DNA from: Desulfogranum japonicum DSM 18378
Lineage (GTDB): Bacteria > Desulfobacterota > Desulfobulbia > Desulfobulbales > Desulfobulbaceae
DNA length: 64,000 nucleotides
Direction of reading: 5' to 3'
Assembly: GCF_000429945.1 (NCBI RefSeq)
Contig: NZ_AUCV01000025.1
Location: 1 to 64,000 of the forward strand
Shown: positions 1-64,000 of the stretch, piece by piece
Layout: each line of letters opens with the position of its first letter
Position numbering within the stretch: position 1 is the first letter of the stretch
Notes under the pieces: model-generated
What the model was told of the DNA's origin: nothing
What the model saw: the letters and a program-made list of their open reading frames with translations, nothing else
The model's database searches: none
Position numbers and translations under genes: made by a program

Positions 1-2
1 TA

Positions 3-188
3 GAATCAGCAATTAATGCACTGGAAGTTCACGGTCTTGACCGATGCCCGGATCATGGGCTCAATGGCTTCAAACGGTATGTTGCCCTGGCAGTACTGGC
101 ACGAAATATCCAGCAGCTTGGAGTAAGGGTTCGAGAGAAACAGCTGGCGTTGATTAAAAGACAGGAGAAGGTCAAGAGAGCTGCATAA
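3..188 (+). CDS. IS transposase, C-terminal fragment (runs off the left edge)
   Basis: An open frame enters from the left edge and ends with TAA at 186-188. It encodes about 61 residues, including HGLDRCPDHG followed by GFKRYVALAVLARNIQ. From memory this resembles the end of DDE transposases of the IS5/ISNCY/IS1182 type, where a glutamate just before HGLDRC (here in ESAIN) would be the last catalytic acid. The family name is uncertain. The rest of the gene lies outside the window, so it cannot be judged whether the element is intact. No terminal inverted repeat was recognised just after the stop. Confidence 0.6.
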   Translation, partial: ESAINALEVHGLDRCPDHGLNGFKRYVALAVLARNIQQLGVRVREKQLALIKRQEKVKRAA

Positions 189-1094
189 CTGTTGTATTTT
201 TGCAAGATTACTTCATGGCAGCGGGAGAGATCCATTTAAAATTTGCTGATTACGGTTAATTTAAACCCCAGCAAACATTGCGGAGACCATCAGAGTGTTG
301 GAACAATATCATGTGGGAATAATTCCCGAAATTAAATGAGCTGAAAAGGGGGTTTTCGTTCTGTCACTATTTATATCTTGCTCCAAACGTGTATGTTTAA
401 CTTACCCGTTATAGGATCGAGGTTCGTGCTATTATTCACAGGATCTACTATGAAGAGTTTGCGTGTTTTGTTGAATTGGGGTACATATCTTCTCTTCGCC
501 TTGTCGGTAGAAGTGTTTGGTGCTGGTAACGCAAGTCCAGGAGTTGCCGCACACTGTCGTGTTGTTCTAACGTTTTATGAGCGCGCCTTTTGGCTGTTTG
601 ACGAGTTGTCTGGTTATAAAAAACAGGGAACAAAAGCATAAATTGGTGTTGTACGTAAACCTGTATAGAAGGTCAGGTTCTGGACCTGCTGGTTTCCTTT
701 GGGAATCTTGCACGATACCTTGTCTGGCTAAAAGAGAGCCGTTTACCCGGTGGGAGTTGCCAAGGCAATGGATAGCGCTTAATGTAAGGCTACTTTGTGT
801 ATAACGCTCGTTGCAACCTTTAAGGAAACATCTGGTGGGGACTGCCGACTTTGTTGGTTGCTGCCATGGGCTCTCCTGGCAAGATTTGCAAAAGGATGAG
901 CGATCGAAGGCGTACAGGAAGTTTTCCGTGTTGGTCTGATCCATTTCGTGGCAGTCTGTTTCTTTCTGCAGGGGCCAGCGTTCTTTACTCCCCCAAGCCA
1001 TCATGCACAAAAAACGATTTCTTTGATCACTTACAAAGTGTTGATTGTTCAAACTGGCAGTGGATGATCCTGTAGAGTATAGCTGACAAGGCTT
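189..1094. other. Long stretch without a recognisable gene, between transposase and ribF
   Basis: About 900 bases with only short open frames on both strands (for example 378-641, 577-804 and 851-1075 on +, and 567-1052 on -). None has a convincing ribosome binding site, and none gives a protein I recognise. A short inverted repeat (TTTGCTG at about 245, CAGCAAA at about 271) lies shortly after the transposase. The stretch may hold decayed IS or other accessory DNA plus the ribF promoter. No tRNA or known structured RNA was seen. Confidence 0.5.
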
Positions 1095-2051
1095 ATGAAA
1101 ATATATAGAAACTTAGATGAGATTACTGCTCCCTTTGCCAATGCGCAGGTGACCATAGGTAACTTTGATGGCGTTCATCTCGGCCATAAGGTGCTCTTTG
1201 AGAAGGTTGTTGAGCAGGCGCATCAGGAACAGGGAACAAGCGTTGCTGTAACTTTTGATCCGCATCCCCTGAAAGTACTCAGTCCCAACGGAATCCGATT
1301 AATTTCCACCACTGCACAGAAGGTGGAGCAAATCAAACGGGCTGGTATTGAGGCGCTAGTTATTATTCCTTTTACCAGAGAGGTGGCCTCGACTCCTGCC
1401 GAAGTTTTTGTAGATACAATACTAAGACAAAAAATAGGGTTGAAGGGGCTAGTTATTGGCTACGATTACGCCCTGGGCAAGGGACGACAGGGTGATATAG
1501 CATTTCTGCGGAAACTTGGAGAAGAGAAGGGGTTTAGTGTGGAGGTTATTGAACCGCATTATGTTGATAACGATCTGGTATCGAGTACACGGATTCGCGA
1601 ACTGGTAACAGCCGGGCGTATGCGTGACGTGTATAAGTTGCTGGGACGTTTTTATCAGATCCGGGGTATTGTGCAACCTGGCCAGAGAAGGGGCCGCAAA
1701 TTAGGTTTTCCTACAGCTAATCTTTGTCTTTCTGAAGAGGATCTCTGCCCTAAAAGCGGTGTCTATGTGACCCAGGTGCTTTATGACGGCAAGCAGTACG
1801 GAGGTGTTGCCAATATTGGCTACAACCCAACTTTCGGGGTGAATGAATTGGTTGCAGAGACCCATATTTTTGACTTTAATGCTGATGTTTACGGTAAGCC
1901 TCTGAAAATTAATCTTCTGCGATATCTGCGTACAGAAATGGCTTTTGAAAGTGCAGAGGCCTTGGTGCATCAAATCAGTAAAGATGTGGCTGTCGCCCAT
2001 AAAGTGTTGGCACAGGCACGGGAGAAAAAACTGATAGCATATCAGGTATGA
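1095..2051 (+). CDS. ribF: Bifunctional riboflavin kinase / FAD synthetase
   Basis: 318 residues, the usual size for the bacterial bifunctional enzyme. It phosphorylates riboflavin to FMN and adenylylates FMN to FAD in the cytoplasm. The N-terminal nucleotidyltransferase domain shows GNFDGVHLGH (about residues 23-32), the HxGH-type ATP-binding site, and SSTRIR near residue 164. The C-terminal flavokinase domain shows GRKLGFPTAN (about 199-208), including the PTAN metal/ATP motif. The ATG is preceded by AAGG at a short distance. It stands alone, with long gaps on both sides, but is close to the ribE-ribBA-ribH genes that supply its substrate and upstream of flavoenzyme genes that need its products. 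Confidence 0.95.
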   Translation: MKIYRNLDEITAPFANAQVTIGNFDGVHLGHKVLFEKVVEQAHQEQGTSVAVTFDPHPLKVLSPNGIRLISTTAQKVEQIKRAGIEALVIIPFTREVASTPAEVFVDTILRQKIGLKGLVIGYDYALGKGRQGDIAFLRKLGEEKGFSVEVIEPHYVDNDLVSSTRIRELVTAGRMRDVYKLLGRFYQIRGIVQPGQRRGRKLGFPTANLCLSEEDLCPKSGVYVTQVLYDGKQYGGVANIGYNPTFGVNELVAETHIFDFNADVYGKPLKINLLRYLRTEMAFESAEALVHQISKDVAVAHKVLAQAREKKLIAYQV

Positions 2052-2631
2052 CGTACCTTTTTTGCCCGCTTCCGTGGAGAGGCGAGCTGCTTCCGGTTGG
2101 TCGATAGCCCCCCTGGTGTTGGTTTTGGAGAAATGCAAACCAAAAAGGGAGGACAGGTTGCGCATGGAAGAAATGTACCTATAGTAAAATGATTTACTTT
2201 AACTTCGGATTTCTGATATTTTTTTCCGGTTGCCGGTTGAACGATGCAGATCATGGATATTGTGTCGTTAGTAGAGGTATTTGTTCTAGGGATTCAAAAA
2301 AGCACCTTGGGCGCGCAAATGGGGCTGCATCTAATCTGTACTTGCAGGTAAGTCGAAGCAGGCAATCATAGGTAGTTGCGGTAAAATGTATCGCATGCCC
2401 AGGCTCTGCCCTTGCCTGACCTTGGGTAAAAATCCTCATATATGGCAGACACGTGTTAGAAATTCGGGCTAACCCTTTTTTCCATGGCTTTTGGGGAGAC
2501 GAGTCGCTTCTGGCTGCAGAACGCGAAGTACTCGTTAGCTGCACGTACGTGGTATCCACGTGGTTTCAGAAAAGTCATCAGGGACGAGCTCATAAACCTT
2601 AAGATTATAACTCCATCAAAGTAGGAATATT
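2052..2631. other. 580-base gap, no gene recognised
   Basis: Only short frames without good start signals occur here (2189-2371 on +, 2251-2559 on -). There is no tRNA, and no tmRNA, SRP RNA or RNase P signature that I can recognise. The last 30 bases carry the AGGAAT ribosome binding site of the next gene. A small RNA cannot be excluded. Confidence 0.4.
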
Positions 2632-3264
2632 ATGGCTGAAGTAGAGAAAACCGCTGATCTTGCAACTGTAATCAGTGACCTTGAAAAAGTAGTCGAAGAG
2701 AAGCCTGAAAATGTGGTAGCCAGACATCACCTGGGCCTGGTGTATAGACAGGCGGGCCGAATTGATGAGGCAATCACTCAACTGCAGAAGGCTATTGAGT
2801 TGGATAACCAATCCATGGAAAGCATGATCAACCTGGGTGCGATATATTTCGATATTGGTGAGACTGACAAAGCGCTTGCATTGAATCAGCAGGCATTGTC
2901 CATTTCTCCTAAAATGGCAGAAGCGCATGTAAATATCGGACTGATCTACCAGCAACAGAGTCGTGTGGCTGAATCCATCGAGAGCTATCTCAAAGCAATC
3001 GAGATAGACCCTAAACTGCTTACAGCATGGATCAACCTGACCTCAGCGTATACCATGAGCGAAGAAGATGCAAAAGCTGTTGAGGCTGCAAGGCAGGCTG
3101 TCACCCTTGAGCCCGAGTCAGCCATGGCCATGAACAACCTTGCCGTGGCCCTGTATTTTCAGGGAAGCTATGAGGAATCCCATGAGAGCATGGAAAAAGC
3201 AAAAGCGCTTGGTTATTCTGTCGATTCCCGATTTGTCGCAGCCCTTCAAGAGAAGCTGGGGTAA
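2632..3264 (+). CDS. TPR-repeat protein, five repeats
   Basis: 210 residues, with no signal peptide or membrane segment, so probably cytoplasmic. Almost the whole chain is tetratricopeptide repeat: five helix-turn-helix units start near residues 33, 67, 101, 135 and 170. They show the W/L-G-Y-A-P pattern, for example HHLGLVYRQAGRIDEAI and MINLGAIYFDIGETDKAL. Such arrays are protein-protein scaffolds, and no catalytic domain is visible. The stop is five bases before the next start, so it is very likely co-transcribed with the zinc/HEAT protein at 3270 and the second TPR protein at 4406. The specific role is unknown. Confidence 0.85.
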   Translation: MAEVEKTADLATVISDLEKVVEEKPENVVARHHLGLVYRQAGRIDEAITQLQKAIELDNQSMESMINLGAIYFDIGETDKALALNQQALSISPKMAEAHVNIGLIYQQQSRVAESIESYLKAIEIDPKLLTAWINLTSAYTMSEEDAKAVEAARQAVTLEPESAMAMNNLAVALYFQGSYEESHESMEKAKALGYSVDSRFVAALQEKLG

Positions 3265-3269
3265 GGCAG

Positions 3270-4406
3270 ATGGGGAGCCGAGCTGAAGCCAATGTCATAC
3301 CGTGGTGCCCTTTCTGCGGGGACGATATAGAGCCTCCCACTGAGGCCCATGAGAGAAAAATGACAGAATTTCCCATGGGGAAATGTACTTGTGGGGCTAT
3401 TTACGTTTGTGATGCCACAGGGCATAATGTTGGTTCTGCAATGGTTGAATGTCTGGTCAACGCCTGCAATGACGAATCTGATCTGGCTTGGGAACTTGTA
3501 CCTGAAGAAGACTATCTGACAGGTCGCCTTGAGGATTACGATGATGTCACCCATCAGATTATTCCCAAACGGAATCTTGACGGGCGTGCAGTGCGTGGCG
3601 TGTTGTTTTTTGTGCGTCTGCATAAGGACATGGCAGAAATTGTTACCCGTTTCGAGCAGAACAAACAGCAGGAAGCCACCCTTGCGGAGCAAAAGGCGGG
3701 AGGTGCTTCACTTCCCGAAATCGAACCGGCACGAGATCCAAAAAGAAAGAAGAAACGAGCCAGTAAGACATTGGTCCATGAACTTGCAGTACAGGGTGAT
3801 ATCCAGAGCCTGGTGGATTATTGTTTTGACGACAAACGCACCTTGCGTTTTATGCAGCGGCTGTTGTATGAACCGGATCTCAATCTCCGTAATAAAATAA
3901 TCTGGAATATGGGATCTGTGTGTGCAAGGGTAGCAACCAGGGAGCCCGGTCAGGTCGCGGATCTGCTCCATCGTCTCTTTGAAGCCTGTTCCGATTCTGC
4001 TTCAACCTCTTGGGGCATGGTGGAGGCAATAGGTGCCATAATAGCATGTCGACCTGATGTGTATGGTGCTTTTACCCGTCATTTGTATAATTTTCTACAT
4101 GACCCGGCCACCCTTGCCGGTGTTATCTGGGGATTGGGAGAAATAGCAAGGAGCAGGCCTGATTTGGTTCGCAAGACACCTTTTTACTCCCTGCTTGGTT
4201 TGCTAAATCACGATGACGCGGAAGTTCGCGGGCAAATGGTACGTTTGCTGGGAAGAATACAGGCAAAGGAGGCAGCCTTCCAGATACTGCCTCTGCAGCA
4301 GGATACTACAACAATATGCATCTTTGAACAGGGAGAGCCGGTTGAATATACACTGGCTGACCTTGCTACGATAGCATTGGAGAATATTCATAAGGGAGAA
4401 GTGTAA
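3270..4406 (+). CDS. Putative zinc-ribbon and HEAT-repeat protein of unknown function
   Basis: 378 residues. The N-terminus has C13-x2-C16 and C39-x-C41 with a further C47, a likely metal-binding ribbon (CPFCGDD ... KCTCG). A middle segment is followed by a very basic linker (RDPKRKKKRASK, about residues 151-162). The C-terminal 200 residues are alpha-helical and HEAT-like, with units such as GMVEAIGAIIACRP, GVIWGLGEIARSRP and GQMVRLLGRIQAKEAA. AAGG lies just before the ATG, and its stop overlaps the next gene's ATG (TAATG). From memory it may belong with DVU0298-type HEAT proteins of sulfate reducers; this is unchecked. Function is unknown; a scaffold or regulator is only an inference. Confidence 0.7.
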   Translation: MGSRAEANVIPWCPFCGDDIEPPTEAHERKMTEFPMGKCTCGAIYVCDATGHNVGSAMVECLVNACNDESDLAWELVPEEDYLTGRLEDYDDVTHQIIPKRNLDGRAVRGVLFFVRLHKDMAEIVTRFEQNKQQEATLAEQKAGGASLPEIEPARDPKRKKKRASKTLVHELAVQGDIQSLVDYCFDDKRTLRFMQRLLYEPDLNLRNKIIWNMGSVCARVATREPGQVADLLHRLFEACSDSASTSWGMVEAIGAIIACRPDVYGAFTRHLYNFLHDPATLAGVIWGLGEIARSRPDLVRKTPFYSLLGLLNHDDAEVRGQMVRLLGRIQAKEAAFQILPLQQDTTTICIFEQGEPVEYTLADLATIALENIHKGEV

Positions 4407-5011
4407 TGGCCAGTGATCAAATTCAACCGTTGGGTGCAATCAAACCGGTCTGTGATCAGAGTTCCGAAGATGCTGTAAACGAAAGTCAGGCAAGAAAGGA
4501 TTATCGTGAAGGAAGAACCTATCTGTCCAACGGTGATTATGGGCAGGCAGCCATCAGTTTGCATAATGCTCTGAAAGGGTTTGAAGAGGCAGGTGATATT
4601 CAGGGTGTTGCCAACGCTGTAGATCGTCTGGGAGACACCTGTATGGCTAAAGAAGAATATGCCATGGCCATTGAGCATTTCAAACGTGCAGCAGAGATTT
4701 GTGAGCAGGAGGATGATTCTTTTTCCGTTCTGTCATTGAATAAAAAGCTGGCTGCCGCCTATCGTAAACAGGGAGAGCCGGATAAGTCTTTTGAGTTGCT
4801 TTTTGATATGCTCGAGCATTATCGTCTGACCAACAATCCCAAAGGCGCAGTGGAAGCACTGATCGTTATTGGTGAGCTGTATGTGGAGACAGGGCAAAAT
4901 TCCAAGGCGGCAGATACCTATAGAACTGTTTCCAGTATCCATGCCAATTACAAACATGAACGTATGGCCAAGGAGTTTGCCCAAAAAGCAGATGAACTGG
5001 AACAGGCTTAA
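4406..5011 (+). CDS. TPR-repeat protein, about four repeats
   Basis: 201 residues; the start overlaps the stop of the preceding gene by one base, showing translational coupling. After a low-complexity N-terminus of about 30 residues there are four TPR-like helical pairs: YREGRTYLSNGDYGQAAI, VDRLGDTCMAKEEYAMAI, NKKLAAAYRKQGEPDKSF and LIVIGELYVETGQNSKAA. There is no signal peptide or catalytic motif. Repeats with longer second helices (about 40 residues apart) resemble the TPR_12/Rap-like class more than the 34-residue class of the protein at 2632. It is presumably a partner of the two genes before it; function is unknown. Confidence 0.8.
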   Translation: MASDQIQPLGAIKPVCDQSSEDAVNESQARKDYREGRTYLSNGDYGQAAISLHNALKGFEEAGDIQGVANAVDRLGDTCMAKEEYAMAIEHFKRAAEICEQEDDSFSVLSLNKKLAAAYRKQGEPDKSFELLFDMLEHYRLTNNPKGAVEALIVIGELYVETGQNSKAADTYRTVSSIHANYKHERMAKEFAQKADELEQA

Positions 5012-5185
5012 ACTGCGGCTGTAACAAGAGTGTTTTTGATCAATATCAATGTCTGTGGAAAAGTGATGCAGGCATTGGGCCAGGATTCAAAGATTAGCGT
5101 TTTGAGCACAGCCTTGAAATTGCCTGTAAACGCAATTGTGCATGGTGCTTATAAGATGATGGCGCTGTAAAGAGGGCGGGTCGTT

Positions 5186-5833
5186 ATGTTCACCGGGATA
5201 ATCGAAGGTATTGGCACTATTCTACAGAAAGGTACTGCCGGAGGTGGCGTCGTGCTGACCATTGAGGCGGATTTTGAACTCACGGATCCTGAAGAAGGAG
5301 AATCCATTGCCGTCAATGGCACCTGCCTGACAGCACGAAATATTCAAGGCAATCGTTTTCAGGCTGATGTCTCTCCTGAAAGTCTTTCCCGTACAGGCTT
5401 GGGGAAATTGGTCGTGGGCTCCAGGGTAAACCTGGAGAGAGCCCTTCGGCTCAGCGATCGACTCGGGGGGCATATCGTAAGCGGTCATGTAGATTGTCTT
5501 GGTTCCGTGCTGGAACGAAAACCAGCAGGTGACTTTACCTTGTTTACCTTTTCTCTGGATCCAGACTTGGCCAGATATATTATTGAAAAAGGTTCAATTA
5601 CCATCAATGGAGTCAGCCTTACGGTAAACAGTTGCGACGACCAATATTTTTCAGTATCCATCATTCCCCATACGCTGTCTGTAACGACTCTAGGTGAGTT
5701 GAAACCAGGGGATAGGGTGAATCTTGAAGTGGATATCATTGGCAAGTATGTGGAAAAACTGCTGCTTGGAAAGGATCAGAGGGCAAAAAGTTCAATCAGT
5801 ACTGCGTTTTTGGCGGAACATGGTTTTCTCTGA
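5186..5833 (+). CDS. ribE: Riboflavin synthase, alpha chain
   Basis: 215 residues, the normal length. It converts two molecules of 6,7-dimethyl-8-ribityllumazine into riboflavin plus the pyrimidinedione. It begins with the diagnostic MFTGIIEGIG and consists of two tandem lumazine-binding barrels (about 1-97 and 98-200). GGHIVSGHVDC marks the start of the second, and INGVSLTVN its core. GAGGGCGGG lies 6-14 bases before the ATG. It is followed by ribBA and ribH, so this is a riboflavin locus; ribD is not present in the window. Confidence 0.95.
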   Translation: MFTGIIEGIGTILQKGTAGGGVVLTIEADFELTDPEEGESIAVNGTCLTARNIQGNRFQADVSPESLSRTGLGKLVVGSRVNLERALRLSDRLGGHIVSGHVDCLGSVLERKPAGDFTLFTFSLDPDLARYIIEKGSITINGVSLTVNSCDDQYFSVSIIPHTLSVTTLGELKPGDRVNLEVDIIGKYVEKLLLGKDQRAKSSISTAFLAEHGFL

Positions 5834-5841
5834 TATATACG

Positions 5842-5869
5842 CGTCGGCGTGTGGACATATACGCTGACG
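5842..5869 (+). other. Hairpin after ribE
   Basis: CGTCGGCGT (5842-5850) and ACGCTGACG (5861-5869) form a 9-bp stem with one G.T pair, eight bases after the ribE stop. No T-tract follows, so it is not a standard intrinsic terminator; it may protect the ribE 3' end. The remaining gap up to 6075 shows no FMN-riboswitch core that I can recognise. Confidence 0.4.
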
Positions 5870-6075
5870 TGAGGATAACACGAGGGGACGCGGGCCTCTC
5901 ATAGTAAGCGTCAGTTCTGAAACGGTGTTTTGATTGCGAGTTGTATGCAGGGTGTTTTTGAACCTGTGTATATGACTAAACCTGTATATTAGGTATCTAG
6001 CGGTGGAATACGTCTCAAACCCCTGCTGTTAAATCAAAGTACGTATTTCTGAACAGATACAAGTGAGGAAGTAGA

Positions 6076-7317
6076 ATGGCTGTCAGTTCAATTGAAGAAG
6101 TTATAGCGGATATTAGAGCCGGCAAGATGGTCATCCTTGTCGACGATGAGGATAGGGAAAATGAGGGTGATCTTTGCATGGCTGGTGAGTGTGTTACGCC
6201 TGAAGCGATCAACTTCATGGCTACCCATGGAAGAGGGCTTATCTGCCTTGCACTCAGTCCTGAAATAACAGAGCAGTTGGGATTACCCATGATGGTACCC
6301 AACAACCAGTCTCCCTACGGTACAGGATTCACCATTTCCATAGAGGCCAGAACAGGAGTCAGTACGGGTATTTCTGCTGCTGATAGAGCCAGGACCATAG
6401 AAGCTGCAGTTGATCCTGATGCAACACCGCGGGATATCATCAGCCCAGGCCACATTTTCCCTCTTCGCGCGCGTGAGGGTGGTGTTCTTGTACGCACAGG
6501 GCAGACAGAAGGGTCCGTTGATCTGGCACGTATTGCAGGGATGAGAGCTGCTGGGATCATTTGTGAAATCATGAATGAAGACGGAACAATGGCGCGCATG
6601 CCTGATCTTGAAATTTTTGCCAAAGAGCATGATTTGAAAATTGCTACCATTGCTGATCTTGTAGCCTACAGGTTCCGTGAAGAGCAATTGGTGAAGCGTG
6701 CTGCAGAGGCAAGATTGCCCACGGAACACGCCGGGCAATTCAGAATTATTGCCTATACCAATCATGTGGATAAATTTGAACATGTGGCGTTGGTTAAAGG
6801 TGAATTCTCTCCAGATGAAACTGTCATGGTACGCGTGCATTCAGAATGTCTGACCGGTGACGTTTTTGCTTCAGCCCGTTGTGACTGTGGATCGCAGCTG
6901 CATGCAGCCATGCGTATGGTGGAACAGGAAGGAAAAGGTGTCATTCTCTATATGCGACAGGAGGGGAGGGGCATCGGTCTGGTTAATAAGTTAAAAGCCT
7001 ATGAGTTGCAGGATGATGGGTTGGATACAGTTGAAGCCAATATTCATCTCGGGTTCAAAGCGGATTTGAGGGACTATGGGATTGGAGCACAGATACTGAG
7101 GGATCTGGGTGTACGAAAAATGCGGTTACTGACTAACAATCCTAAAAAGATTATTGGCCTGGAAGGCTATGGTCTGGAGGTTGTTGACCGGCTTCCCATT
7201 GAGATACTCAGCGATGAGGAAAATGAAAAATATCTCCGCACCAAACGTGATAAAATGGGACACCTGTTGCAAATGATAGACGATCAACCCATTGGTAAGG
7301 TGCATAATGAGCCTTGA
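6076..7317 (+). CDS. ribBA: Bifunctional DHBP synthase / GTP cyclohydrolase II
   Basis: 413 residues. The N-terminal half (about 1-200) is 3,4-dihydroxy-2-butanone-4-phosphate synthase, with the acidic DDEDRENEGD motif (about 23-32) and ATHGRGLICLA. The C-terminal half (about 206-400) is GTP cyclohydrolase II, with the zinc-site cysteines in SECLTGDVFASARCDCGSQ and the catalytic RQEGRGIGL. Together they supply both precursors of riboflavin. GTGAGGAAG before the ATG is a good ribosome binding site. It lies between ribE and ribH. Confidence 0.96.
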   Translation: MAVSSIEEVIADIRAGKMVILVDDEDRENEGDLCMAGECVTPEAINFMATHGRGLICLALSPEITEQLGLPMMVPNNQSPYGTGFTISIEARTGVSTGISAADRARTIEAAVDPDATPRDIISPGHIFPLRAREGGVLVRTGQTEGSVDLARIAGMRAAGIICEIMNEDGTMARMPDLEIFAKEHDLKIATIADLVAYRFREEQLVKRAAEARLPTEHAGQFRIIAYTNHVDKFEHVALVKGEFSPDETVMVRVHSECLTGDVFASARCDCGSQLHAAMRMVEQEGKGVILYMRQEGRGIGLVNKLKAYELQDDGLDTVEANIHLGFKADLRDYGIGAQILRDLGVRKMRLLTNNPKKIIGLEGYGLEVVDRLPIEILSDEENEKYLRTKRDKMGHLLQMIDDQPIGKVHNEP

Positions 7318-7535
7318 TAGCGTGTAGTTTCTCTGCTAAGTGCTTTTTTCCTGTTAGATGCGTTCCGATACATGGAAAGCAAAGGCATTTTCTGCCTGGG
7401 CCGTGTATGAACTGTGCTGAAAGATTAATGTATGATGTGTACCGTTTTTCTGTGAACATCTGCTCGTAACCCCCCCCTTGACCTATTGGAGCAGAATGTT
7501 GAAATGTACATGGCAATTCAAAAAACAGTGCCTGG

Positions 7536-7558
7536 AGCATACCCAAACCGGGTATGCT
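7536..7558 (+). other. Hairpin in the ribBA-ribH gap
   Basis: AGCATACCC (7536-7544) and GGGTATGCT (7550-7558) form a perfect 9-bp stem with a 5-base loop, about 45 bases before the ribH start. No T-run follows. The 287-base gap holds no gene. A tract of eight C occurs at 7470-7477. Confidence 0.45.
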
Positions 7559-7604
7559 TACATGGCCTGAAACCTGACCAGCCAAAGAAAAAGGATAGAT
7601 AGTG

Positions 7605-8072
7605 ATGGCAAATTATATTGAAGGAAATTTACAGGGAACCGGTTGCAAAATCGGTATTGTAGTAGCCCGTTTTAACTCATTCATCTGTGAAAAATTACTG
7701 GAAGGAGCTTTAGATTCTCTGGTTCGCTCAGGTGTTGAGACCGGTGACGTGGATGTTGCTCGCGTGCCAGGGGCGTTTGAGATTCCGCTTGTAGCGCAGA
7801 AAATGGCCAGATCAGGAAAATACGATGCCGTTATCTGTCTCGGAGTGGTTATCCGTGGGGCGACCCCTCATTTTGATTATGTGGCAGGTGAGGTGGCAAA
7901 AGGCACTGCACAGGTTATGCTTGATACGGGTATCCCTATCCTTTTTGGTGTGCTGACCACAGAGAGTATTGAGCAGGCAATTGAAAGAGCAGGCAGCAAG
8001 GCGGGAAATAAAGGATCTGATGTTGCTGTCGCAGCATTGGAAATGATCAACTTGATGGAAAACGTCGGTTGA
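7605..8072 (+). CDS. ribH: 6,7-dimethyl-8-ribityllumazine synthase
   Basis: 155 residues from the ATG at 7605. A GTG one codon earlier (7602) is possible but closer to the AAGGATAG ribosome binding site. The enzyme condenses the ribA-derived pyrimidine with DHBP to give lumazine. Family motifs visible are IVVARFN (about 18-24), RVPGAFEIP (about 53-61), [16 protein letters not shown] (about 79-94, with the catalytic His in TPHFD) and the closing [11 protein letters not shown]. Family members form 60-mer or pentamer shells. It precedes nusB, a common pairing. Confidence 0.95.
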
Positions 8073-8131
8073 TGTCGCGCACAGACATTCTCTGTGTTTT
8101 TATCTCAATTCATCAATAGGTACGGTATAAC

Positions 8132-8572
8132 ATGGGATTGCGACGAAAATCCAGAGAGTTTGCCTTGCAGTTTCTGTTTAGTCATGATTTTCAGGGGCGT
8201 GGCTACGTCCCTGGAGAAATTGATTCTCTTGTAGAGGAGTTCTGTCAGCTTTATGAGGTCAGTCCAAAAGCTGTGAACTATGGAAAAGATCTTCTTCAGG
8301 GGATCATGGAAAATCAGCAGGCCATTGATCAGTATATCTCAAGTCATTCCCATAACTGGCGTATGGAAAGAATGTCCCTGGTTGACCGAAATCTTCTGCG
8401 AATTGCTATTTTTGAGATGGCTTTTCGGGAAGATGTTCCTTCACAGGTCGCCATTAACGAGGCTCTGGAAATCGCCAAGCGCTATTCCATAGACGATTCC
8501 GTGTCTTTTATCAATGGAATACTTGATGCTGTACAGGCGGCATTGACTCGAGCAAACAAGGGTGAGGCCTGA
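8132..8572 (+). CDS. nusB: Transcription antitermination factor NusB
   Basis: 146 residues, all-helical NusB fold. It binds boxA of rRNA leaders together with S10 (rpsJ, also in this window) and supports antitermination. Family signatures: RRKSREFALQFLF near the N-terminus, NWRMERMSLVDRNLLRIAIFE in the middle, and VAINEALEIAKRYS with FINGILDAV at the end. Fifty-nine bases after ribH, probably the same transcript. Directly after its stop a sequence resembling a MITE end begins (8573-8586). Confidence 0.94.
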   Translation: MGLRRKSREFALQFLFSHDFQGRGYVPGEIDSLVEEFCQLYEVSPKAVNYGKDLLQGIMENQQAIDQYISSHSHNWRMERMSLVDRNLLRIAIFEMAFREDVPSQVAINEALEIAKRYSIDDSVSFINGILDAVQAALTRANKGEA

Positions 8573-9089
8573 GCTGTCTGTCGGAGAGCTGGCTTTTGTT
8601 CAACTCGTATACTCGCTTACGGTGGCATGAGCTCCAGCGCCGGATATTGCATGGACCCTGTAAATTAAAACTTTCCACATATGGGACCTGTATAGCACCT
8701 GGGGTTCTACTGTGTGATAAACAAAAGGCAATGTTATTTAATCCAGGGCCACGAGTTCACGTCCCATACCAGGAGACTGTCAAAGAATGTGATTTGCACC
8801 TTATATCTTTGATAAATCTAAAAGATAACTTTGAAGGTAAGCATAAGCTCCGATATCATGTATAGCGCCGTGTCTTTTTCAAGGAGGCCTTGAGCCGCAA
8901 TATTTTCTGTTCTCAGGCTACCTTGGTGGAGCGATGCGGACCTTTATGCACTGGACAGTCCTCAACCTCTGCAAATCGCTGAATTTTACCGTAGACATAT
9001 CGTTGATATCGCTGTCTACGCTTGCCTTCGAAGATTACATTTTGAGCATAACGCAAAAATTGGGTAAAAAGACCATTTATGGAGAGACA
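8573..9089. other. Non-coding stretch between nusB and the MITE-like element
   Basis: Open frames of 82-89 codons (8596-8865, 8934-9182) have no clear ribosome binding site or recognisable product, and the second runs into the MITE-like element. GTCTGTCGGAGA at 8575-8586 matches 12 bases of the terminal repeat found at 9096-9107. This suggests a second, degenerate copy of the same kind of end. No RNA gene was seen. Confidence 0.4.
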
Positions 9090-9238
9090 CTAGGAGTCTG
9101 TCGGAGAAAGCTCTTTTTCCCCATATTTGTGTTCTTTTTAGATAATCAATACAGGCAATATCAACTATATAGCTGCGCCTGATTTCCTGAAAATGCCTTA
9201 ATCTGAGAATAAAATGCCATTCTCCGACAGACTCCTAG
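9090..9238. mobile_element. MITE-like element with terminal inverted repeats
   Basis: GAGTCTGTCGGAGAA at 9094-9108 is repeated in perfect inverted orientation at 9220-9234 (TTCTCCGACAGACTC). CTAG flanks both sides (9090-9093 and 9235-9238), a probable 4-bp target duplication. The 141-bp core has no coding capacity. Length, symmetric ends and flanking repeat fit a miniature element mobilised by a transposase elsewhere (IS5/IS1182-like, inferred). It ends only 14 bases before the ftsK start codon. Confidence 0.65.
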
Positions 9239-9252
9239 TTACGAGTTAATTT

Positions 9253-11448
9253 ATGGTTCAACAAACCCAAGGATATTCCTCGAAATTTTTACAGGAAACA
9301 GTTGGGCTGCTGTTTCTTTTTGTGGCTGTTTTTCTTTTTCTCAGCCTGATCAGTTATCTTCTTCCTCTGCTACAGTATGGCAATGGTCCGCAGGAACCCT
9401 CGGCAAATTGGTGTGGTGCTTTTGGTTTTTTTGTTGCTCATTACCTCTTTTCCATATTTGGGCTTGCAGCGTTTATTCCTGCTCTGGTGCTATGCTACAC
9501 AGCGGTCAACTTTTTCTTTTCATGGATATCTCTTAGCCGTCTGCCCTGGGTTATCCCAGGTATCAGTGGAATTTTGATAGCTTCTGCAGGATTGTTAGGG
9601 ATTACACGTCCGGCAAGTATTCCTGTGGAGTACATTTCCGCTGGCGGGTATCTGGGAACTCTTATCTGGCACCTTCTCAGCCGGTCTTTCGGAAATGTCG
9701 GTTCTGTAATGCTCCTGGCACTTGTATTGATTTTTTCGTTGATGGCTACGGTGAGGTTCTCCCTGTTGGCAACCCTGCACTGGGTTTGTTCAACGCTGCT
9801 TAAAGGACTGATTCTACTGGGAAGAACTTGTAAAAGCATGTTTGTTTTCAACTTGCCGCAGCGTGTTGAGAAGGCTCCGGAGATGAAAAGCGCTCCTCCT
9901 GTCAAAAATAGAAAGAAAAAGGAAGACACACAACAACAGATCCCGGTTGCGCCTTCTCCAAAACTTGAAGAACCGATTGTCCGTGAGCCGGTTCGCGTTG
10001 AGCCCGAAGAAGATGAGGATTTTGCTGTTAAGCCTCCAAAAATTGGAAGATATCGATTGCCGACCATTACCTTGCTTGATCAGAATAGCCAGGATGATTT
10101 TAAGGTAAGCCGGGATCATTACCTCGAAACCAGCAAGATCCTTACAGACAAATTACTCGATTTTGGTGTACAGGGAGTGGTATCGGGCATTTCACCTGGA
10201 CCAGTTGTTACAACATATGAATACGCCCCTGCTCCTGGAGTTAAAATAAATAAAATAGTCTCTCTGGCCGATGATCTGGCCATGGTGATAAAGGTGGACA
10301 GGGTTCGGATAGTGGGATCCATACCAGGAAAAGCTGCCATTGGTATTGAAATCCCTAATCCCCAGAGAAAAACTGTATTTATACGCGATATTTTTCTCTC
10401 CAAAGAGTACAGGGAGTCGAAATCCATGTTAAGTCTTGCCCTGGGATTTGACGTGATCGGCAGACCTGTTGTCGCCAACCTTGCGAAAATGCCGCATTTG
10501 TTGATAGCTGGCGCAACCGGCGCTGGTAAATCAGTGGCTATCAATGCCTTTATTGCATCTATCCTGTTTAAAGCCACTCCCGAAGATGTACGTTTGCTGA
10601 TGATTGATCCCAAGCGTATCGAGTTGTCAGTGTATGACGATATACCCCATCTCCTTCATCCCGTCGTTGTTGAAGCCAAAATGGCCTCGAGGGCTCTCCT
10701 CTGGGCGGTCAGGGAGATGGAGCGACGATATAAATTGCTTGAAGAAAAACGGGTAAAATCTTTTACTTCCTATAACAAGGTATCGGATGAGAAACTTCCT
10801 TACATCGTCATAATTGTCGATGAACTTGCAGATCTGATGATGGTGGCCTCCAAAGACGTGGAAACCTCAATTGCAAGACTGGCACAGATGGCACGGGCTG
10901 CAGGAATGCATATAGTGCTTGCTACCCAAAGGCCTTCGGTTGATGTCCTAACAGGTTTGATCAAAGCGAATTTCCCCACCAGAATTTCTTTTAAGGTGTC
11001 TTCAAAAGTAGATTCGAGAACTGTTCTCGACAGCTCCGGTGCTGAACATCTTCTCGGTATGGGGGATATGTTGTTTCTCCCGCCAGGTGCTGCAAAACTA
11101 CAGCGTATTCACGGCGCCTTAATAACAGAGCAGGAAACGGAGCGTCTCATTGATTTTCTTAAAGAGCAGGGGACTGCAGATTATGACGATTCGGTTTTGG
11201 AGAGTGTTGAGGAAGAACAGGAAAATGTCTCTGGAGGGGAGGAGGACTATGACGAAAAATACGATGAGGCTGTGGCCGTCGTAACTGAAACCGGTCAAGC
11301 CTCCATTTCCATGGTACAAAGACGCTTGCGTGTAGGGTATAACAGGGCGGCACGTATGATTGAAACCATGGAGCGTGAGGGGATCGTCGGGCCTGCTGAT
11401 GGTTCCAGGCCAAGGGAGGTCCTGGTACGATCAGGGTATGAGAATTAG
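9253..11448 (+). CDS. ftsK: DNA translocase FtsK
   Basis: 731 residues, a short-linker FtsK. The N-terminus has about four membrane spans within residues 15-180 that anchor it at the septum. A charged, proline-containing linker (about 210-270) leads to the RecA-like motor. Walker A is GATGAGKS at 420-427; Walker B is VIIVDELADLMM near 515. The C-terminal winged-helix gamma domain (about 665-728, YNRAARMIETMEREG) reads the chromosome polarity sequences. It pumps DNA to complete chromosome segregation at division. The ribosome binding site is weak (CGAG), and the MITE-like element lies immediately upstream. Confidence 0.95.
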   Translation: MVQQTQGYSSKFLQETVGLLFLFVAVFLFLSLISYLLPLLQYGNGPQEPSANWCGAFGFFVAHYLFSIFGLAAFIPALVLCYTAVNFFFSWISLSRLPWVIPGISGILIASAGLLGITRPASIPVEYISAGGYLGTLIWHLLSRSFGNVGSVMLLALVLIFSLMATVRFSLLATLHWVCSTLLKGLILLGRTCKSMFVFNLPQRVEKAPEMKSAPPVKNRKKKEDTQQQIPVAPSPKLEEPIVREPVRVEPEEDEDFAVKPPKIGRYRLPTITLLDQNSQDDFKVSRDHYLETSKILTDKLLDFGVQGVVSGISPGPVVTTYEYAPAPGVKINKIVSLADDLAMVIKVDRVRIVGSIPGKAAIGIEIPNPQRKTVFIRDIFLSKEYRESKSMLSLALGFDVIGRPVVANLAKMPHLLIAGATGAGKSVAINAFIASILFKATPEDVRLLMIDPKRIELSVYDDIPHLLHPVVVEAKMASRALLWAVREMERRYKLLEEKRVKSFTSYNKVSDEKLPYIVIIVDELADLMMVASKDVETSIARLAQMARAAGMHIVLATQRPSVDVLTGLIKANFPTRISFKVSSKVDSRTVLDSSGAEHLLGMGDMLFLPPGAAKLQRIHGALITEQETERLIDFLKEQGTADYDDSVLESVEEEQENVSGGEEDYDEKYDEAVAVVTETGQASISMVQRRLRVGYNRAARMIETMEREGIVGPADGSRPREVLVRSGYEN

Positions 11449-11914
11449 CCGGTGACGCTGGCCGGATATGCTCGATCTATCCATACCTTCGTTGTGCCAG
11501 AGGAGATTGACGGAATATCAGGTGGATTTCTGTGGAGGCATGAATCTTCATCTTGAACTAAAATCCTCGGTTATGAAGAGCCAATGGACTAGATTTTTCC
11601 GTGTAAATAATCATTCACTGGAAAAATACGAATCATTGGCTCCGTTACCTGCTGCCGTGATGGAATAAGCAAAAAGGTGAACGCTGCCAAGGATTTCCTT
11701 AGGATTTCTTGTCCTCCATGTCACTGTTGTTGCTTGAATACCATGTCCATTGTCCGGTTGTTCGGAAGTAGCCATAGTACTCTTGCCAAATCTCTCCTGT
11801 TTGGCGAAACTATCAAATAAATTTTCCGTTAATTCGGTAATCCTATAAGCATGTATCCATTTTTCTGATGCTTTTGTTAAATTTCGCTGTTCAGCCTTGA
11901 TTTGACGATTTTTC

Positions 11915-11943
11915 TTGACAATGACAGGGCAACAAATTAAATC
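11915..11943 (+). promoter_or_regulatory. Candidate promoter of aprBA
   Basis: TTGACA (11915-11920), a 17-base spacer, then TAAATC (11938-11943). The -35 is consensus and the -10 is imperfect. It would give a leader of about 200 bases. An alternative is a -10 TAAAAT at 12010-12015 with a poor -35 at 11987-11992, which would lie inside the nested dyad. Confidence 0.4.
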
Positions 11944-11975
11944 ATGTCTTCACCATAATGAGTGACTGTTCATTT

Positions 11976-12014
11976 TTTTACTCCTGTTTCACCTACGTAG
12001 GTTAGAGAGTAAAA
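11976..12014. promoter_or_regulatory. Nested dyad upstream of aprBA, possible operator
   Basis: The 12-bp perfect palindrome ACCTACGTAGGT (11991-12002) is flanked by a second inverted pair, TTTTACTC (11976-11983) and GAGTAAAA (12007-12014). No T-run follows, so it is not a terminator. Two concentric symmetric sites before a key respiratory operon suggest a protein-binding site. The regulator is unknown. Confidence 0.4.
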
Positions 12015-12097
12015 TTCAACGGTTGCAGGTACGGTGGAAAACGGATGAGTGTTAGCATACGCGTTTGTTTTTCTTCGCAATAAGAAGCTAGAGGTAA

Positions 12098-12123
12098 TTG
12101 GTCGCCTCATTCGGGGAGACCAA
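12098..12123 (+). other. Leader hairpin before the aprB ribosome binding site
   Basis: TTGGTC (12098-12103) pairs with GACCAA (12118-12123). Inside it CCTC and GGGG pair around an ATTC loop, with one G-A mismatch. It ends about 15 bases before GAGGAGGT and could stabilise the 5' end of a very abundant mRNA. Confidence 0.4.
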
Positions 12124-12152
12124 AAGGAAAATCCAAGTGAGGAGGTAGTTTA

Positions 12153-12578
12153 ATGCCAAGTTACGTAGATCCTTCAAAATGTGATGGTTGCAAGGGCGGT
12201 GACAAAACTGCCTGCATGTACATCTGCCCTAACGATCTCATGGTACTCAATGTTGAGGAAATGAGAGCTTACAATCAGGAGCCAGATGCATGCTGGGAGT
12301 GTTACTCTTGTGTTAAGATTTGCCCTCAAGGTGCAATCTTTGTACGTGGTTATGATGACTTCGTACCGCTGGGAGGACAAGTTCATCCTATGCGCTCTTC
12401 TGATTCCATCATGTGGACCGTAAAATTCCGTAATGGCAATATCAAGCGCTTCAAGTTCCCGATCCGGACAACTGCTGAAGGTGCTGCCAATGAGTATCCT
12501 GGTGAGAAAGGTGCTAGCCTTGATGACGAGAAGCTGATCCTTGAAGGCGATCTGCCAACACCTACCAAACTCGCGTAA
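12153..12578 (+). CDS. aprB: Adenylylsulfate (APS) reductase, beta subunit
   Basis: 141 residues. Ferredoxin-like iron-sulfur subunit that passes electrons from the Qmo complex to the FAD of AprA. Cysteines C10, C13, C21, C25 and C47, C50, C53, C57 form the two [4Fe-4S] sites. The C21-x3-C25 and C10-x2-C13-x7-C21 spacing with an insert (CDGCKGGDKTAC) is typical of AprB. The C-terminal tail (about 95-141) is the arm that wraps AprA. A near-perfect ribosome binding site and strong codon bias suggest very high expression. Cytoplasmic; the heterodimer partner is encoded 58 bases downstream. Confidence 0.97.
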   Translation: MPSYVDPSKCDGCKGGDKTACMYICPNDLMVLNVEEMRAYNQEPDACWECYSCVKICPQGAIFVRGYDDFVPLGGQVHPMRSSDSIMWTVKFRNGNIKRFKFPIRTTAEGAANEYPGEKGASLDDEKLILEGDLPTPTKLA

Positions 12579-12636
12579 TTGCTGTTTGGGAAATGGGATT
12601 AACTGATATCTAGAACAATATTAGGAGATAGAAATC

Positions 12637-14652
12637 ATGGCATTACCTAATAAGCCTAAAGGCGAAATCGCCGCAGTGGTGGATCCTGAAGTAGTAGAGT
12701 ACGATTGTGATGTACTTATTGTTGGTGGTGGTATGGCAGCCTGTGGTGCAGCCTTCGAAATCACCAAATGGGCTCCAGAGGGAATGAAAATTATCCTTTG
12801 TGATAAAGCTTCTCTGGAACGATCCGGTGCTGTAGCTCAGGGTCTTTCCGCTATCAATACCTACATTGGTGACAACGCCATTGAAGATTACGTAAAAATG
12901 GTACGTAATGACCTGATGGGCGTTGTTCGTGAAGATCTCATCTACGACCTCGGTCGTCACGTAGACGAGTCTGTAAAACTGTTCGAAGAGTGGGGACTCC
13001 CAGTCTGGAAGAAAAATGACGCTGGTGAGAACCTGGACGGTGCAAAACCTGCTCCAACCCTGCGTGAAGGTGGTACCCCAGTTCGTACAGGTAAATGGCA
13101 GATCATGATTAACGGTGAGTCTTATAAGTGCATCGTTGCAGAGCCTGCTAAGAAATCCCTGGGTGAGGACAACATCCACGAGCGTGTATTCATCGTTAAA
13201 ATGCTGCTCGACAAAAATAAAGAGAACACCATTGCTGGTGCAGTTGGTTTCTCAACCCGCGAAAACAAAGTTTGTGTATACAAATGTAAAACCGCTCTGG
13301 TAGCATGTGGTGGTGCTGTTAACATTTTCCGCCCACGTTCTACTGGTGAGGGTAAAGGTCGTGCATGGTATCCAGTATGGAACGCAGGTTCCACATACAC
13401 CATGTGTGCTCAGGTTGGTGCAACCCTGACCATGATGGAAAACCGTTTCACCCCATCTCGTTTTAAAGATGGTTACGGTCCTGTTGGTGCATGGTTCCTT
13501 CTGTTTAAAGCTAAAGTACAGAATGGTCTGGGCGAGTTCTATGCTAACGGCGAAGCAGCTAAGGAAGAATTGTCTAAATACATGCCTTACGGACAGTCTG
13601 CTGTTACACCTACCTGTCTGCGTAACCACCTGATGCTCAACGAGTTGAAGGAAGGTCGTGGTCCTATCTACATGGCTACCGAAGTTGCTCTGAACGCGTT
13701 CCTTGATGCACAGCGTGAAGCCGGCAAAGACGAGAAAGAAGTTAAAAAATTCTGGAAACATCTTGAGTCTGAGGCTTGGGAAGACTTCCTGGATATGTCC
13801 GTTGGTCAGGCTGGTCTGTGGGCCGGTGCGAACATCGAGCCTGAGAAAATTGGTTCTGAGATTATGCCAACCGAACCTTACATGCTCGGATCTCACTCCG
13901 GTTGTTGTGGTATCTGGACCTCTGGTCCTGACGAAGATTGGGTACCTTCTGTAGATGGTCCTCGTTCTCATCAGTACAAATGGGGCTACAACCGCATGAC
14001 AACCGTTAACGGTCTGTTCACAGCTGGTGACGGTGTTGGTGCTTCCGGTCATAAGTTCTCTTCCGGATCTCATGCTGAAGGTCGTATCGTAGCTAAGCAG
14101 ATGGTTAAATACTGTCGTGACAATGCAGATTTTACACCAGAACTGGCTCAGACCTCTCAGGAACTGGCTGATGAAATTTACGCTCCAGTTAAACTGTACC
14201 ATGAGCATGTAGGTGCTTCTACAGCTGCTGACGTTAACCCTAACTACGTTAAGCCTGCTGGTCTGATGATGCGACTCATGAAAGCCACCGATGAGTATGG
14301 TGGTGGTGTTGCAACATACTACATGACTTCCGGTAAGCTCCTCAACATCTGTCTGGATCTCCTCGAGATGCTGCGTGAAGATGCTGCGAAGATGGCTGCT
14401 GGCGACCTGCATGAACTCCTTCGCGCTTGGGAGAACTACCACCGCATCTGGTGTGTTGAAACTCACATCCGTCACATTGAGTTCCGTAAAGAATCCCGTT
14501 ACCCTGGATTCTACTACCGCTCTGATTTCCCAACCTGCGATGACGAGAACTGGAAAGCTTTCGTTAACTCTACTTTCGATCCTGCAACCAAGGAATGGAA
14601 GTGTGAGAAGGTTGAGTGCATCAACCTCATCGAGACAGAGCCTTGGATCTAA
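12637..14652 (+). CDS. aprA: Adenylylsulfate (APS) reductase, alpha subunit
   Basis: 671 residues, the usual AprA size. The flavoprotein subunit reduces adenosine-5'-phosphosulfate to sulfite and AMP. FAD-binding GGGMAACG begins at residue 30. Further flavin contacts are SGAVAQGLSAINTY (about 68-81) and TAGDGVGASGHKFSSGSH (about 463-480). SGCCGIWTSGP (about 422) matches the active-site region of the dissimilatory enzyme. The AGGAGATAG ribosome binding site is good. The codon choice is strongly biased, which also produces long but meaningless antisense frames (for example 13252-14889). It is followed by a strong terminator. Confidence 0.98.
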   Translation: MALPNKPKGEIAAVVDPEVVEYDCDVLIVGGGMAACGAAFEITKWAPEGMKIILCDKASLERSGAVAQGLSAINTYIGDNAIEDYVKMVRNDLMGVVREDLIYDLGRHVDESVKLFEEWGLPVWKKNDAGENLDGAKPAPTLREGGTPVRTGKWQIMINGESYKCIVAEPAKKSLGEDNIHERVFIVKMLLDKNKENTIAGAVGFSTRENKVCVYKCKTALVACGGAVNIFRPRSTGEGKGRAWYPVWNAGSTYTMCAQVGATLTMMENRFTPSRFKDGYGPVGAWFLLFKAKVQNGLGEFYANGEAAKEELSKYMPYGQSAVTPTCLRNHLMLNELKEGRGPIYMATEVALNAFLDAQREAGKDEKEVKKFWKHLESEAWEDFLDMSVGQAGLWAGANIEPEKIGSEIMPTEPYMLGSHSGCCGIWTSGPDEDWVPSVDGPRSHQYKWGYNRMTTVNGLFTAGDGVGASGHKFSSGSHAEGRIVAKQMVKYCRDNADFTPELAQTSQELADEIYAPVKLYHEHVGASTAADVNPNYVKPAGLMMRLMKATDEYGGGVATYYMTSGKLLNICLDLLEMLREDAAKMAAGDLHELLRAWENYHRIWCVETHIRHIEFRKESRYPGFYYRSDFPTCDDENWKAFVNSTFDPATKEWKCEKVECINLIETEPWI

Positions 14653-14680
14653 TATCCAACCGCTCTTGAGCGTATGATAT

Positions 14681-14720
14681 AAAAATCTCCAGACTCCCAT
14701 GCGGGGTCTGGAGATTTTTT
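14681..14720 (+). terminator. Intrinsic terminator after aprBA
   Basis: An A-rich-flanked stem of about 17 bp, from AAAAATCTCCAGAC at 14681 to its complement ending in TTTTTT at 14715-14720, with an ATGC loop and one T.G pair. It should end most aprBA transcripts, so qmoABC needs read-through or its own promoter. The A-tract on the left arm would also allow termination from the other strand. Confidence 0.9.
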
Positions 14721-14839
14721 GTATGAGACTGGATTTTTGTTTGAGTTGATACAGAAGATAGGGTAATCCTTCTCTTCGGATCAATTGAAGCAGAAAAACA
14801 CCTTTCATCAATTCAATACAGAAGTTATGGAGGTTTGGC

Positions 14840-16093
14840 ATGAGTGACACTGCAGGAAATGGTGCAGTTCTTGTTGTAGGCGGCGGCATCAGCGGCCTTA
14901 CGGCTGCCCTGGAAGCTGCGGAAGTCGGTAAGGATGTTTTCCTTATCGATAAGAACCCTTACTTTGGCGGCAGAGTTGCACAATTAAATCAGTATTTTCC
15001 AAAACTTTGTCCTCCTACCTGTGGCCTGGAGATTAACTTTAAACGCATCAAGGATAATCGCAGGATCAGGACATACAGTATGACAACTGTTAAATCAGTG
15101 TCCGGAGGGCCTGGTAATTTTCAGGTGGAGTTGGAAACAGCACCTCGCTACATTAATTCCAACTGCACCGCCTGTGGCGCATGTTCCGAGGCCTGCAGCA
15201 GCGAAATTGACGATCCTTTTAACTTCGGCATGCGTAAAATTAAGGCTGCGTACCTTCCCCATGAGATGGCTTTTCCTCGCCGTTACGTGCTGGATAAACA
15301 GGCCTGCTCTGATGAGAGCCTCAGTGCTGTAAAAGGTGCCTGTAAGTACGATGCGGTTGATCTTGACATGCAACCTGAAGTATTCACCTTGAATGTGAGT
15401 GCTATCGTCTGGTCCACAGGATGGAATCCATATGATCCTGAAAAGCTTGAAAACCTGAAGTTTTCTTCTTCTTCAGCAATTATCACCAATATGATGATGG
15501 AAAGACTGGCGGCCGATAATGGGCCAACAGCAGGGAAAATCCTTCGTCCCGGTGACGACAAAGAGCCTGAATCGTTTGCCTTTGTACAGTGCGCAGGATC
15601 CCGTGATGAAAATCATATGGAGCATTGTTCGTACATCTGCTGTATGGCTACTTTCAAGCAGATTTCATACATTCGTGCCCAGTACCCCGAAGCAAAAATT
15701 TATGTCTTCTACATCGATCTGAGAACTCCGGGTAAATACGAGAGTTTCCGTGCCAAGTTTATGGACGATGAGAATATTATTTTTATCAAGGGGAAAGTTG
15801 CAGACATCGTAGCTGAGAATGACGGTGGCGTAACTGTTGTGGCTGAAGACACTTTGACAGCGAAAAAGGTCAACCAGAAAGTAGATCTCTGTGTATTGGC
15901 AACCGGTATGCAGCCAGCCATCGGCGAGCAAGGAAAAGCCTATGGGTTGACCTTGGATGGTAACGGTTTTGTGGTATCTGAGCCTGAGAAGGGGATGATT
16001 TCAGCTGGCTGTGCAAAAGCTGCTGTTGATGTCTACTCCAGTGGCCAGTCCTCTACTGCAGCAGCCCTTAAAGCAATTCAGATTGGACGGTAG
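14840..16093 (+). CDS. qmoA: QmoA, quinone-interacting membrane-bound oxidoreductase subunit (HdrA-like flavoprotein)
   Basis: 417 residues. Soluble FAD subunit of the QmoABC complex that links the menaquinone pool to AprAB. The N-terminal dinucleotide fold has VGGGISGLTAA with GGG at residues 14-16. C109, C112, C115 and C119 (CTACGACSEAC) bind one [4Fe-4S] cluster. A second flavin-binding stretch lies near the C-terminus (LATGMQPAIGE). It is homologous to HdrA of heterodisulfide reductase but lacks the extra ferredoxin domains of full HdrA. ATGGAGG is the ribosome binding site. First gene of qmoABC, 11 bases before qmoB. Confidence 0.93.
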   Translation: MSDTAGNGAVLVVGGGISGLTAALEAAEVGKDVFLIDKNPYFGGRVAQLNQYFPKLCPPTCGLEINFKRIKDNRRIRTYSMTTVKSVSGGPGNFQVELETAPRYINSNCTACGACSEACSSEIDDPFNFGMRKIKAAYLPHEMAFPRRYVLDKQACSDESLSAVKGACKYDAVDLDMQPEVFTLNVSAIVWSTGWNPYDPEKLENLKFSSSSAIITNMMMERLAADNGPTAGKILRPGDDKEPESFAFVQCAGSRDENHMEHCSYICCMATFKQISYIRAQYPEAKIYVFYIDLRTPGKYESFRAKFMDDENIIFIKGKVADIVAENDGGVTVVAEDTLTAKKVNQKVDLCVLATGMQPAIGEQGKAYGLTLDGNGFVVSEPEKGMISAGCAKAAVDVYSSGQSSTAAALKAIQIGR

Positions 16094-16104
16094 GAGGTAA
16101 GACA

Positions 16105-18363
16105 ATGGATAAAGTATACGGAGCCTATCTCTGTACTGGATGTGGTATAGGAGAGAAACTCGATATTGATGGACTGAAGGACGTTGCTTCTGAAACCGGT
16201 ATCGAAATGAAAGACCATGAATGCCTTTGCGGTGTATCCGGACGCGCGTTCATTGAAAAAGATATCGCCGATAACGGCGTGAATACCATCGTAGTGTGTG
16301 CCTGTTCTCCACGTGTTATGCAGGAAGAGTTCAACTTCGGTGAAGAGACTATTACCATTCGTGGCAACCTGCGAGAGCATGTTGCATGGGTCGCTGGTGA
16401 ACCTGCAGAAGAAGAAGCCGAAACAGCTGCAGAATACCTCAACGAACTTGGGCAGGACTATGTTCGTATGGCTGTTACCCGGGCCTTGAAAACAGCCAAG
16501 CCCGAACCATACAAACTGGAAACCATAAATAAATCCATTCTTGTTATGGGTGGTGGTATTGCTGGTTTGACAGCTGCAAAAGAAGCTGCCAAAGCAGGAT
16601 ACGATGTTACCCTCGTAGAGAAAGAAGAACAGCTTGGCGGTAAGGCACTTGGATGGCGGAAAATGTTCCCCACCAATTATCCTTATGCAGAACTGGAAGA
16701 ACCGAATATCGCACAGATGATTGCAGATGTGCAGGCTGATTCAAAAATCACTGTTAAAACCGGTACTGAAGTCGCCCGTATTGCCGGCGCCCCAGGCAAG
16801 TTCAACGTGACCTTCAAAGATTCAGGAACCAAAACCGCCTGGGATGCACCTTCTCGCGTAACTGTAGATATGCAGGAGAAGATCGATAAAGGTGAACTGG
16901 AAGATCCCAATGCCGGTATGGAAAAATATACCAAACTGAATCCTGATGGCGAAATGTTTGGCTCAGTAGTACTTGCTACAGGCTGGGTACCAGCCGATGT
17001 TTCAGAGTATGAACACCTTGGATACGGCCAACTGCAGAACGTCGTTACCAATGCTGAGTTTGAAAAACTCGCCAAACAGGGTAAGGTGCCTGCCAAGGTA
17101 GCCTTTATTCAGAGTCCTGGTGCCAAGGATGACGACAAGGATTTCCCTTACTGTAACTCCGTTACCTCCATGGTTGCCCTGAAACAGGCAAATTATGTTG
17201 TGGATGACAATCCTGAAAACGGTCAGGCGTTTATTTTATACCAGCACATGCGTACACCTGGTAATGCTGAGCATTTTTATAAAAACATGCAAGCGAAAGA
17301 CGGTGTATTCATGACCAAGGCAGCGGTAACCAAGGTTGAAGCTTCTGGTGCTGGACTCGCTGTTACTGCTGAAGACAGTCTCCTTGGCGAAGATCTTGTC
17401 ATTGATGTTGACATGGTCGTTCTTGCCGCTGGTATGGTTCCAACAACTGTCGCCAAACCTACCATCAACCTGGCCTACCGCCAGGGACCCGCTTTCCTTG
17501 ATCTTGATCTGTTTGACGGCTATGCTGACTCTCATTTCATCTGCTTTCCCTACGAGACAAGACGTACCGGTGTCTACACCTGTGGTGGTGTTCGTAAAGC
17601 AGAAAACATGGAAGAAACCATAGACGATGCTACTGGTGCGGCTCTGAAAGCAATTCAGTGTATTGAATCTGCTAACCGTGGTGTTTCTGTTCATCCTCGT
17701 TCCGGAGACCAGACCTATCCAGACTTCTTCTTCTCTCGTTGTACACAGTGTAAACGCTGTACTGAGGAATGTCCGTTCGGTGCTCTTGATGATGATGAAA
17801 AGGGTACTCCATTGCCCAATCCTACTCGATGCCGTCGTTGCGGGACCTGTATGGGTGCATGTCCAGAACGTATCATTAACTTTGCTGACTACAGCATTGA
17901 TATGATCGGTTCTATGGTTAAATCCATTGAAGTTCCAGATGATGACGAAGATAAACTTCGTGTTATTGTCTTTGTTTGTGAAAACGATGCATACCCTGCG
18001 CTTGATATGTCAGGTATGCACAGAAACAGCATGAATACCCTGGTCCGTTTTGTCCCTGTTCGCTGTCTTGGTTCCATGAATATGGTATGGATTAAAGACG
18101 CCATGTCCTCAGGAATGGACGGTGCATTGCTGCTTGGTTGTAAGTATGGTGATGACTATCAGTGCCATTTTGTGAAAGGTTCTGAAATTGCTACCAAACG
18201 TATGGAAAATATCGGTGAAACCCTTGGCTCCCTCGGTCTTGAGCCGGAGCGTTGCGGGGTTAGGGAAATCGCCATTTCCGATTACGATAAGATTCCAGCT
18301 ATCATTGATGAGTTCGTTGAAGAAATCATTGAGCTGGGACCAAATCCGTTCAAGGGCTTCTAA
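16105..18363 (+). CDS. qmoB: QmoB, HdrA-like subunit fused to an MvhD-like domain
   Basis: 752 residues. An N-terminal segment (about 1-130) precedes an HdrA-like flavin domain with GGGIAG at about 149-154. Two [4Fe-4S] motifs follow at C546/C549/C552/C556 and C576/C579/C582/C586. The C-terminal part (about 610-740) resembles MvhD/FlpD, with VRFVPVRCLGSMN and GCKYGDDYQCHF. This fusion is characteristic of QmoB and suggests it relays electrons within the cytoplasmic arm of the complex. AGGAGGT precedes the ATG. Confidence 0.93.
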   Translation: MDKVYGAYLCTGCGIGEKLDIDGLKDVASETGIEMKDHECLCGVSGRAFIEKDIADNGVNTIVVCACSPRVMQEEFNFGEETITIRGNLREHVAWVAGEPAEEEAETAAEYLNELGQDYVRMAVTRALKTAKPEPYKLETINKSILVMGGGIAGLTAAKEAAKAGYDVTLVEKEEQLGGKALGWRKMFPTNYPYAELEEPNIAQMIADVQADSKITVKTGTEVARIAGAPGKFNVTFKDSGTKTAWDAPSRVTVDMQEKIDKGELEDPNAGMEKYTKLNPDGEMFGSVVLATGWVPADVSEYEHLGYGQLQNVVTNAEFEKLAKQGKVPAKVAFIQSPGAKDDDKDFPYCNSVTSMVALKQANYVVDDNPENGQAFILYQHMRTPGNAEHFYKNMQAKDGVFMTKAAVTKVEASGAGLAVTAEDSLLGEDLVIDVDMVVLAAGMVPTTVAKPTINLAYRQGPAFLDLDLFDGYADSHFICFPYETRRTGVYTCGGVRKAENMEETIDDATGAALKAIQCIESANRGVSVHPRSGDQTYPDFFFSRCTQCKRCTEECPFGALDDDEKGTPLPNPTRCRRCGTCMGACPERIINFADYSIDMIGSMVKSIEVPDDDEDKLRVIVFVCENDAYPALDMSGMHRNSMNTLVRFVPVRCLGSMNMVWIKDAMSSGMDGALLLGCKYGDDYQCHFVKGSEIATKRMENIGETLGSLGLEPERCGVREIAISDYDKIPAIIDEFVEEIIELGPNPFKGF

Positions 18364-18484
18364 ATTCCCTGTTAATGAAATTGCCGCCTGTTATCACCAA
18401 CAGGCGGTGATAAGCTTTTTGTTTGGTGGTGCTGCAATAAATCTGACATATGAACGATCTCATATTTCATGACAGGAGGATAAA

Positions 18485-19693
18485 ATGTCTATGAACGTGC
18501 AACCTGATTTAAATTTCATCAAAGCGATGAAGGAGGCCGGTGGAGATACACTGAAACAGTGTTATCAATGTGCTACCTGTTCTGTTGCCTGCCCGCTTTC
18601 CGAAGATGGTAATCCATTTCCACGCCGGGAGATGATACTGGCACAGTGGGGAATGAAAGACAAACTGATTGCCGACCCGAATGTATTCCTTTGCCATCAG
18701 TGCGGTGACTGTACTGAAATGTGTCCGCGAGGTGCTAAACCCGGTGATGTCCTTGGTGCAATTCGTGCCTATGCCTACCAACACTATGGCTGGCCTTCCG
18801 GGCTTGCCAAACTTTGCACTTCCGCAAAGAATCTGCCAATGCTGATTGGTATACCAGCATTGACAATTTTTATGCTGTGGATAATCTCTGGTGGTATGCA
18901 TATTCCAAGCGGTGAAAAATTTGCACATGTTGGTTACACGCAATTTTTTGGTCACTGGGATTGGCGTTTACTTGCCAAAAACGTTCTGTTCATAGATCTG
19001 ATAATGCTTACATCTGTGGGTATTGCAGTGTACTCAGTGTATAAAGGATTATCTGCAATGTGGACAAAGATGGAAGAGAGCCTTGGTACTACGGAAGCTC
19101 CCTATCGTCCGTCTATCCCAACTTTTATTAAAGATTTCTTGTACCCTGCATTGAAGGAAATCTTAGAACACAGACGTTTTAAAGAATGTACTGTTAATGC
19201 AGATCGCGTCAGAGGACATTTACCACTCCTGCTTTCCTTTGTTGGTCTGTTTATCGTTACTTGCTATTCGTTGTTCACCCAGGACGTCATAGGAATTTTT
19301 ATACCCTCCATGCACGGGCCTATTTCCATGTGGAATCCAGTCAAATTGCTTGCCAATGTTTCTGCAATCGCTTTGCTTGTAGGTATTGGCATTCTCTGGA
19401 TGAATCGTGCTAAAATGGAAGCTGCAGGAAAAGCTACAAATACTTTTTATGATTGGTTTTTGATCTGGATGATAGCAGGGGTTGGTGTTACCGGTCTTGC
19501 GGCTGAGCTGTTACGGCTTCTCGGTATCCCTTCACTTGGATATGTGGTTTATTATCTGCATCTTGTATCTGTCATGATGTTGTTCCTTTACATGCCTTTT
19601 ACCAAGTTCGCGCATATTGTATATCGCACATTTGCCATGGCTTTCGAGCGGTATCGTGATTCAGCCTATGTGAAGAACCCTTTGAACCAGTAA
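18485..19693 (+). CDS. qmoC: QmoC, membrane subunit (HdrC/HdrE-type fusion)
   Basis: 402 residues. The N-terminal HdrC-like domain has two cluster motifs, C26/C29/C32/C36 (CYQCATCSVACP) and C70/C73/C76/C80 (CHQCGDCTEMCP). The C-terminal part has about six hydrophobic spans and resembles the haem b membrane subunit HdrE/NarI, which oxidises menaquinol. Electrons then pass through QmoB and QmoA to APS reductase. ACAGGAGGA is a strong ribosome binding site. It is followed by a terminator; no qmoD-like gene follows here. Confidence 0.93.
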   Translation: MSMNVQPDLNFIKAMKEAGGDTLKQCYQCATCSVACPLSEDGNPFPRREMILAQWGMKDKLIADPNVFLCHQCGDCTEMCPRGAKPGDVLGAIRAYAYQHYGWPSGLAKLCTSAKNLPMLIGIPALTIFMLWIISGGMHIPSGEKFAHVGYTQFFGHWDWRLLAKNVLFIDLIMLTSVGIAVYSVYKGLSAMWTKMEESLGTTEAPYRPSIPTFIKDFLYPALKEILEHRRFKECTVNADRVRGHLPLLLSFVGLFIVTCYSLFTQDVIGIFIPSMHGPISMWNPVKLLANVSAIALLVGIGILWMNRAKMEAAGKATNTFYDWFLIWMIAGVGVTGLAAELLRLLGIPSLGYVVYYLHLVSVMMLFLYMPFTKFAHIVYRTFAMAFERYRDSAYVKNPLNQ

Positions 19694-19717
19694 TAACGCT
19701 GTTTAGGAAAAAAATGA

Positions 19718-19745
19718 AGCCGAGGACTTTGTCCTCGGCTTTTTT
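19718..19745 (+). terminator. Intrinsic terminator after qmoC
   Basis: Perfect 10-bp stem AGCCGAGGAC / GTCCTCGGCT (19718-19727, 19731-19740) with a TTT loop, followed by five T. An A-run precedes the stem. Confidence 0.93.
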
Positions 19746-19894
19746 GTTTGCAATTCATGCTCAGTAGTGTATAACAGCCCTCCAACTTTAGCAGCCAATG
19801 AGATGTCTGCCACTGAAGAGAATTGATACTTTCCGCATGAGAGTGGATCAAGATAAAGGCATCTCAGGAAATTAAAAAATAAAGAAAAAAGTTA

Positions 19895-19923
19895 TTGACA
19901 AGATTTTAAATAGGCTGTATAAT
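19895..19923 (+). promoter_or_regulatory. Consensus promoter of the tRNA-tuf operon
   Basis: TTGACA (19895-19900), 17 bases, TATAAT (19918-19923): a perfect sigma-70 consensus, preceded by an A-rich upstream stretch (19871-19890). The first tRNA starts 13 bases after the -10. This is the strongest promoter in the window and fits stable-RNA and EF-Tu expression. Confidence 0.9.
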
Positions 19924-19935
19924 GATAGGGTTAGC

Positions 19936-20011
19936 GCTGGCGTAGCTCAACTGGCAGAGCACCTGATTTGTAATCAGGGGGTTGCGGGTTCAAGTCCCAT
20001 CGCCAGCTCCA
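19936..20011 (+). tRNA. tRNA-Thr (TGT)
   Basis: 76 nt with encoded CCA. The acceptor GCTGGCG pairs with CGCCAGC; the anticodon arm CTGATTTGTAATCAG carries TGT; the T-arm has GGTTCAAGTCC. First of four clustered tRNAs in the order Thr-Tyr-Gly-Thr, as upstream of tufB in enterobacteria. Confidence 0.96.
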
Positions 20012-20069
20012 GATTGCGTTGTAGCCAGCTTTGCTCTCTCTGTAGAAAGCTGGATTGAAATATATAAGT

Positions 20070-20154
20070 GGAGGGGTTCCCGAGCGGCCAAAGGGAACAG
20101 ACTGTAAATCTGTCGGCGGAGCCTTCGGAGGTTCGAATCCTCCCCCCTCCACCA
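20070..20154 (+). tRNA. tRNA-Tyr (GTA)
   Basis: 85 nt class II tRNA with a long variable arm and encoded CCA. The acceptor GGAGGGG pairs with CCCCTCC; the anticodon arm AGACTGTAAATCT carries GTA. Confidence 0.96.
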
Positions 20155-20206
20155 CTTATACCTGGTCAATGAATATCGTCGTTCCGGTAGTGTTAGCCTG
20201 ACGTGA

Positions 20207-20282
20207 GCGGGAATAGCTCAATTGGTAGAGCATCAGCCTTCCAAGCTGAGGGTTGCGGGTTCGAGTCTCGTTTCCCGCTCCA
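20207..20282 (+). tRNA. tRNA-Gly (TCC)
   Basis: 76 nt with encoded CCA. The acceptor GCGGGAA pairs with TTCCCGC; the anticodon arm CAGCCTTCCAAGCTG carries TCC. Confidence 0.96.
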
Positions 20283-20333
20283 ATGGTTTAGTTTTAGGAA
20301 CGTTTTGTAAGAGTATTTCACAAATAATATAGG

Positions 20334-20408
20334 GCCCACGTAACTCAGTGGTAGAGTACCTCCTTGGTAAGGAGGAAGTCACCGGTTCAAGTCCGGTCGT
20401 GGGCTCCA
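20334..20408 (+). tRNA. tRNA-Thr (GGT)
   Basis: 75 nt with encoded CCA. The acceptor GCCCACG pairs with CGTGGGC; the anticodon loop TTGGTAA carries GGT. Directly upstream of tuf. Confidence 0.96.
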
Positions 20409-20473
20409 TGTGTCAGTCGATTGCCTATTTTGTCGACTGAGTCATGTTGAACTTTTGTCCGAGGAGACGTGAA

Positions 20474-21664
20474 ATGGCAAAGGAAAAATTTGAGCGGACT
20501 AAGCCGCATGTCAATGTTGGAACAATTGGGCACATTGACCATGGCAAAACGACTCTGACTGCAGCAATTACCCGTGTATTGTCTACAAAGGGGCAGGCAG
20601 CTTTTACGGATTTTAGCGAAATCGACAAGGCTCCTGAAGAAAAAGAGCGTGGTATTACAATTGCGACAGCTCATGTAGAGTACGAAACAGAGAAGCGCCA
20701 CTATGCGCATGTTGACTGTCCGGGCCATGCTGACTATATCAAGAATATGATTACTGGTGCTGCTCAGATGGATGGCGCTATTCTGGTAGTGGGCGCTGAT
20801 GACGGCCCTATGCCTCAGACTCGTGAGCATATCTTGCTTGCTCGTCAGGTTGGCGTGCCTGCGATTGTTGTGTTTTTGAATAAATGCGACATGGTTGACG
20901 ACGAGGAGTTGATCGAACTGGTAGAAATGGAGTTGAGAGAGCTGCTCGACAAGTATGATTTCCCAGGCGATGATATTCCTATCGTTCGAGGATCTGCGTT
21001 GCTTGCTCTTGAGAATCCTGACGATGCAGATAAGTCTGCATGTGTATGGGAACTCATGGAAGCTGTGGATAGCTATGTGCCTGAGCCAGAGCGCGATATT
21101 GACAAGCCTTTCTTGATGCCTGTTGAGGATGTATTTTCAATCTCCGGGCGCGGTACCGTTGCTACTGGACGTATTGAGCGTGGTGTTTTGAAGGTTGGCG
21201 ATGAAGTTGAAATCGTTGGTATTCGTGATACCGCCAAGACAACCTGTACCGGCGTTGAGATGTTCCGAAAGTTGCTTGATGAGGGGCAGGCTGGTGACAA
21301 TATTGGCGCACTTCTTCGCGGTGTGAAGCGTGAAGAGATTGTTCGTGGCCAGGTTTTGGCTAAGCCAGGTAGTATTACGCCTCATAAGAAATTTAAAGCT
21401 GAGGCTTACATCTTGACCAAGGAAGAGGGCGGGCGCCATACTCCTTTCTTTAACGGTTATCGTCCTCAGTTCTATTTCAGAACAACCGACGTTACTGGAG
21501 TGGTGACCCTTGAAGAGGGTGTAGAGATGGTAATGCCCGGCGATAATATCCATATCATTGGTGAGCTTATCACTCCTATCGCTATGGAGGCTGGACTTCG
21601 CTTCGCTATTCGCGAGGGTGGTCGTACCGTAGGAGCAGGTGTTGTTAGTGAGATCATCGAATAG
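20474..21664 (+). CDS. tuf: Elongation factor Tu
   Basis: 396 residues. GTPase that delivers aminoacyl-tRNA to the ribosome. The P-loop is GHIDHGKT (19-26); DCPGHADY and NKCD complete the G domain, and domains 2 and 3 follow to the usual EIIE end. The start is ATG 20474 with GAGGAG 9 bases upstream; an in-frame ATG at 20444 would add ten residues unlike EF-Tu. It is the only intact tuf in the window. A second copy between fusA and rpsJ has decayed, so this tRNA-linked gene probably carries the EF-Tu supply. Confidence 0.98.
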
Positions 21665-21721
21665 TGATTGACATTTTACCTGTTTTGCCAGGGAACTGGC
21701 GGGGTAACAATCAAGTGAATT

Positions 21722-21750
21722 ACTGCAGCCGGGCTTGTCCCGGCTGCAGT
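21722..21750 (+). other. Strong hairpin after tuf
   Basis: Perfect 12-bp stem ACTGCAGCCGGG / CCCGGCTGCAGT with a CTTGT loop. No T-run follows, so it is more likely an RNA-processing or mRNA-protecting structure than a full terminator. It separates the abundant tuf message from rpmG-secE. Confidence 0.6.
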
Positions 21751-21769
21751 TCCTCTATCAGGGTTTATC

Positions 21770-21919
21770 ATGAGAGACATAATCACGCTAGCTTGCCAGG
21801 AGTGTAAGCAGCGAAATTATACCACTACCAAAAATAAACGGACTATTCCGCATAAGTTGGAATTGAGAAAATTCTGTCCGTTTTGCAAAACGCATACTCC
21901 GCACAAAGAGACAAAATAA
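21770..21919 (+). CDS. rpmG: Ribosomal protein L33 (zinc type)
   Basis: 49 residues from ATG 21770: [12 protein letters not shown], ending at HKETK. A large-subunit protein near the E site. C9/C12 and C36/C39 form the zinc site of the cysteine-containing L33 form. The upstream signal (AGGG at about 21760) is modest. The order rpmG-tRNA-Trp-secE-nusG is widespread in bacteria. Confidence 0.93.
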
Positions 21920-21925
21920 TATTGC

Positions 21926-22002
21926 AGGCCAGTAGCTCGAATTGGTAGAGCACCGGACTCCAAATCCGGGGGTTGGGGGTTCGAGTCCCTCCTGGCCTGC
22001 CA
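21926..22002 (+). tRNA. tRNA-Trp (CCA)
   Basis: 77 nt with encoded CCA. The acceptor AGGCCAG pairs with CTGGCCT; the anticodon arm CCGGACTCCAAATCCGG carries CCA. Seven bases after the rpmG stop, so it must be cut from the rpmG-secE transcript. Confidence 0.95.
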
Positions 22003-22062
22003 TGCTTTTTCAAAGCGTGGGTCGTCCGAGTCGGCTGGTGACAACTAAATACAGCGAAGAAC

Positions 22063-22338
22063 ATGGCAGCTAAAAAGAAATCCCGTGGCGTTAAAGCTAA
22101 GCAGCTTGTCAAAGCTGAAGGTAACCAGAAAGAACAGCATTCGTACCTGACCCCATCCGGCATACGAGCTTTTATCCAGGAAGTTAAGGCTGAGTTTCAG
22201 AAAATCGCTTGGCCTACTAAAAAGGTGACAACTGGATTGACGGGCTTTGTTGTGTTGCTGGTCGTCATTATTGCCACATATCTCGGTACAGTTGATCTTC
22301 TTCTTGGCAAACTCGTCACATTCATAATTAATTCTTGA
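22063..22338 (+). CDS. secE: Preprotein translocase subunit SecE
   Basis: 91 residues. A small membrane clamp of the SecYEG channel. It has a very basic N-terminus, then the conserved amphipathic EVKAEFQKIAWPTKKV (about 45-60), and one membrane span (about 64-82). The short single-span form is standard outside enterobacteria. Followed by nusG after 15 bases. Confidence 0.93.
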   Translation: MAAKKKSRGVKAKQLVKAEGNQKEQHSYLTPSGIRAFIQEVKAEFQKIAWPTKKVTTGLTGFVVLLVVIIATYLGTVDLLLGKLVTFIINS

Positions 22339-22353
22339 TTCTCCTACGTACTT

Positions 22354-22917
22354 ATGGCTAAGCACTGGTACATAATTCATACCCACACCGGCTTCGAGAA
22401 TAAGGTCAAGGCAACGCTTGAAGAGCGCGTCAAAATGGCCGGACAGGAAGAGTTGTTCGGTGAAATACTGGTGCCTACGGAGCAGGTGGTCGAGATGGTA
22501 AAAGGCTCCAGGAAGACATCCGAGCGAAAGTTTTTTCCCGGTTATATCCTGGTCAATATGGAAATGAATGAACACAGTTGGCATACTGTTCAGGAAACAC
22601 CCAGGGTAACAGGTTTTGTTGGTGTTAATGTTTCCCAGGCCGGGGCAGAGAAGGATATTTATAAACGTATACCTGCTCTTACTGATAAAGAGGCCATGCA
22701 GATAATTGGCCGTATGGAAGAGGGTGCCAATAAGCCGAAGCCGAAAGTGGTTTTTGCAGAAGGCGATGTCGTACGCGTTGTAGATGGCCCCTTTGCAAAC
22801 TTTCAGGGCGTTATTGAAGAAGTTTATCCCGATAAAGGTAGGGTCAAGGTTATGGTCTCTATTTTTGGACGATCTACTCCTGTTGAACTTGAATATATTC
22901 AGGTAAGTAAAAATTAA
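22354..22917 (+). CDS. nusG: Transcription termination/antitermination factor NusG
   Basis: 187 residues. The N-terminal NGN domain (WYIIHTHTGFENKVK at the start, GYILVNMEM and PRVTGFVG inside) binds RNA polymerase. The C-terminal KOW domain (VRVVDGPFANFQGVIEEV) contacts Rho or S10. Just downstream of secE, as usual. Confidence 0.95.
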   Translation: MAKHWYIIHTHTGFENKVKATLEERVKMAGQEELFGEILVPTEQVVEMVKGSRKTSERKFFPGYILVNMEMNEHSWHTVQETPRVTGFVGVNVSQAGAEKDIYKRIPALTDKEAMQIIGRMEEGANKPKPKVVFAEGDVVRVVDGPFANFQGVIEEVYPDKGRVKVMVSIFGRSTPVELEYIQVSKN

Positions 22918-22944
22918 CGTGCGAAAGCTCGTGTAGGTGTAAAA

Positions 22945-23370
22945 ATGGCAAAGAAAATACAGTCGTATATTAAACTGCAAATACCCGCTGGTAAGGCTAA
23001 TCCTTCTCCACCAGTTGGCCCTGCGCTCGGTCAGCATGGCGTCAACATTATGGACTTTTGTAAGGCGTTCAACGCTCAGACGCAGTCTGTTGGGGATACT
23101 ATTATACCCGTTGTTATTACCGTTTACGCGGATCGCTCATTCAGCTTCATTACCAAAACACCACCAGCTTCTGTGCTTTTGCTTAAAGCTGCTGGTTTGG
23201 CAAAAGGCTCCAGTAATCCAAAGCGAGAACGTGTAGCGGAACTTTCTGAGGATAAAATCAGGGAAATAGCTGAAATTAAAATGCCTGATCTGAATGCGTA
23301 TACAATTGAGCAGGCTATCAATATTGTGAAAGGCACCGCACGTAGTTGTGGTATCACTGTTGTAAAATAA
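22945..23370 (+). CDS. rplK: Ribosomal protein L11
   Basis: 141 residues. Forms the base of the L10-L12 stalk and the thiostrepton-binding site with 23S rRNA. The proline-rich N-terminal switch [18 protein letters not shown] (about 21-38) and the C-terminal RNA-binding part (RSCGITV) are present. It pairs with rplA downstream. Confidence 0.97.
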
Positions 23371-23439
23371 GCAACAGGCCGATTCGTTTACCCCTGCAGT
23401 ACCCATTGCAGCGGGGAGAATTTATATAGGGTGAATACA

Positions 23440-24144
23440 ATGCCAAAGCGTGGTAAACATTATAAGAATGCAGCTGTAAACATTGATCGTTCCAAACTGT
23501 ATGACCTTGAAGAGGCCATTGGACTGGTACTTAATGCTAAATATGCGAAATTTGATGAGTCCGTCGATATCGCTGTACGACTGGGCGTAGATCCTCGTCA
23601 TGCTGACCAAATGGTACGGTCTAGTGTCATATTACCTAACGGTACTGGTAAGGAAGTTAGGGTTCTTGTTTTTGCTAAAGGTGATAAAGAGGCCGAAGCG
23701 CTCGCTGCCGGTGCTGATTATGCCGGTTCTGATGAGCTTGTTTCCAAAATAAAAGATGGCTGGCTAGAATTTGACAAAACCATTGCTACACCTGATATGA
23801 TGGGTGAAGTGGGCAAAATAGGCCGTATTCTTGGACCACGTAACTTAATGCCAAACGCCAAACTTGGCACCGTTACCTTTGATATCGATCGTGTGGTCAA
23901 AGAAGTTAAAATGGGCAAAGTTGACTTCCGTGTTGATAAAGCAGGTGTTGTGCATGCTGCCATTGGAAAAGCAAGTTTTGGAGCCGAAAAACTGCAACAG
24001 AATATCACTGCTTTTGTAGATAAGCTTATCCAATTGAAGCCTTCTACCAGTAAAGGTGTATATCTTAAGACAATAGCTCTCTCAACTACGATGGGACCTG
24101 GTGTTAAGGTAGACACTCTCCAGGTAAGAGGGTTAATTAAATAA
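23440..24144 (+). CDS. rplA: Ribosomal protein L1
   Basis: 234 residues from ATG 23440, which has GGGTGA 8 bases upstream; a GTG at 23431 would overlap that site. L1 stalk protein and, in many bacteria, translational repressor of its own mRNA. Signatures are [24 protein letters not shown] and [14 protein letters not shown] (about 127-140). Confidence 0.97.
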
Positions 24145-24175
24145 TAAACACGTGTCATAGCACGTTTTTATATAC

Positions 24176-24200
24176 ACAGTGCACCTGAGTGGTGCACTGT
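24176..24200 (+). other. Hairpin at the start of the rplJ leader
   Basis: Perfect 10-bp stem ACAGTGCACC / GGTGCACTGT with a TGAGT loop, 31 bases after rplA. A weaker stem (ACGTG-N6-CACGT plus TTTTT) lies just before it. Together they probably reduce read-through from rplA or define the processed 5' end of the rplJ message. Confidence 0.5.
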
Positions 24201-24360
24201 AAAACCTGGGAAGGTCAAAGACAGCAGGAACGTAATGTTTAAACATCGAAAGATGTCCTGCCGAGGCCGAAAGCTGATACCTTGAGATCAAACGATTACG
24301 TCTTGATAATTCTCCTGTCTGCATCTTTGACAGTCCCGTTTAAACCTTATTAGGAGGAAA
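24201..24360 (+). promoter_or_regulatory. L10 leader (autoregulatory mRNA structure)
   Basis: The 200-base gap before rplJ contains the L10-leader pattern, including CTGCCGAGGCCGAAAGCTGATA (kink-turn region, about 24259-24280) and CTGTCTGCATCTTTGACAG (about 24313-24331). AGGAGG follows. In this family the L10-L12 complex binds the leader and represses rplJL. Assigned by recall of the motif, not by a covariance model. Confidence 0.75.
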
Positions 24361-24366
24361 ATACCG

Positions 24367-24885
24367 TTGGATCGCAATCAAAAGACCGATCTGGTCAGTG
24401 CGCTCAACGAAACCTTTTCCAAGGCTAAGTTCGCTGTAGTTACAGATTACTGCGGACTCAAGGTTACGGAACTGGAAGAATTGCGCAGCAATCTTCGTGA
24501 AAACAACGCACAATTCCAGATTGCAAAAAACACACTGCTGAAATTAGCTGTGAAAGGTACCGAATATGAGGCTCTGGCTGAATATTTTACCGGAACAACG
24601 GCTGTAGCGGTTAGTTTTGATGAGCCTGTTGGTGCTGCAAAGGCCTTGGCTAAATTTGCCAAGGACAATGAAAATTTGCAGATTCGAAGTGCAGGTCTTG
24701 AAGGCTCACTTCTCACCGCCGATGATGTAGTGGCTCTTTCTAAACTGCCAAGCAGAGAAGAACTCCTTGCTAAACTGTTGGGTACAATGAATGCTGTTCC
24801 CACAGGGTTTGTACGTGTTCTTAATGCTATTCCGCAGAAACTCGTCTACGCGATGGGTGCAATCAGAGATCAAAAAGAAAATTAA
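24367..24885 (+). CDS. rplJ: Ribosomal protein L10
   Basis: 172 residues, TTG start with AGGAGG 12 bases upstream. N-terminal rRNA-binding domain (VVTDYCGLKVTELEELR, QIAKNTLLKLA) and a C-terminal helix that carries L7/L12 dimers. Regulated by its own leader (24201-24360). Confidence 0.95.
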   Translation: MDRNQKTDLVSALNETFSKAKFAVVTDYCGLKVTELEELRSNLRENNAQFQIAKNTLLKLAVKGTEYEALAEYFTGTTAVAVSFDEPVGAAKALAKFAKDNENLQIRSAGLEGSLLTADDVVALSKLPSREELLAKLLGTMNAVPTGFVRVLNAIPQKLVYAMGAIRDQKEN

Positions 24886-24950
24886 TATGTTGTTCATAAT
24901 GCCTGCGTTTATGGCGATGAACACTGTACATTCCCCCAGGAGGAATTATC

Positions 24951-25334
24951 ATGTCTGTAACAAAAGAAGATGTAATTGAATTTATTTCCAATATGACCGT
25001 TCTTGAGCTTTCTGAGCTCATCACCGAATTAGAAGAGAAATTTGGTGTATCTGCAGCCGCTCCCGTAGCCGTTGCAGCAGCTGGGGCACCTGCTGGTGAT
25101 GCAGGCGCTGCAGCAGAAGAAAAAACTGAATTTGATGTAATCCTGGCCAATGCCGGTGATCAGAAAATCAAAGTAATTAAAGAAGTCCGCGCTATTACCT
25201 CTCTTGGTCTTAAAGAAGCTAAAGCTCTGGTTGAGGAAGCACCATCTCCAATCAAAGAAGGTGTTACCAAAGAAGAAGCTGAAGATATCAAAACCAAGAT
25301 TGAAGGCGCTGGCGGTACAGTAGAGATAAAATAA
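24951..25334 (+). CDS. rplL: Ribosomal protein L7/L12
   Basis: 127 residues. N-terminal dimerisation helix region ([20 protein letters not shown]), an Ala/Gly-rich hinge (about 35-58) and the C-terminal factor-binding domain ([20 protein letters not shown]). It recruits translational GTPases. CCAGGAGGA is a strong ribosome binding site, in keeping with its multi-copy stoichiometry. Confidence 0.97.
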
Positions 25335-25395
25335 GCTATTCACAGACAGCACTGGTCGAGGACGGCCTCGACGCAGTCACTTCAGTTTACGAGGT

Positions 25396-25426
25396 AACGC
25401 TACAGGATGTTGAATCCTGTAGCGTT
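25396..25426 (+). other. Perfect 13-bp hairpin between rplL and rpoB
   Basis: AACGCTACAGGAT / ATCCTGTAGCGTT around a GTTGA loop. No T-run follows. In E. coli the rplL-rpoB gap holds an attenuator and an RNase III site that lower rpoBC expression relative to ribosomal proteins; this hairpin is a good candidate for the same role (inference). Confidence 0.6.
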
Positions 25427-25541
25427 GCTGTGTTTACAGGAAAGAGTTTCAGTCTTGTCTGTTTTTTTACCTTAAATTAGGCACTTGTGATTAGCCGTAA
25501 TCGCCAGTGCTTATATTTCGCGGAAAATTTCGAGGGAATAC

Positions 25542-28500
25542 ATGAAAAGAGTACGTAAGAGTTTTGCCAAAACAAGTCACATAGTTGAACCGCCACATCT
25601 CATAGCTATGCAGCGAGAATCTTACGAGCATTTTCTTCAAAGGGATGTACCACCTGATGAGCGTAAGGAGCATGGGCTTCAGGCGATTTTTCAAGACATC
25701 TTCCCTATAACTGATTTTAATGGATTATGCTCTCTTGAATTTGTCCGTTATAATTTCGGTGAACCCAAGTATACGGTTGAAGAATGCATTGAAAGAGGCA
25801 TGACTTTTGAAGTTCCAGTTAAAATTACCGTACGTTTGATCACCTTTGACGTCGATGAGGAAACCGGGGCGCAATCTGTTCGGGACATTAAAGAACAGGA
25901 AATTTTTCTTGGTGCACTCCCGCTCATGACAAAAGATGGTGTCTTCGTTGTTAATGGTACCGAGCGAGTTGTGGTCAATCAGTTACAGCGTTCTCCTGGA
26001 CTGTTCTTCACCCATGATAACGGGAAATCCCACTCTTCCGGCAAGCGTTTGTATTCTGCTCGAATAATTCCTGTCCGAGGCTCTTGGCTGGATTTTGAAT
26101 TTGATGTGAAAGACGTCCTTTATGTTCGCATTGACCGACGCAGAAAACTTCCCGTCACAGTGCTTCTTAAAGCCCTCGGTTATAGTGACCAGGAATTGTT
26201 GGGTGAATTTTATCACGAGCAGACAATTCAGGTTGGGGACCACTCTTTTTCCGTAGATTATGATCCTGTAATTTTTACCGGTCAGCGACTGCAGAACGAT
26301 CTCATTGATCCTAATTCAGGTGATGTTTTAGGGAAAAAGGGACGTAAAATATCCAAAGCCCTTGCCCGTCGTATCAGTGATAGCGGCATCACTTCATTGC
26401 CAATTCAGGTTGAGGATATTCTCGGACGCTACTTTTCTGAAGATGTTATCAGTCCGGTTACTGGAGAGATTGTAGGTTTCTGCAATGAACCTGTAACCGA
26501 AGCTTTCCTCGAGTCTTTACTTGAAGAGCAGATTACCTCATTTAAAGTACTGTTTATCGACGGCGTTCACGTTACCGAATCTTTTCGTAAAACGCTCTCT
26601 CTAGACAAAGTACGCGATAAAGAAGAGGCGTTGATAGAGATATACCGTCGACTGCGACCATCCAGTCCTCCAACTGCCGAAATTGCACAAAACTTTTTTG
26701 ATAATCTGTTTTTCAATCCTGCAAGCTATGATCTATCAGAAGTCGGGCGCTATAAGATTAATACCAAGTTGAATGTCGATACTCCAATTGAAGTTCGAAC
26801 ACTGACCAAGGAAGACATTCTTAAAGGTGTAAAACATCTCGTTCATATCAAAGATGAGTTAAAAGACGGCGACGATATTGATCACCTTGGAAATCGACGT
26901 GTACGAACTGTCGGTGAATTGTGCGAAAATCAGTATCGTATGGGGCTTGTTCGTATGGAGAGAGCTATCAAAGAGCGAATGACTCTCCAAGAAATAGAAA
27001 CTCTGATGCCCCATGACCTGGTTAATCCAAAACCTGTGACTTCAGCCATTAAGGAATTCTTCGGTACTTCCCAATTATCTCAATTCATGGACCAGACCAA
27101 TCCGTTGTCGGAAGTCACTCATAAAAGAAGGTTGTCCGCATTGGGACCGGGTGGTTTGTCTCGTGAACGTGCCGGTTTTGAAGTACGTGACGTTCATCCT
27201 ACCCATTATGGTAGAATATGTCCTGTAGAGACACCTGAGGGACCAAACATCGGGTTGATCGTTTCTTTGGCTACCTACGCTACTGTCAATCCGTTCGGTT
27301 TCATTGAAACCCCTTATCGGTATGTTCAGGAACGCAGAGTTTCAGATGATTACAAGTATCTATCTGCTATTCAGGAAGAGGAATTTACCATTGCGCCTGC
27401 CAAAGTTAACCTTGAAGGTAATTTCATTGCCGACGATTATCTCATCGCTCGGCAGGAAAATGAAGTTTCAATGGTAGCTGCTGATGATATCAATATGATG
27501 GATGTAGCTCCTAACCAATTGGTTTCCGTTGCTGCTTCTCTTATTCCCTTTCTGGAAAACGATGACGCCAACCGTGCGCTCATGGGATCTAACATGCAGC
27601 GGCAGGCTGTTCCCCTTTTGAGTACCCGGTCTCCTTTGGTGGGAACAGGTATTGAAAAATACGTTGCACAAGACTCAGGGGCATGTCTTCTTGCAGGTGG
27701 TGACGGTGTGGTTGAAGAGGTTGATGCCTGCCGTATCGTAGTTCGTTATGATGAACCAGGAGTTGATGGATTTGATACAGGTGTTGGTGTATACAGGCTG
27801 TCCAAATATAAAAAATCAAATCAGAACACTTGTTTTAACCAGAAACCATTGGTCTTGCCTGGGGAGAGAGTAACCAAAGGCTACGTTCTTGCAGATGGTC
27901 CTTCCTGTGAGCTTGGCGAATTAGCGCTTGGTAAAAATGTTACCATCGCCTTCATGCCTTGGCGCGGATATAATTTCGAAGACTCGATACTTGTTAATGA
28001 ACGGCTTCTCAAAGAAGATACCTTTACTTCCGTTCATATTGAGATTTTTGAAACCATGGCTCGAGACACCAAGCTTGGAAAAGAAGAGATCACAAGGGAC
28101 ATCCCAAATGTCGGAGAAGAGGGGTTGCGTAATCTTGATGACTCGGGAATTGTCCGCATTGGGGCTGAAGTCGGCCCTGGAGATATGCTTGTCGGCAAGG
28201 TAACTCCGAAAGGTGAAAGTATGTTGTCACCTGAGGAAAAACTGCTTCGTGCTATCTTTGGTGAAAAAGCAGGTGATGTAAAAGATTCCTCTCTTCGTGT
28301 CCCTCCTGGCGTTGAAGGGGTTGTTATTGATGCAAAAGTGTTTTCCAGGAAAGGTGTCGACAAAGACGAACGTACTCTCATGATCGAGGAGATTGAGATT
28401 GAAAGACTCAATCGCGACATGGAAGATGAACTGAAAAGTCTGAAAAAGGGTGTTCGTAAGGCCCTTGGTGATCTTCTCGATGGCAGGACTGCAAAAAGCG

Positions 28501-29615
28501 ATGTTCTTGACAAGCAGGGGAATGTTATCCTGAAACTCGGCAAGCAGTTGACATCTGGGATTATTGAACAAGTAGAATTTAACAGGCTGTCCAGTCTGGA
28601 TTTCTCCGAAAAAGCCAAATATCTTGGAGAAATGGAGGCTATATTTAATCGCTATTCAAGCCAGGCTAACATTGTACGAGCCAGGTACGAAGGGATTGTT
28701 GAACGGATGGAAAAAGGCGATGACCTGCCTCCTGGTGTAGTAAAGATGGTTAAAGTTTATGTTGCAACGAAACGTAAGCTTGCGGTTGGTGATAAAATGG
28801 CTGGACGACATGGTAATAAAGGTGTTGTTTCCCGTCTCTTGCCTGAAGAGGATATGCCGTTTTTCGCTGATGGCACAACTGTAGATATCGTTCTTAATCC
28901 TCTAGGTGTACCCTCGCGTATGAATGTCGGTCAGGTACTTGAATGTCATCTCGGTTTTGCTGCTAAAAGGCTTGGTGAGAAATTATCCCTTCTTGCTCGT
29001 CGCAAAGAACTCGAACTTGTAAAAGAGCAGATGCAGCGTATTTATAGCGAAGATGAGCGACGTCGTATCATGGAAAATCTCACTGATGACGAACTCCTGG
29101 ATTTTGCACGTAAAGCGAAATACGGCTTGCATGTTGCGACACCGGTGTTTGATGGTGCTTCTGAATCAGAAATACGGCAAATGCTTGTCGAGGCCGGCGT
29201 TGACGAGGTCGGGCAATCAACATTACATGATGGGTTAACAGGTGAGGCCTTTGATAACCAGGTTACCGTTGGGGTCATGTATATGCTGAAACTCCACCAT
29301 TTGGTAGACAATAAAATCCATGCTCGTTCAACAGGACCGTATTCTCTAGTAACACAGCAGCCGCTCGGAGGTAAGGCCCAGTTTGGCGGACAGCGGCTTG
29401 GTGAGATGGAAGTGTGGGCTATGGAAGCATATGGTGCAGCCTACACGCTGAAAGAATTCCTTACCGTTAAATCCGACGATGTGGAGGGACGAACAACCAT
29501 GTATGAGAAAATTGTTAAAGGAAACAACTTCTTGGAAACTGGTCTTCCTGAATCCTTTCACGTTCTCGTCAAAGAGCTCAAAGGGCTCTGCCTTGATGTG
29601 GAACTGCAGGAATAG
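25542..29615 (+). CDS. rpoB: RNA polymerase beta subunit
   Basis: 1357 residues, full length. Recognisable regions: the rifampicin pocket ([21 protein letters not shown] about 509-529, [10 protein letters not shown], wild-type-like D, H and S residues), the catalytic lobe ([15 protein letters not shown]) and the C-terminal clamp ([17 protein letters not shown]). The ribosome binding site is weak (CGAGGG). 69 bases before rpoC. Confidence 0.98.
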
Positions 29616-29684
29616 CGCCCCTGGCGTATATAACTCTGGTAAACAACTGCAGACGGATTTAATAGACAATATATAGGTGATTTC

Positions 29685-32600
29685 GTGGAAGAACTGTTCA
29701 ATTTCTTTGCTAAACCAAAAGGGCCAGTCAGTTTTAATAAAGTAAAAATTTCTCTGGCGTCCCCTGAAAAAATCAGAGAATGGTCCCACGGTGAGGTTAA
29801 AAAGCCGGAAACCATCAATTACCGTACCTTCAAGCCTGAACGTGATGGCCTCTTTTGCGCTAAAATTTTTGGGCCTGTGAAGGATTACGAGTGTAATTGC
29901 GGTAAATATAAACGCATGAAACACAGAGGTGTTGTCTGTGAGAAATGCGGTGTTGAAGTTATCCAGTCTAAGGTTCGCCGGGAGAGACTTGGTCACATTG
30001 AACTTGCAGCGCCAGTTGCTCATATATGGTTTCTCAAGAGTCTTCCTTCTAAAATAGGCGCGATTCTTGACATGACTCTGAAGCAGCTGGAGCGTATTCT
30101 CTATTTTGAATCCTATGCTGTTGTAACTTCAGAGGTAGAAGATTTACCTGTCGGCTCTTTGCTCAATGAAGAACAGTATCGGAGTGCCCTGGATCTGTAT
30201 CCCGGGCAATTTCGAGTTGGTATTGGCGCCGAAGCAATTCGTGAAATGCTCATGGATCTTGACCTCAAAGAGCTGTCCGAGACATTGCGCGAAGAGATGA
30301 AGACCACGGGTTCCGCTACAAAACGTGCCAAATACGGTAAGAGATTGACCGTCGTTGAAGCGTTCAGGGATTCCGGCAACAAGCCTGAGTGGATGATTTT
30401 GGAGGTTATTCCGGTCCTTCCACCAGATTTACGTCCTCTCGTTCCCCTTGAAGGTGGCAGGTTCGCCACATCAGATCTCAATGATCTTTACCGGCGTGTA
30501 ATCAATCGTAATAACCGACTTAAACGCCTGCTCGAACTTGATGCGCCCGACATCATTATTCGCAACGAGAAACGGATGCTACAAGAGGCCGTCGACGTTC
30601 TGTTTGACAACGGCCGCAGAGGCCGCACCATTACAGGACCAAACAAGCGACCATTGAAGTCTCTTTCAGACATGCTCAAAGGGAAGCAGGGGCGGTTCCG
30701 TCAGAATCTTCTTGGTAAGCGTGTCGACTACTCCGGTCGTTCGGTTATCGTTGTCGGTCCCCATTTGCGTCTGCATCAATGCGGCTTGCCTAAAAAGATG
30801 GCACTGGAACTATTTAAGCCTTTTATATACAATCGCCTTGAACGTAAAGGATATGTGACAACCATTAAAAGTGCCCGGAAAATGGTTGAAAAAGGTGCCA
30901 AGGAAGTCTGGGACGTTCTTGATGACATTGTACGTGAATATCCTGTTATTCTCAACAGGGCACCGACTCTTCATCGCCTCGGTATGCAGGCTTTCGAAGT
31001 TGTTTTGATAGAAGGAAAGGCTATTCAATTGCATCCGCTTGTCTGTGCAGCATTTAATGCTGACTTTGACGGTGACCAGATGGCAGTGCACGTGCCATTA
31101 TCCGTCGAGGCACAGGTTGAGGCGCGAGTGTTGATGATGTCCACCAACAACATCCTCAGTCCTGCCAATGGTGGCCCGATTATTATTCCTAGTCAGGATA
31201 TTGTCCTTGGGCTGTATTACATGACCAGAGAACGCCTTGGCGTTGCAGGAGAAGGCGGGCGATTCGGTAGTCCCGCTGAGGTCCGTATAGCATATGATCA
31301 CGGTGCTGTGCATTTGCAGGCTAGGATTCACGCACGAATTAAAGGCAAAATGGTAACGACCACTGTCGGTCGTGTCATTGTTGGTGAACTTCTGCCTGAC
31401 AGCGTACCTTTTTCCCTGGTCAACAAAGAGCTTGCCAAAAAGGAACTCGCATTTCTCATTGACTACACCTATCGTCATGCCGGCACCAAGGATACTGTAA
31501 TTCTTGCAGATCGTCTGAAGGATCTCGGCTATGAAAATGCAACCTTGGCCGGGATATCCATATGCATCAACGATATGAAAATTCCGGTGCGTAAAGAAGA
31601 GTTTGTTGAGGATGCGGAGAAGGAAGCTGCCGAAGTTGATCAGCAATACAGTGACGGTTTGATCACTGATGGTGAGAAATACAACAAAATCATCGATATC
31701 TGGTCCAAAGCCACGGATAAAATCACCAAAGAGATGATGGATGAGATGGCTGTTGAGTTCACCCCTGATAAAAATGGACAAATCGAGGAAATCAAAAGTT
31801 TCAATGCTGTTTATATAATGGCTGATTCCGGCGCTCGAGGCTCTAAAGATCAGATTCGACAGCTGGCAGGTATGCGAGGCTTGATGGCCAAACCATCAGG
31901 TGAGATTATTGAGACCCCAATTAAAGCCAATTTTCGTGAGGGACTTAACGTCCTTGAGTATTTTATTTCGACCCATGGTGCGCGTAAAGGACTCGCTGAT
32001 ACAGCTTTGAAGACTGCCAACTCCGGATATCTAACCCGAAGATTGGTCGACGTTGCTCAGGATGCCACGATTGTTCAGAAAGACTGTGGAACAATGCGTG
32101 GTGTCAAGGCTGAACCACTTATTGAGGGTGGTGAGGTTATCGTTCGAATCGGTGAGCGTATATTAGGTCGTGTTGCTCTGGAGGATGTTGTTGATCCCCA
32201 CTCTGGAGAGGTCCTTGTCGAAATGGATGAGGAGATCACCGAGGATAAAGTCGAAGCCATTGAAGCAGCAGGTATCGATCGAGTAATGATTCGTTCCGTA
32301 CTCACCTGCGAAGCAAAACGCGGTGTTTGTGCTATGTGTTATGGTCGCGATCTAGGACGCGGGCATATGGTAAATATTGGTGAGGCGGTGGGGATTATAG
32401 CTGCCCAGTCAATTGGTGAGCCCGGTACCCAGCTGACCATGCGTACTTTCCATATCGGTGGTACTGCAAGCCGGTCTGTTGAGCAGGCCGAAGTACGATC
32501 TCAACGTGGTGGAACCATCCAAAGCAAGAATCTGCATTCAGTTCGCAATAGGGATGGATTTCTAGTAGTTATGAACAGAAATGCAGAAATTACTGTGCTA

Positions 32601-33752
32601 GACGATCAAGGTGTGGACAGGGAGCGTTTCCCTGTACCATATGGTGCAGTGCTCAGGATTGAAGATGGTGCATCTGTGGAACCTGGCAGTGTTCTGGCTG
32701 ACTGGGATGCCTTTTCAATACCTATCGTGGCCGAAGTCGGTGGTAAGGTTAAATATGGTGACGTTGTCGAAGGTGATTCTATGCAGGAACGCGTGGATCA
32801 GATCACAGGAAAAGCCAGTAAGGTGATAACAACCGTGACCTCGACCAAGCAGATGAATCCCCGTATATCCATTAAAGATGAACGCGGAAGAACGTTGAAA
32901 TTACAGGAGAGTGAATTGGCGGCTCGTTACCCACTTCCTGTAGGTTCTATTATCACTGTTGATGAGCATGATATAATTACTCCTGGTACTGTTATAGCTA
33001 AAATTCCACGAGAGACAACTAAAACCAAGGATATTACCGGTGGTTTGCCGAGGGTTGCCGAACTGTTTGAGGTACGTAAACCAAAAGAGCAGGCAGTTAT
33101 CAGTGAAATAGACGGCCTGGTGAGTTTTGGCAAGGATCTCAAAGGGAAGAGGCGGGTTATTGTTACCCCTGAGACAGGCGAACCCATGGAATATCTTGTT
33201 CCCAAAGCGAAACATATCACTGTACATGAAGGTGATCACGTTCAGGCAGGCGAGCGGTTAATGGAAGGTTCGGTCCTGCCTAACGACATCCTGAAGGTAC
33301 TTGGTGCTGAGGAATTGGCAAGGTTTTTAGTGAACGAGATTCAAGAAGTTTATCGTCTGCAAGGCGTTAAGATCAATGACAAGCACATTGAAACCATAGT
33401 AAGGCAGATGCTTAAACGAGTTCGCATTACAGACCCTGGAGATTCTGTCTTTATGCTTGACCAACAGGTCGAGTGGTGGAAATTCCAGGAGGAGAATGAA
33501 CGGCTTATTGCTCAAGGCGATTTGCAGCCGGCCAGTGCAGAACCGTTATTGTTAGGTGTTACAAAGGCGTCTTTGTCTACGGATTCCTTTATATCTGCCG
33601 CATCTTTCCAGGAAACCACCAAAGTCTTAACCAATGCCGCAATGGCTGGTAAGATTGACGATCTGTCCGGTTTGAAAGAGAATGTCATCATGGGTCGTTT
33701 GATTTCTGCCGGTACCGGTCTTGCGAGATACAGAATCGCCAAGGAAAATTGA
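29685..33752 (+). CDS. rpoC: RNA polymerase beta' subunit
   Basis: 1355 residues, GTG start. The catalytic Mg site NADFDGDQ is at 458-465. The N-terminal zinc site is [20 protein letters not shown] (about 69-88); the second zinc site is [15 protein letters not shown] near 870. Bridge and trigger regions ([10 protein letters not shown]-like, here [15 protein letters not shown]) follow. The stop is followed within 13 bases by the -35 of the str promoter. Confidence 0.98.
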
Positions 33753-33764
33753 TTGAAATTTAAC

Positions 33765-33793
33765 TTGACCTTTCAACGTATATAGTTTAAATA
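33765..33793 (+). promoter_or_regulatory. Promoter of the str operon (rpsL)
   Basis: TTGACC (33765-33770), 17 bases, TAAATA (33788-33793); five and four of six consensus bases respectively. It would start transcription about 60 bases before rpsL. No clear terminator separates it from rpoC, so read-through may add. Confidence 0.6.
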
Positions 33794-33862
33794 TCCAACC
33801 TTTCGTGCTCATTTTCTGTTACACAGATGCATGATCGACTATTTTGTAAAGGAGTGGTTTGA

Positions 33863-34234
33863 ATGCCCACAATTAATCAGCTCGTCCGTAATAGACGAAA
33901 AAAAATTAGTAAGCGGTCAAATACCCCTGCACTGCAAAACTGTCCTCAAAAACGGGGAGTTTGTGTGCGTGTATACACCACGACGCCTAAAAAACCTAAC
34001 TCAGCTCTTCGTAAGGTTGCGAGGGTGAGGCTCACAAACGGGATCGAGGTGACTTCTTATATACCTGGTATTGGCCATAATCTCCAAGAGCACTCCGTTG
34101 TGTTGATTCGGGGTGGTCGTGTAAAGGATCTTCCTGGTGTTCGTTATCACATCGTTCGTGGTACTCTGGATACGCTGGGAGTTAATGATCGTCGTCAAGG
34201 TCGATCCAAATATGGAGCGAAACGGCCTAAGTAA
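33863..34234 (+). CDS. rpsL: Ribosomal protein S12
   Basis: 123 residues. Decoding-centre protein. [12 protein letters not shown] with K43 (the usual streptomycin-sensitive residue) and [13 protein letters not shown] with the aspartate normally methylthiolated are intact. GGAGTGG lies upstream of the ATG. First gene of str. Confidence 0.98.
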
Positions 34235-34264
34235 TTCGCTGTTTATTGCGCCGTAGGGAATATT

Positions 34265-34738
34265 ATGCCAAGAAAGAAATTATTAGATAAACGTCCGGTA
34301 AGTCCAGATCCTCGATACAATTCAGTGTTGGTGTCCAAGTTCACCAATGGTCTGATGGAGAGCGGGAAGAAGAATACTGCAAGAAATATCTTCTATGGTG
34401 CTATGGATATCATAGAACAGAAGATGGCAGACCAAGAACCGCTGTCTGTATTTGAAGAAGCTATGGAAAACGTTCGACCTCGTATTGAGGTTAAGAGTCG
34501 TCGTGTTGGTGGCGCGACGTATCAGGTGCCTGTTGAGGTTCGCCCTGAACGTAGGAATGCGTTGGCGATCCGTTGGCTTATAGGGTTTGCGAAAAACAGA
34601 TCCGGCCAATCCATGGCTGATAAATTGGCTGCCGAGTTGCTTGACGCGTTCAATAGTCGTGGTGCATCTGTGAAAAAGAAAGATGATACCCATAAAATGG
34701 CTGAAGCGAACAAGGCGTTTGCTCACTATCGATGGTAG
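34265..34738 (+). CDS. rpsG: Ribosomal protein S7
   Basis: 157 residues. Small-subunit head protein that nucleates assembly at the E site. Signatures are [22 protein letters not shown] and [12 protein letters not shown], with GFAKNR further on. Thirty bases after rpsL. The gap to fusA contains a separate promoter. Confidence 0.97.
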
Positions 34739-34775
34739 TGTCGAATAAAAAATGCAACTTGCAAGCGAAAAAGTG

Positions 34776-34804
34776 TTGACACTGCTTTGTAAATGATGTA
34801 AATA
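34776..34804 (+). promoter_or_regulatory. Internal promoter before fusA
   Basis: TTGACA (34776-34781), 17 bases, TAAATA (34799-34804). CTGCT and AGCAG overlapping it could form a weak stem followed by CATTTTTTT. The sequence just downstream (34805-34835) recurs after fusA, before the decayed tuf. Confidence 0.6.
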
Positions 34805-34868
34805 GAGCAGCATTTTTTTGTTTGGATTTTAAATCTAAAAATGAGATCATTGAGAATAGGTGAACATT

Positions 34869-36947
34869 GTGGCTGGTGCGGATGCGTTATCCAACGTGCG
34901 CAATATTGGTATTATGGCGCATATAGATGCGGGGAAAACCACTACAACTGAACGGATTCTCTTTTATACTGGAAAATCTCATAAGATCGGAGAAGTCCAT
35001 GACGGAAATGCTGTCATGGATTGGATGGAGCAAGAGCAGGAGCGTGGTATTACCATTACTTCTGCTGCTACGACCTGTCTGTGGAAAGACTTTGTTATTA
35101 ATATAATAGATACTCCAGGGCATGTGGACTTTACCGTAGAGGTGGAGCGTAGCCTGAGAGTGTTGGATGGGGTCGTAGCGGTTTTTTGTGCCGTTGGTGG
35201 TGTTGAGCCACAGTCGGAAACGGTGTGGCGGCAAGCCGATCGGTATAAGATTCCACGAATTGCTTTTGTGAATAAGATGGATCGTATTGGGGCTTCGTTT
35301 GATCGATGTCTCACTCAGATGCGAGAGCGTTTAGGGGCTGATCCTGTAGCTGTTATGCTGCCCGTCGGGAGCGAAGACACCTTTCGTGGTGTCATTGACT
35401 TGATTGAGTACAAGTTCCTGACTTTTGATGAAGACTCTTTGGGTATGGAAATTACTGAAGAGCCAATTCCTGATGAATTAGAAGGCGAATCATCGGCCGC
35501 CAAGATGATACTCCTCGAGAAGTTGGCCGACTTCGATGAGGGGATCATGGAAAAATATTTAGATGAACAAGAGATCACTCCCGGTGAGTTGCGAGCTGCT
35601 TTAAGGAAAGCGTCGCTTGATCGGCAAATAGTCCCTGTGCTGTGTGGATCAGCTTTTAAAAATAAAGGGGTACAGCCGTTAATTGACGCCATTGCTTGGT
35701 ATCTCCCATCACCCGTAGATGTACCCCCTGTTGAGGGAAAGGATAAGGACGGTGCGCCGCTTATCCGGAAACCTGTGAGGAGTGAACAGTTCTGTGGTTT
35801 GGTTTTTAAACTGCAGTCTGATCCGTTTGTTGGCAGCCTGGCATTTATTCGGGTCTATGCCGGCTCTTTTAAGGTTGGGCAGAAAATGTTCAACCCTGTA
35901 AAGAGAAAATCGGAAAAAATCTCAAAATTATTAAAGCTTCACGCCAATAAGCGTGAGGAAGTTACAGAGCTATGTGCCGGAGATATCGGTGCTGTAGTCG
36001 GGTTGAAATTCACCACTACAGGTGACACTCTCTGTTCCAGTGGAGATTTTATCGTTCTGGAAGAGATGATCTTTCCCGAGCCTGTTATAGGGATTGCTAT
36101 TGAACCTAAATCCAAGGCTGATGAAGCTAAATTGGCTGAAAGTCTCGATAAGGTTATGAAAGAGGATCCCAGTTTCAAGGTGTCTATTAATGAAGATACC
36201 GGGCAGACAATTATATCAGGAATGGGAGAGTTACACCTGGAGATTATCGTTGATCGGTTGATACGGGAGTTTAAAGTGTCAGCTAATATCGGTAAGCCGC
36301 AGGTAGCCTATCGTGAGACGGTTACCAGTGTTGGTCTTGGTGAAGGCAGGTTTGAAACTCTTACTACTGGCAAAGAGCAGTATGGTCATGTGGAAATTGA
36401 ACTTCGCCCAGCCGAGCCTGGCAGTGGAAAAAGTTTTCATTCTGCAGTTGATACGAAGACAATTCCGGCTCAATATATTGAAGCCATTAAAAAGGGTGTG
36501 CTTGACAGTCTAGATTCAGGGCCGCTTATCGGCTACCCCGTTATAGATGTTGAAGCCCATCTGGTTGGTGGATCGTATGATGAAGAACGTTCCACTGAAA
36601 TGGCCTTCGGAGTCGCTGCAACCATGGCATGCCGTAAAGCTGCGATGGATGGAGAACCTCGCTTACTGGAACCGTTGATGCAGTTGGAGGTTATAACGCC
36701 TGAGGAATATCTTGGGGATGTTATAAATGATCTCAACAGAAAGCGTGCACATGTAGCAGGGGTAGAAGCGGATAATAATAGGCAAGTTGTTAAAGCTAGG
36801 GTTGCACTATCAGAGATGTTTGGGTATTCGACGGATTTGAGGTCTGCTACCCAGGGTAGAGCTACTTTTAGTATGCAATTTGCACAATTTACAGAGGTTC
36901 CAGCAAAGAGAGCTGAAGAAATCATACGCAAGATTCGCGGTGTATAG
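34869..36947 (+). CDS. fusA: Elongation factor G
   Basis: 692 residues from GTG 34869, chosen because AGGTGA (34858-34863) sits five bases upstream. An in-frame GTG at 34860 lies inside that site. Translocation GTPase: P-loop AHIDAGKT (17-24), switch region [23 protein letters not shown], then domains II-V. It follows rpsG and precedes the tuf remnant, the usual str order rpsL-rpsG-fusA-tuf. Confidence 0.96.
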
Positions 36948-37149
36948 TTTGTTTTGAGTCTCGCAAGGTTAAATGAGCAGCATTTTTTCTCTCTGGATCT
37001 GTAATGGTATTATCCTCTCCATTCCAGGGCTATCTTTATTAGTAGCTGTGAGGACAGAGGTCCGTATTTGAAACGGTGTGTACTGGCTATGCATTATTAC
37101 AGTAACACATTGCTTTCGTAATTGAAGATGTATCAGCGGTAGTAATTGT
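36948..37149. other. Gap after fusA with repeated leader motif
   Basis: About 200 bases without a gene. GAGCAGCATTTTTT at 36975-36988, and the bases after it to about 37005, match 34805-34835 upstream of fusA with few changes. This may be the old leader of the lost tuf copy. Confidence 0.45.
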
Positions 37150-37454
37150 CGGTGGAAACACGACACTATAGAATTGGAACCGCATATTAAAATAAGGCCG
37201 AGGCATACATCCTGACAAAGGAGTGTGGTGGGCCGCATAATCCATATACATGGATAGCGTCCCTCGATTTTACTTCAGGACCACCGACGTAACGGGCGTT
37301 TTCACGCTTTGTAATAGCGTGGAACTGTTATGCCTGGTGATAAGTGCACATCACTGGTGAATGATCGCCCCCCTTTTTACTGCGCATTTTGCCAGCAGGT
37401 TAGGAAGGTGGACGTACCGTCGGTGCTGGTGTGATCAGCGAAATTATCGAATAA
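37150..37454 (+). pseudogene. tuf: Decayed 3' end of a second tuf gene
   Basis: From about 37194 the DNA follows the 3' end of the intact tuf at 20474-21664. AAGGCCGAGGCATACATCCT corresponds to [27 protein letters not shown] to YFRTTDV; GGTCGTACCGT-like sequence to GGRTVGAGV; and the last codons GAAATTATCGAATAA to EIIE-stop. Several indels and stops break the frame, and the 5' two thirds are gone; weaker similarity begins near 37150. It sits exactly where tufA lies in other proteobacteria. The TAA at 37452-37454 is followed at once by the rpsJ ribosome binding site. Confidence 0.85.
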
Positions 37455-37464
37455 GAGGAGTACT

Positions 37465-37779
37465 ATGATTCCTGCTGATAAGATCCGTATTAGGTTGAAG
37501 GGATACGATCATAAACTGCTTGACCTTTCAACGCGAGAAATAGTTGAAACTGCAAGAAGAACAGGCGCGACTATTGCCGGCCCGATTCCTCTGCCTACAA
37601 GTACCAATAAATATACAGTACTTCGTTCACCGCATGTGGATAAAAAATCCAGAGAGCAGTTCGAAATGAGAACCCACCGTCGGTTGCTTGACATACTTGA
37701 GCCGACTCAACAGACGATTGACGCGCTGATGAAGCTGGAACTCTCAGCAGGTGTGGACGTAGAGATCAAACTCCCGTAA
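37465..37779 (+). CDS. rpsJ: Ribosomal protein S10 (NusE)
   Basis: 104 residues. Small-subunit head protein, also the NusB partner in antitermination. Signatures include [13 protein letters not shown] and GPIPLPT. AGAGGAG (37454-37460) is directly joined to the end of the tuf remnant. First gene of the S10 operon, which here has no clear promoter of its own in the gap; transcription may come from the fusA promoter. Confidence 0.97.
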
Positions 37780-37858
37780 GAAATCTTGGTGTTTCATTGG
37801 GGTTGGTCGAAAAAAGATTATTAGATCCACTAGTGATTATTTGAATACGGGTAGAACA

Positions 37859-38491
37859 ATGCCGAAGACAAAAGGAATTCTGGGCCGAAAGATTGGTATG
37901 ACACGTGTGTATGACGAGCACGGTAGATCTATACCTGTTACCGTTGTTGAAGCCGGTCCCTGTACCATTCTGCAGAAAAAGACTACCGACAAGGAAGGCT
38001 ATAATGCCATTCAAGTTGGTTTTCTGGAAAAGAAAACCAGTAGAATGAACAAACCTGAAGCGGGACATTTTAAACGTTCTGGCGGTAAAGGGTTTTATCA
38101 TATCAAGGAATTTCGTGTAACTGATCCAGGCGAATACGAATTGGGTCAGGAGATCACTGCAAGTGAACTGCTCAAAATTGGGGATTCCGTTGATATATCT
38201 GGTAAGTCCAAAGGTAGGGGTTACCAGGGTGTAATGAAAAGACACGGATTTGCCGGTGGTAAGGCTTCACACGGGTCTGGCTTTCATCGAGCACCAGGTT
38301 CTATCGGCTGTAGTGCTTGGCCGTCACGTGTTGTTAAGGGCAAGAAGCTTCCAGGTCATATGGGTGATGCTCTGGTTACGCAAAAGAATCTTACTATCGT
38401 TGACATCAGGGAAGAAGATAATGTCATCCTTATAAAAGGTACAATCCCTGGGGCAAAGAACGGTTTGATAAGTATCTACACTAAAGCATAA
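37859..38491 (+). CDS. rplC: Ribosomal protein L3
   Basis: 210 residues from ATG 37859; an in-frame ATG at 37841 would add six non-family residues. Early-assembly 23S-binding protein with a long finger to the peptidyl-transferase centre. ASHGSGFHRAPGSIG (about 138-152) is the conserved finger motif. GILGRKIGMTRVY opens the protein. Confidence 0.97.
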   Translation: MPKTKGILGRKIGMTRVYDEHGRSIPVTVVEAGPCTILQKKTTDKEGYNAIQVGFLEKKTSRMNKPEAGHFKRSGGKGFYHIKEFRVTDPGEYELGQEITASELLKIGDSVDISGKSKGRGYQGVMKRHGFAGGKASHGSGFHRAPGSIGCSAWPSRVVKGKKLPGHMGDALVTQKNLTIVDIREEDNVILIKGTIPGAKNGLISIYTKA

Positions 38492-38518
38492 CCCAAGGCT
38501 GCTCTTAAGGAGATACTC

Positions 38519-39142
38519 ATGGCAGTATGTGATGTTGTAAATAATCAGGCAGAGAAAGTTGGTGAGGTAGAACTCAATGACGCTCTGTTTGCAGTAGAGG
38601 TAAATACTGGTATTTTGCACGAAGTTGTTTGCATGCAAAGGGCAAACAGACGTTCAGGAAATGCAAGTACAAAAACCCGTGGTGAACTTCGTGGTGGTGG
38701 TGCAAAGCCATGGAGACAGAAAGGAACAGGACGTGCTCGTTCCGGAACCAGGAATTCACCAGTTTGGCGTGGCGGTGGTACGGTTTTTGGGCCTAAACCC
38801 AGGGATTATAGCTACAGTATGCCAAAGAAGGTTAAACGTCTGGCGCTGAAAATGGCCTTAAGTGCAAGATTGAGCGAAGGCAATCTGGTTGTAGTTGAAG
38901 ATCTTGGATTAAACGAGATTAAAACCAAGGATTTTGTAACTGTGATGGGTAATTTTCAGTTCGATGATTGCTTGGTAATCACCATGGATAATGATGAAAC
39001 AGCATCTAAATCTTCAAGAAATGCCACAGGATATAAAGTCCTCCCGGTCGCGGGGCTGAACGTATATGACATTTTGAAGTACTCTAAACTTATGCTTGTG
39101 CAAAACAGCATTGCTAAGATTGAAGAGAGGTTGTTGGTATGA
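38519..39142 (+). CDS. rplD: Ribosomal protein L4
   Basis: 207 residues. Exit-tunnel protein; in enterobacteria it also represses the S10 operon. The tunnel loop is visible as KPWRQKGTGRARSGTRNSP (about 61-79). Its stop overlaps rplW by four bases. AAGGAG precedes the ATG. Confidence 0.97.
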   Translation: MAVCDVVNNQAEKVGEVELNDALFAVEVNTGILHEVVCMQRANRRSGNASTKTRGELRGGGAKPWRQKGTGRARSGTRNSPVWRGGGTVFGPKPRDYSYSMPKKVKRLALKMALSARLSEGNLVVVEDLGLNEIKTKDFVTVMGNFQFDDCLVITMDNDETASKSSRNATGYKVLPVAGLNVYDILKYSKLMLVQNSIAKIEERLLV

Positions 39143-39429
39143 AGGTACTCTATGAAGTCATACAAGGGCCCTGTTTGACAGAAAAAAGCAATTTGTTGCA
39201 GGAAACCCAGGGAACCGTTGCGTTTAAAGTAGCTAAGGCTGCGAACAAGATTGAAATTAAAAGCGCTGTTGAACAACTGTTTAATGTAAAAGTAGCGGAC
39301 GTTCGTACAGCTTCCGTACGCGGCAAGAAAAAGCGTGTAGGTATTAAATCCATAGGTAAAACCAGCGATTGGAAAAAGGCATATGTCACCCTTTCAGAGG
39401 GTGAAATTAATTTTCTTGAAGAACTTTAA
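39139..39429 (+). CDS. rplW: Ribosomal protein L23
   Basis: 96 residues, start overlapping rplD (ATGA). Exit-site protein that docks trigger factor and SRP. Signatures are PCLTEKSNLL, VEQLFNVKVADVRT and the basic RGKKKRVG loop. Confidence 0.96.
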   Translation: MKVLYEVIQGPCLTEKSNLLQETQGTVAFKVAKAANKIEIKSAVEQLFNVKVADVRTASVRGKKKRVGIKSIGKTSDWKKAYVTLSEGEINFLEEL

Positions 39430-39481
39430 GTCCAGTCGTACCTAAGGTTACCCCTGAAGATACAAGATAACAGGATATACA

Positions 39482-40303
39482 ATGGCAATTAAAACCCATA
39501 AACCGACATCCCCTGGAAAACGTCATTATGTTTCCGTTCATCAGGATTACCTTTCTGAGGATGGGCCTGAAAAAAGCTTGCTTAGACCGCTTAAGAAATC
39601 AGGTGGACGAAACAGTTATGGCCGTATAACTGCTCGCCATAAAGGCGGTGGCCACAAACGCAAATACCGCTTGATAGACTGGAAGCGCAATAAGACTTCT
39701 GTTCCTGCAAAGGTTATTTCTATTGAGTATGATCCTAACAGGTCCGCCCATATCGCACTGCTCACCTACGCAGATGGAGAAAAGACCTATATACTTGCCC
39801 CAAATGGAATTGCAGTAGGTGATACCATTGTTGCAGGTGCTGACGTTGATATCAAACCAGGCAATTGTCTACCGATGATCAACATCCCTTTGGGTACCAT
39901 TATTCATAATATTGAAATGAAGATTGGTAAAGGTGCACAGCTGGTACGTTCAGCTGGTGCAGCAGCACAGCTGATGGCTAAGGATGGCAATCATGTTCTG
40001 GTGAAATTACCTTCCGGAGAAGTAAGAAGGTTTCATAAAGATTGCAGAGCTTGTATTGGCCAGGTAGGAAACAGCGAATATAACAGTCAAAAACTAGGTA
40101 AAGCAGGCAGAACCCGGTGGAAAGGCAAGAGACCTTCCGTTCGCGGTGTTGCTATGAACCCGGTTGATCACCCCATGGGCGGTGGTGAAGGTAAAAGTTC
40201 CGGTGGACGTCATCCTGTTTCTCCCTGGGGTATGCCGACTAAAGGATTCAAGACTCGGAAGAAGAAAGCTTCTGATCGAGACATTGTCACCAAGCGTAAG
40301 TAA
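39482..40303 (+). CDS. rplB: Ribosomal protein L2
   Basis: 273 residues. Core 23S-binding protein at the peptidyl-transferase centre and a bridge to 16S. The C-terminal [13 protein letters not shown] (about 222-234) contains the conserved histidine. [17 protein letters not shown] marks the N-terminal domain. Confidence 0.98.
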
Positions 40304-40320
40304 TTATAGGAGGAAGGGAA

Positions 40321-40596
40321 ATGGCTCGTTCAGTTAAAAAGGGTCCCTTTGTAGATGATCATCTCATGAAAAAAGTGGCTGCTGCTCAGGAGTCTGGTTC
40401 TCGTAAAGTTATCAAGACCTGGTCCAGAAGATCTGACATCACTCCTGAGATGGTAGGGTTGACATTTGCAGTACATAACGGCAAGAAATTTATACCGGTT
40501 TATGTCTCAGAAAATATGGTAGGACATAAACTTGGCGAATTTTCACCTACCCGGACCTACTTTGGACACGCTGCAGATAAAAAAGGTCGCAAATAG
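40321..40596 (+). CDS. rpsS: Ribosomal protein S19
   Basis: 91 residues. Small-subunit head protein. [17 protein letters not shown] and [14 protein letters not shown] are diagnostic, with [16 protein letters not shown] near the end. TAGGAGGAAGGG is a strong ribosome binding site. Confidence 0.97.
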
Positions 40597-40629
40597 TTAA
40601 GACTGTACCGATCTCTAAGGAGTTATACG

Positions 40630-40962
40630 ATGGAAACAAAAGCCGTCGCAAAATATATTCGGATTTCACCACAGAAGGCGAGATTGGTTGCTGACGTTGT
40701 CCGCGGTATGAATGTCGACAATGCTGTTACCACTCTGAGGTTTATGCCAAAAAAAGCTGCTCGCATACTCAGAAAAGTCATTGAGTCTGCTGTGGCCAAT
40801 GCTGATCAAAATGACAGCATTGATGTTGATACCCTGTACGTCAAGGAAATACTTGTTGACGGGGGGCCTATGCTCAAACGATTCCGACCAAGAGCTCAAG
40901 GCCGGGCTACAAGAATATTAAAAAGGACAAGTCACATCACCGTTGTCGTTGATGAGAATTAA
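40630..40962 (+). CDS. rplV: Ribosomal protein L22
   Basis: 110 residues. Lines the exit tunnel; the beta-hairpin motif is [14 protein letters not shown] (about 80-93). The N-terminus [19 protein letters not shown] is typical. TAAGGAG upstream. Confidence 0.97.
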
Positions 40963-41016
40963 GAACTTTTTCTAACCAATATTGAGATAAAACGTTAGAA
41001 GGAACGGAGGATCACC

Positions 41017-41667
41017 TTGGGTCAAAAAGTCAATCCCATTGGATTGCGGTTAAATATTACCCGCTCTTGGGAATCTATCTGGTACGCGGATAAGGACTAT
41101 GCGAGTAATCTTCATCAAGATCAACTTATTCGCAAGTATCTAAAAAAACGGTTATATCACGCCGGCGTTGCCCGTATCGTGATTGAAAGAACCGGAGAAA
41201 AAATTAAGGTTAAACTGTTCACCGCCAGACCAGGGATTGTTATTGGGAAAAAAGGCGCTGAAATTGAAAGCCTGAAGAAAGACCTTGAGCACAAATTCGG
41301 GAGACCCTGTCTGATTGATATCCAAGAGGTTCGCCGTCCTGAAGCTGATGCACAACTTGTAGCTGAAAATATCGCTATGCAGCTTGAGCGTCGAATTGCT
41401 TTTAGAAGGGCAATGAAAAAGGCTATCAATTCTGCTCTTCGTTTCGGCGTACAGGGCATTAAGATATCATGCTCCGGGCGCCTCGGTGGTGCTGAGATGT
41501 CTCGTACAGAATGGTTTAAAGAAGGACGTGTGCCATTACATACACTCCGTGCTGACATCGACTACGGGACTGCAGAAGCTAAAACGACGTACGGTATAAT
41601 CGGCGTAAAGGTATGGATTTTCAAGGGTGAAGTTCTAGAAGAGCAGGAAGTAGCAGCTGCTGAATAA
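41017..41667 (+). CDS. rpsC: Ribosomal protein S3
   Basis: 216 residues, TTG start with CGGAGGA upstream. Begins [15 protein letters not shown]. The KH domain contains [18 protein letters not shown] (about 68-85). It lies at the mRNA entry helicase with S4 and S5. Confidence 0.97.
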
Positions 41668-41728
41668 TTGGCAATTTACATCTTGTTATCAGACCTTACT
41701 ATTCATACTGTAAAATAGGTAAAGAAAC

Positions 41729-42145
41729 ATGTTAAGCCCACGTAAAGTTAAACATAGAAAACAACATAAAGGAAGGATGCGGGGAGCCGCCTATCGTGGT
41801 TCAGACATATCCTTTGGTGACTATGCCCTCAAAGCTGTAGGCTGTGGGCGCATGACAGCTCAACATATTGAAGCTGCGCGTATTACCATCAACCGAAAGA
41901 TTAAACGTGGTGGTAAACTCTGGATCCGTGTTTTTCCTGATAAGCCCATTACCAAAAAGCCTGCAGAAACACGTATGGGTAAGGGTAAAGGTTCTCCTGA
42001 GTACTGGGTTGCTACCATTCGTCCTGGAAAAGTGCTCTATGAATTGAAAGGAGTACCTGAACAGCTGGCTGTAGAGGCACTCAAACTCGCTAGTTACAAG
42101 CTGCCATTTCCCACAAAGGTTGTGACCAAGAGAGAGACGATATGA
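41729..42145 (+). CDS. rplP: Ribosomal protein L16
   Basis: 138 residues. Binds near the A-site tRNA elbow. [16 protein letters not shown] start, RIFPDKP-type motif (here [22 protein letters not shown]), ending in overlap with rpmC (ATGA). Confidence 0.97.
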
Positions 42146-42327
42146 AAATTAAAGAGATGCGTGAAATGAATCTCGAAGATCTACTCAGCAAAGAGAAAGA
42201 TATACGAGAAGATCTTTTTAAGCTGAAATTCCAGCATGGCATCCGAAGGCTTGAAAACCCGGCAAGATTAGGACAACTCCGCAAGGATATAGCCCGAATC
42301 CAGACAGTCATTGCAGAGAAAAGATAA
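42142..42327 (+). CDS. rpmC: Ribosomal protein L29
   Basis: 61 residues, coiled-coil-like helical protein near the tunnel exit. [28 protein letters not shown] and [11 protein letters not shown] are typical. Translationally coupled to rplP. Confidence 0.95.
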
Positions 42328-42365
42328 TACAGTTGGTAGCTTAAAAAGTTTACAGGGATAGATCG

Positions 42366-42620
42366 ATGGCAGAAAAGACAAAAAAAACCCGTCAGGGGTC
42401 AGTAATCAGCAATAAAATGGACAAGAGCGTTGTTGTCTTGGTTGAACGTAAGGTTCGCCATAAGCTCTACGGCAAATACATCAGACGCAATGTGAAATAC
42501 ATGGCCCATGACGAGTCAAATTCGTGCAACATTGGGGATACCGTACTGATCGAAGAGTGCAGACCACTTTCCAAAAATAAGCGATGGCTTGTACGGTCGA
42601 TTGTTGAACGATCTATTTAA
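42366..42620 (+). CDS. rpsQ: Ribosomal protein S17
   Basis: 84 residues. OB-fold 16S-binding protein. [20 protein letters not shown] and [18 protein letters not shown] are signature stretches. 38 bases after rpmC. Confidence 0.96.
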
Positions 42621-42679
42621 TCGGTGCATAGATCTTCCCGGTAGAAACGACTGTATAAAATTGTAGAGCAGGTAGAACC

Positions 42680-43048
42680 ATGATTCAAACCGAAACCATA
42701 TTAAACGTAGCCGATAACTCCGGTGCTAAGAAGGTGCTGTGTATCAGGGTACTTGGCGGAACACGCAAACGGTACGCCAGCATAGGTGATATTATTGTCG
42801 TCACTGTTAAAGAGGCTATTCCCCATGCTAAGGTCAAGAAGGGTGATGTTCTCGATGCGGTAATTGTACGGACCAAAAAAGAACTCAGCCGTCCTGAAGA
42901 TACTAGCGTCAAATTTGATGAGAATGCGGCTGTGTTACTCAGCAACAGCGGAGAGCCAATCGGGACACGTATCTTTGGGCCGGTAGCCCGTGAATTACGC
43001 GGTCTCGGTTTTATGAAGATAATATCCCTTGCGCCGGAAGTACTGTAA
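42680..43048 (+). CDS. rplN: Ribosomal protein L14
   Basis: 122 residues. [19 protein letters not shown] start; [13 protein letters not shown] near the end. Forms an intersubunit bridge. First gene of the spc operon section. Confidence 0.97.
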
Positions 43049-43098
43049 ACTTGGTCTCCTGGGCGATAGATAAAAATAGAGGGAAATGAGGAATTACA

Positions 43099-43437
43099 AT
43101 GCGGCAGGGAAATACCAGTCTTAGAGTAGACGACCAAGTAGAAATTATCGCGGGAAAAGATAAAGGTCGCGTCGGTAAAATACTCAAAGTTGACCGTTCC
43201 AATAATAAAGTAGTAGTTGAACGGATCAATATGATTAAAAAGCATCAGAAACCCATGGATGCAACACAGCCTGGGCAGATAATTGAACGCGAGGCTCCCA
43301 TCCACGTCAGTAATGTGATGCTCGTATGCCCAGAATGCACAGAGACAGTACGGATCGGTAAAAAGTTCCTTGAAGATGGCAACAAAGTGCGAATCTGTAA
43401 AGGGTGCGGGGCTACATTGGAAACATCTAAAAAGTAA
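43099..43437 (+). CDS. rplX: Ribosomal protein L24 with C-terminal zinc-type motif
   Basis: 112 residues. The KOW domain ([19 protein letters not shown]) is followed by [16 protein letters not shown]77/C80 and C100/C103 (CKGC) form a four-cysteine zinc-ribbon motif. Early-assembly protein near the tunnel exit. Confidence 0.96.
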
Positions 43438-43464
43438 CGGTTCTGACTGTTTACGGAGCGAACA

Positions 43465-44007
43465 ATGGCTACATTAAAAGAATACTATGACAATGAACTC
43501 AAAGATCAGCTCCAGAAGGAGTTTGAGTTCACCAATGTGATGGAAATACCTAAAGTTGAGAAAGTTATCCTCAATATGGGTATTGGCGAGGGCGTTCAGA
43601 ACCCGAAAAGTGTTGAAAATGCAGCAGCAGAGTTGACCTTAATCGCCGGACAGAAGGCGGTAGTGACACGAGCTAAAAAATCAATAGCTACCTTCAAATT
43701 GCGTGAAGGAATGCCTATTGGTGCCCGTGTGACCTTACGCCATGAAAGAATGTTTGATTTTTTGTCTAAATTAATCAACATTGCGTTGCCTCGTGTTAGG
43801 GACTTTCGCGGGGTTTCTACAAAGGGATTTGATGGTCGTGGCAACTACTCTATGGGCATTGCCGAACACATTATTTTTCCTGAAATTGATTACGATAAAA
43901 TCGACAAAATTCGTGGATTGAACATCACAATAGTTACTTCTGCGAAGAATGACGATGAAGGGCGCGCCTTGCTTGCAGCATTGGGCATGCCTTTTAAAAA
44001 GAAATAA
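43465..44007 (+). CDS. rplE: Ribosomal protein L5
   Basis: 180 residues. 5S rRNA-binding protein contacting the P-site t[30 protein letters not shown] and [19 protein letters not shown] are diagnostic. Confidence 0.97.
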
Positions 44008-44055
44008 CAGAGTCAACAATCAAGATTTGTAAACAATAGGTATCAGGAGGAAGCA

Positions 44056-44241
44056 GTGGCAAAAAAATCTCTCATTGCCAAAGCAAAGCGTAAACCAAAA
44101 TTTAAGGTTCGCTCATACAACCGTTGCCCGCTTTGTGGACGTCCCAGAGCTTTTATTAGAAAATTTGGTATTTGCAGACTGTGTTTTCGTAAGCTTGCTT
44201 CGCAGGGCGAAATCACAGGTGTCACAAAGTCCAGCTGGTAA
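44056..44241 (+). CDS. rpsN: Ribosomal protein S14, zinc type
   Basis: 61 residues, GTG start with AGGAGGAAGC upstream. The short form with C24/C27 and C40/C43, distinct from the 101-residue zinc-free form of enterobacteria. Small-subunit head. Confidence 0.96.
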
Positions 44242-44287
44242 ACGACTCAGGCCATTAATAAACTGCTTTTAAACACTGATTTGTTGC

Positions 44288-44293
44288 TATAAT
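44288..44293 (+). promoter_or_regulatory. Possible extended -10 before rpsH
   Basis: TGCTATAAT gives a TGn-TATAAT extended -10 in the 87-base gap between rpsN and rpsH. No good -35 is seen at the proper distance. An internal promoter is possible but weakly supported. Confidence 0.25.
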
Positions 44294-44328
44294 TAATACC
44301 AGATAAGCTTTTTAATGAGGATATTTCA

Positions 44329-44727
44329 ATGTCTATGAGTGATCCACTGGCAGATATGCTGACCAGAATCAGAAATGGTGTGAAAGCTCGGTTCGCTTCA
44401 GTGGAGATGCCACTGTCCAAAACAAAGGTAAACGTTGCCCGTGTACTCAAGGAAGAGGGTTACATCACCGATTATCAGATTATCGAGCAAGGAGTACAGG
44501 GTACTCTGAAAATCGATCTGAAATATGGTCCAAACAATGAGACTGTGATCACAGGTATACAGCGAATCAGCAAACCAGGTCTTCGTCAGTACAGCAAGAG
44601 TGATAGGATTCCAAAGATCATGAGTGGTCTTGGTGTATGTATTTTATCCACTTCCGCAGGCGTTATAACTGATCGTGAAGCCCGGACTCGTAACATCGGT
44701 GGCGAATTACTTTGCCAGGTGTGGTAA
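44329..44727 (+). CDS. rpsH: Ribosomal protein S8
   Basis: 132 residues. SDPLADMLTRIRNG start and GVCILSTSAGVITDREAR end region are diagnostic. In E. coli it represses the spc operon. ATG 44329 is favoured over ATG 44335 because TGAGG is eight bases upstream of it. Confidence 0.97.
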   Translation: MSMSDPLADMLTRIRNGVKARFASVEMPLSKTKVNVARVLKEEGYITDYQIIEQGVQGTLKIDLKYGPNNETVITGIQRISKPGLRQYSKSDRIPKIMSGLGVCILSTSAGVITDREARTRNIGGELLCQVW

Positions 44728-44754
44728 GAGTCTTTTAATTGCAAGGAGCTGAAA

Positions 44755-45294
44755 ATGTCCAGAATTGGAAAGCAACCTATTCCTGTACCAGGAAGTGTTA
44801 AGGTAGAGATAAAAGGTACTCATGTTAAGGTTACCGGGCCTAAAGGTTCCCTTGAGCGTAACATCCGACCTGAGATCGACTGTCAGGCTGAATCTGAGCA
44901 GATTGTTTTACAACCTAAAGGTAACAGTAAACAGGTAATGGCCTTTTGGGGTATGACCCGATCGCTGTTGAATAACATGGTCATTGGTGTTGATCAAGGG
45001 TTTGAGAAAAAGCTTGCCGTAGAAGGGGTTGGTTACAGGGCGTCTATTGCTGGTAATAAACTGACGTTGAACGTAGGCTATTCAAATCCCGTTGAATTTG
45101 ATCTTCCTGACGGCATCAGTGCCGATGTGGACAAAGATAACAAGATTACAGTTCGTGGAATTGATAAAGAACTTGTAGGGTTAACAGCGGCACGCATTCG
45201 TGATATACGTAAACCTGAACCTTACAAAGGTAAGGGGATCAGGTATATCGATGAGCATATCGTTCGTAAGGTCGGTAAAGCTGGTGCTAAATAA
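44755..45294 (+). CDS. rplF: Ribosomal protein L6
   Basis: 179 residues. Two similar domains; [12 protein letters not shown] start and the C-terminal [14 protein letters not shown] motif. Located near the sarcin-ricin loop. Confidence 0.97.
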
Positions 45295-45320
45295 TTTCAG
45301 GTAAATCAAAGAGTAACATC

Positions 45321-45686
45321 ATGGCAAAAACAAACCCAAAAGTTACTGCACGGCAAAAAAGAATAAAGCGTATTCGTAAAAAAATAGTAGGGACACCTGA
45401 GAAACCAAGAATGCGCGTGTTCAGAAGTAATAAGCATATATACGTGCAGATTATAGATGATATTAAAAAGGCAACTTTAGTTTCCGCTTCATCACTCGAT
45501 AAGGATTTTGAAGTTGAAAGTGGTGCCGACAAGATAGCCCAGGCCAAAAAGATTGGTGAGGCTATCGCACACAAAGCACAGTCTGCTGGCATAAATAACG
45601 TAGTTTTTGATCGTGGAGGTTATATTTACCATGGTCGAGTTAAAGCGTTGTCAGACGGTGCTCGTGAAGCAGGTCTCCAATTCTGA
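45321..45686 (+). CDS. rplR: Ribosomal protein L18
   Basis: 121 residues. 5S rRNA-binding. [38 protein letters not shown] and a basic N-terminus are typical. Confidence 0.97.
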
Positions 45687-45732
45687 GCTAACCACTATAA
45701 CATGAACAAAAACTATCCTACGGGGGTGTTTC

Positions 45733-46245
45733 TTGGCTGATTTTAAACGAGCTAAAGAGGGAAACCAAGAAGAGCTCATCGAAAAAATTGTATTTATTAA
45801 TCGCGTCGCCAAGGTTGTGAAAGGTGGTCGTCGGTTCAGTTTCAGTGCCATCGTAGTTGTCGGTGATGGTAAAGGCAAGGTAGGTTATGGTCTAGGTAAA
45901 GCTAACCAGGTGCCTGAAGCCATTCGTAAAGGCATTGAAAAAGCACGAAGAGATATGGCACCTGTACCGCTTACCGATGTATCTATCCCACATCAGATCA
46001 CCGGAAAGTTCAAATCTGGCAGTGTTTTGTTGAAACCAGCTGCAGATGGTACCGGAGTTATTGCAGGTGGAGCTGTTCGCGCAGTGCTTGAGGCAGCTGG
46101 AGTACAGAATATATTGACAAAGTGTCTGGGATCTAATAATCCGCATAACCTGGCTAAAGCCACCATTGACGGATTACGTCAATTACGCTCTGCACAACAG
46201 ATAGCTAAACTGCGCGGTTTGAAAGTTGAAGAAATGGTCGCCTAA
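45733..46245 (+). CDS. rpsE: Ribosomal protein S5
   Basis: 170 residues, TTG start with an upstream [26 protein letters not shown] and [17 protein letters not shown] form the dsRNA-binding part; [15 protein letters not shown] the C-terminal domain. Decoding accuracy and helicase site. Confidence 0.97.
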
Positions 46246-46269
46246 GCTACCAGGAGATACAGGAATATC

Positions 46270-46449
46270 ATGAGCGATACAGTTACTTTGACACAGGTCA
46301 AAAGCGGCATAGGCAGTAATGAAAAGATCAGGGCAACCTTAGTTGGTCTTGGTCTCACCAAGATGCACAAAACAGTTGTTCGAAAAAATACCCCAGAGAT
46401 CCAGGGCATGATCGCCAAGGTTAGACATCTCATTACAGTGGAGGAATAG
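46270..46449 (+). CDS. rpmD: Ribosomal protein L30
   Basis: 59 residues: [19 protein letters not shown], then [18 protein letters not shown], ending HLITVEE. Short 5S-proximal protein. Starts 24 bases after rpsE with CAGGAG upstream; ends three bases before rplO. Confidence 0.94.
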
Positions 46450-46452
46450 GTC

Positions 46453-46890
46453 ATGCTGAAACTTAATACACTCGCTCCCGCTCCAGGGTCACGAAAGAAT
46501 AAAAAACGTGTCGGTCGTGGTCACGGTAGCGGATTAGGCAAAACCTCAGGTAGGGGTCACAAAGGTGCCCGGTCCAGGTCTGGTTATTCCATGGCTCCAG
46601 GTTTTGAGGGTGGCCAGATGCCATTGCATCGAAGATTGCCCAAGCGTGGTTTTACCAACGTGTTCAAAACGGTTTTTGATATTATTAGCCTGAGCCAGCT
46701 TGATACTTTTGAAAGCGGTGCCGTCGTTGATAAGGCTGCATTACTTGAAGCCGGGCTGGTAAAAGGTGACAAACCTGTGAAAGTTTTGGCTAACGGAAGG
46801 ATTACAAAGTCAATCACGGTGGATGTTGATAAAGTAAGTAAAGGCGCTGCCGAGTTAATTGCCGCTGCTGGTGGAACCGTAAAGGAGTAA
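46453..46890 (+). CDS. rplO: Ribosomal protein L15
   Basis: 145 residues. Begins LKLNTLAPAPGSRKNKKRVG; the Gly/Arg-rich GRGHGSGLGKTSGRGHKG arm is diagnostic. GTGGAGGAATAGG upstream, overlapping the rpmD end. Four bases before secY. Confidence 0.97.
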   Translation: MLKLNTLAPAPGSRKNKKRVGRGHGSGLGKTSGRGHKGARSRSGYSMAPGFEGGQMPLHRRLPKRGFTNVFKTVFDIISLSQLDTFESGAVVDKAALLEAGLVKGDKPVKVLANGRITKSITVDVDKVSKGAAELIAAAGGTVKE

Positions 46891-46894
46891 TCAG

Positions 46895-48199
46895 ATGAGT
46901 GGATTAGCCGGCGCTGCTAATATCCCAGAGTTGCGAAAGAGAGTGATGTTCACTCTCTTTATGCTTTTTGTGTACAGGATGGGTGTTCAAATCCCCACTC
47001 CTGGAATAAATGGTGGTGCGCTTCAGGAGTTTTTCGCTGCGAACGCAAGCACACTTTTTGGGATGTTTAATATGTTCTCTGGTGGAGCACTGGAGAACTT
47101 TTCTATTTTTGCGTTAGGCATAATGCCTTACATCTCAGCATCGATCATTATCCAGTTGCTTACCGTTGTCATACCACAATTAGAAGCTCTATCTAAAGAA
47201 GGAGAAGCTGGTAGACGAAAGATTACACAGTATACTAGATATGGTACTGTAGCCCTTTCTCTCATTCAGGGATTCTTTATTGCCAGTGGCTTGGAAGGTA
47301 TGCATAGCCCCAGTGGAAGTCCAATTGTACTTGAAGCTGGTCTCCAATTTAAATTAATGACCGTCCTCACACTGACATCCGGTACTGCATTTATCATGTG
47401 GTTGGGTGAACAGATGACCGAACGTGGGATCGGTAACGGTATATCGCTCATAATTTTTGCAGGTATCGTAGCTCGAATGCCGAATGCAATCGGACAAACC
47501 ATAGAAATGGTTAAAACCGGCGCTCTTCCTGTGATTTTTGTTCCTGTTATGCTCGCAGCGATGATCGCCATTGTTGGATTCATTATTTTTGCTGAGACTG
47601 CCCAACGAAAAATTCCTATCCAATATGCTAAACGTGTAGTCGGGAATAGGGTATATGGAGGTCAAGCCAGTCATCTTCCGCTTAAAATAAACGTTTCAGG
47701 TGTTATCCCGCCTATTTTCGCTTCATCAATTATGATGTTTCCTGCGACAATTGGATCATTCATCCAGATAGAATGGGTGCAGAGGGTTTCTGCAGCGTTA
47801 TCTCCTGGGACGGTTTATTATTACATTCTCTATACAGGTATGATCGTCTTTTTCTGTTTTTTCTATACAGCCGTCACTTTTAAGCCTGACGATGTTGCTG
47901 AAAATCTTAAGAAAAATGGCGGCTTTATTCCTGGTATTCGCCCAGGTAAGCGTACAGCGGAATTTATAGACAAGGTGTTGACCAGGTTAACAGTTGTTGG
48001 TGCCATATATCTCAGTGTCATTTGTGTAATGCCAACTATCCTTATTTCCAAGTTTAATGTGCCATTTTACTTCGGTGGTACTGCATTGTTAATTGTTGTT
48101 GGTGTTGCAATTGATACAATAGGGCAAATTGAATCCCATATGGTAATGCGCAATTATGACGGATTCATGAAGGCAGGTCGAATTCGAGGACGGCGTTGA
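46895..48199 (+). CDS. secY: Preprotein translocase channel SecY
   Basis: 434 residues with ten hydrophobic spans, forming the protein-conducting channel with SecE (22063) and SecG. FMLFVYRMGVQIPTPGI opens span 1; GNGISLIIFAGIVARMP lies in span 5; the cytoplasmic loop with KRVVGNRVYGGQASHLPLK follows. AAGGAG upstream. Its TGA overlaps a possible TTG of map. Confidence 0.97.
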   Translation: MSGLAGAANIPELRKRVMFTLFMLFVYRMGVQIPTPGINGGALQEFFAANASTLFGMFNMFSGGALENFSIFALGIMPYISASIIIQLLTVVIPQLEALSKEGEAGRRKITQYTRYGTVALSLIQGFFIASGLEGMHSPSGSPIVLEAGLQFKLMTVLTLTSGTAFIMWLGEQMTERGIGNGISLIIFAGIVARMPNAIGQTIEMVKTGALPVIFVPVMLAAMIAIVGFIIFAETAQRKIPIQYAKRVVGNRVYGGQASHLPLKINVSGVIPPIFASSIMMFPATIGSFIQIEWVQRVSAALSPGTVYYYILYTGMIVFFCFFYTAVTFKPDDVAENLKKNGGFIPGIRPGKRTAEFIDKVLTRLTVVGAIYLSVICVMPTILISKFNVPFYFGGTALLIVVGVAIDTIGQIESHMVMRNYDGFMKAGRIRGRR

Positions 48200-48207
48200 G
48201 GAATATT

Positions 48208-48999
48208 TTGAATGACTCCGGATCACATCGTGCAATCACTATAAAGACTGCGGAAGAACTGGAAATCATGTGGCAGGCTAACCAAATAGTAGCCGGTGTC
48301 CTTGATTTACTTCAGTCAAGCGTAGCTCCAGGGAAGAGCACTCTGTTTCTTGACCAACTTGCTGAGGAATATTGCAGGGATCATGGAGCAGAACCAGCAT
48401 TTAAAGGATATCGCGGATTTCCAGGAAGCTTATGTGTCTCTGTGAATGAACAGGTTGTGCACGGTATACCTTCCAAAAAAACTATACTTAAAGAAGGTGA
48501 CATTGTCTCCGTTGATTTTGGCACCTTGTTTAGAGGGTTTTATGGTGATTCCGCCGTTACCATCGCATGTGGTAACATCAACCATAAGGTAGCGGAACTG
48601 CTCACAGTAACAGAGCAAGCTCTCCAATATGGGATAGAACAGATGGTTGTCGGGAATCGTGTTTCAGACGTTTCCCGGGCAGTTCAGGAATATGTTGAGA
48701 AAATGGGGTTTTCGGTGGTTAAACAGTTCGTCGGGCATGGTATTGGTTCAGAACTGCATGAAGCCCCTGAGGTACCCAATTATGTCCAGCGTCAGTCTTC
48801 ACCCCGGTTGAAAGAGGGGATGGTTCTAGCTATAGAGCCGATGGTCAATATGGGAACCGGTAAGGTTAAGGTGCTCAAGGATCAATGGACTGTGGTTACT
48901 GCTGACCGTAAACCGTCTGCTCATTTTGAGCATTCAGTTGCGGTTACCAGTACAGGACCAGCTATACTCAGCAAATTAGGCTCATTGCCACCGAAGTGA
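48208..48999 (+). CDS. map: Methionine aminopeptidase, type I
   Basis: 263 residues from TTG 48208, six bases after GAGG (48198-48201). A TTG at 48196 overlapping the secY stop is the alternative start. Removes the N-terminal Met of nascent proteins. Metal ligands are seen in SVDFGTLFRGFYGDSAVT (two Asp), VGHGIGSELHEAPEVPNY (His) and LAIEPMVNMG (Glu). It follows secY directly; adk, often between them, is absent. Confidence 0.94.
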   Translation: MNDSGSHRAITIKTAEELEIMWQANQIVAGVLDLLQSSVAPGKSTLFLDQLAEEYCRDHGAEPAFKGYRGFPGSLCVSVNEQVVHGIPSKKTILKEGDIVSVDFGTLFRGFYGDSAVTIACGNINHKVAELLTVTEQALQYGIEQMVVGNRVSDVSRAVQEYVEKMGFSVVKQFVGHGIGSELHEAPEVPNYVQRQSSPRLKEGMVLAIEPMVNMGTGKVKVLKDQWTVVTADRKPSAHFEHSVAVTSTGPAILSKLGSLPPK

Positions 49000-49041
49000 G
49001 CAAAATAGGGTAGGTATTGACTAACTCGGTCTAGAAAACTG

Positions 49042-49069
49042 TTGAAATACTTTTTCAACTATGTATAAT
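49042..49069 (+). promoter_or_regulatory. Promoter before infA
   Basis: TTGAAA (49042-49047), 16 bases, TATAAT (49064-49069). GTTGAAA and TTTTCAAC flanking the spacer form a small inverted repeat. It gives a fresh start for infA-rpmJ and the alpha operon. Confidence 0.65.
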
Positions 49070-49112
49070 AGACAGTTTTTGGGCCGAAAATCGAAAGAAT
49101 TGGGTTTGGTCT

Positions 49113-49349
49113 ATGGCAAAAGAAGAAGCCATTGAAGTAGAAGGAACGATCATTGAGCCATTGCCCAATGCGATGTTTCGTGTTGAGTTAGATAATGGCC
49201 ACAAAGTCCTCGCGCATATCTCCGGTAAAATGCGTATGCATTATATTAAGATTTTGCCGGGGGATCGGGTAACCATTGAATTGTCCCCATATGATTTGAC
49301 AAGGGGGAGAGTTACTTTTCGTGCCAAAGGCGGCAAGGGCAAGAAATAA
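49113..49349 (+). CDS. infA: Translation initiation factor IF-1
   Basis: 78 residues; OB fold that blocks the A site during initiation. [21 protein letters not shown] and [16 protein letters not shown] are diagnostic. A basic GGKGKK tail makes it slightly longer than the common 72 residues. Confidence 0.96.
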
Positions 49350-49370
49350 TTCAGCAGGCGGGAAGCAACA

Positions 49371-49484
49371 ATGAAAGTACGGGCATCAGTGAAAAAGATG
49401 TGCAGTAATTGTAAAATCTTAAAAAGAAAAGGCGTTGTTCGAGTTAACTGCAAAATTAAAAAGCATAAACAACGACAAGGTTAA
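49371..49484 (+). CDS. rpmJ: Ribosomal protein L36, zinc type
   Basis: 37 residues: [15 protein letters not shown], ending KKHKQRQG. C11/C14/C27/H32 is the zinc site of the cysteine-containing form. GGCGGGAAG upstream. Confidence 0.95.
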
Positions 49485-49522
49485 CTTTAACAGGGTACGA
49501 TTTATAATCAGGGAGAACTATT

Positions 49523-49891
49523 TTGGCACGTATAGCTGGAGTGGATTTGCCACGCAATAAACATATGGACAGAGCGCTGACCTACATATACGGCATAGGT
49601 CTCACCAGTGCTCGCCAAATCCTTGATAAGGCTGATTTGCCATATCAAATGAATAGTGATGATCTTAGTGCTGATGATGTTACCCGAGTCAGGCAGATCA
49701 TTGAAAGTGATTACACTGTAGAGGGTGATAAACGCCGGGAAATTTCCATGGACATCAAACGTCTCATGGATCTGGGGTGCTACCGAGGTCGACGTCATCG
49801 TAGAAGTTTACCATGTCGAGGACAGCGTACCAAAACCAACGCCCGAACCAGAAAAGGACCACGTCGCGGCGCAGCTGTACGTAAAAAATAA
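49523..49891 (+). CDS. rpsM: Ribosomal protein S13
   Basis: 122 residues, TTG start with AGGGAG upstream. [20 protein letters not shown] start; [20 protein letters not shown] basic tail. Head protein contacting P-site tRNA and L5. Confidence 0.97.
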
Positions 49892-49932
49892 GTTAATATA
49901 TAGCAGCTTTTTGAAGACTATACGGAGATACA

Positions 49933-50331
49933 ATGGCTAAAGCTGGTAAAGCGGCTGGAAAGGCAAAACGCCGCGAGAAAAAGAACGTACCCGAAGGGAT
50001 TATTTACATTTATTCTACATTTAATAACACTATCGTTACCGTTACCGACAGGCAGGGTAATGCCATAGCTTGGTCTACTGCAGGTGTTATAGGGTTTAAA
50101 GGATCAAGAAAGTCAACTCCTTTTGCAGCACAAAATGCACTAAGTGACGCAGTTGCCAAAGCAAAAGAACACGGTCTCAGGAAAGTGGAAGTGCACGTTA
50201 AAGGTCCAGGACCTGGTCGAGAAGCCGCTCTCAGAGCACTGACGACTGTAGAGCTTGATGTGAGCCGAATCGTCGATGTCACACCTCTGCCTCACAACGG
50301 CTGTAAACCACCAAAACGCAGAAGAGTATAA
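49933..50331 (+). CDS. rpsK: Ribosomal protein S11
   Basis: 132 residues. Platform protein at the E site. [34 protein letters not shown] and [18 protein letters not shown] are diagnostic. Confidence 0.97.
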
Positions 50332-50392
50332 CTGCTATTAGAGACAGCGCTGACATTGAATCATTGGTCGGCATTATTTACGGAGGTAAAAG

Positions 50393-51022
50393 TTGGCTAG
50401 ATATACTGGATCATCATGCAGAATGTGCAGGCGTGAAAACGTGAAATTGTATCTCAAGGGAGATCGCTGCTATTCTGATAAATGTGCTTTCGAGAGAAGA
50501 GCATATGCACCCGGACAACATGGACAGAATCGGTTCCGGAAAATGTCTGACTACGCTATTCAGCTTCGAGAGAAGCAGAAAGTTAAGCAAATGTACGGGA
50601 TGCTTGAAGGTCAATTTCGTCGATATTTTGAGCGTGCCGATCGTGCTAAAGGCGTAACAGGTGAAAATCTGTTGATCATGCTTGAAAGACGGCTTGACAA
50701 TGCATTGTACCGATTAGGTTTCGCGAGTTCAAGAACACAGGCTCGACAACTAGTACGGCATAATCATTTTATCGTAAATGGTAAAAAAGTAAATATACCC
50801 TCTTTTCAGGTCGCTCCCGGTGACATCATTAAGCTGAAAGAAAAAAGCAGTAAAAATGCATTAATCACCGACAACATAGAGGGTGCAGTACGTCGCGGCA
50901 TTCCCAGTTGGCTCGAGCTTGACCAGAATAACATGCAAGGTACAGTGAAAGCATTGCCAAATAGGGAAGAGATTACCTTGCCTATTCAGGAACAGCTCAT
51001 TGTTGAGCTTTACTCCAAGTAA
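50393..51022 (+). CDS. rpsD: Ribosomal protein S4, zinc type
   Basis: 209 residues, TTG start with GGAGGTAA upstream. C9/C12/C26/C31 form the zinc site of the cysteine-containing S4. The S4 RNA-binding domain follows ([20 protein letters not shown]). 16S assembly initiator; represses the alpha operon in E. coli. Confidence 0.97.
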
Positions 51023-51043
51023 CCATAAGCAATCAGGTACTGC

Positions 51044-52084
51044 ATGGCACAGGAAATACGGGATACAAATCCCTTTTACAAAAATTGGCACAATCTTATC
51101 ACGCCTGAACGACTTGAGGTTAATGATGAAACCCATACTGAACAGTATGGCAAATTCGTCTGTCAGCCTTTTGAACGTGGTTTTGCCACCACTATAGGCA
51201 ACTCATTGCGAAGGATATTGCTGTCTTCCATTCGAGGTGCAGCAATCACTTCCGTGAAAATTGATAATGCCCTTCATGAGTTCACCAGTATGAATGGTGT
51301 ACAGGAAGATGTCGCTGATATCATTCTGAATTTAAAACAGGTTCGACTGAAATTGAATGGACCTGAAGGACATACGGTTGTCATAGAAAAAACTGGTCCA
51401 GGCGCAGTAACTGCAGGAGATATTAACGGGGCACCTCATGTTGATGTCATGAATCCCGAGCAACATATCTGCACAATCACCACAGATACCACTTTCCGTG
51501 CTGAGCTAGAAGTTCAGTGGGGTAAGGGATATGTGCCTGCTGAAATGAACAAGAAAGAAGATCAGCCTATAGGAGTAATTCCTATTGATGCCATCTTTTC
51601 ACCTATTGTTCGTGTACAGTATGTTGTTAGTCAAGCGCGCGTCGGACAAAAGACTGATTACGACAAATTGACTCTTGAAATCGAAACCGATGGAAGTGTC
51701 ACACCTCAGGATACTCTGGCGTACGCTGCTAAAATCCTGAAAGAGCAGATGACCATATTCATTAATTTTAATGAAGAACAGGCCAAAGCTCCTGACAAAA
51801 GTGAGTCTGATAACGAAAGTGCGAATTACCCTCCTTTTCTTGATAAAAATGTCGAGGATCTGGAGTTATCTGTACGTTCTGCCAATTGCCTTAAAAATGC
51901 ACAGATTCAATATATTGGGCAACTGGTCCAGCGTACCGATGCCGAGATGCTTAAAACCAAGAATTTTGGTCGGAAATCACTCAATGAAATTAAGGCTCTG
52001 CTTTCCGAACATGATCTCACTCTTGGCATGAAAATAGAAGGTTGGGTATCTCCTGACAAACGAGAGGACAGCGCAGAAGAGTGA
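51044..52084 (+). CDS. rpoA: RNA polymerase alpha subunit
   Basis: 346 residues. The N-terminal assembly domain (about 1-240; [19 protein letters not shown]) and the C-terminal domain (about 265-330; [29 protein letters not shown]) that binds UP elements and activators are both complete. 21 bases after rpsD. Confidence 0.97.
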
Positions 52085-52142
52085 TTCCACAGTCTGGTTG
52101 GATTAAGCACTTTTGGCTGATGATTGACAAAAGGATAGGATA

Positions 52143-52535
52143 ATGAGACATAGAAAAGCTGGTCGTAAACTCGGAAAGACCACCTCGCATCGTAAGGCTA
52201 TGCTTCGCAATATGGTTACCTCTCTGCTGGAGCATGAGAGAATTGTCACCACAGTGCCTAAAGCCAAGGAAGCACGTCGGATGGCGGAAAAAATGATCAC
52301 CCTTGGAAAACGCGGTGATCTGCACGCTAAACGTCAGGCGTTTGCTTATATACGGTCCCGTGATGTAGTGGCAAAATTGTTTGATGAACTGTCTCAGCAA
52401 TATGCTGATCGTCAGGGAGGATACACAAGAATCATCCGCACAGGTTTCAGGCAGGGAGATGCAGCCCCAATGGCCATCGTTGAACTTGTGGATTACAACG
52501 ATTCCATCTCCATGGATGATGCTACCGAAGCATAA
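52143..52535 (+). CDS. rplQ: Ribosomal protein L17
   Basis: 130 residues. [20 protein letters not shown] start, [19 protein letters not shown] and [19 protein letters not shown]. Last gene of the alpha operon; terminator follows. Confidence 0.97.
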
Positions 52536-52562
52536 CGTTTTCGTGTGTGTCGCTTTTGTTTG

Positions 52563-52597
52563 AGGCTGGTATGAGTTTTCATACCAGCCTTTTTTTA
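52563..52597 (+). terminator. Intrinsic terminator after rplQ
   Basis: Perfect 12-bp stem AGGCTGGTATGA / TCATACCAGCCT with GTTT loop and seven T. Closes the ribosomal protein block that runs from rpsL. Confidence 0.95.
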
Positions 52598-52858
52598 TGG
52601 CTTTTCCTGTCTCTCTTTTCTTTGACATGTTGCCATGTGGATATCATTCTGTATATTATTAATTCCTAGGAATTTTTTGTTGTATAGCCGCTTGATTAAT
52701 TTCTGATTCTTTCCATGTAAATGTTAAAGTCAACCAGTTATAGTGCACGTGGCACAACAGCATTTTTATGGTATTTAAAGCAGGCATACAACTGTGAAGA
52801 TACAACGCGTATAAGTTGGTGTCCTTTAACCACAGCCCTTTAAACTAAATTATCAACG
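52598..52858. other. Gap between rplQ terminator and the YkgJ-type gene
   Basis: About 260 bases, AT-rich, no gene. A short palindrome AATTCCTAGGAATT occurs near 52661-52674. A promoter for the next gene must be here but no clear -35/-10 pair stands out. Confidence 0.4.
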
Positions 52859-53617
52859 ATGGAGAACCAAGATTTTCATAAACGTACCACCATTAAAGGT
52901 GGTCCATTTCATTTCCATTGTCATCCCCAAGTCAGTTGTTTTCTCACCTGTTGTCACAATGTGGATATGTTCTTGTATCCATATGATTTGTTGCGACTAA
53001 AGGAGAGACTGAATATTTCATCTGAAGAAATTCTGCAAAAATATACTCGGATCAGTGAAGGTAGCCATCCTTTCTTTCCTGGTTTAATGCTACAACTTAG
53101 GGAGACTGAAGGTAAACCATGTCCCTTTCTCGAAGACTCCGGATGTAGTGTCTATCTTGATAGACCATCGGCATGCAGGACATATCCCCTTGAAAGGGGA
53201 GTAGAGCGATCTCCTCAGTCAAAGGCATTAAAGGTTCATTATTTTTTGACCCATCACCCTTACTGTAAGGGACATGATGAAGAGAGAACTTATACTGTGA
53301 AACAATGGGAGCGGGATCAAGGATTGCACGAATATAATCTGCAGAATGATCTTTGGGCTGAAATGGATGCTTTTTTTGCTACTAATCCCTGGAAAGGAGA
53401 AGGCCATGCCGGCCCCTTGCAACAGCTCGCCTTCATGGTGTGCTATAATATAGACGCTTTTAGGCAATATGTTAAAGAACACCAAATCATACAACAGTAT
53501 CGAGTTGATAAAGCCACTAAACAGCGATTGCGGCGAAATGATGATGCGTTATTGCTTTTCGGCTACCAATGGTTGCTTGCAATACTTGGGGGGAAAAGTC
53601 AGTTGATTAGGCGTTAA
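52859..53617 (+). CDS. YkgJ-type cysteine-cluster (zinc or iron chelating) protein
   Basis: 252 residues, no signal peptide. The N-terminal cluster C21, C27, C31, C32 (CHPQVSCFLTCC) and the later C88, C96 and C106 (CPFLEDSGC ... RPSACRTYPLERG) match the YkgJ / UPF0153 family, whose metal and biochemical role are not settled. The second half is helical and lacks known motifs. No Shine-Dalgarno sequence is evident before the ATG. It stands alone between two translation operons, with its own upstream gap. Confidence 0.8.
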   Translation: MENQDFHKRTTIKGGPFHFHCHPQVSCFLTCCHNVDMFLYPYDLLRLKERLNISSEEILQKYTRISEGSHPFFPGLMLQLRETEGKPCPFLEDSGCSVYLDRPSACRTYPLERGVERSPQSKALKVHYFLTHHPYCKGHDEERTYTVKQWERDQGLHEYNLQNDLWAEMDAFFATNPWKGEGHAGPLQQLAFMVCYNIDAFRQYVKEHQIIQQYRVDKATKQRLRRNDDALLLFGYQWLLAILGGKSQLIRR

Positions 53618-53651
53618 TCCCTGATTCTAGGTGCTAAGTCAGATATTTTTA

Positions 53652-53681
53652 TTGAAAGGTTGTGTTTTTTCTTATTATATG
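53652..53681 (+). promoter_or_regulatory. Candidate promoter of rpsB
   Basis: TTGAAA (53652-53657) with TATTAT at 53673-53678 (15-base spacer) or TATATG at 53676-53681 (18-base spacer). Neither is ideal. A run of eight C (53742-53749) lies in the leader before AAGGAGA and the rpsB ATG. Confidence 0.35.
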
Positions 53682-53813
53682 ATAGCCTAAATAGTTTTAT
53701 TGAGTGCTCGATGTAGAGCACGTACTACACACATCCCGCTGCCCCCCCCATTGGTGTCTCTTGCGGAGATTGGGGATAGGGATGGAGGAATAACCAAAAT
53801 TCAAGGAGAAATT

Positions 53814-54587
53814 ATGGCTCAAGTTACCATGCGACAAATGCTTGAGGCTGGTTTGCATTTCGGTCATCAAACCCGCCGTTGGAACCCTAAAATGAAACCC
53901 TATATCTATGGGCCAAGAAATGGTATTTACATCATTAACCTTGATGTAACCATGAAGTTATTCAGGAAGGCATATGCGCAGATTTTGGATTGTGTCGCAG
54001 ACGGTGGTAATATTCTTTTCGTCTGCACCAAAAGACAGGGACAGAGCATAATCAAGGAAGAGGCTCAACGCTGTGGGATGTATTTTGTCAACCACAGGTG
54101 GTTGGGAGGTATGCTGACCAATTTTCAGACCATTAAAAATTCCATAGAACGGCTGAAAAAAATTGAATCCATGCAGGAAGATGGTACCATAAATCGTTTT
54201 CCCAAAAAGGAAATTCTGCAAATGGAAAAAGAGCGCATAAAACTGGACCGCAACATCGGTGGTATCAAGAATATGCGATCCCAACCAGATCTCATTTTTG
54301 TTATAGATCCTAACAAAGAGGACATTGCAGTAAGTGAAGCAAAAAAACTGGGTATTCCGGTTGTTGCGTTAACTGATACCAACTGTAACCCTGACGGTGT
54401 TGATTATCTTATTCCCGGTAATGATGATGCTATTCGAGCAATTAAGCTTATTACATCATTAATTTCACAGGCTGTCCTCGAAGGTAAAGAAAAGAGAGGC
54501 GAGGAGACCGTAGCTGACATTGATGAAATGGAAGCTGCAATGTCGACCGATACTAATGAATCTGCGGAACAGGCCTCTGAAGCATAA
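53814..54587 (+). CDS. rpsB: Ribosomal protein S2
   Basis: 257 residues from ATG 53814, with AAGGAGA upstream. An in-frame start at 53700 would add 38 residues unlike S2. [20 protein letters not shown] start, [18 protein letters not shown] and [20 protein letters not shown] are diagnostic. Late-assembling small-subunit protein needed for mRNA binding with S1. Confidence 0.97.
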
Positions 54588-54620
54588 AACTACGATTTGA
54601 CATTACTCTGTTTCGCATAA

Positions 54621-54650
54621 GAAGGGCCAAGCAAGCTTGGCCCTTCTTGG
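54621..54650 (+). terminator. Terminator-like hairpin after rpsB
   Basis: GAAGGGCCAAGC / GCTTGGCCCTTC stem with a very tight loop (54621-54646), followed by TTGG and then scattered T. Strong stem, weak T-tail; may end part of the rpsB transcript. Confidence 0.5.
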
Positions 54651-55047
54651 TGTCTAGTTTGTGCTCCACTGCGGTTTGTTCGGATTTTTCATGATACTTG
54701 TTGGGGACTATTTCTCAATTTGTTGAAATGCCAATTTTTTGTTAACTGTTCACAGTGCGCTCTATCTTTCTGAGAGCAGGTTGTCCGCGTATGTCTATTA
54801 TGTTGGACCAGTCTGTATACGAAAATTTCAGGAAGAATGTAATTGTCGGTAATTACTAGGGATTGTTGTCTCTGGCATCTTTTCCTATGAGGGGCCACTC
54901 TTTTGGCTGAACACACCTGGATAACAGAAAGTTTTTCAGTAAAATTCGAAATAAGTAACTTACAGGCACTTGCGAATTTATTTATCGTCGCTCAACGTGA
55001 ACCAGATGGTTCACCCTGCACAATATACAAAGAGAAGGAGACACAAA
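54651..55047. other. Gap between rpsB and tsf
   Basis: About 400 bases without a recognisable gene. GTGAACCA / TGGTTCAC (54997-55014) forms a small hairpin shortly before the tsf ribosome binding site. A separate tsf promoter is likely but not clear. rpsB and tsf are usually much closer. Confidence 0.4.
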
Positions 55048-55641
55048 GTGAAAATTACAAGCCAAATGGTCAAAGAGCTGCGCGACAAGACCAATGCAGG
55101 TATGATGGACTGTAAAAAGGCTCTTACTGAAACCGACGGAGATATGGAAAAAGCCATAGATCTCCTTCGTCAAAAAGGTTTAGCCGTTGCAGCCAAGCGT
55201 GCTGACCGCGCTACCAGCGAAGGTGTTGTTGAGGCATATATTCATGGCGGTGGTAAATTAGGCGTTATGGTTGAAGTAGGCTGTGAAACCGACTTTGTTG
55301 CCAAAACCGATGATTTTAAGGCGTTTGCCAAAGATATTGCCATGCATATCGCAGCAGTGAATCCTGTTTCTGTAAGTCGGGATAATGTACCTGCTGAATT
55401 GATTGAACGAGAGCGAGAAATCTATACCAAGCAGGCTCTGGAATCAGGTAAGCCTGAGCAGATTGTTGAAAAAATAGTCACCGGTAAAATTGAAAAATAT
55501 ATCGGTGAAATTTGTCTGCTTGAACAAAAATACGTCAAAGACCCAGACCTGAGCGTTCAGGATAAACTGAATGAGCTCATTGCGAAAATGGGTGAAAATA
55601 TCTCAATTAAACAATTTAGCCGCTTTCAGATTGGCGAATAA
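55048..55641 (+). CDS. tsf: Elongation factor Ts, short form
   Basis: 197 residues from GTG 55048 with AAGGAG seven bases upstream; an earlier in-frame start at 54970 adds non-family residues. Nucleotide exchange factor for EF-Tu. The N-terminal UBA-like domain (VKELRDKTNAGMMDCKKAL) and the TDFVAKTDDF motif of the core are present. Shorter than the about 280 residues of E. coli: one core subdomain only, as in Thermus-type EF-Ts. Confidence 0.95.
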   Translation: MKITSQMVKELRDKTNAGMMDCKKALTETDGDMEKAIDLLRQKGLAVAAKRADRATSEGVVEAYIHGGGKLGVMVEVGCETDFVAKTDDFKAFAKDIAMHIAAVNPVSVSRDNVPAELIEREREIYTKQALESGKPEQIVEKIVTGKIEKYIGEICLLEQKYVKDPDLSVQDKLNELIAKMGENISIKQFSRFQIGE

Positions 55642-55793
55642 ACTGTTTTACTCGAAGTAAACACATCCACTCCCTCGGGAATAACGTCATCCCGAGGGGG
55701 CGCATTGTACAGACTCGTCATAGCGAATCTGCAGCAACCTGACCTTGAGATGGCACCATCTCACTTTTTCTAACAGACTACCAGGTAAAGACA

Positions 55794-56504
55794 ATGACAT
55801 TTAAGAGAATCCTCTTAAAAATAAGTGGCGAGGCCCTTATGGGTGACGGGTCATATGGAATCAGCACTGATATGATTCGATTTCTCTCCAATGAGATAAA
55901 AAAAGTTACTGATCAAGGAATTGAGCTTGCCCTTGTTGTTGGTGCGGGTAATATCTTTCGTGGTGTAGCTGGGGCAGCCAGTGGAATGGATCGGAGTTCC
56001 GCTGACAACATGGGGATGCTGGGAACTGTTATGAATTCCCTAGCCATTCAGGATGGGCTCGAAAATATTGGTATACCGTGTAAGGTAATGTCTGCAATCA
56101 CCATGCTCAATGTCTGTGAACCGTATGAACGTGTTAAGGCCGTTGAGCATCTGGAACGTAAAAGAGTCGTAATTTTTGCAGCCGGAACCGGTAATCCATA
56201 TTTCACTACTGATACTGCTGCCGTGCTCAGGGCATTGGAAATTAAGGCAAATGTCGTTATGAAAGCTACCAGGGTTGACGGCGTGTATGATTCTGATCCT
56301 GAGAAAAACGCTCAGGCCAAACGTTACACATCCTTGACCTACTCCAGGGTTTTAAAAGAGGATTTACGGGTAATGGATGCTGCCGGAATATCCCTTGCCA
56401 AGGATAACTCCTTGCCAATCTTGGTATTTAACATGAAAACAGAAGGGAATATAGTACGGGCGGCAATTGGAGAAAGCGTAGGTACTCTCATTTCCGCGGA
56501 GTGA
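55794..56504 (+). CDS. pyrH: UMP kinase
   Basis: 236 residues. Phosphorylates UMP to UDP; amino-acid-kinase fold. [19 protein letters not shown] start, [13 protein letters not shown], and [15 protein letters not shown] are diagnostic. A hairpin (CCTCGGGA / TCCCGAGG, about 55674-55698) lies in the tsf-pyrH gap. The order rpsB-tsf-pyrH-frr-uppS is conserved. Confidence 0.96.
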
Positions 56505-56570
56505 TTGTGGTACTCAGGTATATGCATTGCGCACAATTTGTGGAAAAATAACTTTTGAGGAGAAGAGAAT

Positions 56571-57128
56571 ATGTCGAGTGAGATGTTTGATCAAATTCAA
56601 GACAAAATGGAAAGCAGTGTAGATGCCCTAAAGCGGGAATTGGTCAAAATTCGAACCGGACGTGCTTCATTGTCTTTATTGGACAGCATTAGAGTTGATG
56701 CCTATGGCTCACCTATGCCCCTTGAGCAAGTTGGCACGCTGACCATTCCCGAATCAAATATGATCGCCATAAAACCCTGGGACCCTCAGATGTTGCCAGC
56801 CATTGAAAGGGCTATACTTGCCTCAGACCTCGGACTAACTCCTGCAAATGACGGGAATGTCATTCGTCTAACCATTCCGCCCCTTACCGAAGAACGACGC
56901 AAAGATCTCGTCAAGCAAGTCAAGAAAATCGGCGAAGAATTTAAGGTGGCCATTCGAAATGTGCGAAGGGACGCTAACGACTCACTGAAAAAAATGAAAA
57001 AAGATAAGGAAATCAGTGAAGACGATATGTTTCGTATGCAGGAAGATGCCCAAAAAGCCACAGACAGTTATATCAAGCAAATTGATGAAATTGTTGCAGG
57101 AAAAGAGAAAGAAGTTATGGAAGTATGA
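56571..57128 (+). CDS. frr: Ribosome recycling factor
   Basis: 185 residues. Splits post-termination ribosomes with EF-G (fusA). KIRTGRASLSLLDSIRVDAYG and LTEERRKDLVKQVKKIGEEFKVAIRNVRRD form the two-domain L shape. TGAGGAGAAGAG upstream. Overlaps uppS by four bases. Confidence 0.97.
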   Translation: MSSEMFDQIQDKMESSVDALKRELVKIRTGRASLSLLDSIRVDAYGSPMPLEQVGTLTIPESNMIAIKPWDPQMLPAIERAILASDLGLTPANDGNVIRLTIPPLTEERRKDLVKQVKKIGEEFKVAIRNVRRDANDSLKKMKKDKEISEDDMFRMQEDAQKATDSYIKQIDEIVAGKEKEVMEV

Positions 57129-57895
57129 TGTCCCGCAGTGAGAAAGTACAACATAATGCTCAGCTGTCTTCAGACATGACTATTCCGCAGCATATTGCCA
57201 TTATTATGGATGGCAATGGTCGCTGGGCTGAGGCTAGACATCGCCCCAGATTATTCGGGCACAAGGCCGGAGTCGATTCTGTAAGGGATATTGTCGAGAC
57301 TGCAAGGGAAATAGGGGTACGGTATTTAACTCTGTATGCTTTTTCCACTGAAAATTGGAAGCGTCCAGATGGTGAAGTCTCTGGTTTGATGTCGCTGTTA
57401 AAGACCTATTTGCGTGCAGAACTGAATACTATGCGGACCAATAACATTCGGCTTCAATGTCTTGGTCAAAAAAAACGATTGCCTGCCGATGTTGGTGCCA
57501 TTCTAGAACAAACCATCGAGGAGACCCAGAACTGTACGGGAATGACACTGAACCTCGCCCTCAGTTATGGGGGGCGCGCTGAACTGATCCGTGGTATTCG
57601 TGAGCTGGCAAAGAAATGTATGAATGGAGAAATATCTCCAGATGAGATTGATGAACAATCGCTCGACGATGCTTTGTACACTGCTGGTCAGCCTGACCCG
57701 GATCTATTGATTAGGACAGGAGGGGAATGCCGTTTATCTAATTTTCTTCTCTGGCAGGCATCCTATGCAGAATTGTATTTTACAGAAGTAAAATGGCCTG
57801 ATTTCAGAAAAAAGCAGCTTATTGAAGCCATTGTACATTTTAATGAAAGACAGCGCAGATATGGTAAAACCGGTGCGCAACTTCAGGTGGAGTAG
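57125..57895 (+). CDS. uppS: Undecaprenyl diphosphate synthase
   Basis: 256 residues. Makes the C55 carrier for peptidoglycan. PQHIAIIMDGNGRWAEAR carries the catalytic Asp; FSTENWKRP and the C-terminal DLLIRTGGECRLSNFLLWQ are typical of cis-prenyltransferases. Translationally coupled to frr (ATGA). Confidence 0.96.
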   Translation: MMSRSEKVQHNAQLSSDMTIPQHIAIIMDGNGRWAEARHRPRLFGHKAGVDSVRDIVETAREIGVRYLTLYAFSTENWKRPDGEVSGLMSLLKTYLRAELNTMRTNNIRLQCLGQKKRLPADVGAILEQTIEETQNCTGMTLNLALSYGGRAELIRGIRELAKKCMNGEISPDEIDEQSLDDALYTAGQPDPDLLIRTGGECRLSNFLLWQASYAELYFTEVKWPDFRKKQLIEAIVHFNERQRRYGKTGAQLQVE

Positions 57896-57900
57896 AAATT

Positions 57901-58710
57901 GTGGGGCGATTGATACCGGGGCTGATTATGGGAGCAGGATGTTTAGGCCTACTCATCTGGGGTGCCAGTCTGGTTATCAGTCTGGTTATAACCGTGGTCG
58001 CTGCACTTGCTCTACGTGAATTGTTTGCCATTCTTTTGCCCGAACTTAAGGGCGTGGCTTTTGGAATAACCTTTCTGGCAACATTACTTCCTTGCATTGG
58101 AGCTTTTTTCGGTTCTCTGCACGCTCTCATCGGAGCATTTGTAATGGGGCTGCTTTGCATAGTGCTCATTTCTTTTCGCTGGTATACCCCATTTACAGCT
58201 TGGTTCGGCCAGGTCTATACCTATCTGGGAAGCAGTGTGTTTGCTCTTACTTATATTTCCCTGCTCTTAGGACATCTTATTCTTACAGCACGTCTTACAG
58301 ATGGTTCCGGGTGGCTGATTGTTCTTCTTGCATTGACTGCCGGCTCTGATACTGGTGCCTATTACGCCGGTAAAAATTTTGGAAAAAGCAAATTATGTCC
58401 TATTATCAGCCCGAAGAAGACAGTGGAAGGACTCTTGGGCGGGGTAATTACCGGCAGTCTGGCTGCTGCTGTCGCAGTGATTGTGTTGTTCGATACCCGT
58501 ACAGCATTATTTTTTCTTCCAGCTTGTATAGTGCTTATATTGATTGGAGTATGTGGGGATCTTACAGAATCTATTATAAAACGTTCATTTCAGATTAAAG
58601 ATTCCGGCACCATTCTTGGTGGCCATGGCGGTATCCTCGATCGCATTGACAGCCTTCTGCTCAGTGGTCCGATACTGTATTATCTATTGCAATACGGGGT
58701 TATTGGATGA
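57901..58710 (+). CDS. cdsA: Phosphatidate cytidylyltransferase
   Basis: 269 residues, GTG start, about seven or eight membrane spans. Makes CDP-diacylglycerol for phospholipids. The C-terminal signature GDLTESIIKRSFQIKDSG with GHGGILDRIDSLL (about 221-250) is the catalytic region. Overlaps dxr by four bases. Confidence 0.95.
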   Translation: MGRLIPGLIMGAGCLGLLIWGASLVISLVITVVAALALRELFAILLPELKGVAFGITFLATLLPCIGAFFGSLHALIGAFVMGLLCIVLISFRWYTPFTAWFGQVYTYLGSSVFALTYISLLLGHLILTARLTDGSGWLIVLLALTAGSDTGAYYAGKNFGKSKLCPIISPKKTVEGLLGGVITGSLAAAVAVIVLFDTRTALFFLPACIVLILIGVCGDLTESIIKRSFQIKDSGTILGGHGGILDRIDSLLLSGPILYYLLQYGVIG

Positions 58711-59879
58711 AGGTTATCAGTGTTCTTGGCTCAACTGGCTCCATTGGGCAAAACGTGCTTGAAATTGTCCGGAGGTATCCTGAGCGATATCGTATAGCTG
58801 CACTGACTGCAGGAAGCAGGGTGGAGTTGCTGGCCAGTCAGGCCAAGGAATTTCAGCCTGATATTATCAGTATTGCACGTGAAGACTTAGCCGATACACT
58901 TCGACAACTGCTTCCTCCTGGATTGCAAGAGAGAGTGCACGTCGGTATGGAGGGCAATGTTGCTGCGGCTACCAGTGCATGTGCCCAGATGGTAATTACA
59001 GCTGTCGTCGGTAGTGTTGGGCTTGTTCCGACGCTAGCTGCCATTGATGCCGGGAAAGATATCGGCCTTGCCAATAAGGAAACCTTAGTCATGGCAGGAC
59101 GCCTGGTTATGCATAGGGTCTCTGAAATGGGGGTTCGACTTCTTCCTATCGATTCCGAACATAGCGCCATTTTTCAGGCTCTCGAAGCCGGAAGGCGGCA
59201 GGATGTCAACACCATACTGTTGACTGCTTCAGGTGGTCCTTTCCGAACTTTACCCAAAGAGGATTTACAAGGGGTTTCTCCCGGCCAGGCACTAGCTCAC
59301 CCCAATTGGAATATGGGGCAAAAAATATCTATTGATTCCGCGACGTTGATGAATAAAGGGTTAGAGGTGATTGAAGCCAGATGGTTATTCGACGTACCTC
59401 CGGAACAGATTCAAGTTGTGGTTCACCCGCAATCCATTGTACATTCTCTGGTGGAGTATGTGGATGGATCGGTTGTCGCCCAATTAGGTATTCCAGATAT
59501 GCAGATTCCCATATCCTATGCGTTATCGTATCCAGAGCGTCTCCAGCTCGGACTTTCCCAACTGGATCTGGTTCGCTGTAATGACCTGACATTTGAAGAC
59601 CCTGATTTTGATCGCTTCCCGGCGCTCCCGTTGGCTTTCGAAGCCCTACAGAGGGGAGGTGTTACACCCGCAGTGTTGAATGCCGCAAATGAAATCGCCG
59701 TTGATGCCTTTCTTCATGAGCGGATACTGTTTACCGATATACCTGAAATCGTTGCAGCAGCAATGGCTGCTGTCACCCCTGCCGACGATATGGATCTGAA
59801 TACTATCCTCCATGCAGATCAGACAGCACGGGAACATGCGCAGCGGACGATCGCAAAGCTAGTCAGCGATCGTTCATGA
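58707..59879 (+). CDS. dxr: 1-deoxy-D-xylulose 5-phosphate reductoisomerase
   Basis: 390 residues. NADPH-dependent second step of the MEP pathway; together with ispG below and uppS above it feeds polyprenol. GSTGSIG (8-14) binds NADPH; LANKETLVMAG, IDSEHSAIFQ and HPNWNMGQKISIDSATLMNK form the active site. Start overlaps cdsA (ATGA). Confidence 0.97.
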   Translation: MKVISVLGSTGSIGQNVLEIVRRYPERYRIAALTAGSRVELLASQAKEFQPDIISIAREDLADTLRQLLPPGLQERVHVGMEGNVAAATSACAQMVITAVVGSVGLVPTLAAIDAGKDIGLANKETLVMAGRLVMHRVSEMGVRLLPIDSEHSAIFQALEAGRRQDVNTILLTASGGPFRTLPKEDLQGVSPGQALAHPNWNMGQKISIDSATLMNKGLEVIEARWLFDVPPEQIQVVVHPQSIVHSLVEYVDGSVVAQLGIPDMQIPISYALSYPERLQLGLSQLDLVRCNDLTFEDPDFDRFPALPLAFEALQRGGVTPAVLNAANEIAVDAFLHERILFTDIPEIVAAAMAAVTPADDMDLNTILHADQTAREHAQRTIAKLVSDRS

Positions 59880-59911
59880 TATTGTAATTCCATCACCGAC
59901 TTTACGAATTT

Positions 59912-60997
59912 ATGTACTCCTTAATTTCTTTTATCATTGTTCTCGGTGTCCTGATATTTGTTCACGAATTCGGTCATTTTCTCTTTGCCAAATTATTTGG
60001 TGTCAAAGTCCTGAAGTTTTCACTGGGATTTGGCAATAAGATCATAGGCAGAACTTGGGGAGAAACCGAATATTTGCTCAGCGCCATTCCACTTGGCGGG
60101 TATGTGAAGATGTATGGGGAGCAGAAGGATGACCCAGTAAACGAAAACGAGCAGCACCGGTCTTTTTCACATAAACCGGTTTGGCAGCGTTTTTTCATCG
60201 TTTTCGCAGGCCCACTTTTTAACATCATCTTTGCACTCGTGGCCTTTTTTGCTATTTTCTATTTTGTTGGCTTACCTGAACTCACTGATAATACAATAAT
60301 AGGGCAGGTTCAGTCTGAATCTCCTGCTGAAAAAGCAGGATTGCAGCCTGGTGACGTTATTCATGCTATTAACGGTCAAGAGACTACCAGTTGGAGACAG
60401 GTTGCCGAGTATGTCAAGGAGAGTAAGGGTGATCCCGTGGTACTTGATCTCAGCAGGGAAGGAAATCCTCTGCAGATAACTGCTATTCCTGCTCTCCTTA
60501 AAGACAGGAACATTTTTAAAGAGGAAATCGGAGAACGTTACATGCTGGGGATTGTGCGGGATGATTCCGTGCACTATGTTGACGCTTCGTTCCTTGAAGC
60601 AAGTAAAGCTGCCTGTATCCAAAGTTATAACTATTCTTATCTGACCGTACTCTTTCTCTGGAAAATGGTGCAGCGCGTTGTGCCTGCCAGTGAACTCGGT
60701 GGTCCCATTCGCATTGCAGAGATAGCTGGAAAACGGTTGGAGGAAGGCTGGCTGCATCTCCTTAACTTTATGGGACTGCTCAGTATTAATTTGGCTGTGT
60801 TGAATTTGCTTCCTGTGCCGGTACTCGATGGCGGGCACCTGGTATTTTTAACCTTGGAGGGAATCAGGCGGAAGCCTCTGGGGGATAGAGCCATGGAAAT
60901 CAGCCTGAAAATCGGTATTGCTTTGCTTGGCACGCTGATGTTGTTCGTTTTTTATAATGATATAGCAAGGAAAATACAAGAGTGGATGGCCTCCTGA
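59912..60997 (+). CDS. rseP: Site-2 protease RseP
   Basis: 361 residues. Membrane zinc protease that cleaves anti-sigma factors or signal peptides. The metal motif HEFGH is at 18-22 in the first span; one PDZ domain (about 115-195, SPAEKAGLQPGDVIHAINGQ); LNLLPVPVLDGGH near 290 gives the third ligand. One PDZ instead of the two of E. coli, and correspondingly shorter. Overlaps tsaB by 16 bases. Confidence 0.95.
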   Translation: MYSLISFIIVLGVLIFVHEFGHFLFAKLFGVKVLKFSLGFGNKIIGRTWGETEYLLSAIPLGGYVKMYGEQKDDPVNENEQHRSFSHKPVWQRFFIVFAGPLFNIIFALVAFFAIFYFVGLPELTDNTIIGQVQSESPAEKAGLQPGDVIHAINGQETTSWRQVAEYVKESKGDPVVLDLSREGNPLQITAIPALLKDRNIFKEEIGERYMLGIVRDDSVHYVDASFLEASKAACIQSYNYSYLTVLFLWKMVQRVVPASELGGPIRIAEIAGKRLEEGWLHLLNFMGLLSINLAVLNLLPVPVLDGGHLVFLTLEGIRRKPLGDRAMEISLKIGIALLGTLMLFVFYNDIARKIQEWMAS

Positions 60998-61704
60998 TTC
61001 TCTCCATTGAAACATCGACTGGCTGTGGCAGTGTTGCATTGACACGTGGAAATCTTCAGGATGGTACTGTAGTTGCCGAATATACCCATCGCCCCAATAT
61101 TACCCATTCAAGGCGACTGCTCGGGCTCGTTGATCATATTATGACCATCGCAGAAGTGGGTTGGCAGGATATTGATGCCGTTTCTGTGAGTCTGGGACCA
61201 GGTTCTTTCACGGGATTACGGATAGGTCTTGCTGCGGGTAAGGGCTTAGCCATGGCTGCTGGGAGACCTTTAACCGGCGTTTTGACACTGGAGACCCTTG
61301 CCTGGCAATGCTGGGGGGCAGAACGTCCTGTCTGCAGTCTGCTTGATGCCAGAAAAGGCCAGGTCTATGCGGCCAGGTACCGTTTTGTAGATGGGAACCT
61401 CACACCACAGGGAGATACCCTGGCTTTGGGACCCGAAGAGTTGGCCGATCTGATAGATACTCCTACGCTCTTTGTTGGTCCGGGCATTTTGGCGTATCCT
61501 GAAATTTTCCAAAACCATCCTTATATTGATTGTGTTCCTCAGGGGCTCGTTCACCCACGGGCCAGTATGGTTGGCTTTCTTGGTGCAAAACAGATTGCAG
61601 AAAATCGTATTTCTACACCAGGTTCCCTTGTTCCCTGCTATGTGCGAGCATCTGAAGCCCAGGTAAACAGGGAAAAGAAACAGCATTCAGCCAAAGGGCA
61701 ATGA
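60982..61704 (+). CDS. tsaB: tRNA threonylcarbamoyladenosine biosynthesis protein TsaB
   Basis: 240 residues, GTG start inside the end of rseP. Partner of TsaD in making t6A37 of ANN-reading tRNAs, including both tRNA-Thr of this window. LILSIETSTGCGSVAL and VSLGPGSFTGLRIGLAAGKGLA are diagnostic of the ASKHA-fold family. Confidence 0.93.
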   Translation: MDGLLILSIETSTGCGSVALTRGNLQDGTVVAEYTHRPNITHSRRLLGLVDHIMTIAEVGWQDIDAVSVSLGPGSFTGLRIGLAAGKGLAMAAGRPLTGVLTLETLAWQCWGAERPVCSLLDARKGQVYAARYRFVDGNLTPQGDTLALGPEELADLIDTPTLFVGPGILAYPEIFQNHPYIDCVPQGLVHPRASMVGFLGAKQIAENRISTPGSLVPCYVRASEAQVNREKKQHSAKGQ

Positions 61705-61718
61705 GTAGGGAGAATGGT

Positions 61719-62801
61719 ATGATCCTGAGAAAACATACGCGTCAAATACAGGTTGGGGATGTTGCTGTCGGAGGTGATGCTCCGATAAGTATCCAATCCA
61801 TGACAAATACCGATACCGCTGATGTCACTTCCACTGTTGAACAGATTCATCGCCTGCAAGGTGTTGGTTGTGAATTGATCAGAGTGGCCGTACCGGATAT
61901 TGACGCAGCACGTTCCATTCGTTCCATCCGCGATCAGATTTCTCTACCCTTGATTGCAGATATTCATTTCGATGCAAGGTTAGCTGTAGCTTCTATGGAG
62001 AACGGAGCCCAGGCCATTCGAATTAATCCCGGCAATCTGGGAGGCGAGGAAAAATTACAACTGGTCATTGATGCTGCGCAACAGCACAACGTACCTATTC
62101 GGGTAGGGGTGAATTCCGGTTCCATTGAAAAAGACCTGCTGGCAACACACGGCTACCCTTCACCTGAATGCCCAGATGCTCTTATAAACAGTGCCTTGCG
62201 AAATGTTGCTCTTCTCGAGAAACACGGTTTTTACGATATCAAAATTTCCATAAAATCTTCAGACACCCTGACCACCATTAGCGGCTATAGAAAACTCTCC
62301 AGTCTCACCGACTACCCTTTGCATATTGGAGTGACCGAGGCCGGTGGTTTGATTGCAGGTACTGTGAAATCCAGTGTCGCCCTGGGAATATTGCTTCATG
62401 AGGGGATAGGTGATACCTTTCGTATTTCTCTCACACGGGATCCTGAAGAAGAAGTGAAGGTCGGTTGGGAACTGTTACGTGCGCTGCGGATTCGTGAGCG
62501 TGGGCCAGAATTGATTTCCTGTCCAACCTGTGGTCGTACCCGTATTGATCTTTTTCCCCTTGCAGAAGAAGTAGACCGCTATCTGCAGACCATGGTCGCT
62601 CCCCTGAAGGTTGCCGTAATGGGATGTGTGGTAAATGGACCGGGTGAAGCCAGAGAGGCTGATATCGGTATTGCCGGTGGTAAAGGTGTGGGGATCATTT
62701 TCAAAAAAGGAAAAATTTTTAAAAAAGTGCCGGAAGAAGAGTTGCTTACAGTTTTTCTCGAGGAATTACACAAGATGGAACAGGAATATAAAGCCGGTTA
62801 G
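61719..62801 (+). CDS. ispG: 4-hydroxy-3-methylbut-2-enyl diphosphate synthase
   Basis: 360 residues from ATG 61719, with AGGGAG six bases upstream. ATG 61701, overlapping the tsaB stop, is an alternative that adds six residues. [4Fe-4S] enzyme of the MEP pathway. SIQSMTNTDTADV start of the TIM barrel; cluster ligands in CPTCGRT and MGCVVNGPGEA near the C-terminus, with the conserved Glu. Confidence 0.96.
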   Translation: MILRKHTRQIQVGDVAVGGDAPISIQSMTNTDTADVTSTVEQIHRLQGVGCELIRVAVPDIDAARSIRSIRDQISLPLIADIHFDARLAVASMENGAQAIRINPGNLGGEEKLQLVIDAAQQHNVPIRVGVNSGSIEKDLLATHGYPSPECPDALINSALRNVALLEKHGFYDIKISIKSSDTLTTISGYRKLSSLTDYPLHIGVTEAGGLIAGTVKSSVALGILLHEGIGDTFRISLTRDPEEEVKVGWELLRALRIRERGPELISCPTCGRTRIDLFPLAEEVDRYLQTMVAPLKVAVMGCVVNGPGEAREADIGIAGGKGVGIIFKKGKIFKKVPEEELLTVFLEELHKMEQEYKAG

Positions 62802-62898
62802 TAACTACCCATGGAGATAGCCGTTAATCTCGGCTAACCCGGATATTTGTCACTGGTTACAGGGTGCCTGATAATATTAGACCGTATGGAGCATTGCA

Positions 62899-64000
62899 GT
62901 GCGTTATTCACAACTACTCTTACCAACTACTAAAGAAACACCTGCCGAGGCAGAAGTCGTCAGTCATCAGCTTCTTCTGAGAGGCGGTTTTATTCGTAAG
63001 CTTACTTCTGGTGTCTATACGTATCTGCCCTTGGGATTCATGGCTATACAGAAAGTAACTGAAATTGTACGTGAGGAAATGAACAGGGCTGGTGCCCAGG
63101 AAATTCTCATGCCAATGGTACAGCCAGGTGATCTGTGGCAGGAGTCCGGTCGCTGGAAAAAATATGGTCCTGAGTTGCTTCGTTTTCAGGATCGTCACAG
63201 TCGTGACTACTGTCTTGGACCTACCCATGAAGAAGTTATAACAGATATTGCCCGTAAGGAACTGCATTCCTATCGACAGTTACCTGTAAATCTGTATCAG
63301 ATTCAAACAAAATTTCGCGATGAAATTCGTCCCAGGTTTGGACTCATGCGGGGACGTGAATTCATCATGAAGGATGCGTATTCTTTTGACGCGGACGATG
63401 CTGCTTCAGAGTTAAGCTATGAAAGAATGCGAGAGGCGTATTACAAGATATTTGAACGCTGCGGACTTGATTTTCGAGCTGTGGAGGCGGACAGTGGATC
63501 CATCGGAGGATCCTTTTCCCACGAGTTTATGGTGCTTGCCAAAACCGGTGAAGATACATTGGTAACCTGTACTGCATGCAGTTATGCCGCTAACGTTGAA
63601 AAAGCAGCCATAGCCCCACCTGAAGCCTGCTGTGCAGATATCGATACACTGCCCGCCATGGAGACGGTGGATACACCTGGTATGAAAAAAGTGGAACGGG
63701 TGGCTGACTTTTTAGGCGTCTCTTCCTGCGATGTGGTTAAGACGATGTTGTATATTGCGGATGACCAGGTTGTTGCAGCGTTGGTCAGGGGGGATCGTGA
63801 GGTTCAATCTGTAAAATTGAAAAATATCCTTGGCGTAGCGGATGTGGAACCACTTCCGGAAGAAGACGTCTGGAAGCGTGTACAATTGCCTGTAGGCTAC
63901 CTGGGACCAGTGAAAATGGATTTGACCATTGTTGCTGATCAGGAAGTGATGGCCATGGCAACTTGCATCACAGGAGCTAATGTAAAAGGAACACATGTTA
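62899..64000 (+). CDS. proS: Prolyl-tRNA synthetase, N-terminal part (runs off the right edge)
   Basis: 367 complete codons from GTG 62899; the gene continues beyond the window. Class II synthetase of the bacterial type. [14 protein letters not shown] and the motif 2 region ([20 protein letters not shown], about 136-155) are present. From about residue 240 onward lies the editing insertion ([20 protein letters not shown]) that hydrolyses Ala-tRNA-Pro. TATGGAG upstream. 97 bases after ispG. Confidence 0.95.

Follow-up and report, generated by a model that had tools for sequence, protein, structure and literature searches.

The window, by which we mean the whole stretch of 64,000 nucleotides that was analysed, contains an intact tuf gene (EF-Tu) in a setting of tRNA genes and, further downstream, the genes fusA and rpsJ with a gap of 517 bases between the fusA stop (36947) and the rpsJ start (37465). 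This gap has no forward open reading frame of at least 80 amino acids, and it holds the decayed remains of a second tuf gene. The features considered here are listed below, with the basis of each assignment in brackets; G000 denotes the window's own genome, and G001 and the following numbers denote the relatives used in comparison.

19936..20408, + strand: tRNA-Thr, -Tyr, -Gly and -Thr cluster, upstream of the surviving tuf (RNA search)
20474..21664, + strand: intact tuf, the surviving copy, of tufB type (ORF list, protein search, Pfam)
21926..22002, + strand: tRNA-Trp, downstream of the surviving tuf (RNA search)
34860..36947, + strand: fusA (EF-G), upstream neighbour of the remnant (ORF list; Pfam EF-G domains)
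36948..37178, no strand assigned: 231 nt after fusA without clear tuf signal (profile search, shuffles)
37179..37454, + strand: decayed tufA, corresponding to tuf nt 906-1191, EF-Tu residues about 302-396 and the stop (searches, alignments)
37404..37454, + strand: preserved tail, the last 17 tufA codons including the stop (alignment; 48/51 to G005)
37431..37464, + strand: proposed upstream part of the rpsJ translation-initiation region (a function that we infer)
37465..37779, + strand: rpsJ (ribosomal protein S10), downstream neighbour of the remnant (ORF list; Pfam PF00338)

Just upstream of the tRNA-tuf cluster, at 16105-19693, are two ORFs that we take to resemble QmoB and QmoC of the sulphate-reducer redox complex. 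Protein search of the window's own genome, which is rated 100% complete, found a single intact tuf; the remaining eight of the ten EF-Tu protein matches had 27-38% identity and lay in other long open frames, one of them within fusA. By its tRNA context the copy at 20474 is tufB, a tRNA-flanked location being the classical tufB setting according to one account (PMC8046335).

The remnant between fusA and rpsJ was detected by protein and by DNA comparison. With the intact EF-Tu as query, a protein search of the own genome aligned 37191-37451 with tuf residues 307-396 across five stops (E 7e-7), and an nhmmer search with a DNA profile made from 45 tufs matched 37179-37454 at E 1.3e-43, a match that extends well past the last 60 bases of the gene. 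Local alignment scores of the remnant were 484 and 497, compared with maxima of 170 and 164 among shuffles (300 shuffles each), and the 517-nt gap sequence matched only itself when the own genome was searched with it. The remnant carries stops and roughly 10 indels, which destroy the reading frame, and its divergence is spread over 276 nt at an identity of about 70%. It thus combines homology beyond chance, a position between fusA and rpsJ, a broken frame and an intact paralogue elsewhere, and 37179-37454 is a tufA pseudogene, derived from the EF-Tu gene of the str operon. A preliminary description of this DNA had placed a decayed tufA here, readable through stops and indels up to an intact GAAATTATCGAATAA end; the place, the end and the readability were all borne out, but the readable part is the last quarter of the gene (286 of 1191 nt) and not the last third, as that description had it.

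The 231 nt between the fusA stop and the readable remnant gave no hit with the 45-tuf DNA profile, and their alignment with tuf nt 1-905 did not score above shuffles for three of four references; the score with the fourth, the tufA of G006, was reached by 18 of 300 shuffles. Looser pairwise alignments reach into this segment: one with cheap gaps starts at 36950, and one reference can be aligned from 36972. A faint residue of tuf in 36948-37178 is possible from these alignments, and the segment is probably what is left of a decayed or deleted 5' part of tufA. Other content was also sought. Sigma-70-like sites in 36700-37700 numbered four, compared with 2.2 (sd 1.5) in shuffles; the excess was not significant, and a promoter gained in the dead stretch for the S10 operon was rejected as a candidate. 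Terminator-like sites in the same interval numbered three, compared with 0.8 (sd 1.1) in shuffles, with weak stems; one of them, again with a weak stem, is inside the gap (37356-37369). A reverse-strand ORF of 89 amino acids, considered as another gene in the gap, was also rejected, its single Pfam match having an E value of 0.035 and falling under the cut-off of that family. Among RNA families searched in 19500-38500, tRNAs alone reached their gathering thresholds, with none in the gap.

We compared the same locus in relatives. The congeners G002, G003 and G006 have two intact tufs each, one of which is exactly between fusA and rpsJ, and in G001 and G004 the contig breaks within tufA and an intact-looking tail precedes rpsJ. 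The sister species G005 has one intact tuf and, at the same place, a decayed tufA remnant of its own; this remnant is shorter, with 253 bases counted from the fusA stop to the rpsJ start, and matches the profile at E 8.8e-49. In G032, which belongs to the same family but to another genus, tufA is cleanly deleted together with its tail, leaving a gap of 67 nt. With one intact tuf in the own genome and both copies kept by three congeners, the tuf at 20474 is the survivor of a former pair, as had been supposed from the window.

The region upstream of rpsJ was then surveyed across the host's order in 70 records from 67 genomes, with G001, G003 and G004 present twice and genomes known from coordinates alone left out of the counts. 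A tuf hit was found upstream of rpsJ in 65 of the 70 records (62 genomes). Among these 65, G000 and G005 alone had stops or net indels in as much of tufA as could be seen; 53 of the records are partial tufA genes at which the contig ends, so that decay further 5' would escape notice. The records without a hit were the clean deletion of G032, G045 and G125, which are cut at contig ends, and G084 and G091, which have just 47 and 40 nt upstream of rpsJ, tuf-like by eye. The survey and the intact copies of the congeners indicate that tufA before rpsJ is the ancestral arrangement and that its loss is uncommon among the resolvable cases. Some features of this region in other genomes stand apart from the question of loss. 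In three members of one genus (L053 in G009, L055 in G020 and L052 in G028) the gap between tufA and rpsJ measures 99-113 nt instead of the usual about 10, and by eye it seems to contain short hairpins that directly precede the ribosome binding site of rpsJ and may represent an S10 leader. The longest gap seen with an intact-looking tufA piece, 295 nt, is at L227 (G178). A tuf at G025:C160:921-2063 (L030), which matches from residue 16 on, has one internal TAG, representing either real decay or a MAG error.

In 21 genomes of the host's family tufA and tufB could be compared in full, and the difference between the two copies ranged from 0 (G072) to 277 of 1191 nt (G061, a MAG with 6% contamination). 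With 46 differences in 397 positions, the tuf proteins of G061 (L203, L204) are the most divergent of the 21 pairs, the next value being 17; this probably reflects contamination of the MAG, or else a strongly diverged pair. The host's genus, along with some others, sits at the diverged end of the range, with 229, 243 and 164 differences per 1191 nt in G002, G003 and G006, respectively (14-20%). In the tree the A copies of G002 and G003 cluster together, as do their B copies; in G006 its own A and B copies still cluster with each other (0.981). The pattern that marks concerted evolution, with copies more alike within a genome than between species, was accordingly not found, G006 being the counterexample. 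Third positions of the remnants were identical to those of the own tufB at only 31 of 71 sites in G000 and 26 of 58 in G005, and this poor match indicates that the copies had diverged before tufA was inactivated. A lapse of gene conversion may have permitted the loss of tufA; conversion is described as keeping tuf pairs alike in many lineages in one study (PMC6053082). As a separate observation, A/B differences in three genomes gather toward the 3' end, the last 60 bases holding 9 of 40 in G086 (L181 and L182), 9 of 32 in G090 (L185 and L186) and 7 of 10 in G022 (L192 and L193), as if conversion tracts ended before the tufA tail. Such clustering is absent from G012 (0 of 16) and G024 (1 of 26).

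The end of the remnant differs from its body in preservation. In G000 the tail has no indel and is unchanged at codon positions 1 and 2 relative to the tuf consensus, and the indels stop where the tail starts, its limit having been chosen after the alignment was inspected. When the two remnants were compared, the last 51 nt aligned without gaps and with 48 identities, compared with 97 of 161 in the aligned body upstream; third positions were identical at 15 of 17 sites in the tail and 18 of 51 upstream (Fisher p 1.8e-4). Change after the loss was found at 1 of 44 sites in the tail vs 24 of 174 elsewhere (p 0.033, with few sites and a limit set post hoc). Functional genes were examined for constraint in the same part of the gene. 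Third-position variability of the last eight codons in the 21 two-copy genomes was lower in tufA (0.353) than in tufB (0.511), a difference equalled in 2 of 2000 label swaps; the corresponding count was 1 of 2000 when close relatives were left out (n=18) and 7 of 2000 for the 14 diverged pairs. The eight codons preceding these did not differ between tufA and tufB (696 of 2000), and codons 374-381 showed a weak lean in the same direction as the last eight (210, 49 and 46 of 2000 in the three sets). When tested in 15-codon bins, the gene had its lowest value in the last one (0 of 300), with 9 of 300 in the adjacent bin; the mid-gene codons 128-142 leaned equally far the opposite way (299 of 300).

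The segment 37431-37464 is composed of the last eight tufA codons, the GAGGAG ribosome binding site of rpsJ and a spacer. Because TAA followed by GAGGAG is also present in congeners with an intact tufA, the abutment of the rpsJ ribosome binding site on the tuf stop is old; the preliminary description had attributed it to the new shape of the sequence, an attribution that has to be given up. The predicted openness of the rpsJ start averaged 0.63 with native tails, 0.57 with tufB tails and 0.58 with recoded tails, a small effect among related genomes. The difference between native and recoded tails had a p value of 0.0008 over 22 rows (20 related genomes and the two remnants), and that between native and tufB tails a p value of 0.0015 with rows of equal value excluded, the tails of three genomes being identical; G061, where an rpsJ start of the expected form could not be located, was excluded from the test. 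Comparisons of the tails by minimum energy were not significant (p 0.07 and 0.43). The tail is conserved beyond coding need, as expected of a translation-initiation element of rpsJ. It is replaceable and not indispensable, since G032 lost it along with tufA.

A potential concern with a decayed tuf gene is that it might be an artefact of assembly or sequencing, because tuf pairs often break assemblies and the contigs of many relatives end within tufA. Here, however, both tuf places are on one contig, change at about 70% identity is spread over 276 nt, and in G005 the corresponding site holds a decayed copy of its own; we regard the chance of an artefact as negligible. The number of losses requires closer consideration. 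G000 and G005 are sisters, with a support of 1.000 (FastTree, S10-operon proteins), and they are the sole decayed cases seen, so that a single loss in their common ancestor, with separate decay afterwards, would be the simpler history. Of the 87 sites that do not vary among 45 functional tufs, G000 has changes at 13 and G005 at 11. No site is changed in both, the chance expectation being 1.6; this absence of common changes tells against a dead phase that the two species shared for long, but a loss near the split would be compatible with it. Two one-base deletions are robust in G000, near tuf nt 1073 and 1091, and both are missing from G005, the sole robust indel of which is a one-base deletion near nt 1103. 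At that point a deletion is permitted in G000 as well by between 10 and 28 of 46 references, according to the gap costs chosen, and a first lesion, and hence the loss, could have been shared because these indels possibly overlap; the initial lesion could also have been in the 5' part that is now missing from both. Against this, the deletions near nt 1103 differ in length (1 vs 5 bases or more), and 34 of the 46 references align G000 without one at gap costs of -12/-2. A stronger argument than the count of changed sites comes from timing. Fourfold sites of seven genes are 38% identical between G000 and G005 (417 of 1097), from which decay since the split would leave codon positions 1 and 2 about 56% ancestral. 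These positions in the remnant bodies are instead 84-85% identical to the intact tufA of G002, an extra change of about 0.13-0.14 per site compared with about 0.6 expected. Both losses thus appear to postdate the species split, with the qualification that the timing is rough, the fourfold sites being near saturation and the use of alignable bases alone biasing it to a young age. The earlier suggestion that the loss was recent enough to be readable agrees with this low level of decay. We consider a single ancestral loss unlikely; separate losses of tufA in G000 and G005 are the likeliest order and number of events from these comparisons.

The tail likewise admits of other readings. It could be conserved solely through its recent coding status, with no present role: both losses look recent, coding constraint accounts for codon positions 1 and 2, and G032 manages without a tail. 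Such a history does not readily explain why third positions in the tail are so much more alike than the 38% of fourfold sites elsewhere, why, across 21 genomes, constraint on the last eight codons is stronger in tufA than in tufB, or why the indels of G000 end at the tail, and we hold it to be doubtful, if still a serious candidate. Another proposal is that the remnant still yields a product, for instance a short peptide from the C-terminus of EF-Tu or that of a leader ORF to which rpsJ is coupled. G005 does have a 26-codon in-frame ORF that begins with ATG and ends at the tuf stop, and two of the three differences in the tail are at third positions. In G000, however, a TAG directly before the tail leaves the frame with only a GTG and 7 codons, this GTG has no obvious ribosome binding site by eye, and the body is interrupted by stops and indels; a product is very improbable. 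To judge from its conservation, the tufA tail probably doubles as a translation-start region of rpsJ, and its retention would then serve rpsJ translation. For the host's order in general, we give about even chances that the last eight tufA codons are of dual use, encoding the EF-Tu C-terminus and loading ribosomes on rpsJ, and that this constrains their synonymous sites, hinders their conversion by tufB in some genomes, and lets them survive the death of tufA.

The account that we favor, and hold with considerable confidence as a whole, is of a str-operon tufA that became a pseudogene after the copies diverged, was lost separately in two species and kept its tail for the rpsJ start. The ancestor of the genus would have had both tufA and tufB. 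As gene conversion between them lapsed, the copies would have diverged, and a damaged tufA would no longer have been repaired from tufB. In G000 tufA was most likely inactivated after the split from G005, which most likely lost its own tufA independently. The dead gene would then have decayed through substitutions and small indels, with loss of its 5' three quarters, and the last 25-50 nt would have been retained for rpsJ, whose ribosome-loading start region they make up together with the GAGGAG site. EF-Tu would now be supplied solely by the tufB of the tRNA operon, and the supply from one gene would suffice.

The tuf genes are a classic duplicate pair, kept alike over very long times, and Lathe and Bork in 2001 reportedly described an ancient tuf duplication followed by conversion and differential loss. 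It is a feature of operons that the end of an upstream gene can carry the ribosome loading site of the next; the present case differs in that the best-kept part is the end of an upstream gene that is itself dead. A literature search on tuf pseudogenes matched plastid and organelle genomes and a survey of coralline algae, subscription papers being mostly outside its scope. The function of a tufA pseudogene in plastids and organelles is presumably covered by the nucleus, whereas here it is covered by a second bacterial copy. A tufA pseudogene is likewise reported for such genomes in three papers (PMC3087542, PMC4035505, PMC6964695). For bacteria, an ancient duplication with gene conversion and lineage-specific loss is described in two others (PMC6053082, PMC8046335). 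The present locus shares with the bacterial tuf duplicates (tufA in str, tufB with tRNA genes) the same genes, the same two places and loss by lineage. It differs from the known bacterial losses in that the lost copy is still readable, that two sister species carry differently decayed remnants and that the copies had diverged before the loss. Losing one tuf copy is thus already known, and this example stands out by its unusual snapshot quality and by the testable side result on the tail.

G000 represents a tidy, modest case of tuf copy loss. Together with its relatives it provides a natural series for the end of a gene pair, from divergent copies through a partly decayed and a shorter remnant to the clean deletion of G032 in another genus. 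The sparing of the tail suggests that the tufA 3' end has a further role, in the translation of rpsJ, which can be tested.
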